DNA from: Fragum whitleyi
Taxonomy: Eukaryota; Mollusca; Bivalvia; Cardiida; Cardiidae
Assembly (NCBI GenBank): GCA_948146395.1
Contig: OX411544.1
Location: 92,367,232-92,431,231, forward strand
DNA length: 64,000 bases
Reading direction: 5' to 3'
Shown one piece after another: positions 1-64,000 of the stretch. The notes below the pieces were generated by a model that saw nothing but the letters and a program-made list of their open reading frames with translations, was not told the DNA's origin and did not search any database. Every line of letters starts with the position of its first letter. Position 1 is the stretch's first letter. The position numbers and the translations under genes are program-made.

Positions 1-189
1 GAGAGAGAAAGAAAGAAACAAAAAGAGGAAAAGCTAGAGACAGAGAAAGATGGAGAAAGACAGAGAAAGATGGAGAACATTATTTGTAATTGCCTTGGTA
101 ATTTAACAGTAATGAAGTTCCCCATTGTATGCATCTTCATTCATTTAATGTTGCTTGCATCCCCTTAAAAAAAATAGGAAAGAAAATGA

Positions 190-229
<40 letters not shown>

Positions 230-261
230 CAGAGAGACAGAGAGACAGAGAGAGACAGAGA

Positions 262-345
<84 letters not shown>

Positions 346-475
346 AAGAAAAAGAGGAAAAGCGAGAGACAGAGAAAGATGGAGAAAGACAGAGAAATAT
401 GGAGAAAGACAGAGATAGAGAGAGAGAACCGAGATAGAGAAAGAAAGTGCGAGGAAAAAGGATGACAATGAAAAA
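1..475. repeat. GA-rich microsatellite
   Basis: A long purine run built mainly from GA dinucleotides with interspersed GACAGA and GAAAGA units. The densest part is about 185-345, and a related block sits at the window edge. Long open frames exist on both strands (Arg-Glu repeats on plus, Leu-Ser repeats on minus) only because the repeat lacks stop codons, so I do not call a gene. Confidence 0.95.
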
Positions 476-719
476 GAAAAAAAATAGAAAGATGTTTCGT
501 CCATTAAAGTAGAAAGAATTGAAGCACATCCAGGTAATTTTTGCGTGACCAGTTTACTAAACTCGTTATTAATGATAAATACTTAATATTTTTCTAAATA
601 TTTAAGTAAAGTTTCAGTTTTTCATTTTCTTTTTTCACGGTTACACGTAGTAGAACTGTCATCTTTTTTCATCTTCGCAATGGAATTGGTTTCGGAAATT
701 TCTTTTCGAATGAGATAGA
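476..719. other. No identifiable feature
   Basis: AT-rich sequence between the microsatellite and the first inverted-repeat element. Nothing recognisable on either strand. Confidence 0.6.
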
Positions 720-1146
720 TACAGTTAACAACATCGTGAAATTGACAATGTGAACGATTTTGAAATGATTTAGGGATGAAAATGAATGAGTGTGTAGAGC
801 GAGCTTTGAGTGAATTCAATGGGGGGTAATCCTATATCGCAATTTTTTTCAGGATGAACAAAATTAGCTATATTGATTACCTCCCTATAATAAAAAATGC
901 ACATAGCTTCCTATTTCTTCAAGAACCTTTGAGACGCCAACAATTTTTTTAATGTCAGTGAAATTGCTATTTATCTCTATCAAAATTTATTTTGAATCAT
1001 GTTGTTGATTCTATCTTTTTCAATGGGTTTGAGCGCTTTTGAAGGGTTTGAGTGAGAGTTTGAAATGAATGATTGGAGCGCTGAGTGAGCGATTTAGAAT
1101 GGTTTTGATTGGGGTGAAAGTCAATTTCACAATGTAGTTAACTGTA
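720..1146 (+). mobile_element. MITE family A, copy 1
   Basis: Short non-coding element with terminal inverted repeats. The left end is TACAGTTAACAACATCGTGA and the right end is its inverse, ending in AACTGTA. Flanking bases fit a TA target duplication. The interior has blocks shared by all copies: GGAGGTAATCC, an inverted pair around TTTTGTTCAGGATGAACAAAA, and near the right end GGAGCGCTGAGTGAGCGA. At least a dozen copies lie in the window. No transposase is present, so this is a non-autonomous DNA transposon; the superfamily is not established. Confidence 0.85.
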
Positions 1147-1623
1147 AGTACTGTTATGAATTTTATTTGAGACAAGCTTAGCTGATCTTAACAGAGTCTA
1201 TAAAATAAACGACTACATTCCACGCAGCCTAACTAGAAGCCATACTTTCAAATGACACATTTTTATTTGACGGGTCACGTTTATTAAACTATCCAAAATG
1301 CTTATTTAACAGCCCTAAACAGAAAATCTTGTACAGTGAGTTTTTGATGGAATTCAATTTCAATCGAGCGGAAGAATCTGAAATCGAGTGAAACGCCGCG
1401 AATTTAAATTGGCAAATTATTTAATCAATCGAGCTCGAAGTTTCTTGTTTTAATTCTTTGTCTACCAATTTATTACGCTTCGTTGTTGAAATGGAATAAA
1501 TAGGCTCTGCATGTAAAGCTTTAAACATGTAGATCTCTGTATCATGCCGTGCGTTCAGGATAACAAAACGTGGCACAAATTGTTTGCAAATTATACGCCA
1601 TTTTGCACACAAAAGCATCCGCA

Positions 1624-2060
1624 TACAGTTAACAACATCGTAAATTGACGAGGTAAATGAATTTGGAATGATTAAGGAATGAAATTGAATGATTGTGTGG
1701 AGCGGGTCTTGAGTGAAATTAATGGGAGGTAATCCTATAACGCAAATTTTGTTCAGGGCGAACAAAAAATGCGATATTAATTACCTCCCTTTAATAAAAT
1801 ATACATTCAAGTTGTATATATAGCTTCCTATTCCTTCAAAAACCGATGAGAAGCTAACAATTCGAATTATGTCAGAGAAATCGCGATTTTTCTCTTTCTA
1901 AAATTTTGAATGACGTTGTTGATTCTATGTTTTTCAATGGGTTTGAGCGTTTTTGAATGGTTTGAGTGAGTGTTTGGAATGAGTGGATGGAGAGCTTAGT
2001 GAGCGATTTAGAATGGTTATGATTGATGTAAATGTCATTTTCACGATGTTATTAACTGTA
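1624..2060 (+). mobile_element. MITE family A, copy 2
   Basis: Same termini and internal blocks as copy 1, same orientation, about 480 bp downstream. The left TIR has a one-base deletion (ATCGTAAATTGAC). Confidence 0.85.
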
Positions 2061-2281
2061 CATATCACGTGTAAACAGTTTACCATGTTTTGATTTCCTG
2101 AACACGGGCTTTATGGGTCAAAACAATTGTGACCTGTTACGCAAAATAGTAAATCTGAGAACTTCGTAAATTGAATATTTGAGAAAAGGGAAGAAACAAG
2201 TAAACTTGGGCTCGAATTAAAAGATAGTAAAAAAAAGCAAGAATGGTAATTCAAGAATTGGAAAATCTTCTTCTTACAAAA

Positions 2282-2338
2282 AAAGTTGACCCGGGTCAGC
2301 CTACGAAGATCGCACAGTCTGACCCGGGTCGCAACTTT
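2282..2338. repeat. Short inverted repeat with GACCCGGGTC cores
   Basis: Two arms, AAAGTTGACCCGGGTCAG and its near inverse, each contain the palindrome GACCCGGGTC and are separated by about 20 bp. The middle resembles the CAGTCTG block of MITE family B, so it may be a short relative. Confidence 0.6.
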
Positions 2339-2465
2339 ACCAAGTTCCCAGATAAATGTAGTTCCTTTTTGAAGGACGATTACTTTAGCGCCTATAAATA
2401 TACAGACACAATTGTTCTGTTATGACTCATGAAAGAATGTAATCTAGAAACACCGACACCAATCT

Positions 2466-2888
2466 TACAGTTAAAACATCGTTCAAATCACATTCTTTCC
2501 GATCAAAATCATTCTTAATCATTCACTCAGCGCCCCGTTCACTCATTCCAAACACTCACTCGAATCGATCAAAAACGCTCCAAAATCGTTAGAAAACACT
2601 TCGAAACCGTAAGAGGCGATCAACGTTTAATTCAAAATTGATCAAATTATTCTATGATTTTATTGGCTGGTGTGTTTTTACCGTATCTGATTGGTCCACA
2701 AAGACGCATAAAGAGAAAAGTATGCATATTTTATTAAAGAGAGGTAATAAGTATCGCTAATTTTGTTCATCCTGAATAAAATTAGCGGTACTGGATTACA
2801 TCCTTTTAATTCATCACACTCATTCAATTTCATTCCAAACTCATCCCAAATTCATTCACCTTGTCAATTTCACGATCTTGTCAACTGA
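2466..2888 (-). mobile_element. MITE family A, copy 3 (reverse)
   Basis: Reverse-oriented copy. It starts TTACAGTT and ends GTCAATTTCACGATCTTGTC, with the internal AATTTTGTTCATCCTGAA inverted pair. The right TIR is degenerate. Confidence 0.8.
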
Positions 2889-2904
2889 CTATTTGTCTCT
2901 CACC

Positions 2905-3072
2905 AATGGGTTGATAATCGTAGACCTATGTGAGATAGTAGCTGGAGGCTAGGAAAGAATGTGATGGTTGTACTGGTGAGAGAAATACCAGGAATCCATT
3001 GTTAAGTTCTCCGCCGCGATATAGCTGAAAAAAATGTTGAAAGCGGCGTAAAACTCCATTCAATCAATCAAA
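2905..3072 (+). mobile_element. SINE, molluscan 3'-domain type
   Basis: Contains GCTGGAGGCTAGGAAAG, GAGAAATACCAGGAATCC, then CCGCCGCGATATAGCTGAAA, AAAGCGGCGTAAAACTCC and a short ATCA repeat tail. These blocks recur at 31322, 33105 and their duplicates. A tRNA-derived head is not obvious, so this may be a 5'-truncated copy. Confidence 0.7.
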
Positions 3073-3179
3073 CCATCCTGGTTTCTCATTATTTCAATTG
3101 CCGTCTGCTAGTTCTTTCAATTTGGGCTAGTCTTAAATTTTGTCGTCGTGTAAATGGGTGTAATAAGTGTATGAATTGC

Positions 3180-3285
3180 CTATGCAACAGTGCAAACTGT
3201 TTGCAAATTTTACCCCGCGCGTGTGCGCGTGCAAAGCGGGTTTAATTTGCAAACTGTTTGCACTGTTTCGCCATCCTGAATACAG
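3180..3285. mobile_element. Small palindromic element with TTTGCAAA arms
   Basis: Near-palindromic segment with arms containing GCAAACTGTTTGCAAATT and TTTGCAAACTGTTTGC around a GC-rich centre (CCCCGCGCGTGTGCGCGTGC). Related pieces are at about 11085-11180, 11690-11750, 24140-24260 and 32650-32700, each with TTTGCAAA and a CTTTGCAC block. Probably a small non-autonomous element. Confidence 0.55.
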
Positions 3286-3289
3286 AACT

Positions 3290-3363
3290 GGATGGCCGCC
3301 GCGATATAACTGAAATGATGTTGAAAACGGCGTTAAACTCAATTCAATCAATCAATCAATCAA
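3290..3363 (+). mobile_element. SINE tail fragment
   Basis: Only the 3' part of the SINE: GGCCGCCGCGATATAACTGA, then ACGGCGTTAAACTCAATTC and an (ATCA)n tail. Confidence 0.65.
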
Positions 3364-3721
3364 ATAAAGTTTCGATCAGACGTATGGTTTTAAATCCAGA
3401 GTGACGACTTGAATTTATATTGGTAAATTATCTTCCCAATCGACTATAAATTGTCTTGCTTTAAGATAGATTCTACAATATTTAATACAGAAGCGAGACA
3501 AGTTATTGAAGACAGATACATTTCGTCTGATGATGATTAGAAAATCATTGCTGCAATTCATCAATTAGTTTTCCTAAAATAATTCTTGTTCTCTCTTGAA
3601 AATTGTAGATTAAGAGGAAAAAAGAAAGAAGCAAAATTTTCAAAACTAATAACATGTTAAATGTAAAAGACAAATATGACATCCGTTTTTTTCTTAATCT
3701 ATGATATATCAATACTGATAT
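3364..3721. other. No identifiable feature
   Basis: AT-rich sequence. A hydrophobic minus-strand open frame at 3545-3808 runs into the neighbouring transposon and has no recognisable domain, so it is not called. Confidence 0.5.
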
Positions 3722-3950
3722 ACCAGTCAAGAACATCGTGAAATTGACAAGTTGAATAATATTCGAATGCAATATCACAAAACTATTCCGAAGGGATAGA
3801 ATAAACATTTAATAAAACACACAAACAGTGTTTTATTAAATGAATATTCGGTAATTTTTTTTATGAAATTGAATGTGATGAACGATTTTTGAATGATTTT
3901 CAAGGGAGGGTACACATAATCGATAATTTCTTACCTCTTTAAAATAAAAT
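3722..3950 (+). mobile_element. MITE family A fragment with nested family C palindrome
   Basis: Begins with the family A end (AGAACATCGTGAAATTGACA). It is interrupted from about 3765 to 3855 by a palindromic family C sequence (AATAAACATTTAATAAAACA, then TGTTTTATTAAATG). Family A interior then resumes (GAAATTGAATGTGATGAACG). The right end is lost. Confidence 0.65.
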
Positions 3951-4084
3951 CTATCTACCTTTTTTTCAATTGTGTGTCTTTAAAGACAAATCAAACGCTC
4001 AAAAATCAATACCAGCCAATATAATCATGGAATTGCTATGCAATATATGAGCTTCCAGCGCAATAAGATTTTAATTTTCAACTT

Positions 4085-4400
4085 TACTGACTGAAGGTAG
4101 CTTGGGCTATTGCCATGGCGATGTGTTTGTCATACGTTCGGTCATTATTTTTTTTTAATCTTCTCTTAACTAACGGGTAGATTTTTTAAGTAATTTTGAT
4201 TGGATGAAAAACGTATTTTATAAAGGCGAATGCTATTTCCAAATAAGGTAAAAATGAATTTCTCAGAAATAGAATGATGACTTACAACCAAGTTACGCAG
4301 AAAGGATCCTTGGATAGCCTTTTATCCACATGTAGAATATTTGAATGATTAGTTGAAAATCATGCCTTATATGTGCGGACGACTTTTTCCAATTTGTCTT
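4085..4400 (+). repeat. Fragment of a tandem-core repeat element
   Basis: GCTTGGGCTATTGCCATGGC, followed by TTTTGATTGGATGAAAAACG, matches the start and unit of the element at 55685-56600. Only one diverged unit is present. Confidence 0.5.
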
Positions 4401-4445
4401 ACGAACAACAAGTTTAAAACTGAAGCAAAGCTGGGAATAACCCTA

Positions 4446-4530
4446 CGCGGGCAGGGGTCAACCCAGGTGGAATATAAATATAGAACTCTTTAGTTTACAA
4501 GACCAATGCGCTAACCACTAAACCAAAGAA
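4446..4530 (-). pseudogene. tRNA-Thr(TGT)-like pseudogene or SINE head
   Basis: On the minus strand, GGTTTAGTGGTTAGCGCATT gives a good A-box/D-arm, followed by GGTCTTGTAAACTAAAG, which matches a threonine tRNA anticodon arm with anticodon TGT. The T-arm is degenerate (GGGTTGACCCC) and the variable region is expanded by an AT-rich insert. No clean acceptor stem forms. It is a decayed tRNA or a tRNA-derived SINE head. Confidence 0.55.
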
Positions 4531-4599
4531 GATCTTCCCCATCGTTCACGGGAATGAACAGTTAGTAACATACCCAAAAGACCAACTTAGATGACCAAG

Positions 4600-4745
4600 A
4601 AACATTTTAGGATTTTTTTTCTCCGAGTGTTTTGACCAAAGTACCAACAGAAGACAAAACACCTAAAAAATGACCCAAAAATTACACTTGCGTCCAATCG
4701 TCCAATGTACTTTCCAGTTAACGGAAAAGTACTAGCGATTTTCCG
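4600..4745 (-). repeat. Interspersed repeat with a TACTTTCCAGTT block
   Basis: Blocks matching TGACACAAAATAACTGCACTT, in degenerate form, plus a TACTTTCCAGTT segment recur here, at about 26690-26775 and, in the other orientation, at 34215-34310 with its duplicate near 47990. No coding content. Probably an old transposon family. Confidence 0.4.
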
Positions 4746-4819
4746 AATGTAGTTTAACATCATCTAGTCCGATTGTCGACGGTTTTCTTTGCTTCTTTAC
4801 GGTTTATATCATAAACTAT

Positions 4820-5083
4820 GTGACCCGTCTGGCGAAAAGGTGCCATCTTAGAAGTGCGAAAATTGTTGATCCTAGTCAGACAGCGAGGTTTGCACATATC
4901 GACTTAGATCGAAACTTTTGGCTATCTTTATACTTTCCGTACCAAGAAAAAATAAGTATTGTTATTGCAATTTTCCATAAAATCATATTTTGATATTCTG
5001 AATGCAACTTCAAATGGATTTCTGCTGAATCAAATTACCTTCAATCTAAACAGAAATCTCAGATGGTCCTTATTCGTGTGACT
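4820..5083 (-). mobile_element. MITE family B, copy 1
   Basis: About 260 bp with ends GTGACCCGTCTGGCGAAAAG and the inverse (ATGGTCCTTATTCGTGTGAC). The diagnostic block GATCCTAGTCAGAC near one end marks it as the reverse of the better copy at 29341-29599. Confidence 0.65.
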
Positions 5084-5187
5084 TGAATAGAGGTGGCCAT
5101 TCACACACACACTTACTTTGAAACGGAGATTTGATCTAGCTAAGATCAACTGTAGCCCCCTTTCAAAATAAAGATTATTTGGGCGAC

Positions 5188-5613
5188 TACAGTAAACAAC
5201 GACGTCAAATTGATTAGGTGAATGATTTTGGAATGAAATTGAATGAATGTGATGAGCGAGTTATCAGTGAAACCAAAGGGAGGTAGTCCAGTATCACTTA
5301 TTTTTGTTCTGGATAAACAAAATCAGATATATTTATATTTTCCTTTAATAGAATTTGCATACAAACTTTATAAATAGCTTTCTCTTTCTTCGAGAACCAA
5401 ATAGGCGCTTATAATTTCGAAAATGTCAGTAAATTGCGATTTTTATTCTAGTTACATGTATATGTATTTTGAATGCAGATGTTGATCCTATGTTCAGTGA
5501 CCATTATGAATGTTATATGAGTGAGTGTTTGGAATTAATGAATGGAGCGCAGAATGAGCGATGCAGGATGGGTTTGATTTGGATGATTGTCAAATTCACG
5601 ATGTAACTAAGTA
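5188..5613 (+). mobile_element. MITE family A, copy 4
   Basis: Starts TACAGTAAACAACGACGTCA and ends CAAATTCACGATGTAACTAA. The internal GAGGTAGTCC and TTTTTGTTCTGGATAAACAA blocks are present but diverged. Confidence 0.75.
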
Positions 5614-5727
5614 TATACTGATCATTCGAGTTTCAGAACATATGCAGAACGCAAAACTTGTCGATCTCAGTCAGTCTGCCTAGATAGACAATAATTTAGA
5701 CGGGATAAAAAATATAGTTTATCTTAC

Positions 5728-5793
5728 CAGCGGCGGGCGAAGTCTCATTTTCTGGCGTGGACATATCCTGATATATAACCGCTTTGGGAGATG
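5728..5793 (-). CDS. Possible coding exon: Pro/Thr/Glu-rich linker or tail of the MAM/LDLa gene
   Basis: A 66-nt minus-strand interval bounded by a good acceptor (TCTTTCCACAG) and donor (CTG|GTAAGAT). In phase 1 it reads SPKAVIYQDMSTPENETSPA, a hydrophilic, proline/threonine/glutamate-rich stretch typical of an extracellular linker or cytoplasmic tail. Phase 0 is also open; phase 2 hits a stop. Phase 1 matches the phase in which the last MAM exon ends (20915), so the two could splice directly across a roughly 15-kb intron. The family is not identifiable from 22 residues. It could belong to another gene or be a chance pairing of splice sites. Confidence 0.42.
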
Positions 5794-6419
5794 CTGTGGA
5801 AAGAAATTAGAAACAAAGATTTGTTGGGCTTTACATAATCAATGGTTATAAATTTGCGGAGTAAGAAAAATACAGGATTATTCAGACAACTTTGAAACTA
5901 TCTGAATACTTATATCAAACTTCAGACAAAAAGGGACTGTCAAGTAACCGCGTAAAATAATTATTAGAAAAAATAGACAATGATTAAACTTAGCAGAGAT
6001 CAATCGTAGCATGCCTTTCTAAAATGATCATATATTACAATAAAGTAACTGTTATAGATTGTACAAATCTATATAGAATGAAAAGATCTCGGACCCTCTG
6101 ATATAAAATTGTTTTGAAATTACTGCAAAGAACTTCTCCGTAACGTAACGTAAGAAAATTTTAACCTGTCATTTTCTTAGTTTCGATGAAATTATGTTTT
6201 AAGAAAGAAAGGGACAAATCTCTCAACAAGCAATTCAAAGGATTCTCAAAAGCATTTTTTTCAAAAGTAGAATAAACATCTAAAAAGCATTGCTATAAGT
6301 CTGTGTAGCCTTAAACAAATCGCACCTAGTTCAATATACCTATGTTACAAGAAACAAAATATAATTTGCCTTCGTCAAGCCAGTCGGTTCTTATAGGAGA
6401 CCATTATTTTCTTTAATGC
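5794..6419. other. No identifiable feature
   Basis: AT-rich, with no recognised repeat family apart from short matches to family B interior near 6000 (CAATCGTAGCATGCCTTTC). Intronic if the exon at 5728 belongs to the MAM gene. Confidence 0.5.
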
Positions 6420-6900
6420 TTTTCGGTGGTTTGTCGAGAAATAACGGTAGATTATCACTTGATAATCTCACCGCAAAAATAGTGAAATTATCAAAAACTT
6501 ATACCCTGCTTTTGTGCATTCCATCCTATCTGATGTCATCTATGCGGGGCGAAATAAGTGACGTCACAATGAACGTTGCATAGCAATCACGCGCAAAATG
6601 ACGCGCTTTACGAAAGTATGTCCCAGAAATTTTCCATTTTGTCTAATTTTTGCAATAAAGAAATAGAATAATCGTTTGTTTTTCGAGTAAGATCGATTAC
6701 TATTTCATTTCGTGAACAACAAAAGCTATATTTTCGAGGAAAAATAGCTTTTGTTGTTCACTCAATGAAATATAAGTCGATCTTACACTGAAACAAACGA
6801 TTATCCTCTATATATTTTTGATCGAACGAGTCAGGAGCAGGAGACTTCCGAGAAGACCACCATGGACATAACATAAAAAAATCAAGTGACGATTCCTCAA
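6420..6900 (+). promoter_or_regulatory. Promoter-like unit 1 (tandem pair)
   Basis: First of two diverged direct copies. Shared landmarks are an inverted motif (CGGTAGATTATC, then GATAATCTCACCG), AATGACGCGCTTTA, GTAAGATCGATTACTATTTC and a TATA-like CCTCTATATATTTTTGAT, followed 60 bp later by ACCACCATGG. This copy also has a perfect CRE palindrome TGACGTCA near 6560. Its start codon is followed by a stop after four codons, so as a promoter it leads nowhere. It could instead be the 5' region of an unrecognised mobile element. Confidence 0.4.
6668..6804. repeat. Long hairpin just upstream of a TATA-like box
   Basis: Arms of about 64 nt from ATAATCGTTTG to its inverse CAAACGATTAT. They include a perfectly matched GTGAACAACAAAAGCTAT against ATAGCTTTTGTTGTTCAC, around a loop at about 6734-6739. 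A few mismatches lie in the middle. The second promoter-like unit keeps only a short version. Confidence 0.85.
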
Positions 6901-6905
6901 ATACT

Positions 6906-7489
6906 TTCTCTAATTGTTAATCGAGAAATATCGGTGGATTTTCACTTGATAATCTCATCGCCAAACCAGTGAAGTTATCAGAAAAACTATACCATGCTTT
7001 CGTTCATATCATCTTATTGAACGTTATCTGAGGGGATACCAAAACAACACATTTTGTTAACGGCATTAGGACTCTTGCTTAGCTATCAAGTGTAAAATGA
7101 CGCGCTTTAGGAAAAGCTGTCCTAAAATTGTCACATTTTACCTCATTTTTACATTAAAGAGCTATACTTAGCAAAAGAAACTCAACATACTTCACAGAAT
7201 GTTTCTTACCGCTTAAATTGCCTGTTTGCCAATTGTATTGGCTTGTGCTAATTTGGCTAACAATAGAGACCATATAGAAGCGAGATTTTGGACGGCTGCA
7301 ATCATCCGTTGTTTAAGTAAGATCTATTGATATTTCATTCACTTGATGTTCGATATAAATCGATCTCACACTGAAATCACTGAAACGGATATCCTCTATA
7401 TATTTTTAATGCGACAAATAAAAAGTCTAACAATTGTGCTATAAGCAGGTTTATAAAGCATTGATTGCTGGGTCTGAAGAAAGGTGACC
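6906..7489 (+). promoter_or_regulatory. Promoter-like unit 2 (tandem pair)
   Basis: Second copy of the unit at 6420. It has CGAGAAATATCGGTGGATTT, TGATAATCTCATCG, AAAATGACGCGCTTTAGGAA, GTAAGATCTATTGATATTTC and CCTCTATATATTTTTAAT at about 7393, then GTGACCATGG at 7484-7493. It differs by an insertion of about 100 bp before the hairpin region, which is largely lost. Confidence 0.4.
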
Positions 7490-7627
7490 ATGGAATCGAT
7501 TGTTCAACTCGTTCAAGGTCTGGAAGGCTCACAAAACGACATAAGCGACTTATTTACAATTCATGAGACCTTGTTGGCTAGTTGGATGGAATTTGTGGCC
7601 GCCATGGAAAAGAGTCAGCTGGTCTAA
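7490..7627 (+). CDS. Small ORF of unknown function, 45 codons
   Basis: Starts at ATG 7490 in a near-ideal context (GTGACCATGG), about 85 bp after a TATA-like box, and ends at TAA 7625-7627. The peptide begins MESIVQLVQGLEGSQNDISD. It is acidic and leucine-rich, ends FVAAMEKSQLV, and has a plausible short amphipathic helix. No signal peptide or known domain. A GT at 7634 (AACAG|GTACC) just after the stop could be a donor if the frame differs. It may be a first exon, a transposon leader or chance. No function is inferred. Confidence 0.3.
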   Translation: MESIVQLVQGLEGSQNDISDLFTIHETLLASWMEFVAAMEKSQLV

Positions 7628-8299
7628 TGAAAACAGGTACCTTTGTAATGCTATAAATGGAAAATTTGTACTTTATTCTGGCATACTCACCAATGTGGCG
7701 TTTCCGTATTTCGTCTTTCAAATAAAAAGTATAATGAGGCAAACAGAACAAGCAAAATATTTTGGTTGTGTATATAAACGAATTATTTTAAGTTTTCTTT
7801 TCGAAGAAAAAATGTGACAATATGAAAATAACTTTCGAGGAAAGATGCAAATGACTGATAACAGTTAGGAAGAAAGTCAATAATACCAACAGACAATATA
7901 CTTACATGTCAGAAAAGAAGAATTCAATATACTAATGCTGGTAATGTCTACCCGAGGGGCTGGTTTGGCCACTGCAATAATTAAAATATATGACCCGTTA
8001 GGTGAAAATAAACCAGCTTAGATGTGCGTTAAGTGACGATCCTAGTCAAACTGCGGATTGTGCAGGCGAACGTTTTCTAAAGGAACACCCAGTAGCTTCT
8101 TAATAGCTTCGAAATAAAGAAGTTTTCATTTAGATACAAATTTGTATTTCTCAAGACTTCTCTCCGCAAAATCACTGTTTGCTTCGTTAATGGCGTGGTA
8201 CTAAAATTCTTTATCATGTGAAGATAATGAACATTTCCCTTTTAAAATCGAAACGAAGTAGCAATGTTAAATCGGGTGTATGGATGATCCGCTTAAGCA
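7628..8299. other. Mostly unannotated; MITE family B fragment at 7990-8075
   Basis: TATGACCCGTTAGGTGAAAA and GACGATCCTAGTCAAACTG mark a degraded family B end. The rest shows nothing recognisable. Confidence 0.5.
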
Positions 8300-8382
8300 T
8301 ATCGAGGGTTTAGAGTGAAAACAAAGGTTGAGTCTATACAATGTATAGACACATACTATGTTTTTATATCTAAGCCCTCGAT
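8300..8382. repeat. Hairpin-forming inverted repeat
   Basis: TATCGAGGGTTTAGA pairs with TCTAAGCCCTCGATA at the outer ends and GTCTATACA with TGTATAGAC at the centre, giving arms of about 40 nt with internal mismatches. Probably a small fold-back element. Confidence 0.7.
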
Positions 8383-9855
8383 AATGCAACTTGCAGTAAT
8401 TTGCCGGAAACATGTGTTTTTAAGTCGTGACCTCCTGATTTTGCCATAGTTGTTTTTGCATGTACCGTATATACTTAAACACTTAGTAGCATTAGAAAGG
8501 GTAACCAGTCTAGTGACATCAGTGAACAACGATTGCGTTACGTTTTTACTAAAGATGATTCGCAACTAATTAAACGACAAATTCGTTGCGATTTCTGCCT
8601 GATTTTTGCTGATAATTAAACACGTGATGTCGTGTCTATAAACAGCATGTAATAGCATGACGGTTAAATGAGCGTCAATCGTCGACAGCTCCGAGCAGCT
8701 CCTTAAATTACAAATCTTAAAATCACGTAAGGTAACTAAAGTTAGCAATACAACATACTTAATTTTTTCTATATGCGGAATAGATTCCTAGGTAACGCTG
8801 CATCAGTCTGCAAAATATTAGTACGATTTCATTGAAATCATACCTTTTATGAGCGGAGGTCAATTGCTATACTTTACTTGGTAAGATCCTTTTCTTAGAA
8901 GCGAAAACTTGCATGGATGTAAGCCAAATATAACAAGAATTACCTCAGAAAAACCTTTTAACAGAGAGAATATGAATTATATCAATGAAATCCTCCCCCC
9001 TATTTTGAGCAGAGATTGTTTACATTTAGGAAAAATATTGAAATCAACATTTCAAAGAAATGATACACGGGTGAAATGATACATAATGTAACATGGGTGA
9101 CTTTTAACTTGCATAGCAAGAAACATTTGATTGACTGGAATGCCTAGGTATCATCGATTGAATATATTTCCATATAATGCATATATTGAGTTGTTTTTCA
9201 ACTATGTCACCTTACTATGCGAACAGTGACGTTCATTATCAGCACATTCAGTGCTTTGATTTTAATTAAAGGTGATTACTCTACCTTCCAGGTAAAAAAA
9301 GTGTGCAATGCACTTAGGGAAGGGCACAAAAGTTAACCAAAATACATAAATATGTAAATTGGTGCGTAAATGGGAAGACGTACAATTTCAGTCATTTCTT
9401 TCTTTCTTTTTCCTTTCTTACTTACTTCCTTCCTTACTTTCTTCCGTTTTTTTCTTCATTTTTTTCTTTCCTTTTGTTAATTACAGACAAGAAACAATGC
9501 TTCTTCTGATTATACAAATTCATTGAAATACAGAACATAGCTCCATAACAGACCTAACCTATTCCTTATATCAGGTTCTTTTATGACGAAAATGAATCGA
9601 TTTCCTAAATTAGGCAACAGTTGCAATAAAAAGATGATTAGCATCAAGAGGTCATAATCGCATTTGAACAAGAAAAACAAATTAACGTAATGTCGAGAAA
9701 TGCAGTAAATTGATTTAGGGAACCAAGCAATAAATGGAAGCATTTTATCGACAAAAGAATCTGGCACCTTCATTGCAGAGCAAATGAAATTTATCTAATG
9801 AATGTAAATTGTTTACTCCTCCTTTCCTCTCGACCCCGTTTTAGTTCTGGGAAGT
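8383..9855. other. No gene identified; pyrimidine microsatellite at 9394-9476
   Basis: Short minus-strand open frames (8356-8748, 9510-9773) have no recognisable domain or splice structure. At 9394-9476 there is a CTTT/CTTC-type pyrimidine tract. A TCAAAGCACTGAATGTGCTG block (minus, ending about 9262) matches the terminus of the 39480 insertion. Confidence 0.5.
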
Positions 9856-9960
9856 GCAGTAACATGTAAAAACATCGTAAAATTGACAATTTGAATGATT
9901 TTGGAATGAATAAAAAGAGAGTGTGGAGCGAGTTTTTAATTTTATTGGAAGGAGGTTATG
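9856..9960 (+). mobile_element. MITE family A, left-end fragment
   Basis: AACATCGTAAAATTGACAAT, then TGAATGATTTTGGAATGA and GTGTGGAGCGAG, are the first 100 bp of family A. The element then breaks off. Confidence 0.65.
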
Positions 9961-10094
9961 CACTTTATTTAATTAGGCTTTCCATAAGTGTACAAACTCA
10001 ATCTTTTGAAAAGTCCTTTGCAAGTTGTCAATTCATATTATTTCAAATTGGACAAAAAATTATATGTACGGAAATTATTAAACAAGAGGACCAT

Positions 10095-11016
10095 GATGGT
10101 CCTTAATCGCTCATCTTCGTTTCTTTGACATAATTGATAATTATCAAATTACCTGTAAAAGTCAAAATTTATGATTTGTTGAAGTGTAAACAAGAAAATT
10201 GTGATTAATGCCCCTTTTCCCATGATATGGCATGGATCCTTCCCATTTTCATTAGGGTTCATCCTTGTGACCTTACAAATATTCTGACAAAGTTTCATGA
10301 TTATTGGGCCATATTTGTAGCCTCTAGAGTGTAAACATGAAAAATGTCATTAAGGCCCCTTTTCCTGTGATAGGGCATGGATCATTCCCATTTTAAATAG
10401 GGTTCATTCTTGTTACCTGGGAAACATTCTGACCAAGTTTCATGATGATTGGTCAATATTTGTGGCCTCTAGAGTGTAAACAAGAAAATTGTCTTTTAGG
10501 CCCCTTTTCCCGTGATATGGCATGGATCTTTCCCATTCTCAATAAGGTTCACCCTTGTAACCTGTAGAATATTCTGACAAAGTTTGATGATGATTGGACC
10601 ATATATGTGGCCTCTGGAGTGTAAACAAGAAAATTGTCTTTTAGGCCCCTTTTCCCGTGATATGGCATGGATCCTTCCAATTCTCGATAGGGTTCATCCT
10701 TGTAACCTGGAGAACATTCTGACAAAGTTCCATGATGATTGGACCATATTTGTGGTCTCTACTGTGAAACCAGAAAATTGTCTTTTAGGCCCCTTTTCCC
10801 ATGATATGGAAGAATCTTCCCATTTTCAATAGGGTTTATCCTTGCGACCTGGGAAACATTCTGACCAAGTTTCATGATGATTGGTCAATATTTGTGGCCT
10901 CTAAAGTGTAAACACTTAAATTGTTGACGTCTGACGACGGACGACGGACGACGCACGACGGACATCGAATGATCACAAAAGCTCATCTTGAGCACGATGT
11001 GCTCAGGTGAGCTAAA
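10095..11016 (+). repeat. Tandem-core repeat element, about 146-bp units
   Basis: Starts with AAGAGGACCATGATGGTCC. It then holds about five diverged units of roughly 146 bp, marked by GTGTAAACAAGAAAATTGTC at 10180, 10329, 10473, 10619, 10761 and 10907. It ends with a GACGACGGACG run and TTGAGCACGATGTGCTCAGG-TGAGCTAAAAAA. No protein is encoded. Elements with this architecture (conserved ends, tandem core) are widespread in bivalves. I infer a non-autonomous, possibly Helitron/Helentron-related element. Confidence 0.7.
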
Positions 11017-11084
11017 AAAGGTTCTTAGTTAGGAGCTACATTGTACAATGAAATTATTTCAAACCTTGCGATGAAGATGTATAA

Positions 11085-11180
11085 AGCTTACAAACGTTTT
11101 GAAAATGTACCCCGCTTTGCACGTAGGACAGCATGCAAAGCTGGGTATATTTTCTAAGCGTTTGCAAACATTTTCTTTGT
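11085..11180. mobile_element. TTTGCAAA-family palindromic element
   Basis: TACCCCGCTTTGCACG and TGCAAAGCTGGGTATATT form the two arms, flanked by ACGTTTTGAAAATG and CGTTTGCAAACATTTTC. Relative of the element at 3180. Confidence 0.5.
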
Positions 11181-11516
11181 GAAAACAAAGCATGAAATTA
11201 ACTTTTTATAACAGAGTTTCGGCCTAGGATAGAGTCTTCAAATAAAACTTCGACTATATAACTCATTCGTGTGTGCTGTTTGGGACAAAATATATCTTTT
11301 GTTAGAGGCAACAGAATAAAAGTACAACCGCCACGATGTACATTGACCGGGATAAAAATGGAATATTTCAAGATTTATGATTCACGTCCATTACCAATCC
11401 TTCCAGAAATAACACATCAATTCATTCAATAATAATTCAATTACAAGATATTTTTGAGAACGCAGATCAATACCCCGTGATTTTATTTAATTTCAAGAAG
11501 CATATCCTAAACGTTT

Positions 11517-11668
11517 TAAGGTAGTGGGCCCGTAATAGATCTGCAACTTTTCAAAAGTAATGAACTTTAACAGGTTTGATTTTCATTTGGAAACATCGGT
11601 CAACATTGTGAAAGATCATGAGTTCCGAAACGTTGCGGAACTATTAAGGGTCCAATACCTTAATATAT
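11517..11668. mobile_element. MITE with 23-bp TIRs and TTAA flanks
   Basis: The left end TTAAGGTAGTGGGCCC and right end GGGTCCAATACCTTAA are inverted repeats, continuing inward to TAATAG/CTATTA. The TTAA at both ends could be a piggyBac-type target duplication or part of the TIR. About 150 bp, non-coding. Confidence 0.65.
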
Positions 11669-11857
11669 GATTAGCTTTGTGTTCAGGATGCAAAATCGTT
11701 TGCGAAAATTTTCAAAATTGAACCAGTCTTTGCACTTTTGAATACCAATTTCGGAAACTGTTATCGAACGTTTTCAGATGGTATTGCGGGTAGGTCAAGG
11801 AAAAATAATCCGCTGCAAATTTTAAAGCCTAGTTTATATTTGGCGTACGGAGCAAGG

Positions 11858-12099
11858 GGTCTGTTTTACTAAACATCTTACGCTATTTCTCTGCGTAAGT
11901 CATAAAATTGAAGTTGCTCCTACAGAAGTAACTTAATATGGAATTCTACCATGCATCATTTCATTGGAATCGTCTTCTCAAGACAATTCGAATGAGATAT
12001 TGCAGAGCAAAATCATACAATGAATGAAAACACTAGGTACGATTTGTGATTTTGACTTACGATTATTTTTTCCGTAAGATGTTTGGTAAATGAGCCCTG
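11858..12099. mobile_element. MITE family G, complete copy
   Basis: Ends GGGTCTGTTTTACTAAACAT and its inverse (ATGTTTGGTAAATGAGCCC) enclose about 240 bp with a central hairpin GGAATCGTCTTCTCAAGACA. A partial copy in reverse orientation abuts the MAM exon at 21003. Confidence 0.7.
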
Positions 12100-12179
12100 A
12101 AAACTCGACATTACCTAAAACTAGTGCGATGTGCATGTATACGGTGCCCGTACCAATAAAGCAAGGTTATGATTTTGTA

Positions 12180-12460
12180 TATAAACAACTAATTCAATTT
12201 TCTAACAATCGCGAGTCTCCGAGAAGGTCGTAGTTCGTAACCACGTCGTTAAGGCATCGCCGGATCGCCGCGCAGACAATACACCATGAGTTGATTTGCT
12301 TACATATATTTATCGCATCATCGTACAGTCAACGTGCTGATACCGCACTTTCAACGTACGTAGATCGTTTCACGTTCGCACGGTCTACAACAGAACTAGT
12401 TGAGTGATCGCACAGTCTCCGCGCGGGGATCGCGCAATTACTTTCCGATCGACGCATATC
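12180..12460. other. CpG-rich patch of unknown nature
   Basis: Unusually many CpG and CGCG steps for this window (GCATCGCCGGATCGCCGCGC, CTCCGCGCGGGGATCGCGC). There is no open frame, tRNA fold or repeat match that I recognise. It could be a small CpG island, an unmethylated element end or chance. Confidence 0.4.
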
Positions 12461-13696
12461 AATAATTATTATGATATTTCATGAGAAACGACTTAAAAAC
12501 ACATTTGGCCTTGATAGACACCCTGACCTTATCACATGACAATGACTTTAATATCTATAGATTTGCATCATCAAGATATATAATCATACCAAATGTGAGC
12601 ATTGTATCTTGAATAGCCTTGAAGTAATTTGCGGTGTTAATCTTTGTAGACAGACAGACCGACAGGCTGACGGACAGTTAGACCGACATATGGACAGCGG
12701 TTAAACAATATGCTCCCGACCTTTCGATGCGAGGACATAAAAAGTCGCACGCGATGTCGTACGGCGTCCGTGGCAAGTGAAGACGATGCTTATCCCTCGA
12801 ATAAATAAATGTGCCTTTAATTTACAATATAATAACCACGGGTGAATAACAAAATACACGTATAGGGTTAATTCACACTTTTTCGGCGTTAAAACTTAGG
12901 AACGACTCGAAGAATTGTTTAACGCCCGAGGGCGTTTAAGTGTTTTGAGGATATCTGCAAATGTTTCTGCCTGAAAAAGTGAAATGACGCTATTGTTGCA
13001 TGGAAAGAAGGACTATAGTACATATTCAAGCAGAGATGGTAAAGTATTTTAAACATACTCCAATATAGACAAGTAACTATTTTCCAGGAGACCTCTAGAA
13101 ATCACTTTAGGGAGGCCCGAAATGTAATGCAAAGCTATATAGTGGAAACTGTTCATCAACCTTTGCCGAACAAAATCTGCCCTGTCTGCAGTCCAGGAAA
13201 TGCCTATTATGCAAATTACGGAGGTCAAAGGTCATCAAGTGCATTTACGCTATTACAGCAATATATAGCTATAAACTGATTGTTTTGCGGCTTTGTTTGA
13301 TGAATAATTGACTGAAATGGTTCAATAATGATTCAATTCTATAAAACAAATGTTAACACAAACAAAAAGGAGCATTTTGGAGTCTTTGTTGAAATCAAAG
13401 TACTGAAAGCACTATCATTCTAGGCTTTAAAGTTTTTTTGCATTTTGTTCGTTACAAAACTGACTCAAAACACGGTTTTCCATTATGTTTACTGATTGTT
13501 AAAGTTTTCAAGATGATTTGATTTTTTATCATCATTTGTAATATAAACTATGAACATTTCTACTTGATACATATGCATACATGTATTTATTGTAGTCCAT
13601 ATATATAACTATTGACATTAATTCCGACGACATCGGATTATCCTCATGAAAATATTTTTGAAACCTGTTGAGTAAATTTAATAAAAACATATATAT
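12461..13696. other. No gene identified
   Basis: AT-rich. A GACAGACAGACCGACAGG run at about 12648-12705 resembles the 3' end of tandem-core elements. At 13394-13420, ATCAAAGTACTGAAAGCACT matches the terminus of the 39480 insertion. No other feature. Confidence 0.5.
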
Positions 13697-13953
13697 GGGA
13701 CCTGTCACACTATAAGGGACCATCTGGGAATTTTGTAAAATAGACATTTGAAAAAGAAGTTGATTCCAATACATGTCAAGCAGAGCTTTAATTTCAAACA
13801 TTTTTCACGGGTAGGTAGAGTGATCATTCTAGATTCAGAAGTATAAGAGTGAAAAAAGTTTTGATCCTAGTCAGTCTACTCAGTCCGCGCAGACTGCCTA
13901 GGATCGACATTTTATGCGCTTCCTAGATGGTTCCTTTTCGCATGAAGGGTCAC
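13697..13953 (+). mobile_element. MITE family B, copy 2
   Basis: Starts GGGACCTGTCAC, then GGGACCATCTGGGAATTTTG, and contains ATTCTAGATTCAGAAG, GATCCTAGTCAGTCTAC and the inverse CAGACTGCCTAGGATCGAC. Ends TTTTCGCATGAAGGGTCAC. Same layout as 29341-29599. Confidence 0.75.
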
Positions 13954-14569
13954 ATGTTATAATTTGTTGGTTTTTTTTTTCTGACACATATGTCATATAT
14001 GTAAATATTATTTGTACGCAAACAGTGAGTATTTTAGATTATTGTTTGAAACATAAATAACCTGAGCACCTTGGAAACTTAATATTTCTTCATCAGAAGG
14101 TCCCATGTTGTAAATATAACTTCATATGCAAAAGGTACCCCTGAGTACCTCCATAAAATGGTATTAAAACCACTCCAATGGTTACGTTTTTTGTCTCCGT
14201 GGCTTGACATCACTCAACACCAATATACCATACGAAGATGGCATTACAGCATGCAAAGAAATTCGAAGCACAAGGGATACAAAATAGGCCCACATGCTGA
14301 TTCTTTTGTGAAATAGACTTTTAATTTATCAATCAATGAGTAAACGGTGCAGTAAAACAAACCAATCCAAAGCCAAACAGGTTTGATGCTTAATTGAAGA
14401 TCTATTTAGTTGTATTTTTGGTTGTTGTTGTTGTTGTTGTTTGGTTTATTTTTGGTATTTGAGACTTGGGTCTATTGGCCTAGCCGATTGCATCTTAACA
14501 GATCTTATGGTAGATGAACCTTAAGGTTAACGGTTTCTGTAAAACAGCGCGATGATCGCATTGATATTG
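13954..14569. other. No gene identified; (TTG)n tract near 14420
   Basis: AT-rich, with a short GTTGTTGTT microsatellite at about 14420-14442. Nothing else recognisable. Confidence 0.5.
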
Positions 14570-14893
14570 TACTGTTATTAAGGACATTGTGACATTGACA
14601 CTACTCAAATTCATTCTGAATCACTCACTCGCTCTTGGTATTCAAAAGCATCTCAATAAAAACGCTCCCAAATTATTCACAACGTTCTGGAATTGCTCGT
14701 AATCAATTCGAAATTAGAAGCACTCCAATCATTTAGTGATATCATTGACCAGTGTGGATTTTGAAAAGTTTGATTGGTATGTGAAGACAACAGTTTCAAC
14801 CCAAAACGTTGAATACATTCAAAAGTCACTCATCCCATTCATCTCAATCCTAAATCACCTTTAATCGTCAATTTCACAATGTTAGTAACTGTA
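14570..14893 (-). mobile_element. MITE family A, shortened copy (reverse)
   Basis: Starts TACTGTTATTAAGGACATTG and ends CAATTTCACAATGTTAGTAA-CTGTA. About 100 bp of interior, including the central inverted pair, is missing relative to other copies. Confidence 0.7.
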
Positions 14894-15034
14894 GGTCACC
14901 GAGGGTTAAAGGTTAACAGGTGCCCTACGGACCACATAAGGCAAGTGTTAGCTAGGCTAAATGGAAGGTCCATATTCAACTTTATCGCCTTCAACAGAGA
15001 GTATACAGAACAAACTTTATTTATTCATTCGTTT

Positions 15035-15770
15035 GATTTTTAGCTCAACTGGCCAAAGGCCAGAGAGCCATTGTCATGGCGGTTCGCGTGTGCGCCCGTC
15101 TGTCAGTCTGTCCGTGCATAAACTTTTTCTGTAAACATCTCCTCCCAACCAATGGGCGGATTTTCATGAAACTTGGTAAAATGTTCCTTGGGTGACCTTC
15201 TAAATTTGTTTCAGAAATTTTGATTTGACTCCCAAATAAGCTGCTTGGCAGGGCATGGTATTTTTCCACTGTGAAATCTTTAAAAATCTTCGCCTCCCAA
15301 ACCCTCCGGCCAATTTCAATGAAACTTGGCATGGATGTGACCCTTTACTTAAATTGCTCCAGAAATCTTGATTGGCCCATAAATATGGGCTGGTAGGACG
15401 GGGCTTATTTTAAGCCGAAGTCTTTGAATGACATCTCCTCTTGAACCAATGGGCCAATTTCAATGCAACTTTACCAGAATGTTCCATGGATGACCCTTTT
15501 TAAAAACGGTTCATGAAATTTTGACTGGCCCATAGAAATGGGCGTGGTAGGGTGGGGTTTATTTTGAGCCCGAAATCTTTGAACTACATCTCCTGCTGAA
15601 CCACAGGACCGATTTCAATGTAACTTTACAAGAATGTTCCTTGAGTGACTATTTCCAAAAATTGCTTGCAAAATTTTGACTGTCTCATAAATATGGGCGT
15701 GTCAGGGTGGGGCTTATTTTGAGCCTAGTATCTTTGAAAGACATCTCCTCCTGAACCTAATGTTTAATAA
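15035..15770 (+). repeat. Tandem-core repeat element, GGCCCATAAATATGGGC units
   Basis: Begins TTTTTAGCTCAACTGGCCAA, GTCATGGCGGTTCGCG and GTCTGTCAGTCTGTCCGTGC. About four or five diverged units of 145-165 bp follow, marked by ACATCTCCTCCTGAACCAAT and TTTTGATTGGCCCATAAAT. The element at 39660-40240 is the same family reversed. Non-coding. Confidence 0.7.
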
Positions 15771-17084
15771 GATGGGTAAAGGGATACAGGTTCATGGTGA
15801 TTGAGTTTTTTGGTGCAATGTTGGTCAGACGCAGTTATTATTATAAAATAAGTCTTAAGAGACTTCAAAGTATTGTTTTCATTCGAAGTTAGCTTTATTT
15901 AATGAAAGTCTTAAGATGTTAAAGCCAGTGGATCGATAAGGCCCCCTAGGACCTCTTGTATTACATTATCATCATTGTTACTTTATGAAACCTTCAACTA
16001 AGAAAAATGGGTGAAATGCACACGATCCATCCACACTGTTTTCCTGATGTCGGCAATATTACAAGCCTACCTCATTGAATTATTTTGTTTTATCGTCGTC
16101 GGTTGTCAAACACTCGCTACTACAGCCATGTTTAAGCTGTATTTCTAATGTTTTGGCCCTCCAAACAAAATAATGACAAAATAAAATAAAATAACCCCTG
16201 TTTCCCTGTTTTGCTTGCTTAAATACAGATCTTCATTCGCCTTTTTAAATTCTTTGTATATTATCAATAGTTCAAGGTGCTTCTGTTCTTATAAATTGAA
16301 TTAGCATTGTTACATACTTCTCACAAAATTGATCTTAAATACACCTATGTGTTCTTTTTCTGACATACATAATACCATACATTACTTATTATCTAAAATT
16401 TCATCAAAGAACCCATTCTTCTTTTTTTTTAATTTTAGTCCTTCTTATCTGTCACGGCTGCCTGATCTAAAATATTGTGTCACAAACTTATTTTGAATGT
16501 TCCGATATACAAAATTAAAATATTTCTAAAAAAAAGTATAAGTAGGCATTTATATTACTTGAATATATAACTTAGGTCTGTAAAAATAATTCCATAAAGG
16601 CTGCACAAAGCTGCAAAAGTGTGACCGACGTAAAATAAAAGCGCGACGCGTTATTGATGCGAATAAACACAAAACGATATTGTCAATGTTTATTTCCTAT
16701 GTCAGTGTTTGGGATCCCTACAGTTGCCTCGACAATAAGGGATTAACTATTAAATAAGCATAATGACACATTTTTTTATGAACTATATTGGATCTGAATG
16801 CCCTACAAGGTGTGAAATTTAAATGAAAATTGTCAAGCATTTTTTTTTTCAATTTTTAAAATTTAGTACAAAAACTTACGCTAAATTCGGGGAAAATATC
16901 CTTTTTTTCTAAGCCTGCTCGCAGGTTTCTTCATAAGTTCATGCTTCAAAAGTTCATGGAGTAAATTTTAAACAAAGCTTAAAATAGGTATCAAATGATA
17001 CTGTAATTTCATTGTTTATGGTTTAGATAATCTGATTGAGAAATAATCCGGAATCTCATAGAGAATGTTCTTTGAGGAAATCCC
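15771..17084. other. No gene identified
   Basis: AT-rich, with several T-runs and short open frames on both strands. A minus-strand Cys-rich stretch near 16110-16140 was considered and rejected. No repeat family recognised. Confidence 0.5.
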
Positions 17085-17570
17085 TTACACCCTGAACCTT
17101 CGGATCTGTAGAATCTGTACACAACAGTGCGCCTTTGGACAACGCTTCACAGATTTATCACTCAATAATAGACAAACACTGGTCCAAGATTAAATCATCC
17201 AGTAAACTCAGAAAATCATTCCCTGAGGAAAAAGTTGTAGCATACCGAATACCTTAGTCACTCTTAGACATTCTTGTTAGAGCAAAATTAAGGACTGCGT
17301 AACCAATGACTCGCTCAGAATGCTGGACTGTGTAAACCACCGATGCGTCAAACGTGCATTATCATGGAAGGCACGCGGACGTTCAAATCAAATATTGGCA
17401 ATGTTACTACAATAAGATATTTACACAATTGCAAAACTTCAAATGTTATGTACCTCTATCACATGTACGATATGCCACAAACATTTGTGAAACCCAGCAA
17501 CGCATCAACAAGCGCATGAATTGGCACTGATCCGACTCGAAAACCTTTTAATTCAATAGGTCTATTGCAG
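17085..17570 (+). pseudogene. Penelope-like retroelement fossil (GIY-YIG side)
   Basis: A decayed plus-strand coding remnant in several frames. One stretch reads SKIKSSSKLRKSFPEEKVVA, then YRIP-stop-SLLDILVRAKL. This resembles the conserved RRPxNLRDxLVRAKL block downstream of the reverse transcriptase in Penelope-like elements. Farther on, in another frame, come GLCKPPMRQTCIIMEGTRTF and NCKTSNVMYLYHMYDMPQTF, which resemble the Cys-rich segment and GIY-YIG entry (NCxSxNVVYLIxCxxC). At least two frameshifts and an in-frame stop show it is dead. I see no reverse transcriptase domain upstream. The family call rests on remembered motifs only. Confidence 0.5.
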
Positions 17571-18639
17571 AAATTTTAACGAAGTCGACCACTGATTCTT
17601 TGAAGTTGTCCTGTGTTACATTGAAGCTATAAACAAACGATGTTCATAACTGTGCTATGAATAAATCATCTTTTCAAATTGAAGTACGCCAACAATGGTT
17701 TCTTTCATTGCTTTCATTGCTCAGCTCCTAGGAAAACATGTAGATTTTGTTTTTCAACTGCTTAGAGTTCAAAGTTATGTTCGATCAATAGACCAAGGGG
17801 ACTGCCATATATAGTTGAGTGTTGAATATACCTATGCAAGATGTATATCATGAATTAATCTGTATGCTAAAGTTATATTATATGTTGCTTTTACCCACGC
17901 ATTCTCCGTTTACAACTGAAGTACTTTTAGTACTTTGATCTTTTATTTTTGACTAATTTGCTGCCATTTTGAAAGTATACGTATACTCGTATAATCATGT
18001 GAATATTATTTGCATATGTGCAGTGTTATTATACCACAAAAACATAGATTTATTTTGATCATGTTATAAAGTATACGTGCATTAATACGTTTTTTTTACT
18101 GTTTTGCACTCCGTGACCTTTGACCTCTGTACTGACCTACAAAAGTGATTGTGAATCTGCAGACAAGCCTAGCGATGTTCCTGAGATATTAGGCAAGCAA
18201 AATATCATTGTCTGCATCCATTACAAACCGGGCCTCCCTGGTCTCAAAATTTGAGATTGGATCACTAGTCTAATACAACGAATATGCAGGAAAAATTGTG
18301 ATATATGCATTGCATCGTCGCCTTAGTTTAAATACCGACATTGCTTGGTAAATTTATGACGTCACAAAATTCAACAAAGGGATTAGACCAACTTCTTGTG
18401 TTATGCTCTTTATGAATGTTAGACATGAACAATAGTTGTGCAATTTCTAATAAGCGTATACACTTTTCAAATTCGAACTTTAATAGTATTTAAAAGAAAG
18501 TGCTTTGATAGAAATAAGATACTTGTTCACCATGGAAACTTTGGGCAAACGAAGTTTGTTCAATGGCACGGGAAATTTAAATGTATGATCAATATGAACA
18601 AGCTGCAGTTACGAGGCTTTGACAGAAAATTGAGATAAC
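17571..18639. other. No gene identified
   Basis: AT-rich. A minus-strand ATCAAAGTACTAAAAGTACT block at 17917-17942 matches the insertion terminus at 39480. A CRE-like TGACGTCA lies near 18359. A 66-codon plus frame at 18438-18638 has no recognisable feature. Confidence 0.45.
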
Positions 18640-19345
18640 GTTTCGTAACTTTAAAAGAAAACCGAAGGAGATGCTTAGTTCAAGGGCAGATAATTCTTGA
18701 ATCTCAGGGAATTGAGACCTCGAAATTGCGTCTTACAAAACTTCAACATGTGATTAATGTTCGTAAAAAGTTCTAAAGTTATTGAAGGAAAACTGAAGGA
18801 GGAGTTTGTGACAAAATTACTAGTATTTGTGTACAAAATGTAAAAGAAAATGTCTTTGGTTCAAGGGCAGATAATTCTTAAGTTGGTGGCATTGAGACCT
18901 CCGAATTGCGTCTTATAAAATCTTAACATGTGATTAATGTTGGTAAAAAAATAAAGCTATTAAAGGATAAATGAGGGAGGGGTTTGTGACCAAAAATTAA
19001 TATACATTTAATAAATGTTTGTGTAAAGTTGAAAGCTATTGAAGGAAAACTGAAGGGGGGGGGGGGGAAGAGGGAGTTGTGACACAAAATTAGTTGGATA
19101 TGTGTACGAAAAGAAAAAGATGGCTTAAGTTTAAGGACAGATATCTCTTGAACCAAGGGGAGTTCGGACCTCAAAATTGCGTGTTGCAACACTTCAACAT
19201 GTGATAAATATTTGAAAAAAATACAAGCCTTTGTAGGAAAGATGAAGAAGGAGTTCGCGACACAGAATTGCTAGTATATGTGTCCACATACGGACGGACA
19301 GATGGACAGACAGACGGATAGATAGACAGGCTGATTTCAGTTTAC
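18640..19345 (+). repeat. Tandem-core repeat element, about 190-bp units
   Basis: Three to four diverged units are marked by GTTCAAGGGCAGATAATTCT, AATTGCGTCTTACAAAAC and ACATGTGATTAATGTT. They are followed by a GGACGGACAGATGGACAGAC run near 19295, as in the other tandem-core elements. A 12-G homopolymer sits at about 19056. Confidence 0.65.
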
Positions 19346-19439
19346 CCCCGAAAACATTTGTTTTGCAGCGATATAAAGAACGCATTAGTTTATATTTCGG
19401 GAGAAAGAAATATTGCAGAAAAAGATCGGTATATAGTTT

Positions 19440-19741
19440 ATGAATGTCCATTTTTATCCAGGGATATTGCCTACGATTAAGGATCGTTTTCCATCTAATA
19501 AATGTACAAATATCCGTGTGATAACATCCCATATGATATTTTTAGAAACTTGCATTTCTGTTAGAAACATCTACGAAAACAAGGCAAATAGAGGTTATAA
19601 GATTAACATAATACGTATTAAGTGTATTGTATGAAAAAATATCTAACTCGGTTGTGGAAATTGATAACTGGCTCGGCAGAGCCTCGACAATGACCAATTC
19701 TCCCAACCTCGTTAGATATTTTTTCTCATACAAAACACTTA
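19440..19741. mobile_element. Fold-back element family H
   Basis: Outer arms AAAAAATATCTAACTCGGTT and AACCTCGTTAGATATTTTTT, around GGCTCGGCAGAGCCTCGACA. The same hairpin and flank (GCAAGTTTCTTA, GTTTTCGTTGATGTCTCTAA) occur reversed at 31825-32100 and in its duplicate at 45598-45873, so this is a repeated element. Confidence 0.65.
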
Positions 19742-19950
19742 GAGCCTATTATATATATAATGGTCGCTTACAAAAAATGGTCACTTAGTCGCTCAATCAA
19801 TGTCGACAGTACTTACGTGTTGTCCGGCTGGTTTGACAAAAGGAAGATCTATTCTTGATGAAGGTTCTCAGCCGAAGAGGGTCTTCTTTTCCCGGTTGTC
19901 GAATAAGCCTATGGTTGGTATACCTATAGCCTTAAATACAGATTTGGATC

Positions 19951-20375
19951 AAATTAGTAACATCGTGATCTTGACATCCACCTCGATCAAAATCATACTT
20001 AACCGCTCTTTCAGTGCTCAATTCAATACATTAAAACAACACTCACTTAATCACTCAAAAAACGCTCCAAGACTGTTAAAAACGACCAACATTACTTACA
20101 AATCGATCGAGTTTGAAACAAATCAAATGAATCAGATTTACCTATCCCGAATAAGATGCATCTATCCACGCCAGCCAATAAAATCGTAAAATAATTTGAG
20201 CGATTTGAATTAAATATTTATCGTCTTCAACGTTTTTGAAATATTTTCAAATGATTTCGAAGCGTTTGTGATCGATTTGAGTGAGTATTTAGAATGAATG
20301 GATGGAGCGTTGAGTAAATGATTTAGAATGCTTTTGACCGGAAAGAGTGTCAATTTCTCGATGTTATTTACTATA
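19951..20375. mobile_element. Fold-back derivative of MITE family A
   Basis: Unlike all other copies, both halves derive from the same (right) half of family A in inverted orientation. The left reads GATCAAAATCATACTTAACC with CGCTCCAAGACTG; the right reads GAGTGAGTATTTAGAATGAA with GGAGCGTTGAGTAAATGATT. Both ends keep TIRs (GTAACATCGTGATCTTGACA and TGTCAATTTCTCGATGTTAT). Confidence 0.65.
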
Positions 20376-20384
20376 CAATCATCC

Positions 20385-20850
20385 TGTGCATGTTTGAAGT
20401 AAATCGTATGAAAACTTAAACTCTATTGCGATGACGTTGATATTTTTTTTTTATCAAATTTCCACGAGGACTCCTCTCCCGTGATACATGATGGACCTAG
20501 TCCCTTTTCGAAAGGAACGATCCTTATGGTGATAAGATCACCCTGCACATGTTTTAAGTAAATCATATGAAAACTTTGAACTCTATTGCCATAACAAGGA
20601 TATTCTTTTTCATAATTTCCAAATTTTCATAATGCCCCCCCCCCTTTCAAGTGATACTTGGCGGACCTAACTCATTTTCAAAAGGAACATCTCTTATACA
20701 TGTCATTTAATATTAAAATAATTTTGTGCAAGTTTAAAGCTATACGAATAAAAACTGCTGACTCTTTTGCGATATCAAGAAAGCTTGCGCACACATGGAC
20801 GTACAGATGGAAGGATGATCGAACGGACGGACAAATGTCATCACTGAAAC
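20385..20850 (+). repeat. Tandem-core repeat element, about 165-bp units
   Basis: Two and a half units are marked by CCTGTGCATGTTTGAAGTAA, ATGAAAACTTAAACTCTATT and CGTGATACATGATGGACCTA. It ends with GGACGTACAGATGGAAGGAT and GAACGGACGGACAAATG. Same architecture as 18640, but a different core. Confidence 0.6.
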
Positions 20851-20914
20851 TCTTCATACCTGTACAGTCAGTCAGTAGAGCAAAAGCTCATTACGGGGTT
20901 TATAATATACTGAC

Positions 20915-21003
20915 CAAAACATTCTGGCGTAAAGGAGACGTCATCAATCGCTATATCACCATGGTCCATAAACGTCTTATGGGCTCGAAACTGGACTGTA
21001 AAT
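20915..21003 (-). CDS. MAM domain B, exon 4 (C-terminal end)
   Basis: An 89-nt minus-strand exon. The acceptor is TATTTTGCAG|ATTTACAG and the donor is TTTTG|GTCAGTA. It reads FTVQFRAHKTF, then MDHGDIAIDDVSFTPECF. GDIAIDDVSFTPEC is the hallmark closing motif of MAM domains: the Asp-Asp pair and the fourth conserved cysteine. It starts in phase 2, exactly matching the phase-2 end of the exon at 23675, and finishes in phase 1, as MAM modules usually do. The intron before it holds the 122-bp array. A MITE family G end lies only 12 bp upstream of the acceptor. Very likely real. Confidence 0.88.
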
Positions 21004-21015
21004 CTGCAAAATATG

Positions 21016-21190
21016 GGCCCGTTGTACTAAACTTCTTATGAAAAAAATAATCGTAAGTCAAAATCGAAATCGTACTTGCTGAGTTCATTCATTATTAGCT
21101 TCATCCGTGCAATATTTCACTGGAATCGTCTTCTGAAGACGATTCCAATGAGATGACGCATGGTAGAATTCCATTTATTTTCTAAAGTCA
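21016..21190 (-). mobile_element. MITE family G, partial copy next to an exon
   Basis: Starts at GGGCCCGTTGTACTAAACTT, followed by AAAAAATAATCGTAAGTCAA and GGAATCGTCTTCTGAAGACG, matching 11858-12099 in reverse. The far end is lost after about 21190. Its terminus is 12 bp from the MAM exon boundary. Confidence 0.7.
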
Positions 21191-21748
21191 GTTTTTAAGG
21201 CTATTGAATTATTATCCGCCGGCTCCATATGAATGTAAAAATACCATTGCCAGCTTTTATTTCAATATTATGCGATGCTTGATTTCAATAAATTTTTGTA
21301 ATCGGATGTTGAAACTCTAACCATTGCAGAAAAGTATCAAAGATTTGCTAAATAGAATCGATTTGAGGTTGCAATCCTAAATAATATAACATATTTTTAT
21401 TTATAAGTTAAAATTTGATCGCTAACACAGTTGCAATTTCAATTCAGATAATCATCGGAGATCAGATTGTCTCCGATAAGTTGCAGAGCAATTTGGGATT
21501 AAATAATTTAATGCAAACAAGGCAATCGAAAAATAATTGCAAGTTAGATGTTCAAAGTCACTCCGAACTCAACACAAAATATATTGGAGAAATATGCAAC
21601 CAAATGAAACAAATACTACGAATGCTTACAAATTAATTGCCAAAAGAAAAAAAAATAGACACTTCAAAGAAGAACTGTTTTTGTCTGAATGGCTAGCACC
21701 TTGGTCTTAAATCAAACCGAATAATTTCTGTATTTCTCTTCCGCGAGG
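21191..21748. other. Intron, no other feature
   Basis: AT-rich intronic sequence between MITE family G and the array. The stretch 21680-21748 (GAATGGCTAGCACCTTGGTC, then CCGCGAGGATTCGATCCC) has weak tRNA-like A- and B-box resemblance and may be a decayed SINE. Confidence 0.4.
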
Positions 21749-23674
21749 ATTCGATCCCAGGCCACGAAGGGTTACTCTCAGCTATGATACGCTAACAGAA
21801 TTAAAGTCTGTAATAATATAATTGTTGGTATCTAACCTTCTATAACCAGGTGGATTATCAACTTCCTGGTATTCGATCCCAGGCCACGAAGGGTTACTCT
21901 CAGCTATGATACGCTAACAGAATTAAAGTCTGTAATAATATAATTGTTGGTATCTAACCTTCTATAACCAGGTGGATAATCAACTTCCTGGTATTCGATC
22001 CCAGGCCACGAAGGGTTACTCTCAGCTATGATACGCTAACAGAATTAAAGTCTGTAATAATATAATTGTTGGTATCTAACCTTCTATAACCAGGTGGATT
22101 ATCAACTTCCTGGTATTCGATCCCAGGCCACGAAGGGTTACTCTCAGCTATTATACGCTAACAGAATTAAAGTCTGTAATAATATAATTGTTGGTATCTA
22201 ACCTTCTATAACCAGGTGGATTATCAACTTCCTGGTATTCGATCCCGCGCCACGAAGAGTTACTCTCAGCTATGATACGCTAACAGAATTAAAGTCTGTA
22301 ATAATATAATTGTTGGTATCTAACCTTCTATAACCAGGTGGATTATCAACTTCCTGGTATTCGGTCCCAGGCCACGAAGGGTTACTCTCAGCTATGATAC
22401 GCTAACAGAATTAAAGTCTGTAATAATATAATTGTTGGTATCTAACCATCTATAACCAGGTGGATTATCAACTTCCTGGTATTGGATCCCAGGCCACGAA
22501 GGGTTACTCTCAGCTATGATACGCTAACAGAATTAAAGTCTGTAATAATATAATTGTTGGTATCTAACCTTCTATAACCAGGTGGATTATCAACTTCCTG
22601 GTATTCGATCCCAGGCCACGAAGGGTTACTCTCAGCTATGATACGCTAACAGAATTAAAGTCTGTAATAATATAATTGTTGGTATCTAACCTTCTATAAC
22701 AAGGTGGATTATCAACTTCCTGGTATTCGATCCCAGGCCACGAAGGGTTACTCTCACCTATGATACGCTAACAGAATTAAAGTCTGTAGTAATGTAATTG
22801 TTGGTATCTAACCTTCTATAAACAGGTGGATTATCAACTTCCTGGTATTCGATCCCAGGCCACGAAGGGTTACTCTCACCTATGATACGCTAACAGAATT
22901 AAAGTCTGTAATAATATAATTGTTGGTATCTAACCTTCTATAACCAGGTGGATTATCAACTTCCTGGTATTCGATCCCAGGCCACGAAGGGTTACTCTCA
23001 GCTATGATACGCTAACAGAATTAAAGTCTGTAATAATATAATTGTTGGTATCTAACCTTCTATAACCAGGTGGATTATCAACTTCCTGGTATTCGATCCC
23101 AGGCCACGAAGGGTTACTCTCAGCTATGATACGCTAACAGAATTAAAGTCTGTAATAATATAATTGTTGGTATCTAACCTTCTATAACCAGGTGGATTAT
23201 CAACTTCCTGGTATTCGATCCCAGGCCACGAAGGGTTACTCTCAGCTATTATACGCTAACAGAATTAAAGTCTGTAATAATATTATTGTTGGTATCTAAC
23301 CTTCTATAACCAGGTGGATTATCAACTTCCTGGTATTCGATCCCAGGCCACGAAGGGTTACTCTCAGCTATGATACGCTAACAGAATTAAAGTCTGTAAT
23401 AACATAATTGTTGGTATCTAACCTTCTATAACCAGGTGGATTATCAACTTCCTTGTATTCGATCCCAGGCCACGAAGGGTTACTCTCACCTATGATACGC
23501 TAACAGAATTAAAGTCTGTAGTAATATAATTGTTGGTATCTAACCTTCTATAACCAGGTGGAATATCAACTTCCTGGTATTCGATCCCAGGCCATGAAGA
23601 GTTACTCTCAGCTATGATACGCTAACAGAATTAAAGTCTATAATAATATAATATATAATATATTGGTATCTTAC
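21749..23674 (-). repeat. 122-bp tandem array seeded from an exon end and its 5' splice site
   Basis: Sixteen units, phased by GCCACGAAGG at 21761 and every 122 bp to 23591. All are near-identical except the last. Each monomer consists, on the minus strand, of about 35 nt copied from the 3' end of the MAM exon at 23675-23862 (CAGGAAGTTGATAATCCACC, then GGTTATAGAAG) plus about 87 nt of the adjoining intron. The authentic junction is GAAG|GTAAGATACC. The 15 repeated copies all read GAAG|GTTAGATACC. The repeats have stops in all minus-strand frames after the intronic ACAG, so they are not extra coding exons. Confidence 0.95.
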
Positions 23675-23862
23675 CTTCTATAACCCAGTGGAATATCAAC
23701 TTCCTGATATTTCCAAACGTTTCCCTGCTCGTTTTCTCTCCTCCAAAGTACTCTGGGTACAGGATTCCGAGCTACAGGATTGTTAGTGGGGTGACACCAG
23801 TTGACCACTTCTACGGCTAGGTAACCAATACGGCGACCAAACATATGATAGAAAAAGCGAAC
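23675..23862 (-). CDS. MAM domain B, exon 3
   Basis: A 188-nt minus-strand exon. The acceptor is GAAAAATTCAG|GTTCGC and the donor is AGAAG|GTAAGA. It opens VRFFYHMFGRRIGYLAVEVV and closes LWRRENEQGNVWKYQEVDIP. The first block is the classic MAM core (FxYHMxGxxIGxLxVxV). The second matches LWxxxGxQGxxWxxxxVxI. Between them is a somewhat long loop with an extra cysteine (NWCHPTNNPVARNPVPRV). It starts in phase 0 and joins the preceding exon to give CK|VRFFYHM. It ends in phase 2. Its last 35 nt and donor site are the seed of the 122-bp array just downstream. Part of a secreted or membrane-bound adhesion-type protein. Confidence 0.93.
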
Positions 23863-24921
23863 CTGAATTTTTCAGAAATGAATAATTAAAAATATCGCAG
23901 GTCAACAGTATCGCAGGTCCGTTGACCTGCGTAAAAGCAAATGGATCCATATCAGTTACAACTTAATTCGTCATCAAAATAAGTTGTTATGAAAATCAAA
24001 CACAACACTATAGCTACGACATTAATTTCTTCCATAATAGAAAAGGTTGAAAATGAGATGAAACATTGGAGGTCAAATTTTCTTTGTGGATTAAGAGAAT
24101 GATTGGTCTATGATTTTTTATGATCGCCCTGTCCTGCGTTGAGGATGATACTTGATGCGAACTGTCTGCTTATCATATCCCACTTTGCGCATACTCTTGT
24201 ATGCAAATCGAGTATAATTTGCAAACGTTAAACATTTTTTTTTCATCCTGAACCCAACGCTGGTCTGTTTATTATGTGCCCCGTCACGCGAGAGGCCATG
24301 GTAGAAAAACAAGTATTTTTAAACTATTTCGGATCCAACAAAAAGTCATAAGATCAAATTTTGAAAATAAAACAGTTATGTAAGATAACCATTCTCAATT
24401 CAGAACATTGTCTTATTTTTATCATTATTATTATTTGTTCCCCATTTTCCTACAAAGCCCGAAATGGCTGACCTGGTGGGATATATTTTGCACTTCAAAA
24501 AAGTGTTTATGGTAATGCTCTACTATAACAGTTTCTATTCCAAATTCGCTAACTTGATCTAAGATATGAATATAAAATGTTCCTTTATCAATGCCAACTA
24601 AGACAAATTGGATTAAATATTATGTTACGTATTTACTTTCAAGCAATTTTAAAATATTTTGATATCACGGAGCACCATCCGAGCAACTTCAATGTAAAAT
24701 GGTTTACAATATCACAAAATTATTCCGAAGGGAACAGAATAAACATTTAACAAAACACTCAGTATTTCAATATTTTGGTAAAAAATGCCTTTTTCAAGTA
24801 TTTTAACACTACTACATAATAATTACTACATAAAATGGCTTATATTGGATTTAAGTGTCGTTGCAAAGTGTTCTAAATTGTACTCCCCTCCCTCGATGCG
24901 ATCATATGACTGTGGACTTAC
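23863..24921. other. Intron with small repeats
   Basis: Contains a short inverted pair (CGCAGGTCAACAGT, CGCAGGTCCGTTGACCTGCG) near 23897-23932. A TTTGCAAA-family palindrome lies at about 24140-24260 with a family B-like CCCCGTCACGCGAGAGG end at 24281. A family C half-element (ATTATTCCGAAGGGAACAGA, AATAAACATTTAACAAAACA) lies at 24710-24800. No exon recognised. Confidence 0.55.
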
Positions 24922-25022
24922 CTTACAATTAGGCAGAACTTCATTGCTCTTGAAAACTCGACTGGTAAGAACAGCATCCTGTAGACGCTTACCTTCACTA
25001 GATTCTAAATACATGTAGTAAC
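24922..25022 (-). CDS. MAM domain B, exon 2
   Basis: A 101-nt minus-strand exon. The acceptor is TTCCTTTCCCAG|GTTACTAC and the donor is TGTAAG|GTAAGT, which matches the consensus exactly. Phase 1 in, phase 0 out. Joined to exon 1 it reads (G)YYMYLESSEGKRLQDAVLTS, then RVFKSNEVLPNCK. GYYMYLESS is the signature second block of MAM domains and LPNCK carries the third conserved cysteine. The join to exon 3 gives NCK|VRFFYHM without a gap. Confidence 0.93.
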
Positions 25023-25761
25023 CTGGGAAAGGAATAACAGTTTTCTCTATAATAGCATTATCAGTTATTTTTTAAAATAACCTTCCTGAGATAATTCCAA
25101 AATTTTCCGACATGGACAAAGTAAAAACTTGGTTATGCATTAAGTCTGCTTTAAGCGCTTTGAATGGTGTTTTAAACGTTTCCAACGTCCTGAAGGTCTG
25201 CTATTCGATTTCTTAGCTCAGAGATGTGTAAATATGGATTTTCGGTTCCTAGACAAGTAACGTGAGATCTTCTTCTTGTCCAGAATCAAAATTAATGAAC
25301 ACGAGCACAAAAAGTAGGATTGGTAGATTTTCAGAAAACATCGTTTTTTATGAAAAAATGCTGGAATCCAGCATTTTCTGGGTAGAAAAAGTGATTTACA
25401 CTCTTTGATACAAACATTTAATCCATCGATCTATTTAGTATCATTACAAGATCTGTTCTGGTTTTTACTTGTCCACGGACAAGTAGCCTCGAAAAATGTA
25501 CTTGTCCGCAGGTAGAAAAGCACATGTCTAACAAGTTTAGCATCAGAACCCCAAACCCTGTTATGTAAAAGTACTCGAAACGCCACGCACGTGCTAACGA
25601 ATATTGTGAAAGGTTGTGCTTATGTGGGTATCTTTTTTGAAATTCTGTGTAAATCTCTGTATTTTTCAAAAGCAAACAAAGCAAGTTGTTTTTTCTTTAT
25701 CGTACTAGAATCGGTATTTAAATAAAATACTTAATGTATCTAGACGAGCATGGTGGTATAA
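25023..25761. other. Intron, no recognised feature
   Basis: AT-rich; contains a short inverted pair at 25340-25380 (AAAAAATGCTGGAATCCAGC, then CCAGCATTTT). No exon recognised. Confidence 0.5.
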
Positions 25762-25837
25762 CAAGGGGTTAGCGCAACACTATTGTTAGTGCCTATAAAT
25801 ATATAGGCACTTACAATAGTGTTGCGCTGACCCCTTG
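25762..25837. repeat. Strong 36-bp-arm hairpin
   Basis: CAAGGGGTTAGCGCAACACT, extending to GTGCCTATA, pairs with TATAGGCAC, extending to GTTGCGCTGACCCCTTG. Only two or three mismatches, with a tiny AT loop. Lies within the MAM B intron 1. Confidence 0.9.
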
Positions 25838-25864
25838 ATAAAAGATAATCTAATGTTAAATTTT

Positions 25865-25975
25865 AACCATTAGTTACTTTAGCCAATCAGATTTGTTGTT
25901 TCAATTAGTACGATTGACACAACAAACCTGATTGGTTAAATAAACTTCCGGTCTATATTTAACCAATGGTTATAT
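25865..25975. repeat. Second adjacent inverted repeat with CCAAT cores
   Basis: TAACCATTAGTTACTTTAGC and the inverse ATTTAACCAATGGTTA form the outer arms. AGCCAATCAGATTTGTTGTT and AACAAACCTGATTGGTTA form the inner arms. Probably another small inverted-repeat element abutting the preceding hairpin. Confidence 0.7.
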
Positions 25976-26037
25976 TTTGTACAACTGGGGCTGGCGTCAT
26001 ATCCACACTTAAGACAACTTTTGCCAAAAGAAATTAC

Positions 26038-26196
26038 CTGACGAGTTATGGAGTGTGTGATCAAAGGTCGGCCCGGTACCAGCGGTTGGTGTTGACCCAT
26101 TATGGCGAGTCCAGTTTAAGGGCGCGTTGTACTTGAATACTTGCCATCCGCACGAACTCTTCTCGAAGTTACATACCATGTGGTCTGGAAGATGAC
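26038..26196 (-). CDS. MAM domain B, exon 1
   Basis: A 159-nt minus-strand exon, phase 1 at both ends. The acceptor is TCATTTTAG|GTCATC and the donor is CGTCAG|GTAATT. It reads (G)HLPDHMVCNFEKSSCGWQVF, then NWTRHNGSTPTAGTGPTFDH and TLHNSSG. This is the canonical start of a MAM domain: CNFEKSSCGW has the first two cysteines, followed by the FxWxRxxGxTxxxxTGPxxDH motif. Three N-glycosylation sequons (NWT, NGS, NSS) support an extracellular location. With exons 2-4 it gives a complete domain of about 179 residues, slightly longer than typical. Confidence 0.93.
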
Positions 26197-26837
26197 CTAA
26201 AATGAACAAACGTTTATTTTGAATGATTTCATTCTTTATGATTCCTTTGATGTTTTTTTATTCCATTGGGCTGACAAATTGGTTTTATTTCCCAATGAAA
26301 ACAATTTTGAGTACACCCTTACGTATTTTGATTGCTTTCGCAAAAGGTAGCCCCATGATAAATATTTGACGAAAATTCACATTTGTGCGTCTTAATATCT
26401 TCGGCGATTCTACGGAATATACATCGGGAATAATACGGGCGCAGCCATGAAAGCGCGTCATTTCCGACGAAGGTACATATTACGTCAAAATTATCAACCA
26501 TTCTGCTAACGATGATGTTACATAAAATGAAATCAACAAAGGAATAAAAGTTGGCATATTATATTGTGATAACAGAAGGCAGTGTTTTACTGCGTATAAT
26601 CATCGTGTTATGCCAAATAGATCTTTACAGACGATCGGAAAGAATTAACACAATGTGATTTTCTTCAAACGTATTAAATAAACGAAAGAACCATCAGAAG
26701 CCGAATTACCTGAAAATGAGCCAAAATAACTACATTTATGTCCGAGGTACTTTCCAGTTCATGGAAATGTCCGAACGTTATTCCGAATGGCACTCACCCA
26801 TGCATATAGACACGTACGAATTTTAAGCACTTTTACA
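26197..26837. other. Intron, no clear feature
   Basis: AT-rich intronic sequence with a repeat block at 26690-26775 (GAAGCCGAATTACCTGAAAA, TACTTTCCAGTTCATGGAAA) related to those at 4600 and 34215. Confidence 0.5.
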
Positions 26838-27240
26838 TACAGTTGATAACATCGTAAAATTGACAAGATGAATGATTTGGGAATGAACTTGAATGAGAAC
26901 CATGAATCATATTTTCAAGAAATTCAATGGAGGTATACAATATCGCTCTTTTGTCCAAATGGGACGTATTAGCGATAATTTTTGACCTTCCTTTATTATA
27001 AAATACGTATTTTTCTGTTTGCGTGTCTTCGTGGAGCGATCAGACGCAATCCACACCAGATGATAAAAAACACAATACTATAATGAACTCGAATGGTATG
27101 CTGATCATTTCAAATCAATTCGAATAATTTTTTTAAGCAATTTCGGAGCGTTTTTGAGTGATTGGAGTGCAATGACTGGAGTGTTGATCGAGCGTTTTGA
27201 ATGGTTCAGAAAGCCATTTCATAAACGATATTTTTAATCA
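26838..27240 (+). mobile_element. MITE family A, copy in MAM/LDLa intron
   Basis: Starts TACAGTTGATAACATCGTAA and carries GGAATGAACTTGAATGAG. The right end is degenerate (CATTTCATAAACGATATTTT). Confidence 0.7.
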
Positions 27241-27537
27241 ATACCTTATATTCCTGGTACTCATAGGTACTCATAGGACATGTCTCAATGAAACGATTTC
27301 AATGAGTACCCACCCTGCAGACATAGTCTTAGTATTGTTGAATTAATATTTTGATCTAAAATCTTAGACTGGCTACCTTTCAATTGACTTGAAGTATTAT
27401 GAAATGAGGTTCTTGACTATAGATAGTGTTATTCTTTATCAGCCTGGTCGTGTCAGTTTTTTGAGAACATGGGAGGTAATTTGATCAGATTAAATAGTAA
27501 AGCATGAGCGGTGTACCTTATTTAATTGAATACCTAC

Positions 27538-27959
27538 TACAGTTAACAACATCGTGAAATTGACACGATGAATGATTTGGGAATGATTTAGGAATGAAAT
27601 TCAATGAGTGTGTTGAGCGAGTTTTGAGTAAATTAAATGGGAGGTAATACTTTATTGATATATATTGATTACCTCCATTTAATTACCTCCCTTTATTAAA
27701 AAAAAAATCAAGTTTTATACATGGCTTTCTATTTCTTCAAGAACCTATGAGACGCTATTAACTTGAATTGTGTCAGTGTAATCGCGATTTTTCTCAATCA
27801 AATTTATTTTGAATGACTTTGGTTCTTCTATATTTTTCAATAGGTTTGGGCGTTTTTTAATGGCTTGAGTGAGTGGAATTAATGAATGGGGCGCTGAGTG
27901 AGCGGTTTAGAATGATTTTAACTGAGGTGAATGTCAATTTCACGATTTTATTAACTGTA
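27538..27959 (+). mobile_element. MITE family A, near-complete copy
   Basis: Both TIRs are well preserved (TACAGTTAACAACATCGTGA and the inverse ending TTAACTGTA). The central TTTTGTTC/GAACAAAA pair has been lost and replaced by a repeated ATTACCTCC block. It ends 70 bp downstream of the LDLa exon. Confidence 0.85.
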
Positions 27960-28029
27960 TCAGCCTAGGAGCCAGGGTAGCAAAATCTAGGTACATGTAC
28001 CAAAAGTTGTATTACAGTGTTTCTCTTAC

Positions 28030-28161
28030 CACAAAGAGTGTCGGACTCATCCCTCCCATTATCACAATCATTGTGTAGATTACAAATCTTGTCTTGACTG
28101 ATACAGTGTAGACTATCACACATAAAGCTTTCTGTGGCAGAACACCGATGAGTCTTGTTCA
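28030..28161 (-). CDS. LDL-receptor class A domain exon
   Basis: A 132-nt minus-strand exon, phase 1 at both ends. The acceptor is CTACTTTCAG|TGAACAAG and the donor is TTTGTG|GTAAGAG. It reads (V)NKTHRCSATESFMCDSLHC, then ISQDKICNLHNDCDNGRDES and DTLC. All six cysteines of an LDLa module are present. The acidic calcium-binding loop (N-D-C-D-N-G-R-D-E) is recognisable though not consensus. MAM-LDLa alternation with symmetrical phase-1 exons is typical of MAM and LDLa domain proteins, common in molluscs. It links the MAM A end (59257) to MAM B (26196). Confidence 0.93.
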
Positions 28162-28978
28162 CTGAAAGTAGACATGAAATCAAACTTCAAGCCCGCTGTT
28201 AAATCGATCAAATTGGATTCTTCGTTGAAATATGAAAATGCCACCAGAGTCGTATAGCGAGCCGTACGTAAATTCATACGCTGTTGCTTTCAAGTTTCGA
28301 CGATAGTTAAAATCGCGCGCGTGTGTGTATGGAGAGGGGGGGGGGGTATTTTGGGCAAAATTAAGAACTACGAAGATACAGAATTAATTTTTCATAGAGT
28401 AGAATGTAGCAATTTTTAAACTAAACTACTTTGGTTAGAAATGACAACTTATTAAGAGCAAAATATATTTGATATATGGTATAGTATATTCAATATGTGA
28501 TAATGTAGGACGGGATTACGCTAGTAAATAGCGATCACATATTGAAAAAAAAATGCGCGTGAACAAAAATATTGGGGATAATTTGCTATAAATGTTTGAA
28601 CCATCAAAACTTTTTCATTTTGTTATTTCAACATATTCGTGTTTTTTTTTTTTTTTTTTTTTTTTTTCTTTTCTTTTCTTTTTTTTTTCAGTAGTCTGCA
28701 CGTTTTATTCCTTTATTTAAGTGTATATTTGTTTATTTTTTCATGTTTCTATTTTAATCTGTGATAAACATAGATTTGCTCGTTGATTAATGACATCGTT
28801 GTATTACGAATATTTCACTTGAAGGTAGATTGAACATTCTAGATTCAGAAAATAAGCACATTGCGAAAAGTTTCGACCCTAGTCAGTCTGCGCAAATCGC
28901 GCAGTCTGACTAGTGTCGACACTTTACGCACTATCCTGATGGTCCCTTTTTCGCGTGATGATTCAAATACATATACAC
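28162..28978. other. Intron with homopolymer tracts and a MITE family B fragment
   Basis: Contains GCGCGCGTGTGTGT followed by a run of about 11 G at 28335-28346. A T-homopolymer/CTTTT tract lies at about 28641-28690. At 28826-28968 is the right half of family B (ATTCTAGATTCAGAAAATAA, CCTAGTCAGTCTGCGC). Confidence 0.6.
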
Positions 28979-29340
28979 ACATGTATACGTGTGTTCGTGA
29001 TTTATAGTTTTTTATGTGAGCTGTATCTGCAAATATAGGCCAGTAAAACAACAACAACAATAACAACAACAACAAATAATTATCCCTTCTCATCCTGTTC
29101 ACGACGTATAACTGCTGTACACATAGTTTTGCAAATAGTATAGACTAAGATCAGCCTGCACACACGTGCAGTCTAATCTTATCACACAGTGTCTGTTTCT
29201 ATATATAAAAAAGGTGAAAAAAATTTAGTCAGACTTGGTGAATGTCCCAAATATTTGTTAGTTGGTGGAAATCCGTGACCAACACTGGGTGAAATGTCCC
29301 AACTACATGTATTTTTGTTCGTTTGATTTTGTTTGAATAT

Positions 29341-29599
29341 GTGACCCGTCACGCGAAAGGGGACCATCTAGGGAATCTGTAAAACGAATATTTGAAAAAG
29401 AGATTTGGTCTAGCATAGGTCAACCATAGGTCGCATTTCCAAAATTATTTGACTGGAAGGCAGAATGATCTTTATAGAATCAGAAAATAAGCACATCGCG
29501 AAAAGTTTCGATCCTAGTCAGTCTGCGCAATACGCGCAGTCTGACTATGGTCGACTCTTTACGCACTATCAAAATGTCCCTTTTCGTGTGACGGGTCAC
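29341..29599 (+). mobile_element. MITE family B, reference copy
   Basis: Best-preserved member. Ends GTGACCCGTCACGCGAAAGG and the inverse TTTTCGTGTGACGGGTCAC, with an inner palindrome CAGTCTGCGC-AATAC-GCGCAGTCTG and the block AAAAGTTTCGATCCTAGTCA. About 259 bp, non-coding. The duplicate is at 43114-43372. Confidence 0.88.
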
Positions 29600-31140
29600 G
29601 TATATTAAAAAGAATTTAACAGGAGAAGGATTAAGCTGCATCTGCAAATATAGGCCAGTAAAGACAAACAACATTATGAGGGCTCCCAGAAGTATACTGG
29701 GCTGTCAGGAATATTACACCGATTCCATTAAGAGCGCCTCCAAATAAAACCTCATAAATTCCTCGATATTCGTCGGGGAACTCAAAGTTACTGAATTAAT
29801 CGTAACAACATAATTGTTTTCGCACCAATTACGTCTCACTCTAACTCTTTACATCATTTCAAATAAAATTCATCAAATCACATCGAGAAAACTGTTATAC
29901 CGTCGAAATTAAAATCACAACAGGATACAAAATTTACGTCAAGAAGTCTCTATATAACGTCACGTGTTAAATAAAGACTTGGTGTCGTAAGCTTTGCAAC
30001 CTGCATTGATTAGAAAGACGTTCGAGACAACCATATATATACTCAACAACAAAACTAACGTATCAATAAAATTTTAAGATATAACTATATTAATCTTAAG
30101 TTTGGAATAATGAATATATTAAAATAAATATTAAACAATTATTGTGTTGTGAAAAAACGGATGAAACCGAATGCATTGGGCACCATTGAAGATTGTGCAA
30201 ACGCACAGAGACGACAACCTCCAAAATCAAAATTTCGAAATCAGAGATCATTTTCATTACACAGTAAAAGTAGATAACGCATGAGTTCGTATGCGTTATT
30301 CCTCTTGAAGGGAACGTCTGACACATTGATTTCGGTATATTACCAAGATTAACTCCAAAAATTGCTATCCATTCGTTCTGCATGTTGCCCCAGTTTGGCA
30401 CAAAACCTTGGATTTTCGTACTTTTGGACTCCCATTGCCAGCTCGTTTAGAGATGTGTCTGATCGGTGACAGAGAAGGCCTTAGCATTTCTTTAACATGC
30501 AATGCACGAAGAAAATACATAATAAGATAAGATGAATGAGCCATTATATTAACTTGACTACAGGAGGTTACCCATCGATACTAGATTCAGATATCTCATC
30601 TTAGTGGTTCAACACCACTAGTCAACAAAAACTTCAAAACAATAACCTGTAAAGAATTTCTGATCAAAACACATTACAATGTAGCCCCCATATCCTGTAA
30701 GTCTCAAGAACATGAAGTTGTTATAATTAACGTTTTAACCTTGCAATGGCTAAGTTATAATCCGCCATAGCACACGGAAGAGTCATTTATTCAAATCACA
30801 ATGTGAATCAGTTCAGCATGACAATGGCACGATGACGTACCTCGATACAATTTAACATTTGATTAACATCTGCAAATTCTTCGTAATTGGGTGAATCTGA
30901 AATCGTTTGTTTTGTAGTTTCTGGGCTACACAAATGAATTTACAAAGGGACGTCATTTATGCAGGGAGTCCAATTACTCAGCGATGCCCGATAACTGTCC
31001 TTGCAGTGCTTTGATTTGTATGATTCATAATCTTGAAGTGATTTCTTGTCACTTAGCTTATTGCCATTGAAATAGAGGCAATGTTCATTCTGAAGCAAAT
31101 CGCTTGGTGAGAACTTACAAACTCCTAATTAGAAAATAAA
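29600..31140. other. Intronic, no identified gene
   Basis: AT-rich. The segment 29629-29660 repeats the GCATCTGCAAATATAGGCCA block seen at 29025 and 42795. A minus-strand 101-codon frame (30096-30401) is preserved in both copies, but only because the duplication is recent; no domain seen. A TCAAAGCACTGCAAGGACAG block (minus) lies at about 31003-31020. Confidence 0.5.
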
Positions 31141-31290
31141 ACTTGAACATTTAATAAAAACACTCGGCATTTCTATATTTCGGCAAAAAGTGCCTTTTTC
31201 GAGAAAAATGAAACAAATATTTATTTCAAGAATTGAAATACCGAGTATTTTTTATTAAATGTTAATTATATTCCCTTCGAAATAATTTTG
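31141..31290. mobile_element. Palindromic element family C
   Basis: About 150-bp inverted repeat. AACATTTAATAAAAACACTC and ATTTCGGCAAAAAGTGCC pair loosely with GAAATACCGAGTATTTTTTA and TTAAATGTTAATTATATTCC. Relatives are at 3765 and 24710, and the duplicate is at 44914-45063. Confidence 0.6.
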
Positions 31291-31321
31291 CCCCGACGGC
31301 GGCACTCATTCTTTCCAGCTA

Positions 31322-31490
31322 TTTGAATATCACCAATGACCTATGTAAGATAGCAGCTGGAGGCTAGGAAAGGATGTGATGGTAATACTGGTGATAAAAA
31401 TACCAGGAATCATTGTTAGGTGCTGCAGCCGCCACGATATAATTGAAAAAAAAGTAGAAAGCTGAGTAAAACTCCATTCAATCGACCAAT
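31322..31490 (+). mobile_element. SINE, molluscan 3'-domain type
   Basis: GCTGGAGGCTAGGAAAGG, AAAATACCAGGAATCATTG, CCGCCACGATATAATTGAAA and a degenerate GAAAGCTGAGTAAAACTCC tail. Duplicate at 45095-45263. Confidence 0.65.
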
Positions 31491-31824
31491 TGAAATAATT
31501 TTATGATAATGTAAAACTTGAAAGTTTTCCCGTTCTCACTTTAAAATGAAAATGAATAGTGGGTTCATTTTTTTTCGAGAAAAATCGTCTGATTTGAAGG
31601 AAAAATATGGAAATGGGGACAATACTTGAGACATGCAATTTCATCTTCTTCCGAAATAATGTCTCTGGTATGAAACATGAAAGGATCGTAAAATGTAGGG
31701 TTAGCATAAACGATTTACTTCCTTGCGCAGATAACATGCCCTCGCTTACGTTATATGTACAAAAATATAAAGAAATAAAATATACTTCGGAAGAAGAGCT
31801 CGCTAAATATATAAAACATACTTA

Positions 31825-32100
31825 GTGTTTTGAATAAAAAAAATATCTGACGGGGTTGGGAGAATTGATAATTGTCGAGGCTCTGCCGAGACAATTATCA
31901 ATCCTCACAACCGAGTGAAATTGTATTATATTTATCTTATAACCTCCATTTGTCTTGTTTTCGTTGATGTCTCTAACTGAAATGCAAGTTTCTTAAAATA
32001 ACCTCATTATATCATTGTTCTAAAAGAAACTTTGTGATATCATAAAAAATATCATAAGGAATGTTATCACGCATATTATATTATATTTGTATAGTTATAA
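31825..32100 (-). mobile_element. Fold-back element family H
   Basis: Has a near-perfect hairpin ATTGATAATTGTC-(GAGGCTCTGCCGA)-GACAATTATCAAT at 31864-31901, then CTTGTTTTCGTTGATGTCTC, as in 19440-19741 reversed. Duplicate at 45598-45873. Confidence 0.65.
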
Positions 32101-32259
32101 GATAAAATATACCATACTTGGTTTAACCCTTTTTATTTTACATCGATTGGGAAACAAGTTATTACAACTTAGATAAATCCTTCTCTATTCTGCTTCCTGG
32201 AAAATTCACCAGTAAACTCGCGCCGATTGTGTGGGCCAATAAAAGAACCAAGATCGATA

Positions 32260-32330
32260 GCCGCTCCTGGGAATCGAACTCAGGACCTTTGAGTCTAGAG
32301 GCCAAGGCTCTACCTCTAAACCACGGACAC
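32260..32330 (-). pseudogene. tRNA-like SINE head or tRNA pseudogene
   Basis: On the minus strand, GTCCGTGGTTTAGAGGTAGA and GC give a good A-box. CTCAAAGGTCCTGAGTTCGA and TTCCCAGGA give a good B-box and T-arm. The anticodon loop is over-long and the acceptor stem does not close, so it is not a working tRNA. Duplicate at 46033-46103. Confidence 0.6.
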
Positions 32331-33104
32331 AACACTATATATCTACTATATATCTACTAAAATATACTATAAATGGGTAAACAAAATCCCGTAACAACAC
32401 TTATACTAAGCTGTAGTTGCGAGCTTTTGGTTGCCTAACGTCGATATTTTGTTTAACATTTTTGTCCTAGATCAAATCGAGAACGACGTTCTGTCACTTC
32501 AAATAATGTTACGTATCTGAAATCCCCTTATTCCTCGAGTTGTCTTGTTTGTTTGTATCTGTCTTGGAATAGCGAAAAATAAAGTCCGGAGTTTCTCCTA
32601 ACCTATCTTTTTTACCAGCCATGTGATCAGAATGACAAAACGGTGCTCCCTGTTTGCAAAATATACCCTACTTTGCACGCATTTTTTCTTTGATCAACAT
32701 GTTGATATTGAAAATGTTTTAAGCGTTTTATTTCCTGGTATCACATCTCATGGAATTGGCAAAACATTGTCGGGAGCTACTATATGAGTCAGTGCGTGAC
32801 ATTTCCAACAATTTGAAATGTATGTGAGGTGCAAGCATTGAGTAGCGTAAACAGTCACATACTGTAAATATAAAGTTACCTGATGGTCTACAGATACTTT
32901 GAGACCTTACCTATCGCATAGTGAAGACTCTGAGCAGACTGTGCGGATGCACAGGCTGGTCAGAGTCGTTGTTTGCGCATACTTAGAATTGTTAGAAATC
33001 TCATGCACAGGATCATATAGAAATATGCACTGGTGATAATCACGGTTTCGTAAAGCCCTCAACCTGAACCTTTAAATTTAAACCTTCAACCGGAGAAGCT
33101 CTTC
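32331..33104. other. Intronic, no gene identified
   Basis: Includes a TTTGCAAA-family fragment near 32650-32700 and an inverted-repeat stretch GACTCTGAGCAGACTGTGCG with CACAGGCTGGTCAGAGTC at 32928-32970. No coding exon recognised. Confidence 0.5.
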
Positions 33105-33250
33105 CCTTTAAGGAAGCAGTTGGAGGCTAGGAAAGGGTGTGGTGGTTGTACTTGTGAGAGAAATACCAGGAAGCCATTGTTAGGTGCTCCAGCTGCCGCG
33201 ATATAACTGAAAAAATTTTGAAAGCGGCGTTAAACTCCATTTAATCAATT
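33105..33250 (+). mobile_element. SINE, molluscan 3'-domain type
   Basis: TTGGAGGCTAGGAAAGGGTG, GAGAGAAATACCAGGAAGCC, GCTGCCGCGATATAACTGAA and AAAGCGGCGTTAAACTCCA. Duplicate at 46878-47023. A bare tail fragment is at about 33855-33895. Confidence 0.7.
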
Positions 33251-33544
33251 AACCCTTTGAGACAGACATATAACAGAACTGCAGTTTGAGATTTATTGGG
33301 CTGGAGTCCAATAAATGGATAATTGCCTGGTATATGGTTTGCGTGTTTCCTATGCCAATTGGGAGCGTGAACATGTCTCTTCTGACAGTGGTGTTGCAGA
33401 CAAACTACTTGTATGATACAAGGAAACAATTTTTCGTGTAACCCGTCCACCGAAGATGGTAATACATAAATAGATAAAATGTTAGTAAACTCGAAAAGAA
33501 AAATGGTCAATAGAACCCCCAAAAACAAATCCCTTCACACAAAA

Positions 33545-33775
33545 AAACCATCTGGGAAGTTTTTAATACAATAAACATTTGTAAAATATATTAAGTAAAA
33601 CAGAGGTCAACCAGAAGCCGCATTCCGAAAATGTTAATTGGGAAGGAAGAATGTTCATTCTAGAGCCAGAAAAATACTCTTAGCGAACTATTCGACCCAA
33701 TTCAGTCTTCGAAGCCAACGAAGGCTGACGGCAGACTGACAACGGTCGATACTTTGTGCATTTCCTGGAGATTCT
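33545..33775 (+). mobile_element. MITE family B, diverged copy
   Basis: AACCATCTGGGAAGTTTTTA, GAGGTCAACCAGAAGCCGCA, ATTCTAGAGCCAGAAAAATA and CGACCCAATTCAGTCTTCG follow the family B order. Ends are lost. Duplicate at 47318-47546. A short family A right end follows at 33780-33835. Confidence 0.55.
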
Positions 33776-34378
33776 GAATTGAGCGATTCAGAATGGGTTT
33801 TATTGAGATGACTGTCATTTTATTTAGTTTACATCTTTAGTGATATGACTAAAATCGTTGAAAGCGGCGTAAAAACCAATTCGATTAAAAGTGAAAGTCC
33901 GATTTACTCGTGACTTTTTCATAGATAAAATACGCAAATCTATTAAAGCACGTACCTGAATACCAGTTCCAACAATTTGCAGACATGCTATTCCATGGTG
34001 GTATGCGGGAGTTTAAAATTTAAGGTTTTAAAGTCCATACACGATCAAAATAATTGATGACAATTTTGGATGAAACTTCAAGATCACTCATGCACGTATA
34101 TTTGTCTTATTCTTCAGTATTGGCAATATTATTGATCATTATTGATTATTTAAATTAAAGGTTATCAATGTATTGATTTAGTATTGTTGTAAACGATACT
34201 GGTCCATTCGGGAAATAGCTCGTACTTTTCCATAAACTGGAAGGTGCCTCGGACGAAAGTGCAGTTATCTTGTGTCATTATTTTAGGAAATTCGGCTTCC
34301 GGTGGAACTTTGATTAATGGGCTACGCTTGAAAAAAATATTCCTTGAATGCCTTCCTATAGTCTATGGAGATCTTACA

Positions 34379-34445
34379 GGCATATTACAATTTGATGACA
34401 AAACGCAGTAAAGCACTGCGCTTTGTTATCAAATTATGATATGCC
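34379..34445. repeat. Hairpin upstream of the LINE
   Basis: GGCATATTACAATTTGATGA and CAAAACGCAG pair with CTGCGCTTTG and TTATCAAATTATGATATGCC around a short loop. Duplicate at about 48149-48215. Confidence 0.8.
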
Positions 34446-34531
34446 CTGGTTTTATCTTTCGTTGATTTTTGATTTTCTCCACGTCATCTTCATGTTTGTG
34501 ACGCCATGAACTTAATATTGTTAATGGTCGC

Positions 34532-37168
34532 TTGGAAAAGGGAGATTATACATATCATGGATTATATAGGGGTAACTCTGTAAATAGTACTGTTGACTAT
34601 TTAATAACAAATTATTTGAATTTTGACAGGTTGAGTAATTTTAATGTTAATTCATTGACAGAATTTAGCGATCACAGCTCAATTTCATTTTCTCTGTCAT
34701 ATGAATACTCCTATTTACATTGTCTTGATAAAGTAACGTACTTTGATAAAATAGTTTGGAAAAGTGAAATAAAAGAAGACTTGTCTTCTGTTTTAGAAGA
34801 CAAGACTCATTTGTTTCATAATTTAATAGATCGCCTAGTAACAAATGAAATAGATATAAATGACTGTATTTCTCAGTTTTCAAATCTAATATATGACATT
34901 TCTTTTTCATTATGTGGGAAAACGGTAAAAAGTGGTATACATAAAAGTCGAAAATCAAAATCTCCATGGTTTGATAACGATTGCAAAATGGCAAAAAAAT
35001 CATTTTTCAATGCTAAGCGAAAATTTCTTTCAGATAAAACCCATTCAAATAGAGATGAGTTTATGAAAGATAGGTCAGACTTTAATAGAGTGAAACGGAA
35101 AGCTAAAAATAAATATTATCATAAAGAAAATATTAACCTTTCAAACTTGGCTAAGAGCAGTCCTAGACAATTTTGGGACAGAATTCGCCAATCTAAGCAG
35201 TCTTCTGAAAATGATACAAACTTATCAGCAGAAGATTTTGCTCAGTATTTTGCAAATATTTCCAATAACCAAGAACCTAATTTATCAAATACTTTTATAA
35301 ATGGTGATACAGACAATTTGTCTTTTATCGAATCATTAGATATGAACATTAGCACCGAAGAGATTCAAAAGGCAATTAGCTCAATGAATAGACATAAAAG
35401 TTCCGATATTGAAGGCAACGTTGCAGATTTTTTTATCGATTGTAAGGATTTTATAGCCCCCTTTCTCACATCGATTTTTAATCACATTTATAATACGGGT
35501 AATTATCCTGTTTCATGGACAAAAGGTGCAATAGTACCTCTTTTTAAAAAAGGTGATAAGAATAACCCTGAATGTTACAGGGGCATTACACTTATCAACA
35601 TTTCAGCAAAAATCTTCTCGCTCGTTTTAAGAAACAGATTGAATTCATGGTGCGAAAACAACCGTGTTTTTTATGAAAATCAATTCAGATTTCGAAGCAA
35701 ACATTCAACATCCGATGCCATCTTTATTCTTCACACTATAATTCAAAATATCTTATCAAAGAACAATAAACTATGGTGTATTTTCATTGATTATAAGAGA
35801 GCATTCGATACTGTGGACAGAGATTCTCTGTTTTATAAACTAATAGAACTAGGCGTAAGTTGCAAATTTATCACTATTATAAAAGCAATGTACAAAAGTG
35901 TTCAATCTTGTGAAAAGTTATCAAATAATTCATCTCTTTCGGATTTTTTCAACGTGAGTATCGGTTTAAAACAAGGTGAACCTCTCTCGCCCATCTTGTT
36001 TCTTCTCTTCATTAATGATATAACTGAAAATTTAGACTTAAACTCAATGAGTGACTCAGACTTGGAATTATTGTCAAAATATTTAATCTTATTTGCGGAT
36101 GATATAGTTCTGTTTACCACCAGCCAAGAAAGCCTCCAAGCCCAAATAGATAGTCTATATCAGTATTCGTGTAAATGGGGTCTTGAAATAAATATTGAGA
36201 AAACCAAAGTTTGTGTTTTTGAAAAAAGAAAGTCTCTGAAAGATCGCAATATTTTAATCAATGGTAAAATTGTTGAATTTGTCGATCAGTTTTCATATTT
36301 AGGACTCGTTTTCAACTATACAGGATCGTTTAATCTAGCGGTGAAAACGTTGAATGATCAAGCTTCAAGAGCATACAATAGTCTTCTGAAGATTTTTGAT
36401 ACTAATTCGTTTGATATTAAAACAAAGATTACATTATTTGATTCGATGGTACAACCAATTTTGCTCTACGGAGCGGAAGTGTGGGGTATATATAACTTCA
36501 CAACTGTAGACAATTTACATTTGAGATTTTTAAGATATCTGTTGGGAGTTAAAAAGCAGACTCCAATTTGTGCTATATTTGGAGAATTCGGAAGATTGCC
36601 CTTTTCAGTAAAGAGCAAACAAAGAGCACTCAAGGTTTGGTGTAAATCTATGTCAGGTAATCATCCAAATCTATACGATGCATATCTTAATCAATGTAAC
36701 CTTAATTCTAATGTGAGTTGGGCCAAAAGGGTTAATTCTATAATCGACCATCTTGGCTTAACTAATATCAGAATGAACTTCAACCCTAGTGTCAATAATT
36801 CTGAAATTTTGAAGAAGAGATTAAGTGATCAGTATATACAGAGCTGGCTTTCTTCGATCAACAACTCTAGTAAACTTACTTATTATTGTAAATTCAAAAA
36901 GGAATTTATATACGAAAAATATCTTGATAATATCACAAATAACAAATGGTTAAAACTATATGCATGCTTTAGGTTGAGCTCTCACAGTTTAGAGATAGAA
37001 ACTGGTAGATTTACTGGTATTTATAGAGAAAATAGGCACTGCAAAGTTTGTTCTTCAAATGTTATCGAATCGGAATTTCATTTCTTGCTTTGTTGTAATA
37101 AATATGAAAATGCAAGACGAAAATATTTTAGAAATATTTCCTGGCCAAATATTAATACTTTTTTCTAA
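34532..37168 (+). CDS. Reverse transcriptase ORF of a LINE, copy 1
   Basis: An 878-codon ORF. Residues about 10-52 are the C-terminal edge of the endonuclease (NSTVDYLITN, SDHSSI). The reverse transcriptase spans about 330-605. It has PLFKKGDKNNPECYRGITL, motif A FIDYKRAFD with catalytic D420, motif B GLKQGEPLSP (478-487) and motif C FADD with D523/D524. A C-terminal Cys-His motif follows (C837, C840, H850, C854). Two positions deviate from the usual family pattern: QFRFR has Arg386 where Gly is common, and motif B has Glu483 where Cys is common. The ORF ends early at a T-run frameshift near 37158-37166, and the expected C-terminal tail continues in another frame to 37274. The start is only the first Met after truncation, not a native start. 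Differs from copy 2 at residue 702 (Val) and 831 (Tyr). Confidence 0.9.
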   Translation: MEKGDYTYHGLYRGNSVNSTVDYLITNYLNFDRLSNFNVNSLTEFSDHSSISFSLSYEYSYLHCLDKVTYFDKIVWKSEIKEDLSSVLEDKTHLFHNLIDRLVTNEIDINDCISQFSNLIYDISFSLCGKTVKSGIHKSRKSKSPWFDNDCKMAKKSFFNAKRKFLSDKTHSNRDEFMKDRSDFNRVKRKAKNKYYHKENINLSNLAKSSPRQFWDRIRQSKQSSENDTNLSAEDFAQYFANISNNQEPNLSNTFINGDTDNLSFIESLDMNISTEEIQKAISSMNRHKSSDIEGNVADFFIDCKDFIAPFLTSIFNHIYNTGNYPVSWTKGAIVPLFKKGDKNNPECYRGITLINISAKIFSLVLRNRLNSWCENNRVFYENQFRFRSKHSTSDAIFILHTIIQNILSKNNKLWCIFIDYKRAFDTVDRDSLFYKLIELGVSCKFITIIKAMYKSVQSCEKLSNNSSLSDFFNVSIGLKQGEPLSPILFLLFINDITENLDLNSMSDSDLELLSKYLILFADDIVLFTTSQESLQAQIDSLYQYSCKWGLEINIEKTKVCVFEKRKSLKDRNILINGKIVEFVDQFSYLGLVFNYTGSFNLAVKTLNDQASRAYNSLLKIFDTNSFDIKTKITLFDSMVQPILLYGAEVWGIYNFTTVDNLHLRFLRYLLGVKKQTPICAIFGEFGRLPFSVKSKQRALKVWCKSMSGNHPNLYDAYLNQCNLNSNVSWAKRVNSIIDHLGLTNIRMNFNPSVNNSEILKKRLSDQYIQSWLSSINNSSKLTYYCKFKKEFIYEKYLDNITNNKWLKLYACFRLSSHSLEIETGRFTGIYRENRHCKVCSSNVIESEFHFLLCCNKYENARRKYFRNISWPNINTFF

Positions 37169-37274
37169 ATTAATGTCCTCATCAAAAAAGTCTATACTGA
37201 CTGCCATCTGCAAATATCTTTCTGAAAGTTACACTTTACGTGATGAAGCCTTGAAAGATAAGGCTGTTCCATAA
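37165..37274 (+). pseudogene. Out-of-frame C-terminal tail of the LINE protein
   Basis: After the T-run the +1 frame reads KLMSSSKKSILTAICKYLSE, then SYTLRDEALKDKAVP-stop. This has the composition of the usual final helix of such LINE proteins. The same frameshift is present in the duplicate (to 51045), so it predates the duplication. Confidence 0.6.
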
Positions 37275-37447
37275 ACTTAATTAATCAATTAATTAGTGAT
37301 GTTTTTTCTCGGATGAATTATCATCTGAAATATGCATGTATAATGTATGTATGTATTTGTCTTTGCCATATTCTGTTTGTTTTGTAAATGGCCATAGACA
37401 TATATATGTCGAATTTTGCCATTAAAGAATTGAATTGAATTGAATTG

Positions 37448-37923
37448 GTAATCCACGTGCGAAACGACGCGCTTTCAAGTCTGCGACCTCATTATTCCCT
37501 TTGTCCAATCTCATTAAAATCGGATCCACCATATTGCAAACGCTACGCCCCTGCGAAGCGGTAGCATAGTGGTTTCGTAAAGATGATTATAATTAGATTG
37601 CCTTTTGTCTATTTCGTAGAATCGGCGAGGGTTCCCGACTAGATAATGGTCGTTTACGGACCAACGATTCCTTTATTCCCAATATATGAATTGGATGACG
37701 TCGTGGGGCGTCTTGAACGTTTTGGGGTACTCATTAAATGAAAATTTGTGTTTATCTCTTTAGGCAATATTACGAGAGTATCCACTTTAAGCGAGAAGCC
37801 AATTTACAAAAGTCAAACTCTTTCAAACAGGAACAAGTCCACAAATATGCGTTTGTTTTCATAATACGTCATTTTATCGCTGTCCGAGTGTATGTAGTGT
37901 GGTGATTTGTCAGTCGTGTATCA
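37448..37923. other. Intronic, no gene identified
   Basis: Slightly GC-richer stretch after the LINE, with TACGCCCCTGCGAAGCGGTA near 37549. No repeat family recognised. Confidence 0.45.
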
Positions 37924-38358
37924 TACAGTAAGTTTCATCGTAAAATTGGTTTTCATCTCAATCAAAACAGTTCTAAATCGCTCACTCAGCGCTCCATTTA
38001 TTCATTGTAAACACTCTCTCAAACCATTGAAAAGCGCTCCAAATTCACCAAAAATGACAAAATCAACGACTGCATTCAAAATACATATAGCTAGATAAAA
38101 TCGTGATTTTCATTGACATAATTGAAATTTTGAGTGTCTGATTGGTTTGTGAAGAAATAGAAAGCTATTCATAAAAGTTGTGTGCACATTTTATTAAAGG
38201 GAAGTAATAAATACATTGTATTGCTGTTTTTGTTCATCCTGAACAAAATTAGCGATATTGGATTACTACCCTTTAATTTCACTCAAAACTCATCTCATTC
38301 ATTCAATTTCATTCCAAAATCATTCAACTTGTCATTTTCATAATGATGTTAAGCTGTA
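37924..38358 (-). mobile_element. MITE family A (reverse), copy in duplication copy 1
   Basis: Starts TACAGTAAGTTTCATCGTAA and ends TGTCATTTTCATAATGATGT-TAAGCTGTA. The central TTTTTGTTCATCCTGAACAA pair is intact. Duplicate at 51695-52129. Confidence 0.85.
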
Positions 38359-39479
38359 TTTGTTTTTTCTTTATATATTTTTTGTCCAAATATAGTGCAT
38401 TCCTCAGAGATCTCAAAAATATTTTAGTTTGACGTCTGTCAGACGGTATTTCGATTATAGGATGATTACTCAATGATCTTTGCGAAGGTTTATGGTCCCT
38501 TAGGGAGAAGAGGAACGAGAGAAAATATATATTCTGCTTGGATAATTAAATAATTACTATATGGCCCTCAGACTATGAAAACGACTGAGGAGAAATGAAT
38601 GTAATATTTGTCTAAGAATTTTAAACAAGCGTACCGCTCTGAAAAAAATACATAATTATTTCATAAATTGATTTCTCTTTCTTCGCGAACCACTATACAT
38701 CAGTTGCACATGAAAACTTAACCAAGGATTATTATGTCCGAAAAGGTTTCGGAAATCCGCGAAATATGATATAAAAAGTGACGAACCTTTGTTTAGAGAC
38801 TGAATTTATGGTTACAGAAACATGTGCAAAGTTTCTAAACAATATCTTGAGTAGAAATAGAGATATAACTGATATATACATGTATATAACAGTTGCATGT
38901 AAAAACAAACCCAAGACTTTTAAGTCCGAAAATGTTTTTGATATCACTGAATTCATTATCAGAGTAATGAATCTTTGACTAGAGTTGGTTTGACTATGGT
39001 TAGAGAAGCATGTGCAAAGTTTCAATGCAATATCTTTAGTGTAAAGGGTTTTGATACAGTTGCAACTAAAAGCTGAAAACATAGTCGATGCTGATGCAAA
39101 CGCTGATGCCGACGCCCGGCTGATCGGAATAGCCCTGCTTTTCTACGAAAAGTCGAGCTAAAAAATTAACCTAAGGACCAATGATGCAAATATTGAAATT
39201 GGCCGAACAATTTGGGACCAGAAATGTTTCAAGCTTTCAAATTGAAAGTAAACTTGGTCTTAAATGCCAATATTTAGGGGTCAATCAAAGTTTCGTTACA
39301 GGTTTTATAGGAGTCACACAAGAATAAATTATGAGAGAATTCATAGAAAATAGTCCAGTGGTTTTGAAGTAGACGATGCTTGAAAAGTTAAAAAGGAAAT
39401 TTTGATCGCCCTGCTACACTTGCGTTTTTAAGCTCTTATAGATTATTTGAACACGATGCAAAAAGGTCACATTAGGAAA
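38359..39479. other. Intronic, no gene identified; repeated amid duplication
   Basis: Two related segments (about 38740-38990 and 38985-39130, sharing GCATGTGCAAAGTTTC and CAATATCTTGAGT/CAATATCTTTAGT) suggest a small tandem-core element ending near GACGCCCGGCTGATCGGAAT. Minus and plus open frames here have no domain. Confidence 0.5.
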
Positions 39480-39659
39480 TCAAAGTACTGAAAGTACTGA
39501 TAAGTTGGAATGCGTTCGAGAGACGGTGACCTCAAGCTACTAACGAAGCTGACGCCTCCCGCCCACCACAGGTGATCACATAATACGTCTCGTCTTTTGA
39601 CGGGCGTATATAAATCAATGTATTTCAACAACGAGAGACGCTTAAACCTCTGAATCGCT

Positions 39660-40240
39660 ATACAGGCCTGAATCTGATGAAAGAAAAATGATAATAAGAG
39701 GGCCAGAATGACCCTAAACCGCTTACCTGAATTCGATTGGTCTAATGGATCTTATCCAAGAAACTTTCTGGCAAAGATTCATTCAAATTTGCCTAATTGT
39801 TGAAGAGAAGACATAATTCGAATTATAAGCAGTCATAATAGACCTTGTCAACCCATTCATTACAGAGGAGACTCAAAATTAGCCCTACCCTGCCACGCCC
39901 ATATTTATGGGCTAATGACAATTTTGTCCACAATATTTGAAGTGGGTCATCAAAGGAACATTCTTGTAAAGTTTGATTGAAACCTGCTCAGTGATTCAGG
40001 AGAAGATATCGTTCAAAGATTTTGGGCTCAAAATAAGCCCGCCCTGCCATACCCATATTTATTGGCCAATTAGAATATAGCGACAATTTTGAAGAGGGTT
40101 ACATTCTGGCAAAATTCCATTGTAATTGGCCCAGCGATTGAGGAAAAGAAGAAGTCTTAAGAAAGTTGACGACGGACGACGGAGTCAGGGTGATCCTAAA
40201 ACCTCCCTTTGAGCACGTTGTGCTCAGGTGAGCTAAAAAA
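39660..40240 (-). repeat. Tandem-core element nested in the 2.6-kb insertion
   Basis: About three units carrying CCCATATTTATGGGCTAAT, TTTTGAAGAGGGTTACATTC and GAGGAAAAGAAGAAGTC, ending GACGACGGACGACGGAG and TTGAGCACGTTGTGCTCAGG-TGAGCTAAAAAAG. Reverse orientation relative to 15035-15770. Confidence 0.7.
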
Positions 40241-40774
40241 GAAGAAAATGATACGGACCAGACAGCCGACTAATGGACGCACAGGGGAACACTCATACAC
40301 TCAAAATAGTTTTTATTTTATTTTTCGAATGACTTTTGCTCCATTTGGGTTATCAATTACAATTTTAATTAGAAGTGTCGCAAAGCTGACCTCAACAAGT
40401 GATTTGTCCATGATGAAAAGATATTTTCGCAAGGAAGTCTTTTACTTCATGAGTTGGAATCTCAAGACAATTTCAGGACGAAGTTCAATTGTGATTTCGA
40501 CCTTTGTGACTCTAAAATTGGGCACTTCCTCGGTCATTGACAAGTTTTATGATTTGGGTCAATTGGTTGTTCAGTTAGAGTGGAAACTGTTAACTGTTTA
40601 AATTTACTGATGACCGTGACATGTATGACCCCGAAACAATAGGGCAATATTTGTGTAAAGTTTCGTTATTGCAGGTCAATTGCTTCTCCGTTTATAGCGG
40701 AAAGCAAAAGATCAATGGATTGAGAGACAGACATGATGAAATCAATATATGCTACTCTACTTCTGAGCTCGGAG
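40241..40774. other. Interior of the insertion, no gene identified
   Basis: A 130-codon frame at 40209-40601 begins inside the tandem-core end and shows no domain. I regard it as chance. Confidence 0.5.
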
Positions 40775-41210
40775 TACAGTTAATTACATCGTGAAATTGA
40801 TAAGGTGAACGATTTTGAAATGATTTAGGCATGATGTTGAATGAGTGAGCGGAGCGCGATTTGAGTGAAATTTAAGGGATGGAATTCAGTGTCGCTTATT
40901 TTGTTCAGGATGAACAAAATAAGCGATATATAAATCCTATATAAATTATGCATAAAAGTTCATTCAATAGCTTTCTATACCGTCAAGAACCAATCAGACG
41001 CTTTAAATTTCAATTATGTCAGTAAAATCGCGAATTGGTTCTTGCTTAATTAATCTTGAATGTACATGTTGATCTTATTTTTTTAGTAACTTTGAGCGTT
41101 TTTGAATGGTTTGAGTGAGTGTTTGGAATGAATCAATGGAGCGCTGAGTGAGCGATTAAGAATGTTTTTTTATTGAGATGAATGTCATTTTCACAATGTA
41201 ACTAACTGTA
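40775..41210 (+). mobile_element. MITE family A nested in the 2.6-kb insertion
   Basis: Starts TACAGTTAATTACATCGTGA and ends GTCATTTTCACAATGTAACT-AACTGTA. The central TTTTGTTCAGGATGAACAAA pair is perfect. Confidence 0.85.
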
Positions 41211-42048
41211 TGGTGGTGCTCTTAAACATGTTGATGTGTAAGAATGTGAAGAAAACAAGTTGAACTAGTTGGTTTGTTTCAAATGGCAAATTGTCTTGGT
41301 GATAAATGCAATTGGGCAAAGATATTCATAATTCAATTAAAGATATGGTGGCAAGGGTTTATGTGGATGAGTACTGGGTTTTTACAATGAAACATTCATG
41401 TAAATAACTGCAATATGACGAAAAAAAAACGACAATATCTTGCAAAAATATTTATTAACTTTAAAAGTGTATCATCACTTTAAAAAAGATTTTTATTTCG
41501 TAGCTTATTTCGTAGAAATTTACAATATAACACCTTGTCAAAAGAAGGTCGTTCAGAAAGAGAAACTATACCTTTAAAAGAAGCTATAACATAATTTTAC
41601 GAAAAACAGGTCGCGACCTTACCAAATAAGCAGATCACGTGATTGGTCTGTGCCATTGCTACAATACTGAGAAAACAGATCGCGACATTACCAAATAAGC
41701 AGATCACGTGATTGGCTAGTGCTATTGTCTATTGCTGACCTTATTGGACTTGACTTATCACATGATTTCCAAATATAGTAATGCACACATGTGATACTAA
41801 TATATTCGTACGCAAATTGTCAATAAACATCGTTTAAAACATAAATTAGCGTGTTAATAATATACGTGAAGTGATAGTTGTGTAATTGTACAGCATTATT
41901 TCTTTTTGATGAGATAAACTGTATGTCTTTGTCAAGTTGAGATACACAAAATAGGCCGAAGTGTATTCATATCCTGTTCACGTGATATGTGTTCTCAAGA
42001 AACCCGAAATGAAATTATCTTGTGTTCAGTTTGCGGTTTTGTTAAATC
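41211..42048. other. Rest of insertion interior
   Basis: Apart from the 66-bp repeat, an AT-rich stretch with no recognised coding or repeat feature. Confidence 0.45.
41604..41735. promoter_or_regulatory. Tandem 66-bp repeat with E-box/CCAAT pair
   Basis: Two units, each with TCGCGACCTTACC or TCGCGACATTACC, CAAATAAGCAGATCACGTGA and TTGG. Each has a perfect E-box CACGTG (41636-41641, 41705-41710) immediately followed by ATTGG, the inverse of CCAAT. A weaker TCACATGA follows at 41758. The arrangement resembles a promoter or enhancer module, but no gene start is evident nearby. Confidence 0.45.
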
Positions 42049-42079
42049 TAAGTTGGAATTGCTCCGCATTCCAACTTAA

Positions 42080-42758
42080 AAATCATGACAAATTTGGATG
42101 AAATTAACTCAGCGGTTTTGGACGATGAGAAATTTTAAAATTATAAAATCAAAAATGAGACTCATCCTGCAATGCCAAAATGTATGAGCTTATCAATATT
42201 ACGAGAGAAATACACCAAAATCACGGCATCGGTATTATTTGCATAGTCTTCCTGACGTCAGTTAGCGTAATGATAAAAACAGAAAAATACCAAATATTTT
42301 TTGGTGAAATCAACTTTTAATCGGTAACAGATGATTCTATCTTTTTGACATATTTACAAGGAAGAATTGATAAGATCATTTCATGCACAGACAAATCAAT
42401 ATCAAGAATTTTGTAAAAAGGACCGACAGAACAGAGGTAGCAAACAAATGAACATACGAACCCTACTTTTGAAAAGGTCACAAAACTCGCAAATGCAGTG
42501 AATTTTCAAAATTTCAGTAGAGTAAATACCGTCATGTTGTTGGAACAAGAAACGCTTGAGGCACAGAAGGACATAGTTTCGCTCCACTAGAATTGCACCA
42601 AGGAAACCAGGAGAAACATTAATTTGCTTCAAGTGAAATTTAAGTAAATTATGATTTTAGAAAGTTGGTCAAGATCTGTGAAAATGAAAATCTCACTATT
42701 GATTTAGTACAGTCCTTGACTCTATTATTCTAGATTTAAGACAATCATCCCTAAACAC
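42080..42758. other. End of duplication copy 1
   Basis: Non-coding sequence shared with 53251-53928. The last 120 bp (GACTCTATTATTCTAGATTT, GACAATCATCCCTAAACAC) are a unit of the tandem repeat that continues at 53929, so the duplication breakpoint falls in a repeat. Confidence 0.6.
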
Positions 42759-43113
42759 ATACATGTATACGTGTTTTCGTTATGTATACGTTTTTATTTG
42801 GGCTGTATCTGCAAATATAGGCCAGTAAAACAACAACAACAACAACAATAAATTATTATCCCTTCTCATCCTGTTCAGGACGTATAACTGCTGAACAAAT
42901 AGCTTGCAAATAGTATAGACTTAGATCAGCCTGCACACACGTGCAGTCTAATTTTTTCACACATTGTCTGATTCTATATAAAATGGTGGGGAAAAAATGA
43001 GTCAGACTGGGTGAATGTCAAAAATATTTGTTAGTTGGTGGAAATCCTTGACAAACACTGGTTGAAATGTCCCAACTACATGTACTTTTGTTAGTTTGAT
43101 TTTGTTTGAATAT

Positions 43114-43372
43114 GTGACCCGTCACGCGAAAGGGGACCATCTAGGGAATCTGTAAAACGAATATTTGAAAAAGAGATTTGGTCTAGCATAGGTCAACCAT
43201 AGGTCGCATTTCCAAAATTATTTGACTGGAAGGCAGAATGATCTTTATAGAATCAGAAAATAAGCACATTGCGAAAAGTTTCGATCCTAGTCAGTCTGCG
43301 CAATACGCGCAGTCTGACTATGGTCGACCCTTTACGCACTATCAAAATGTCCCTTTTCGTGTGACGGGTCAC
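43114..43372 (+). mobile_element. MITE family B, duplicate of 29341
   Basis: Near-identical to 29341-29599, with both terminal repeats intact. Confidence 0.88.
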
Positions 43373-44913
43373 GTATATTAAAAAGAATTTAACAGGAGAA
43401 GGATTAAGCTGCATCTGCAAATATAGGCCAGTAAAGACAAACAACATTATGAGGGCTCCCAGAAGTATACTGGGCTGTCAGGAATATTACACCGATTCCA
43501 TTAAGAGCGCCTCCAAATAAAACCTCATAAATTCCTCGATATTCGTCGGGGAACTCAAAGTTACTGAATTAATCGTAACAACATAATTGTTTTCGCACCA
43601 ATTACGTCTCACTCTAACTCTTTACATCATTTCAAATAAAATTCATCAAATCACATCGAGAAAACTGTTATACCGTCGAAATTAAAATCACAACAGGATA
43701 CAAAATTTACGTCAAGAAGTCTCTATATAACGTCACGTGTTAAATAAAGACTTGGTGTCGTAAGCTTTGCAACCTGCATTGATTAGAAAGACGTTCGAGA
43801 CAACCATATATATACTCAACAACAAAACTAACGTATCAATAAAATTTTAAGATATAACTATATTAATCTTAAGTTTGGAATAATGAATATATTAAAATAA
43901 ATATTAAACAATTATTGTGTTGTGAAAAAACGGATGAAACCGAATGCATTGGGCACCATTGAAGATTGTGCAAACGTACAGAGACGACAACCTCCAAAAT
44001 CAAAATTTCGAAATCTGAGATCATTTTCATTACACAGTAAAAGTAGATAACGCATGAGTTCGTATGCGTTATTCCTCTTGAAGGGAACGTCTGACACATT
44101 GATTTCGGTATATTACCAAGATTAACTCCAAAAATTGCTATCCATTCGTTCTGCATGTTGCCCCAGTTTGGCACAAAACCTTGGATTTTCGTACTTTTGG
44201 ACTCCCATTGCCAGCTCGTTTAGAGATGTGTCTGATCGGTGACAGAGAAGGCCTTAGCATTTCTTTAACATGCAATGCACGAAGAAAATACATAATAAGA
44301 TAAGATGAATGAGCCATTATATTAACTTGACTACAGGAGGTTACCCATCGATACTAGATTCAGATATCTCATCTTAGTGGTTCAACACCACTAGTCAACA
44401 AAAACTTCAAAACAATAACCTGTAAAGAATTTCTGATCAAAACACATTACAATGTAGCCCCCATATCCTGTAAGTCTCAAGAACATGAAGTTGTTATAAT
44501 TAACGTTTAAACCTTGCAATGGCTAAGTTATAATCCGCCATAGCACACGGAAGAGTCATTTATTCAAATCACAATGTGAATCAGTTCAGCATGACAATGG
44601 CACGATGACGTACCTCGATACAATTTAACATTTGATTAACATCTGCAAATTCTTCGTAATTGGGTGAATCTGAAATCGTTTGTTTTGTAGTTTCTGGGCT
44701 ACACAAATGAATTTACAAAGGGACGTCATTTATGCAGGGAGTCCAATTACTCAGCGATGCCCGATAACTGTCCTTGCAGTGCTTTGATTTGTATGATTCA
44801 TAATCTTGAAGTGATTTCTTGTCACTTAGCTTATTGCCATTGAAATAGAGGCAATGTTCATTCTGAAGCAAATCGCTTGGTGAGAACTTACAAACTCCTT
44901 ATTAGAAAATAAA

Positions 44914-45063
44914 ACTTGAACATTTAATAAAAACACTCGGTATTTCTATATTTCGGCAAAAAGTGCCTTTTTCGAGAAAAATGAAACAAATATTTATTTC
45001 AAGAATTGGAATACCGAGTATTTTTTATTAAATGTTAATTATATTCCCTTCGAAATAATTTTG
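44914..45063. mobile_element. Family C palindrome, duplicate of 31141
   Basis: Only a few substitutions from copy 1 (CTCGGTATTTCT against CTCGGCATTTCT). Confidence 0.6.
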
Positions 45064-45094
45064 CCCCGACGGCGGCACTCATTCTTTCCAGCTA

Positions 45095-45263
45095 TTTGAA
45101 TATCACCAATGACCTATGTAAGATAGCAGCTGGAGGCTAGGAAAGGATGTGATGGTAATACTGGTGATAAAAATACCAGGAATCATTGTTAGGTGCTGCA
45201 GCCGCCACGATATAATTGAAAAAAAAGTAGAAAGCTGAGTAAAACTCCATTCAATCGACCAAT
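45095..45263 (+). mobile_element. SINE, duplicate of 31322
   Basis: Same blocks and same degenerate tail as copy 1. Confidence 0.65.
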
Positions 45264-45597
45264 TGAAATACTTTTATGATAATGTAAAACTTGAAAGTTT
45301 TCCCGTTCTCACTTTAAAATGAAAATGAATAGTGGGTTCATTTTTTTTCGAGAAAAATCGTCTGATTTGAAGGAAAAATATGGAAATGGGGACAATACTT
45401 GAGACATGCAATTTCATCTTCTTCCGAAATAATGTCTCTGGTATGAAACATGAAAGGATCGTAAAATGTAGGGTTAGCATAAACGATTTACTTCCTTGCG
45501 CAGATAACATGCCCTCGCTTACGTTATATGTACAAAAATATAAAGAAATAAAATATACTTCGGAAGAAGAGCTCGCTAAATATATAAAACATACTTA

Positions 45598-45873
45598 GTG
45601 TTTTGAATAAAAAAAATATCTGACGAGGTTGGGAGAATTGATAATTGTCGAGGCTCTGCCGAGACAATTATCAATCCTCACAACCGAGTGAAATTGTATT
45701 ATATTTATCTTATAACCTCCATTTGTCTTGTTTTCGTTGATGTCTCTAACTGAAATGCAAGTTTCTTAAAATAACCTCATTATATCATTGTTCTAAAAGA
45801 AACTTTGTGATATCATAAAAAATATCATAAGGAATGTTATCAAGCATATTATATTATATTTGTATAGTTATAA
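45598..45873 (-). mobile_element. Fold-back family H, duplicate of 31825
   Basis: Same hairpin. This copy has TCTGACGAGGTTGGG where copy 1 has TCTGACGGGGTTGGG. Confidence 0.65.
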
Positions 45874-46032
45874 GATAAAATATACCATACTTGGTTTAAC
45901 CCTTTTTATTTTACATCGATTGGGAAACAAGTTATTACAACTTAGATAAATCCTTCTCTATTCTGCTTCCTGGAAAATTCACCAGTAAACTCGCGCCGAT
46001 TGTGTGGGCCAATAAAAGAACCAAGATCGATA

Positions 46033-46103
46033 GCCGCTCCTGGGAATCGAACTCAGGACCTTTGAGTCTAGAGGCCAAGGCTCTACCTCTAAACCACGGA
46101 CAC
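46033..46103 (-). pseudogene. tRNA-like SINE head, duplicate of 32260
   Basis: Sequence unchanged from copy 1 over the A- and B-boxes. Not a functional tRNA for the same reasons. Confidence 0.6.
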
Positions 46104-46877
46104 AACACTATATATCTACTATATATCTACTAAAATATACTATAAATGGGTAAACAAAATCCCGTAACAACACTTATACTAAGCTGTAGTTGCGAGCTTT
46201 TGGTTGCCTAACGTCGATATTTTGTTTAACATTTTTGTCCTAGATCAAATCGAGAACGACGTTCTGTCACTTCAAATAATGTTACGTATCTGAAATCCCC
46301 GTATTCCTCGAGTTGTCTTGTTTGTTTGTATCTGTCTTGGAATAGCGAAAAATAAAGTCCGGAGTTTCTCCTAACCTGTCTTTTTTACCAGCCATGTGAT
46401 CAGAATGACAAAACGGTGCTCCCTGTTTGCAAAATATACCCTACTTTGCACGCATTTTTTCTTTGATCAACATGTTGATATTGAAAATGTTTTAAGCGTT
46501 TTATTTCCTGGTATCACATCTCATGGAATTGGCAAAACATTGTCGGGAGCTACTATATGAGTCAGTGCGTGACATTTCCAACAATTTGAAATGTATGTGA
46601 GGTGCAAGCATTGAGTAGCGTAAACAGTCACATACTGTAAATATAAAGTTACCTGATGGTCTACAGATACTTTGAGACCTTACCTATCGCATAGTGAAGA
46701 CTCTGAGCAGACTGTGCGGATGCACAGGCTGGTCAGAGTCGTTGTTTGCGCATACTTAGAATTGTTAGAAATCTCATGCACAGGATCATATAGAAATATG
46801 CACTGGTGATAATCACGGTTTCGTAAAGCCCTCAACCTGAACCTTTAAATTTAAACCTTCAACCGGAGAAGCTCTTC

Positions 46878-47023
46878 CCTTTAAGGAAGCAGTTGGAGGC
46901 TAGGAAAGGGTGTGGTGGTTGTACTTGTGAGAGAAATACCAGGAAGCCATTGTTAGGTGCTCCAGCTGCCGCGATATAACTGAAAAAATGTTGAAAGCGG
47001 CGTTAAACTCCATTTAATCAATT
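46878..47023 (+). mobile_element. SINE, duplicate of 33105
   Basis: Same as copy 1 apart from small changes (AAAAATGTTGAAAGCGGCGT). It is followed at 47318-47546 by the duplicate of the diverged family B element. Confidence 0.65.
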
Positions 47024-48280
47024 AACCCTTTGGGGCAGACATATAACAGAACTGCAGTTTGAGATTTATTGGGCTGGAGTCCAATAAATGGATAATTGCC
47101 TGGTATATGGTTTGCGTGTTTCCTATGCCAATTGGGAGCGTGAACATGTCTCTTCTGACAGTGGTGTTGCAGACAAACTACTTGTATGATACAAGGAAAC
47201 AATTTTTCGTGTAACCCGTCCACCGAAGATGGTAATACATAAATAGATAAAATGTTAGTAAACTCGAAAAGAAAAATGGTCAATAGAACCCCCAAAAACA
47301 AATCCCTTCACACAAAAAACCATCTGGGAAGTTTTTAATACAATAAACATTTGTAAAATATATTAAGTAAAACATAGGTCAACCAGAAGCCGCATTCCGA
47401 AAATGTTAATTGGGAAGGAAGAATGTTCATTCTAGAGCCAGAAAAATACTCTTAGCGAACTATTCGACCCAATTCAGTCTTCGAAGCCAACGAAGGCTGA
47501 CGGCAGACTGACAACGGTCGATACTTTGTGCATTTCCTGGAGATTCTGAATTGAGCGATTCAGAATGGGTTTTATTGAGATGACTGTCATTTTATTTAGT
47601 TTACATCTTTAGTGATATGAATAAAATCGTTGAAAGCGGCGTAAAAACCAATTCGATTAAAAGTGAAAGTCCGATTTACTCGTGACTTTTTCATAGATAA
47701 AATACGCAAATCTATTAAAGCACGTACCTGAATACCAGTTCCAACAATTTGCAGACATGCTATTCCATGGTGGTATGCGGGAGTTTAAAATTTAAGGTTT
47801 TAAAGCCCATACACGATCAAAATAATTGATGACAATTTTGGATGAAACTTCAAGATCACTCATGCACGTATATTTGTCTTATTCTTCAGTATTGGCAATA
47901 TTATTGATCATTATTGATTATTTAAATTAAAGGTTATCAATGTATTGATTTAGTATTGTTGTAAACGATACTGGTCCATTCGGGAAATAGCTCGTACTTT
48001 TCCATAAACTGGAAGGTGCCTCGGACGAAAGTGCAGTTATCTTGTGTCATTATTTTAGGAAATTCGGCTTCCGGTGGAACTTTGATTAATGGGCTACGCT
48101 TGAAAAAATATTCCTTGAATGCCTTCCTATAGTCTATGGAGATCTTACAGGCATATTACAATTTGATGACAAAACGCAGTAAAGCACTGCGCTTTGTTAT
48201 CAAATTATGATATGCCCTGGTTTTATCTTTCGTTGATTTTTGATTTTCTCCACGTTATCTTCATGTTTGTGACGCCATGA

Positions 48281-51218
48281 ACTTAATATTGTTAATGGTC
48301 GCTTGGAAAAGGGAGATTATACATATCATGGATTATATAGGGGTAACTCTGTAAATAGTACTGTTGACTATTTAATAACAAATTATTTGAATTTTGACAG
48401 GTTGAGTAATTTTAATGTTAATTCATTGACAGAATTTAGCGATCACAGCTCAATTTCATTTTCTCTGTCATATGAATACTCCTATTTACATTGTCTTGAT
48501 AAAGTAACGTACTTTGATAAAATAGTTTGGAAAAGTGAAATAAAAGAAGACTTGTCTTCTGTTTTAGAAGACAAGACTCATTTGTTTCATAATTTAATAG
48601 ATCGCCTAGTAACAAATGAAATAGATATAAATGACTGTATTTCTCAGTTTTCAAATCTAATATATGACATTTCTTTTTCATTATGTGGGAAAACGGTAAA
48701 AAGTGGTATACATAAAAGTCGAAAATCAAAATCTCCATGGTTTGATAACGATTGCAAAATGGCAAAAAAATCATTTTTCAATGCTAAGCGAAAATTTCTT
48801 TCAGATAAAACCCATTCAAATAGAGATGAGTTTATGAAAGATAGGTCAGACTTTAATAGAGTGAAACGGAAAGCTAAAAATAAATATTATCATAAAGAAA
48901 ATATTAACCTTTCAAACTTGGCTAAGAGCAGTCCTAGACAATTTTGGGACAGAATTCGCCAATCTAAGCAGTCTTCTGAAAATGATACAAACTTATCAGC
49001 AGAAGATTTTGCTCAGTATTTTGCAAATATTTCCAATAACCAAGAACCTAATTTATCAAATACTTTTATAAATGGTGATACAGACAATTTGTCTTTTATC
49101 GAATCATTAGATATGAACATTAGCACCGAAGAGATTCAAAAGGCAATTAGCTCAATGAATAGACATAAAAGTTCCGATATTGAAGGCAACGTTGCAGATT
49201 TTTTTATCGATTGTAAGGATTTTATAGCCCCCTTTCTCACATCGATTTTTAATCACATTTATAATACGGGTAATTATCCTGTTTCATGGACAAAAGGTGC
49301 AATAGTACCTCTTTTTAAAAAAGGTGATAAGAATAACCCTGAATGTTACAGGGGCATTACACTTATCAACATTTCAGCAAAAATCTTCTCGCTCGTTTTA
49401 AGAAACAGATTGAATTCATGGTGCGAAAACAACCGTGTTTTTTATGAAAATCAATTCAGATTTCGAAGCAAACATTCAACGTCCGATGCCATCTTTATTC
49501 TTCACACTATAATTCAAAATATCTTATCAAAGAACAATAAACTATGGTGTATTTTCATTGATTATAAGAGAGCATTCGATACTGTGGACAGAGATTCTCT
49601 GTTTTATAAACTAATAGAACTAGGCGTAAGTTGCAAATTTATCACTATTATAAAAGCAATGTACAAAAGTGTTCAATCTTGTGAAAAGTTATCAAATAAT
49701 TCATCTCTTTCGGATTTTTTCAACGTGAGTATCGGTTTAAAACAAGGTGAACCTCTCTCGCCCATCTTGTTTCTTCTCTTCATTAATGATATAACTGAAA
49801 ATTTAGACTTAAACTCAATGAGTGACTCAGACTTGGAATTATTGTCAAAATATTTAATCTTATTTGCGGATGATATAGTTCTGTTTACCACCAGCCAAGA
49901 AAGCCTCCAAGCCCAAATAGATAGTCTATATCAGTATTCGTGTAAATGGGGTCTTGAAATAAATATTGAGAAAACCAAAGTTTGTGTTTTTGAAAAAAGA
50001 AAGTCTCTGAAAGATCGCAATATTTTAATCAATGGTAAAATTGTTGAATTTGTCGATCAGTTTTCATATTTAGGACTCGTTTTCAACTATACAGGATCGT
50101 TTAATCTAGCGGTGAAAACGTTGAATGATCAAGCTTCAAGAGCATACAATAGTCTTCTGAAGATTTTTGATACTAATTCGTTTGATATTAAAACAAAGAT
50201 TACATTATTTGATTCGATGGTACAACCAATTTTGCTTTACGGAGCGGAAGTGTGGGGTATATATAACTTCACAACTGTAGACAATTTACATTTGAGATTT
50301 TTAAGATATCTGTTGGGAGTTAAAAAGCAGACTCCAATTTGTGCTATATTTGGAGAATTCGGAAGATTGCCCTTTTCAGTAAAGAGCAAACAAAGAGCAC
50401 TCAAGTTTTGGTGTAAATCTATGTCAGGTAATCATCCAAATCTATACGATGCATATCTTAATCAATGTAACCTTAATTCTAATGTGAGTTGGGCCAAAAG
50501 GGTTAATTCTATAATCGACCATCTTGGCTTAACTAATATCAGAATGAACTTCAACCCTAGTGTCAATAATTCTGAAATTTTGAAGAAGAGATTAAGTGAT
50601 CAGTATATACAGAGCTGGCTTTCTTCGATCAACAACTCTAGTAAACTTACTTATTATTGTAAATTCAAAAAGGAATTTATATACGAAAAATATCTTGATA
50701 ATATCACAAATAACAAATGGTTAAAACTATATGCATGCTTTAGGTTGAGCTCTCACAGTTTAGAGATAGAAACTGGTAGATTTACTGGTATTGATAGAGA
50801 AAATAGGCACTGCAAAGTTTGTTCTTCAAATGTTATCGAATCGGAATTTCATTTCTTGCTTTGTTGTAATAAATATGAAAATGCAAGACGAAAATATTTT
50901 AGAAATATTTCCTGGCCAAATATTAATACTTTTTTCTAAATTAATGTCCTCATCAAAAAAGTCTATACTGACTGCCATCTGCAAATATCTTTCTGAAAGT
51001 TACACTTTACGTGATGAAGCCTTGAAAGATAAGGCTGTTCCATAAACTTAATTAATCAATTAATTAGTGATGTTTTTTCTCGGATGAATTATCATCTGAA
51101 ATATGCATGTATAATGTATGTATGTATTTGTCTTTGCCATATTCTGTTTGTTTTGTAAATGGCCATAGACATATATATGTCGAATTTTGCCATTAAAGAA
51201 TTGAATTGAATTGAATTG
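48281..51218 (+). mobile_element. 5'-truncated LINE, copy 2
   Basis: Duplicate of 34510-37447 with the same truncation point, 3' end and (GAATT)n tail. Confidence 0.85.
48303..50939 (+). CDS. Reverse transcriptase ORF of a LINE, copy 2
   Basis: An 878-codon ORF differing from copy 1 at two residues: Phe702 for Val and Asp831 for Tyr. All catalytic residues (D420, D523, D524), the unusual Arg386 and Glu483, and the early stop after NTFF are shared, so these features predate the duplication. The out-of-frame tail runs to 51045. Nothing suggests host function. The open frame may persist only because the insertion is young. Confidence 0.9.
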   Translation: MEKGDYTYHGLYRGNSVNSTVDYLITNYLNFDRLSNFNVNSLTEFSDHSSISFSLSYEYSYLHCLDKVTYFDKIVWKSEIKEDLSSVLEDKTHLFHNLIDRLVTNEIDINDCISQFSNLIYDISFSLCGKTVKSGIHKSRKSKSPWFDNDCKMAKKSFFNAKRKFLSDKTHSNRDEFMKDRSDFNRVKRKAKNKYYHKENINLSNLAKSSPRQFWDRIRQSKQSSENDTNLSAEDFAQYFANISNNQEPNLSNTFINGDTDNLSFIESLDMNISTEEIQKAISSMNRHKSSDIEGNVADFFIDCKDFIAPFLTSIFNHIYNTGNYPVSWTKGAIVPLFKKGDKNNPECYRGITLINISAKIFSLVLRNRLNSWCENNRVFYENQFRFRSKHSTSDAIFILHTIIQNILSKNNKLWCIFIDYKRAFDTVDRDSLFYKLIELGVSCKFITIIKAMYKSVQSCEKLSNNSSLSDFFNVSIGLKQGEPLSPILFLLFINDITENLDLNSMSDSDLELLSKYLILFADDIVLFTTSQESLQAQIDSLYQYSCKWGLEINIEKTKVCVFEKRKSLKDRNILINGKIVEFVDQFSYLGLVFNYTGSFNLAVKTLNDQASRAYNSLLKIFDTNSFDIKTKITLFDSMVQPILLYGAEVWGIYNFTTVDNLHLRFLRYLLGVKKQTPICAIFGEFGRLPFSVKSKQRALKFWCKSMSGNHPNLYDAYLNQCNLNSNVSWAKRVNSIIDHLGLTNIRMNFNPSVNNSEILKKRLSDQYIQSWLSSINNSSKLTYYCKFKKEFIYEKYLDNITNNKWLKLYACFRLSSHSLEIETGRFTGIDRENRHCKVCSSNVIESEFHFLLCCNKYENARRKYFRNISWPNINTFF

Positions 51219-51694
51219 GTAATCCACGTGCGAAACGACGCGCTTTCAAGTCTGCGACCTCATTATTCCCTTTGTCCAATCTCATTAAAATCGGATCCAC
51301 CCTATTGCAATCGCTACGCCCCTGCGAAGCGGTAGCATAGTGGTTTCGTAAAGATGATTATAATTAGATTGCCTTTTGTCTATTTCGTAGAATCGGCGAG
51401 GGTTCCCGACTAGATAATGGTCGTTTACGGACCAACGATTCCTTTATTCCCAATATATGAATTGGATGACGTCGTGGGGCGTCTTGAACGTTTTGGGGTA
51501 CTCATTAAATGAAAATTTGTGTTTATCTCTTTAGGCAATATTACGAGAGTATCCACTTTAAGCGAGAAGCCAATTTACAAAAGTCAAACTCTTTCAAACA
51601 GGAACAAGTCCACAAATATGCGTTTGTTTTCATAATACGTCATTTTATCGCTGTCCGAGTGTATGTAGTGTGGTGATTTGTCAGTCGTGTATCA

Positions 51695-52129
51695 TACAGT
51701 AAGTTTCATCGTAAAATTGGTTTTCATCTCAATCAAAACAGTTCTAAATCGCTCACTCAGCGCTCCATTTATTCATTGTAAACACTCTCTCAAACCATTG
51801 AAAAGCGCTCCAAATTCACCAAAAATGACAAAATCAACGACTGCATTCAAAATACATATAGCTAGATAAAATCGTGATTTTCATTGACATAATTGAAATT
51901 TTGAGTGTCTGATTGGTTTGTGAAGAAATAGAAAGCTATTCATAAAAGTTGTGTGCACATTTTATTAAAGGGAAGTAATAAATACATTGTATTGCTGTTT
52001 TTGTTCATCCTGAACAAAATTAGCGATATTGGATTACTACCCTTTAATTTCACTCAAAACTCATCTCATTCATTCAATTTCATTCCAAAATCATTCAACT
52101 TGTCATTTTCATAATGTTGTTAAGCTGTA
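51695..52129 (-). mobile_element. MITE family A, duplicate of 37924
   Basis: Same element at the expected offset of 13771, with minor substitutions (ATAATGTTGTTAAGC against ATAATGATGTTAAGC). Confidence 0.85.
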
Positions 52130-53928
52130 TTTGTTTTTTTTTTTATATATTTTTTGTCCAAATATAGTGCATTCCTCAGAGATCTCAAAAATATTTTAGT
52201 TTGACGTCTGTCAGACGGTATTTCGATTATAGGATGATTACTCAATGATCTTTGCGAAGGTTTATGGTCCCTTAGGGAGAAGAGGAACGAGAGAAAATAT
52301 ATATTCTGCTTGGATAATCAAATAATTACTATATGGCCCTCAGACTAGAAAACGACTGAGGAGAAATGAATGTAATATTTGTCTAAGAATTTTAAACAAG
52401 CGTACCGCTCTGAAAAAAATACATAATTATTTCATAAATTGATTTCTCTTTCTTCGCGAACCACTATACATCAGCTGCACATGAAAACTTAACCAAGGAT
52501 TACTATGTCCGAAAAGGTTTCGGAAATCCGCGAAATATGATATAAAAAGTGACGAACCTTTGTTTAGAGACTGAATTTATGGTTACAGAAACATGTGCAA
52601 AGTTTCTAAACAATATCTTGAGTAGAAATAGAGATATAACTGATATATACATGTATAGAACAGTTGCATGTAAAAACAAACCCAAGACTTTTAAGTCCGA
52701 AAATGTTTTTGATATCACTGAATTCATTATCAGAGTAATGAATCTTTGACTAGAGTTGGTTTGACTATGGTTAGAGAAGCATGTGCAAAGTTTCAATGCA
52801 ATATCTTTAGTGTAAAGGGTTTTGATACAGTTGCAACTAAAAGCTGAAAACATAGTCGATGCTGATGCAAACGCTGATGCCGACGCCCGGCTGATCGGAA
52901 TAGCCCTGCTTTTCTACGAAAAGTCGAGCTAAAAAATTAACCTAAGGACCAATGATGCAAATATTGAAATTGGCCGAACAATTTGGGACCAGAAATGTTT
53001 CAAGCTTTCAAATTGAAAGTAAACTTGGTCTTAAATGCCAATATTTAGGGGTCAATCAAAGTTTCGTTACAGGTTTTATAGGAGTCACACAAGAATAAAT
53101 TATGAGAGAATTCATAGAAAATAGTCCAGTGGTTTTGAAGTAGACGTTGCTTGAAAAGTTAAAAAGGAAATTTTGATCGCCCTGCTACACTTGCGTTTTT
53201 AAGCTCTTATAGATTATTTGAACACGATGCAAAAAGGTCACATTAGGAAAAAATCATGACAAATTTGGATGAAATTAACTCAGCGGTTTTGGACGATGAG
53301 AAATTTTAAAATTATAAAATCAAAAATGAGACTCATCCTGCAATGCCAAAATGTATGAGCTTATCAATATTACGAGAGAAATACACCAAAATCACGGCAT
53401 CGGTATTATTTGCATAGTCTTCCTGACGTCAGTTAGCGTAATGATCAAAACAGAAAAATACCAAATATTTTTTGGTGAAATCAACTTTTAATCGGTAGCA
53501 GATGATTCTATCTTTTTGACATATTTACAAGGAAGAATTGATAAGATCATTTCATGCCCAGACAAATCAATATCAAGAATTTTGTAAAAAGGACCGACAG
53601 AACAGAGGTAGCAAACAAATGAACATACGAACCCTACTTTGAAAAGGTCACAAAACTCGCAAATGCAGTGAATTTTCAAAATTTCAGTAGAGTAAATACC
53701 GTCATGTTGTTGGAACAAGAAACGCTTGAGGCACAGAAGGACATAGTTTCGCTCCACTAGAATTGCACCAAGGAAACCAGGAGAAACATTAATTTGCTTC
53801 AAGTGAAATTTAAGTAAATTATGATTTTAGAAAGTTGGTCAAGATCTGTGAAAATGAAAATCTCACTATTTATTTAGTACAGTCCTTGACTCTATTATTC
53901 TAGATTTAAGACAATCATCCCTAAACAC

Positions 53929-54500
53929 TTATAAATAGAAAAAATAGTTCTTGACCTTATTCAAGAAGAGCAAAGGTCAATGTTGGTATCAAGGGCTCAA
54001 CATGGTGACAGAATCGAAGACAATCCTCTACCAACCATATTGACTTGATACAGTCATAGACCTAATAATTCAATATTTAAGAAAGTATGTCAAAGGTCAC
54101 GATCAGGGTTATAAAAAAAGGTTCATCATGATGCCAGAATCAAAGACAATCATGTACTCACTTTTATAATTGAATTAATAAAGTCCTACATAAAATTGTT
54201 CATATCCTATGCCTTGATTTAGACAGTAACCTTTTTGATTTCTCCCTTTTAGCCCGTTTTATTGCTTACGTGAAAGCCTTAAGTACCTCAGCTCATTGTT
54301 CAACAAGAATTTAACAAAGAAAGAAATGTGAGAGAGCATATCCTAAGGATAATTTCAGTGACGTTTGGAAATATTCTGATAGGTAGTTTTAGAGAAAAAA
54401 AATATATAAATCTCCCCAATCTTAGTTTAACGAAGAAATCTGAAAGAGCATGTCCCAAGAATAATTCCTGTGAAATAAGTATAGGTTATGATGGGTGCGA
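53929..54500 (+). repeat. Diverged tandem repeats continuing from the duplication breakpoint
   Basis: Units marked by GTGACAGAATCGAAGACAAT, then GATGCCAGAATCAAAGACAA, and AGAAAGTATGTCAAAGGTCA. From about 54320 another unit type appears (GAGAGAGCATATCCTAAGGA, GAAAGAGCATGTCCCAAGAA) that recurs at 57330-57480. An open frame of 120 codons here has no domain. Confidence 0.55.
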
Positions 54501-55684
54501 GGAGTTATCAAAAAGTTCTGAGACAATTGCAATATCTTTTTTATCATCCATAAGGTTTTTTATGAAACTGTCAGTTATTGTTCGTATGGATATGAGTGCT
54601 AATTATACAAAGTTTAAAAAAAATATGATTACGCGTCTGTTGAGGAACCGTCGCTTTGAAAAGCGAATGATGCGCTTTCGGGGCACTTAAAGTTTTAAAC
54701 TCACTGTTGAAAATCAAATTCCTACAAAACTCGCAATACTAAAACGATTTTAAAAATCCAAATTGTGTTGAATTAAACAAATTAATGCGCAACAAGTGTA
54801 CTTGCAACCATGAGGTTAACTTTAAAAGGCGTTTACGATGGAAGAGGTCTAATTAACCAAGACAACGTTATCATTTCGGAAAGAACATAACGTCGGGGCA
54901 CTTTAAATGGCGGTTACAACTAATATGGGTTATTGTTTAAATATAATGCGTTATTTTGCGCTCGCTTTGCGTCACAAGTCTAACAATAAAGATCATAATT
55001 AAATTCGTCAACACAAGTTCTGGGGGTATTTTTATTAAATGTCATCAAAGTTTGATAACAGTTTTTGGTGGACTTTTACGTTCACCAGTGTTAATACCAC
55101 GTTTGAACAATCCTGTCAGATGTTAATAGGTTTTCAAAACAGTAGTACTCATTAAGATTCAATTTACTCTTTTTGAAGAATTGTAACCGTCTGACAACTA
55201 TGCATTTCAAAAATGGAGTGAAACAAGGAGTCTACGTAACTTGTTGCAACCTTAAAGACATCTTTTAAGTGTGAAATCATATTCAATTCTGAGATCGGGT
55301 GAATTTTTTCCTAGCGTAGAACTACTTTTCTGACAGAGTGAGTAATTTGCCCCTTATTTCCCAATGGTCAATAGGAGGTCACTCATGAAATAAAATTACT
55401 GGAATGGCAACCTCCCCTGACACTACTAATGTATATAAAACAAAGGCAAATTAATGGAAATATCGGTATACACATGAATACGGATACAGTCTGAGCAGGT
55501 AAAGTAAAGCATTCAGGCCATGCGATAAAGGTTTATACAAAGGGTTTTTACTTTACATTTCAACACACGAAAGCCAAACTCGAGACAAGTGTCTGCAATT
55601 TTTTACGCGTTTATATGAACACTAAACCTTTCTTTTCTTTGAGAATGAAAATCGCGGAACAATCAATCCATATCCTTTTATAGC
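54501..55684. other. Intronic, no gene identified
   Basis: AT-rich. Two GGGGCACTTAAAG/GGGGCACTTTAAA blocks about 220 bp apart (54680, 54896) could be ends of a small element, but I could not define it. Confidence 0.45.
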
Positions 55685-56600
55685 ATTTTTATCTCCGCTG
55701 GCCGAAGGCCACTGGGGCTATTGTCATGGCGTTGTGTCCGTCGTCCGTTCGTGCGTCCAGTCGTAAACTTTTTCTTTAAACAATCAAACTTCACAGGAAT
55801 GATCCTAGGGTGATCCTCTTTCGAAGTTGTTCAAGAAATTTAGATCCAATGACAAACATGGATTTAATGGGCGTGGCTTGTTTCCAAATATGGTTAAAAG
55901 TGGGTTTTCTCAGATTCTAATTGATGGATACCATTTAAATTTTACATGAATGATCCTTGAGTGGCCTTTTATCAGTCTATAAAAAATTATTGTGATCGGT
56001 TGAAAAATATGTATTTTATGGGCGGAGGTCATTTTTCTTTATGTTATTTAGTCGAAACTTTGAAAATCATTTTCTCAGAACGTAACTGATGGTTTTCAAC
56101 CAAATTTCACTCGAATGGTACTTTAGTGATCCTTTATCATGCTACCAGAAATTATTGTGATCGGATGAAAAATAATTATTTAAATGGGCGGAGGTCATTT
56201 CTCTATATGTTATTTAGTGGAAACTTTGAAAATCATTTTCTCAGAATGTAACTGATGGTTTTCAACCAAATTTCACCGGAATGATCTTTTTGAGTAACCC
56301 TTTATGAGTCTACCAAAAATTACTGTGATCGGATGAAAAATATGTATTTTATGGGCAGAGGTAATTTCTCAATATGTTATTTTGTGTAATCTTTGAAAAT
56401 CATTTTCTCAGAATGTTATGGGTGGATATCAATCAAACGTCATTGGTATGATCCTTGGGCGACCCCTTTATCATGTAGCCAAAATTATTGTCATTGGATG
56501 AAATATATGGTTCTTTTTATTAGCGGAGGTCTTTTCTCTATATGTCATATAGTGGAAACTCTGATACTCATTTTCAACATCAGAATAATCCAAAATATCT
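55685..56600 (+). repeat. Tandem-core repeat element, about 165-bp units
   Basis: Begins ATCTCCGCTGGCCGAAGGCC, GGCTATTGTCATGGCGTTGT and GTCCGTCGTCCGTTCGTGCG. About four units follow, marked by GGGCGGAGGTCATTT at 56020, 56185, 56353 and 56523, with TTGTGATCGGATGAAAAATA. Non-coding. Confidence 0.7.
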
Positions 56601-57259
56601 AAAAATCTAGTCAAAACTTTTCTTTTTCTTTTACAAGAATTTCAAGCCTGTGGAGCGACCCAAGCCATTCATAGCTTTCTAGTTTAAGCAAATAACACCA
56701 TATTTTTTTATAATGAGATTACGGAGAACTGATTAGCATTACAAAATAAAAATAATAACCTAGATCATCTAATTGTCATTTCTTTACTTTTATAACAAAT
56801 GGATCGGAGAATCACTGTTTAAACTACACCGAGAATAATTCCGAAAGTTATCGAAACCTTGTAATTACAGGACTTTGTTGACGATCGACGATATATGTTG
56901 AAAACGTATATCTGAAACAAGATGCGGTCAGGTCATTTTCCATTTATCGTAATATTACATGTAAATTTTCTCCTTTCTCCACAAATGGAGGAATCACTCT
57001 AGTATGCCAACAGAAACGTCCACCATCAGTACTTTCAGTGCTTTGATTTACTGTGTTTTCTACCGTTTGAAATATTCAACGCGTTTAAGGTTGAAACCGA
57101 ATTTTTATCACAAAACTCAAACATCCAATTTTTTAACGAGTTTACTTGAAAGAGTTGTATGTATTTGTGAAGATGTTCACAAACATTTTTAGAAGATTTA
57201 GTTGGTAGGGCTTAAGGTGGATAACAATTTATAACATAAAAAAAATATTGCAGACAAAA
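56601..57259. other. Intronic, no gene identified
   Basis: Contains a minus-strand ATCAAAGCACTGAAAGTACT block at about 57022-57048, a match to the insertion terminus at 39480. A 62-codon plus frame (57004-57192) has no recognisable domain. Confidence 0.45.
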
Positions 57260-57600
57260 GTTAAAGTTTGGTCACACGTCAGGCCGTAGAGCCCTTGTTA
57301 TCAAGACTGTCAGAATATGATGAATGACTCTAAAATAGTATGTCCTGAGGATTAATTCTGTAAATTTTGGTTGAACTCTGATCAATAATTTCAGAGAAGA
57401 AGTTTTTTTAAAGGAATCTGACAGAGCATGTCCCATGGATAATTCCTGTGAAATTTGGTAAAATTCTACCCAGTATTTTAGAGAAGGAAAATGTATAAAT
57501 GAAAAGTTAACGCACGGACGCACTGACGCACGCTAACGACGGACGCCACGCCACGATATAAGCTCCGCTGGAATTAGTTCAATTGAGCTAAACATCATTA
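57260..57600 (+). repeat. Tandem-core element remnant
   Basis: AATAGTATGTCCTGAGGATT and CAGAGCATGTCCCATGGATA units, then a CGCACGGACGCACTGACGCA run and an end reading AGCTCCGCTGGAATTAGTTC and AATTGAGCTAAA. Confidence 0.6.
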
Positions 57601-58004
57601 ACCTGAGGATGCTATAAAGTTAGAAATTTATTTCCCCGGAGTTTTTTTTTTCTTTCTGTTTTTTATTGCTTTTGGTTTAGCCCTGAACTCAACTAACACT
57701 TGCATCTTGATCATTATTAAGCAATACTTTTCCTGTTTTTAAGTGACCCATTAGAGTTTTGTTTACATGTAAGTTTATTACTCATCGCCTAAACGGTGAA
57801 AATATCACGTGATAACACACTGCAAATGTCGATGATACGCAGGAAATCATGTAAAAGTCCTGTAGATATTTTAAAGTTATGGAATATGAACAAGTCATCT
57901 TATTTAATTCCATAACACTATTATTACCATATGTTTACCTTAGTTAATTTGACTCGAATTTGACCTCTGAGGAAAAAATGCCTAAATAACAATTAACGGT
58001 TATA
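57601..58004. other. No identifiable feature
   Basis: AT-rich; a TATCACGTGATA E-box palindrome lies at about 57806-57817. Nothing else recognised. Confidence 0.45.
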
Positions 58005-58305
58005 ATATCAATAACTTCATTCAAAATAAGTGTAACTAGAAAAAATGGCGAATTAAAGAAAATAACTGGAATTATGAGCATCTGATATGTTCTTCACGAA
58101 ACATAAAGCTATTTAAAGACTTGTATGCATATTTCATTAAAGGAAGGTAATAAATATTGCTTATTTTGTTCATTCTGAACAAAATAAGCGAGATCGGATT
58201 GCCTCCCTTATATTCACTCGAAACGCAATGATTGCACTAATTCATTTTCATTTTTTGGAAATCATTCCAAAAATATTCACCTTGTCACGATGTTGTTTAC
58301 TATAC
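58005..58305 (-). mobile_element. MITE family A fragment (reverse)
   Basis: Missing the left TIR. It carries CTTATTTTGTTCATTCTGAA-CAAAATAAG, CATTCCAAAAATATTCACC and a right end CTTGTCACGATGTTGTTTAC. Confidence 0.65.
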
Positions 58306-59256
58306 ATCGGGCGATTGAAAATCGCTCAAACACGTTTCGTTATGAGATATGAGAAAATCATATAACTTGACACAATCTCGCTCTTTCTTATGTCTTTCCA
58401 TTGACGCGGGAATGACAAACTGCCTAATTATTGATATATTTGTTTGGGCCGTTCGGGACAATCTGCCATGACCTATTTCTTAGGAATTTACGAAACTCGC
58501 ATAATTACTACAAATCTCATGCGGTCAGGAAACGTTCTCGGACAATAAGTATATTCACAGGCCAGAGGAAACGCAAACAGTAACAATAAGAGGACCACCA
58601 TGGTCCTTAATTGCTAAATCTTAGTCTCCTTGGCCACTTTGAACATTACATGAATAAGATTAATAGATGTCCACGTCTAAGGAGATAATGTGTTGGGTTT
58701 TTTCAATGCTCTGGAATGTTTTTAGATCATTTTTGTTTCCATATTAAAATTCATATTTACTACATGAAAGCCAAAGTATATTATCCTTAAAGCATCGTAT
58801 GAAAAAACTTCTTATTGATAAAGAATGAATATTTCTCTCTGTTTCTATGATAAAAGAGATATGTCCGGACGGATATACATGTATAAACAAAATTTATAAA
58901 GGGTCACGATACGAACAAACTTGGTAGATGTTCACTAGATGACGCTACATAATAAATATAAAAGCTGTCTGCCTACTTGTTTAAGAGAAGAAGATTTTAA
59001 AAGAGTCCCCTTTTTGTTGCCGTGGTAACCAGAGGTAAGAGTGGATTTCATTTTTTTTCAACAACTTTGTTAGAGCTTGATCAAAGAAATATCCCTGTCA
59101 AGTTTAAAGCAAAACTCCGTTTCAAAGAGGTCGATTTCATATCAATTTTGAAAGGACCGGTTATTAACTTAATCATAAAAGGTGTGAAATAATTTACCAT
59201 ATTTTTGGCATACACCACATGAACTTGGACGGATCTGTTACATGTAAAAAACTTAC
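58306..59256. other. Intron next to MAM A exon, no gene identified
   Basis: A start fragment of a tandem-core element (AAGAGGACCACCATGGTCCT) lies at 58588. Otherwise AT-rich and unrecognised. Confidence 0.5.
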
Positions 59257-59405
59257 CTTGGCTAACATTAGCATTATCAGCACAGTTAAACACCAGCTTG
59301 ATATCGTCTATGGCCGCAAACCCACCAGTGCCCTCGAGGTTAATGTCAATAACTAGTCTGTACTTCTCGTCAGGCGGACTGAACCTCGTCGATAACGTCT
59401 GCCAT
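59257..59405 (-). CDS. MAM domain A, C-terminal exon
   Basis: A 149-nt minus-strand exon. The acceptor is GTATTGTATTTCAG|ATGG and the donor is GCCAAG|GTAAGTT. It starts in phase 2 and ends in phase 1. It reads WQTLSTRFSPPDEKYRLVID, then INLEGTGGFAAIDDIKLVFN and CADNANVSQ. FxAIDDIxxxxxC is the closing MAM motif with the fourth cysteine. Phase 2 in and phase 1 out is the same structure as exon 4 of MAM B. It splices in frame to the LDLa exon at 28161 across about 31 kb. The other exons of this domain should lie at higher coordinates but were not found before the window edge. Confidence 0.9.
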
Positions 59406-59431
59406 CTGAAATACAATACGAATAGCGTTCT

Positions 59432-59800
59432 TACAGTGAACAGCATCGTAATATTGACAAGAAGAATGATTTTTGAATGATTTTGGAATGAATCTGAATG
59501 AGTGCAATGAATTAATTTTAAATAAAATTAAAGGGATTAATCAAATACCACTAACTGTGTTCAGGATGGAAAAAAATCAGCGATATTAATTAATGGAATA
59601 TGCATACAAGTTCTATAAATAGCTTCCTATTTCTTCAGGAGTCATTCAGAGACTTATAATTTCAATTATGAAAGTAAAAATCGCATTTTTCCCTAATTAT
59701 ATTTATTTTGAATTCAGTTGTTGATCTTATCGTTTATTTTTTTTATTTTTACATTTTCAATGGTTTGATTGAGTGATTTGAATAAAAAAATGAATAAATG
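59432..59800 (+). mobile_element. MITE family A, partial, adjacent to MAM A exon
   Basis: Left TIR TACAGTGAACAGCATCGTAA begins 26 bp from the exon's 3' splice site. The interior is recognisable to about 59775 (TGTGTTCAGGATGGAAAAAA). The right TIR is lost. Confidence 0.7.
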
Positions 59801-60603
59801 AATAGATGATACCTAATTCTATTGCAGATAATTAAACGGTACGTTTCGTTGTAGATCATATTGGGAAAATATTCTTCTATAAATACAATTTTGAGAATAC
59901 AACTAATTTTTGGCTTTATTTTGACGCTTAAGACACGTATGAACCCACTTCGTGTATGCAATCTGTGTGATTATCATTTTTCTGTTGTTTTTTATGTTAT
60001 TACTTCCGCGAAATCGAACATTTTATCGTTATCTCTTAAATCTTTTAAATCTTTTATGTCAGCTCATTACGTATTCTTGAAAGTAACTCGTTTTGAAAAG
60101 AAACTTCGTTGGTTAAGCACTAAATATGTATAGATGTATACAAAATGCATACAAAGTGTTAAGGTCCCTAAGACATATGTGCAAAATATTTTTCTTTTAA
60201 AAGTAAATCGTGTTTTTTTTCTAACTAGTCTAAATTGAAATGGTTTGCAAAAAAAGTACCCACAAATGCTCACAGATTTTTTTTAAATTTTGAACGCAGT
60301 CCAGGATACTTATGACGTTATTGTGCATATTGATACGTGATGCATAGAGGATATTGCCGACTCTTTTGTAATATAAATTATTCAATGAGCAGTGCAACAA
60401 TTTTCTAAATGTAATGAAGTCCGAACTAATTAGTTTTGTATGCAGAGTAACATATAGAACGGCACCAAAGTGCATCTCGAATTATGACTACTCATGAGGA
60501 TTATTTACCCTATTAGTTTCCCGACAAGAGGTCAGTGACCCCTAGTTATGTGTCATTTCTAACTTGAATCGACATTATTGACAGGTGATTTGACAAGTAT
60601 ATT
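59801..60603. other. No gene identified
   Basis: AT-rich. Overlapping open frames of 60-90 codons on both strands (59749-60475) have no domain and no splice structure. Confidence 0.45.
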
Positions 60604-61041
60604 TACAGTCAATAACATCGTAAAATTGACTTTCACCTCAATCAAAACCATTCTAAATCGCTCACTCAGCGCTCCATTCATTCATTCCAAACACTCACTC
60701 AAACCCTTCAAAAACGCTCAAACCCATTAAAAAAAGAATAAACAACGTGATTCAAAATAAATTTTAATAGAGATAAATCGCGATTTCACTGACATTATCT
60801 AAATTGTTAGCGTCTCAAAGGTTCTTGGAGGAATAGGAAGCTATATAAACAACTTGTTTGCATATTTTATTAAAGGGGTGTAATCAATATCGCTAATTTT
60901 GTTCATCCAGAACAAAATTTGCGATATAGGATTACCTCTCATTAGATTTACTCAAAGCTCTCTCCACATCCTCATAAAATTTCATTCCTAAATCATTCCA
61001 GAAACATTCACCTTTTCAATTTCATTTTGTTGTTAGCTGTA
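60604..61041 (-). mobile_element. MITE family A (reverse), complete copy
   Basis: Starts TACAGTCAATAACATCGTAA and ends TCAATTTCATTTTGTTGTTA-GCTGTA. The central AATTTTGTTCATCCAGAACA pair is intact. One of the best-preserved copies. Confidence 0.85.
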
Positions 61042-61114
61042 GGATCTGTTACGAGTTTTTGCTAGAGACAAGCTGATCTTAACCGACTTTAGAATTAAAT
61101 TATTATATGGCGAA

Positions 61115-61615
61115 GCTGAGAGAGCTTTTCATTTTTCACTCGACAAATATCAGCTTATTTCAAACAAATGGTAATATATTCTTTTTCTCACGTAAACATT
61201 ACTTAAACATCATTTTTTTGTACGTTTAAAAGAATGTATTGGAATGCTCAGATGGAACATCGCTTTATAACGTGAGTTATATGACGTAGTTGTGACGACA
61301 TTTTACTTGTGATCCTGCGCATGTACAAGACCAGGATATCTCTAATCACTCTTCCTTATAGACGCCCGAGAGAGCTTTTTATTCATTATTCGGCAAATAT
61401 TAGCTTGTTTCACACAGATGGTAATATATTCTTTTTCTCACCTAAACATCACGTAAACATATTTTTTTTGTACGTTAAAAAGCATTTATTGGAATGCTCG
61501 GATGGAATAACTCTATATAAATGCGATATATGACGTAAAGGTGACGTCATTTAGAATGTGATCCTGCATAATGTACAAGACCAGGATATCTCTAATGACT
61601 CTTCCTTACAGAAGA
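61115..61615 (+). repeat. Direct tandem duplication, 249-bp unit
   Basis: Unit 1 starts at about 61115 (GAGAGAGCTTTTCATT) and unit 2 at about 61365 (GAGAGAGCTTTTTATT). Each ends with GTACAAGACCAGGATATCTC and TAATSACTCTTCCTTA. Roughly 80-85% identical by eye. The second has a perfect CRE palindrome TGACGTCA near 61542 where the first has TGACGACA. A TATATAAAT lies at 61514 in the second. Confidence 0.8.
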
Positions 61616-62228
61616 TAAGGAAAGCTATGTGGGAAGAGTCTTTCTAATTTTATTATTCATAAATCATCAATTTTAAAACGGCTGTTAAATGATTTTTGTT
61701 CTCTGTAAAAATCAACGTTACTCGGTCGCTACTAAATCTCGCAAATCTTGACTATTTATCATTGGCAATTTTTGATTGTCTTTTGATCGCCCACTTGGGC
61801 TTGTACGTCTTTAGTATGTGCAGTTGTTACTATACCTTCTTCGATAATTGGTAGAGTTGGAATGGGAAATAAAGACCGATTAAAAGCGATCCCAGGTGTA
61901 ATAACACGCCATATAATGACTGTTCTTGTGAATTACTCGTCTTCTAAGCCTCCCTTTCGGAGGTAATATAGGTTTTATAAGTCTATTTAGTCCAGTGACG
62001 GATTCGATCGTGGTAAAAATAACACAATCATTGCGAAGGTTGGTTTTTCATAATCGCTAGAACATTTAGATAAGAATTCTCAGGGTCAACACTTAATTTT
62101 GATGCTACCAGCCCGAAGGACCTGTTAGCCACAAATCTTATAGTTCCCTGAAGGAAACAGGTCCTCCATGGAAGCAATACTAACTATTAAGCAATTAGAG
62201 GAGCATATTGTAAAGAAGACAGTGCGGT
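61616..62228. other. No gene identified
   Basis: AT-rich, with no recognised repeat or exon. Confidence 0.45.
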
Positions 62229-62267
62229 AAAAGAAGAAATTGCTTGTGACAAGCAATTTCTTCTTTT
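62229..62267. repeat. Perfect 18-bp-arm hairpin
   Basis: AAAAGAAGAAATTGCTTG, loop TGA, CAAGCAATTTCTTCTTTT. No mismatch in the stem. Not followed by a recognisable RNA gene. Confidence 0.9.
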
Positions 62268-62854
62268 CCCATAATGTTGTAATTGGGTAAGGGAAAAGGA
62301 AATTGTAAGGGAATGGCATTTTTCAAAACTGGATTGTCTAGGAAATAATATGGTCATTAACTACAGGCCCGCAGGACAGGCCCGAAGGACCTGTACCATG
62401 GTAGCTTCTACCAGTCCTTCCTAAAATCTACAGGCCTCAGGCCTGAGGACTGGTGTAAGTGTCGATCTCTGATTTATTCTTTTGTATTTGAGAGTTCGCT
62501 CTGTTTCTCAAACCATCTCCATGTCATTTATCTCTATCAGGTTTTGAGGCTGATAATCCAAAATAAAATGAATTGTTATTTTTTATGTTGAGGAGTTAAT
62601 ATCATTAATTTCCTTGTTATTTAAGCCCTACTTGTGTGTCAATGCTCAATTTATTTACAATTTGATTATATGAATGGCACTTTTAACAGTTTTCAATCAG
62701 TCACATCACTACGGCTGGAGCACATGACAACGGGTTCTTAGTATTTCTCGCATTAGTACCACCATTTCATTCTTTCTGTACTCCATTTGTTATCCCATTT
62801 AAAAAAATGGTTGATCCACCCATTGTTTGCGTAGAATTGTTGGAACGGATATAT
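62268..62854. other. No gene identified; short CAGGCCYGARGRCCTG-type palindromes at 62360-62450
   Basis: GGCCCGAAGGACCTGT occurs near 62377 and, in variant form, near 62110. ACAGGCCTCAGGCCTGAGG is at 62430-62450. Probably the remains of a small inverted-repeat element. Confidence 0.4.
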
Positions 62855-62936
62855 GGCCGCCGGGAATCGAACCCGCAAAACTCTTGATTTGAGGATGTAG
62901 AGTCTGGCCCGCTAGCAACTGTGCTATGACGTCGGC
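62855..62936 (-). pseudogene. tRNA-like sequence (pseudogene or SINE head)
   Basis: On the minus strand it begins GCCGACG and ends CGGCGGC, giving six of seven acceptor pairs. The T-arm GCGGGTTCGATTCCCGG has an excellent B-box. The A-box region (ATAGCACAGTTGCTAGCG) is plausible, but the anticodon arm has a 14-base loop between ACTCT and AGAGT. Not a functional tRNA as read. Confidence 0.55.
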
Positions 62937-64000
62937 TATGTATACTTACAAAAATAATGCATTTCGACAAAATGTTTTAAAACTATACTTACAAATTTTG
63001 CAATCCAACAAAATATTTAAAACAAGCATTAAGAGACACTTTACTCTCGCTTGAGACAAAATCACCTTCTCGTAATGGTTTAAAAATTGAGAAAATTAAG
63101 AATGACCATTAACTGAATAACAAATACTGTATTATTTGAAATCACCCAAAATACGAGTAAACGCATATTTCTTATTCTTTAGAAAAAGATTATGATCAAC
63201 TTATTTTCACGAGGCAAAGTATTCTTTAGTAAGACCAATAAAATTAAAGGTTGGAATGCTTTGTCGTTTTTTCTAGAATTTTCTTTTTATGAATTATTTC
63301 TTGGAAATGTCAAACCAATTAAGCAACACCTTTAGATTTTCTCTAAAAAAAGAAAACAAAATTTCATAGCAATTCGCATTCTGGTATGTATTTCATTGTT
63401 TCTTTTATCGACAACTTGGACAATTCTAGAGGTATTTATGAACAGGAATTTATTTCTTCCCAGTATTTCTTATTAAAAAATAAAAACGGCGGAATGAAGC
63501 ATGCTTGAGAGAATTGCTGCATGGTCTTCGTCGACTTGCAGTAAACGGCGGCTTAAGCATCAGAGCTGCATGTTTGTAATCAAAAGTTCTTTCCAAAATG
63601 GTTCAATTACTCTCTGATCAAATAGCGACGGAGGGTTATGGAATGGGAACGAGTGATTTTGAGTTCCTACTACACTGCACTTGTAGATCTATTGTCGGGG
63701 GTGGGGGTGGGGGGTCCCGAAATACCTAATGCATTTTATACAGAGATAAAGTGCAACAGAAATTTTCCACGTGATGCGATTTGAACCAATCAAAATTCTT
63801 CATTCTATTGGATTATATTTATTGTAATATAATGACATTTATAATGTACTTTTTCCCTTACTTATTCTGTACAGAAAAGTAAGCTTACATTCCACAAACA
63901 ACTTCTAGTAATAATAAGAATACGGAAGACGGATCAAATATTGTTCTGGGCACTGTTTACAAGACAATTCTTGGGGAAAAACAAGGAATTTCGTCCGATT
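62937..64000. other. No gene identified; G-rich tract at 63697-63714
   Basis: AT-rich sequence to the window edge. CGGGGGTGGGGGTGGGGGGT has three G-runs of five or six, one short of a standard three-tier quadruplex pattern. Upstream MAM A exons might be expected on the minus strand here, but none was recognised. Confidence 0.45.

What the first reader, a model, noticed from the sequence alone, without database searches (positions are those of the whole stretch)
21749..23862. Tandem array made from a coding exon's 3' end and its 5' splice site
Each 122-bp monomer contains the last ~35 nt of the neighbouring MAM exon, the exon-intron junction, and the next ~87 nt of intron. The real junction reads GAAG|GTAAGA. 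All 15 amplified copies read GAAG|GTTAGA, a uniform change at donor position +3. Thus 15 decoy 5' splice sites lie in the intron directly downstream of the true site. Either the founder copy was already weakened or selection tolerated only weakened copies. A satellite born from a splice junction is unusual, and it could affect splice choice or intron retention. Copy number may vary between individuals.
Basis: seen in the sequence. Interest (0 to 1): 0.85.

Follow-up and report, generated by a model that had tools for sequence, protein, structure and literature searches.

The report
Intron repeat copied from exon end
An intron of an animal gene contains 15 near-identical tandem copies of the preceding exon's tail with its splice signal, all carrying one inherited change predicted to weaken that signal, which is most simply a duplicated, harmless passenger rather than a device.

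Summary
On the minus strand a MAM domain is encoded by four exons (joined: Pfam MAM, 117.9 bits). The third exon (23862..23675) ends at donor AAG|GTAAGA. Its last 36 nt, the junction and 86 nt of intron (94 in the resident copy) recur head to tail as 15 further 122-nt copies, 1830 of 2671 intron bases. All 15 read GTTAGA; 14 of 15 read GAAG|GTTAGA, one GATG|GTTAGA. The +3 change is one of 7 differences shared by all copies, so it is one inherited event, not 15; neither its place (P 0.21-0.42, by how widely the donor is drawn) nor its later constancy (P 0.35-0.40) departs from chance. The breakpoints share AAT, which suits tandem duplication at short homology, then amplification. The decoys score lower than the true site and pair less well with U1, yet only 3.2% of other GTs in the window score as high. 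Use of any decoy gives a stop right after the exon (15 of 15). Most likely a near-neutral intronic minisatellite; a regulatory role is possible but unsupported. No RNA, other individual or related genome could be examined; the genome search did not complete (nine calls).

The parts
26038..26196 (-). MAM exon A (159 nt), donor CAG|GTAATT
   Evidence: Pfam MAM profile 1-46 for the open frame 26009..26257; splice sites and frame
24922..25022 (-). MAM exon B (101 nt), donor AAG|GTAAGT
   Evidence: Pfam MAM profile 42-75, weak alone, E 0.0057; splice sites and frame
23675..23862 (-). MAM exon C (188 nt); its last 36 nt are the exon part of the repeat
   Evidence: Pfam MAM profile 75-123, 25.3 bits, just under the 26.4 cut-off alone; joined MAM 117.9 bits
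23669..23674 (-). true 5' splice site of exon C, GTAAGA
   Evidence: reading frame continues exactly into exon D; PWM 10.41, U1 pairing -9.5 kcal/mol
23581..23710 (-). resident copy 0 of the repeat, 130 nt, spans the exon C/intron junction
   Evidence: alignment to the monomer consensus
21749..23580 (-). 15 tandem 122-nt copies (23580..21751), each 36 nt exon end + junction + 86 nt intron; 21749-21750 are the AT with which a next unit would begin and which the flank shares
   Evidence: TRF, monomer table, flank comparison
21831..23544 (-). stretch that holds the 15 decoy donors GTTAGA; first intron base at 23544, 23422, 23300, 23178, 23056, 22934, 22812, 22690, 22568, 22446, 22324, 22202, 22080, 21958, 21836
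20915..21003 (-). MAM exon D (89 nt), acceptor TTTTGCAG|ATTT, donor TTG|GTCAGT
   Evidence: Pfam MAM profile 128-157, weak alone, E 0.033; splice sites and frame
21004..23674 (-). host intron, 2671 nt, phase 2, 1830 nt of it array

Best explanation
A stretch running from the last 36 nt of MAM exon C to about 90 nt into the following intron was duplicated in tandem between two sites that share AAT. The new copy, lying in the intron and free of coding constraint, drifted from the resident one (7 shared substitutions, including donor +3 A to T, and an 8-nt length difference; which of the two changed at each site is not known). That diverged copy then multiplied to 15 by unequal exchange or slippage, recently enough that copies differ pairwise by only 2.2%. 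The resident copy stays apart because the exon and its donor are needed. In RNA the true donor is expected to win: it pairs better with U1 and is the one defined across the 188-nt exon. Any use of a decoy would keep the intron's first bases, which put a TAA directly after the exon, so the product would be a truncated MAM domain or decayed mRNA. Shown: anatomy, frame, divergence pattern, decoy weakness by model. Inferred: order of events, splicing outcome, near-neutrality.
For: Four exons join without a stop into one MAM domain, 117.9 bits over profile 1-157 of 158, and a PDB alignment runs through the exon C/D join, so the source is the exon, not the repeat. Distal flank reads ATCGAAT|CC, exon reads GGAAAT|AT, unit junction reads ATCGAAT|ACC: 3 shared bases. 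Copies differ pairwise by 2.7 of 122 sites on average; copy 0 differs from all 15 at 7 sites. The exon-proximal copy 1 alone of 15 keeps the exon's T at unit position 18, and copy 11 alone keeps T at 103. No copy of the unit elsewhere in the window at E <= 0.01. Four other arrays with units of 145-250 bp in the same 64 kb. True donor PWM 10.41 and -9.5 kcal/mol; decoys 6.14 and -5.6 (14 of 15), 4.04 and -4.1 (1 of 15) (matrix and U1 letters recalled). All 15 decoys give a stop at codon 64 of the frame from exon C, directly after the exon.
Against: Decoys are not negligible: 199 of 6207 other GTs in the window score as high (3.2%), and they score above the likely real donor of exon D (6.14 against 5.00), though exon D pairs better with U1 (-7.6 against -5.6). 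The array holds such a donor every 122 nt, against one per 603 nt elsewhere. Order of events rests on one sequence. No transcript, population or species data; the organism is not identified.
Confidence: 0.8

Rival explanations
1. Selection acted: a full-strength duplicated donor downstream would have been used and truncated the protein, so only a lineage in which the duplicate's donor had been weakened could expand to 15 copies.
For: All 15 of 15 decoys carry the weaker +3 T; a decoy used at all gives an immediate stop.
Against: One founder event explains the uniformity; 1 of 7 fixed changes falling in the donor is not unusual (0.21-0.42), and the donor is no more constant among copies than chance gives (P 0.35-0.40). 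With one event the test has little power.
Confidence: 0.15
2. The array is a splicing regulator: each unit offers an acceptor-like ACAG and a weak donor 93 nt apart, a chain of pseudo-exons with in-frame stops, so that copy number tunes how much productive mRNA the gene gives.
For: ACAG|ACT in 15 of 15 copies and GTTAGA in 15 of 15; the fixed difference at unit position 63 makes this CAG where the resident copy has TAG; the consensus pseudo-exon inserted between C and D brings in-frame stops.
Against: Pyrimidine content before that AG is only 0.58; no sign of selection on the donor; no RNA evidence.
Confidence: 0.06
3. Assembly artefact: copies were multiplied or misjoined by the assembler.
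For: The same window holds a 10.5-kb direct duplication at 99.2% identity, which may be a second haplotype left in, so the assembly is not above doubt; 4 of 15 copies are identical to the consensus.
Against: 11 of 15 copies carry their own or shared variants; on both sides the array passes into intron and into an exon in frame. The exact copy number remains unproven.
Confidence: 0.07
4. The repeat came with a mobile element (for example a tRNA-like short element; the unit holds a box-B-like TTCGATCCC).
For: A motif resemblance only (recalled, from no call).
Against: No whole tRNA in the window (which would miss a decayed tRNA-derived head); in 20800..24000 only two Rfam matches up to E 5, both far under their cut-offs and of bacterial or plastid families; no copy of the unit elsewhere in the window; the unit contains coding sequence of this exon.
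Confidence: 0.03

Closest known systems
Intronic minisatellites / VNTRs, e.g. 27-bp unit in intron 3 of abalone TSSK1-like (PMC6905558, passages seen)
   Same: tandem units within an intron of a protein-coding gene; there the number varies between individuals
   Different: the passages seen do not say that the unit contains coding exon or a splice site; here it contains 36 nt of coding exon and the 5' splice site
Repeated 150-bp block in intron 1 of Sparus aurata myostatin-2 (PMC3045353, part 1 of 2 of the Discussion and passages seen)
   Same: a duplicated intronic block with a predicted extra splice site (an acceptor present in the two-repeat allele and not in the one-repeat allele)
   Different: one or two blocks and a predicted acceptor; here 15 copies and a duplicated donor that comes with the exon edge
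Intron-1 repeat arrays of earthworm metallothionein genes (PMC12783039, passages seen)
   Same: minisatellite arrays in the intron of an invertebrate gene
   Different: the passages seen describe no exon-derived unit in these arrays (they mention separate duplications of a fourth exon that do not reach the transcript)
Tandem exon duplication and splice-site duplication in intron-creation models (recalled, no paper read)
   Same: duplication of splice signals next to the parent
   Different: only the exon's 3' end and its donor are copied, without the exon's own 3' splice site

Membership tests
Intronic minisatellite | head-to-tail units of roughly 10-150 bp (range recalled) | tested here: met
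   period 122, 16.0 copies, 97% matches
Intronic minisatellite | lies in an intron | tested here: met
   copies 1-15 lie between exon C and exon D of one MAM domain, frame continuous; copy 0 overlaps exon C
Intronic minisatellite | copy number varies between individuals | not testable with these tools
   one assembly only
Tandem exon duplication | whole exon with both splice sites duplicated | tested here: not met
   only the last 36 of 188 nt of exon C are copied
Functional alternative 5' splice sites | junction reads at the extra donors | not testable with these tools
   no RNA data held
MAM domain gene | Pfam MAM profile over its length | tested here: met
   117.9 bits, cut-off 26.4, profile 1-157 of 158 for the joined exons
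tRNA-derived mobile element | tRNA-like head or known RNA family | tested here: inconclusive
   ARAGORN finds 0 tRNAs and Rfam nothing above cut-off, but a decayed head would be missed

The most novel reading that the evidence does not exclude
The array is an evolvable splicing rheostat: 15 weak decoy donors, each behind an acceptor-like CAG, draw U1 and occasionally form stop-bearing pseudo-exons, so that copy number sets the output of the MAM gene and can vary between individuals.
Probability: 0.06. Interest if true: 0.75.

Novelty: new variant of a known kind. Interest (0 to 1): 0.36.

Why it matters
It is a clean natural case of a splice donor amplified next to its parent, with the parental sequence, both breakpoints and the whole series of copies readable in one place. 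It would let competition between one strong donor and many weaker downstream copies be read from ordinary RNA-seq, and copy-number variants, if they exist, would act as a natural titration. As it stands it suggests how a minisatellite can be born over an exon edge without breaking the reading frame.

Tried and rejected
Selection for weak donors: tested by counting fixed and segregating differences; not supported, though one event gives little power. Mobile-element origin: no whole tRNA, no Rfam family above cut-off (two sub-threshold matches, E 3.7 and 4.5), no other copy in the window. Homologous proteins: exon C alone had no candidate; the joined MAM gave 6 candidates sharing words, none at E <= 0.001, so the residues at the exon end could not be polarised with relatives. 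PDB relatives (8 distinct sequences: four of enteropeptidase, one SR-C-like scavenger receptor, one MDGA1, two neuropilin-1) confirm a MAM domain only. Literature: ten answered searches listed no paper whose title or abstract start tells of a minisatellite with a unit spanning a coding exon-intron junction; passages of four papers were looked at and part of one Discussion. One search listed 15 of 129 papers. This covers only open-licence full texts and those terms, so it is no proof of absence.

Full report
Setting. The window is 64000 bases, 34.7% G+C, no N. It looks like an animal genome (split genes, MAM and LDL-receptor class A domains; inference, organism not identified) and holds a reverse transcriptase frame (Pfam RVT_1, 119.9 bits). 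On the minus strand four open stretches match successive parts of the Pfam MAM profile: 26009..26257 (1-46), 24826..25071 (42-75), 23671..23871 (75-123) and 20868..21026 (128-157). Alone, only the first passes Pfam's cut-off; the third is just under it (25.3 against 26.4) and the second and fourth are weak (E 0.0057 and 0.033). Joined at consensus splice sites (exons 26196..26038, 25022..24922, 23862..23675, 21003..20915) they read 178 residues without a stop; with one more residue in front, inferred from the phase, the 179-residue domain scores 117.9 bits over profile 1-157 of 158. It matches 8 of 177635 distinct PDB sequences at E <= 0.001, four of them enteropeptidase, and the alignments shown run through the exon C/D join. 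An LDL-receptor class A frame lies upstream at 27965..28186; that it belongs to the same gene is inferred. So the donor at 23674 and the acceptor ending at 21004 are well supported without RNA.

The array. TRF reports 21749..23711, period 122, 16.0 copies. In gene orientation copy 0 (130 nt) begins 36 nt before the end of exon C and runs 94 nt into the intron; 15 copies of exactly 122 nt follow. They occupy 1830 of the 2671 intron bases. Four of 15 copies equal the consensus; the other 11 carry one to four departures each, 21 in all in 17 columns. Variants shared by distant copies (position 92 in copies 1, 6, 7; 60 in 1, 7; 87 in 3, 12) suggest exchange among units.

Origin. The unit junction reads ATCGAAT|ACCAGG. 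The intact distal flank reads ATCGAAT|CCTCGC and the exon reads GGAAAT|ATCAGG. Both sites share AAT, as expected of a tandem duplication at short homology (inference; three shared bases can also be chance). The exon is the source: its end is part of a domain found in other proteins.

The +3 change. Outside the 8-nt gap copy 0 differs from all 15 copies at 7 sites: four where copies have C for T, one T for G, one T for A (donor +3) and one G for A. If 7 changes fall at random in 122 sites, at least one hits donor positions +3..+6 with probability 0.21, the 6-nt donor with 0.30, the 9-nt site with 0.42. The six donor columns are invariant among copies, but with 17 of 122 columns variable this has probability 0.40 (0.35 by a per-base rate). 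The uniform change therefore counts once and needs no selection, though one event cannot exclude it.

Strength. With a recalled metazoan matrix the true donor scores 10.41, decoys 6.14 (14 of 15) and 4.04 (1 of 15); pairing with recalled U1 letters is -9.5, -5.6 and -4.1 kcal/mol. The other donors of the MAM exons: A 8.54 and -8.2, B 11.91 and -10.6, D 5.00 and -7.6. Of 6207 other GTs in the window (both strands, 20001-24000 left out; the donors of exons A and B are among them) 199 reach the decoy score and 10 the true one. The decoys are thus weak relative to their parent but not dead by score; by the matrix they exceed exon D's donor.

Consequences if used. Exon C ends in phase 2. Retained intron reads AGG TAA at once, so retention or use of any of the 15 decoys stops at codon 64 of the frame counted from exon C (15 of 15). 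Each unit also holds ACAG|ACT (15 of 15), in the consensus 93 nt before the next decoy; inclusion of the consensus pseudo-exon brings in-frame stops. Its pyrimidine tract is poor (0.58).

Verdict. A real, neatly readable minisatellite born over an exon edge; most probably a tolerated passenger in its intron. The claim that selection demanded weak donors is possible but unsupported. How unusual it is, is softened by four other arrays with units of 145-250 bp within the same 64 kb; none of them overlaps the four MAM exons, and I did not look for other exons near them. I could not reach the rest of the genome, RNA, individuals or relatives.

Papers: PMC3045353, part 1 of 2 of the Discussion and passages; PMC6905558, PMC12783039 and PMC2883569, passages; all others only as search listings.

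Noticed in passing
28975..39479 and 42757..53250; 42078..42761 and 53249..53931: A 10.5-kb direct duplication at 99.2% identity whose first copy includes the reverse transcriptase frame, with a further 684-bp pair at 99.1%; fits a tandem segmental duplication with a 2.6-kb length difference, or a second haplotype left in the assembly.
   Followed up: partly
25759..25840: Inverted repeat, 39-nt arms, 92% complementary, 4 nt between, in the MAM intron between exons A and B; may be a small hairpin mobile element (the label is a guess).
   Followed up: no
10183..10914, 15360..15757, 55905..56575, 61118..61612: Four other tandem arrays with units of 145, 155, 165 and 250 bp.
   Followed up: no
719..1146, 1624..2060, 2466..2887, 5185..5616, 27538..27960, 37924..38359, 40775..41211, 51694..52129, 60590..61041: A dispersed repeat of about 430-450 bp in at least nine places (two of them inside the 10.5-kb duplication) and both orientations, 66-84% identical in the pairs listed (list cut at 40 rows).
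   Followed up: no
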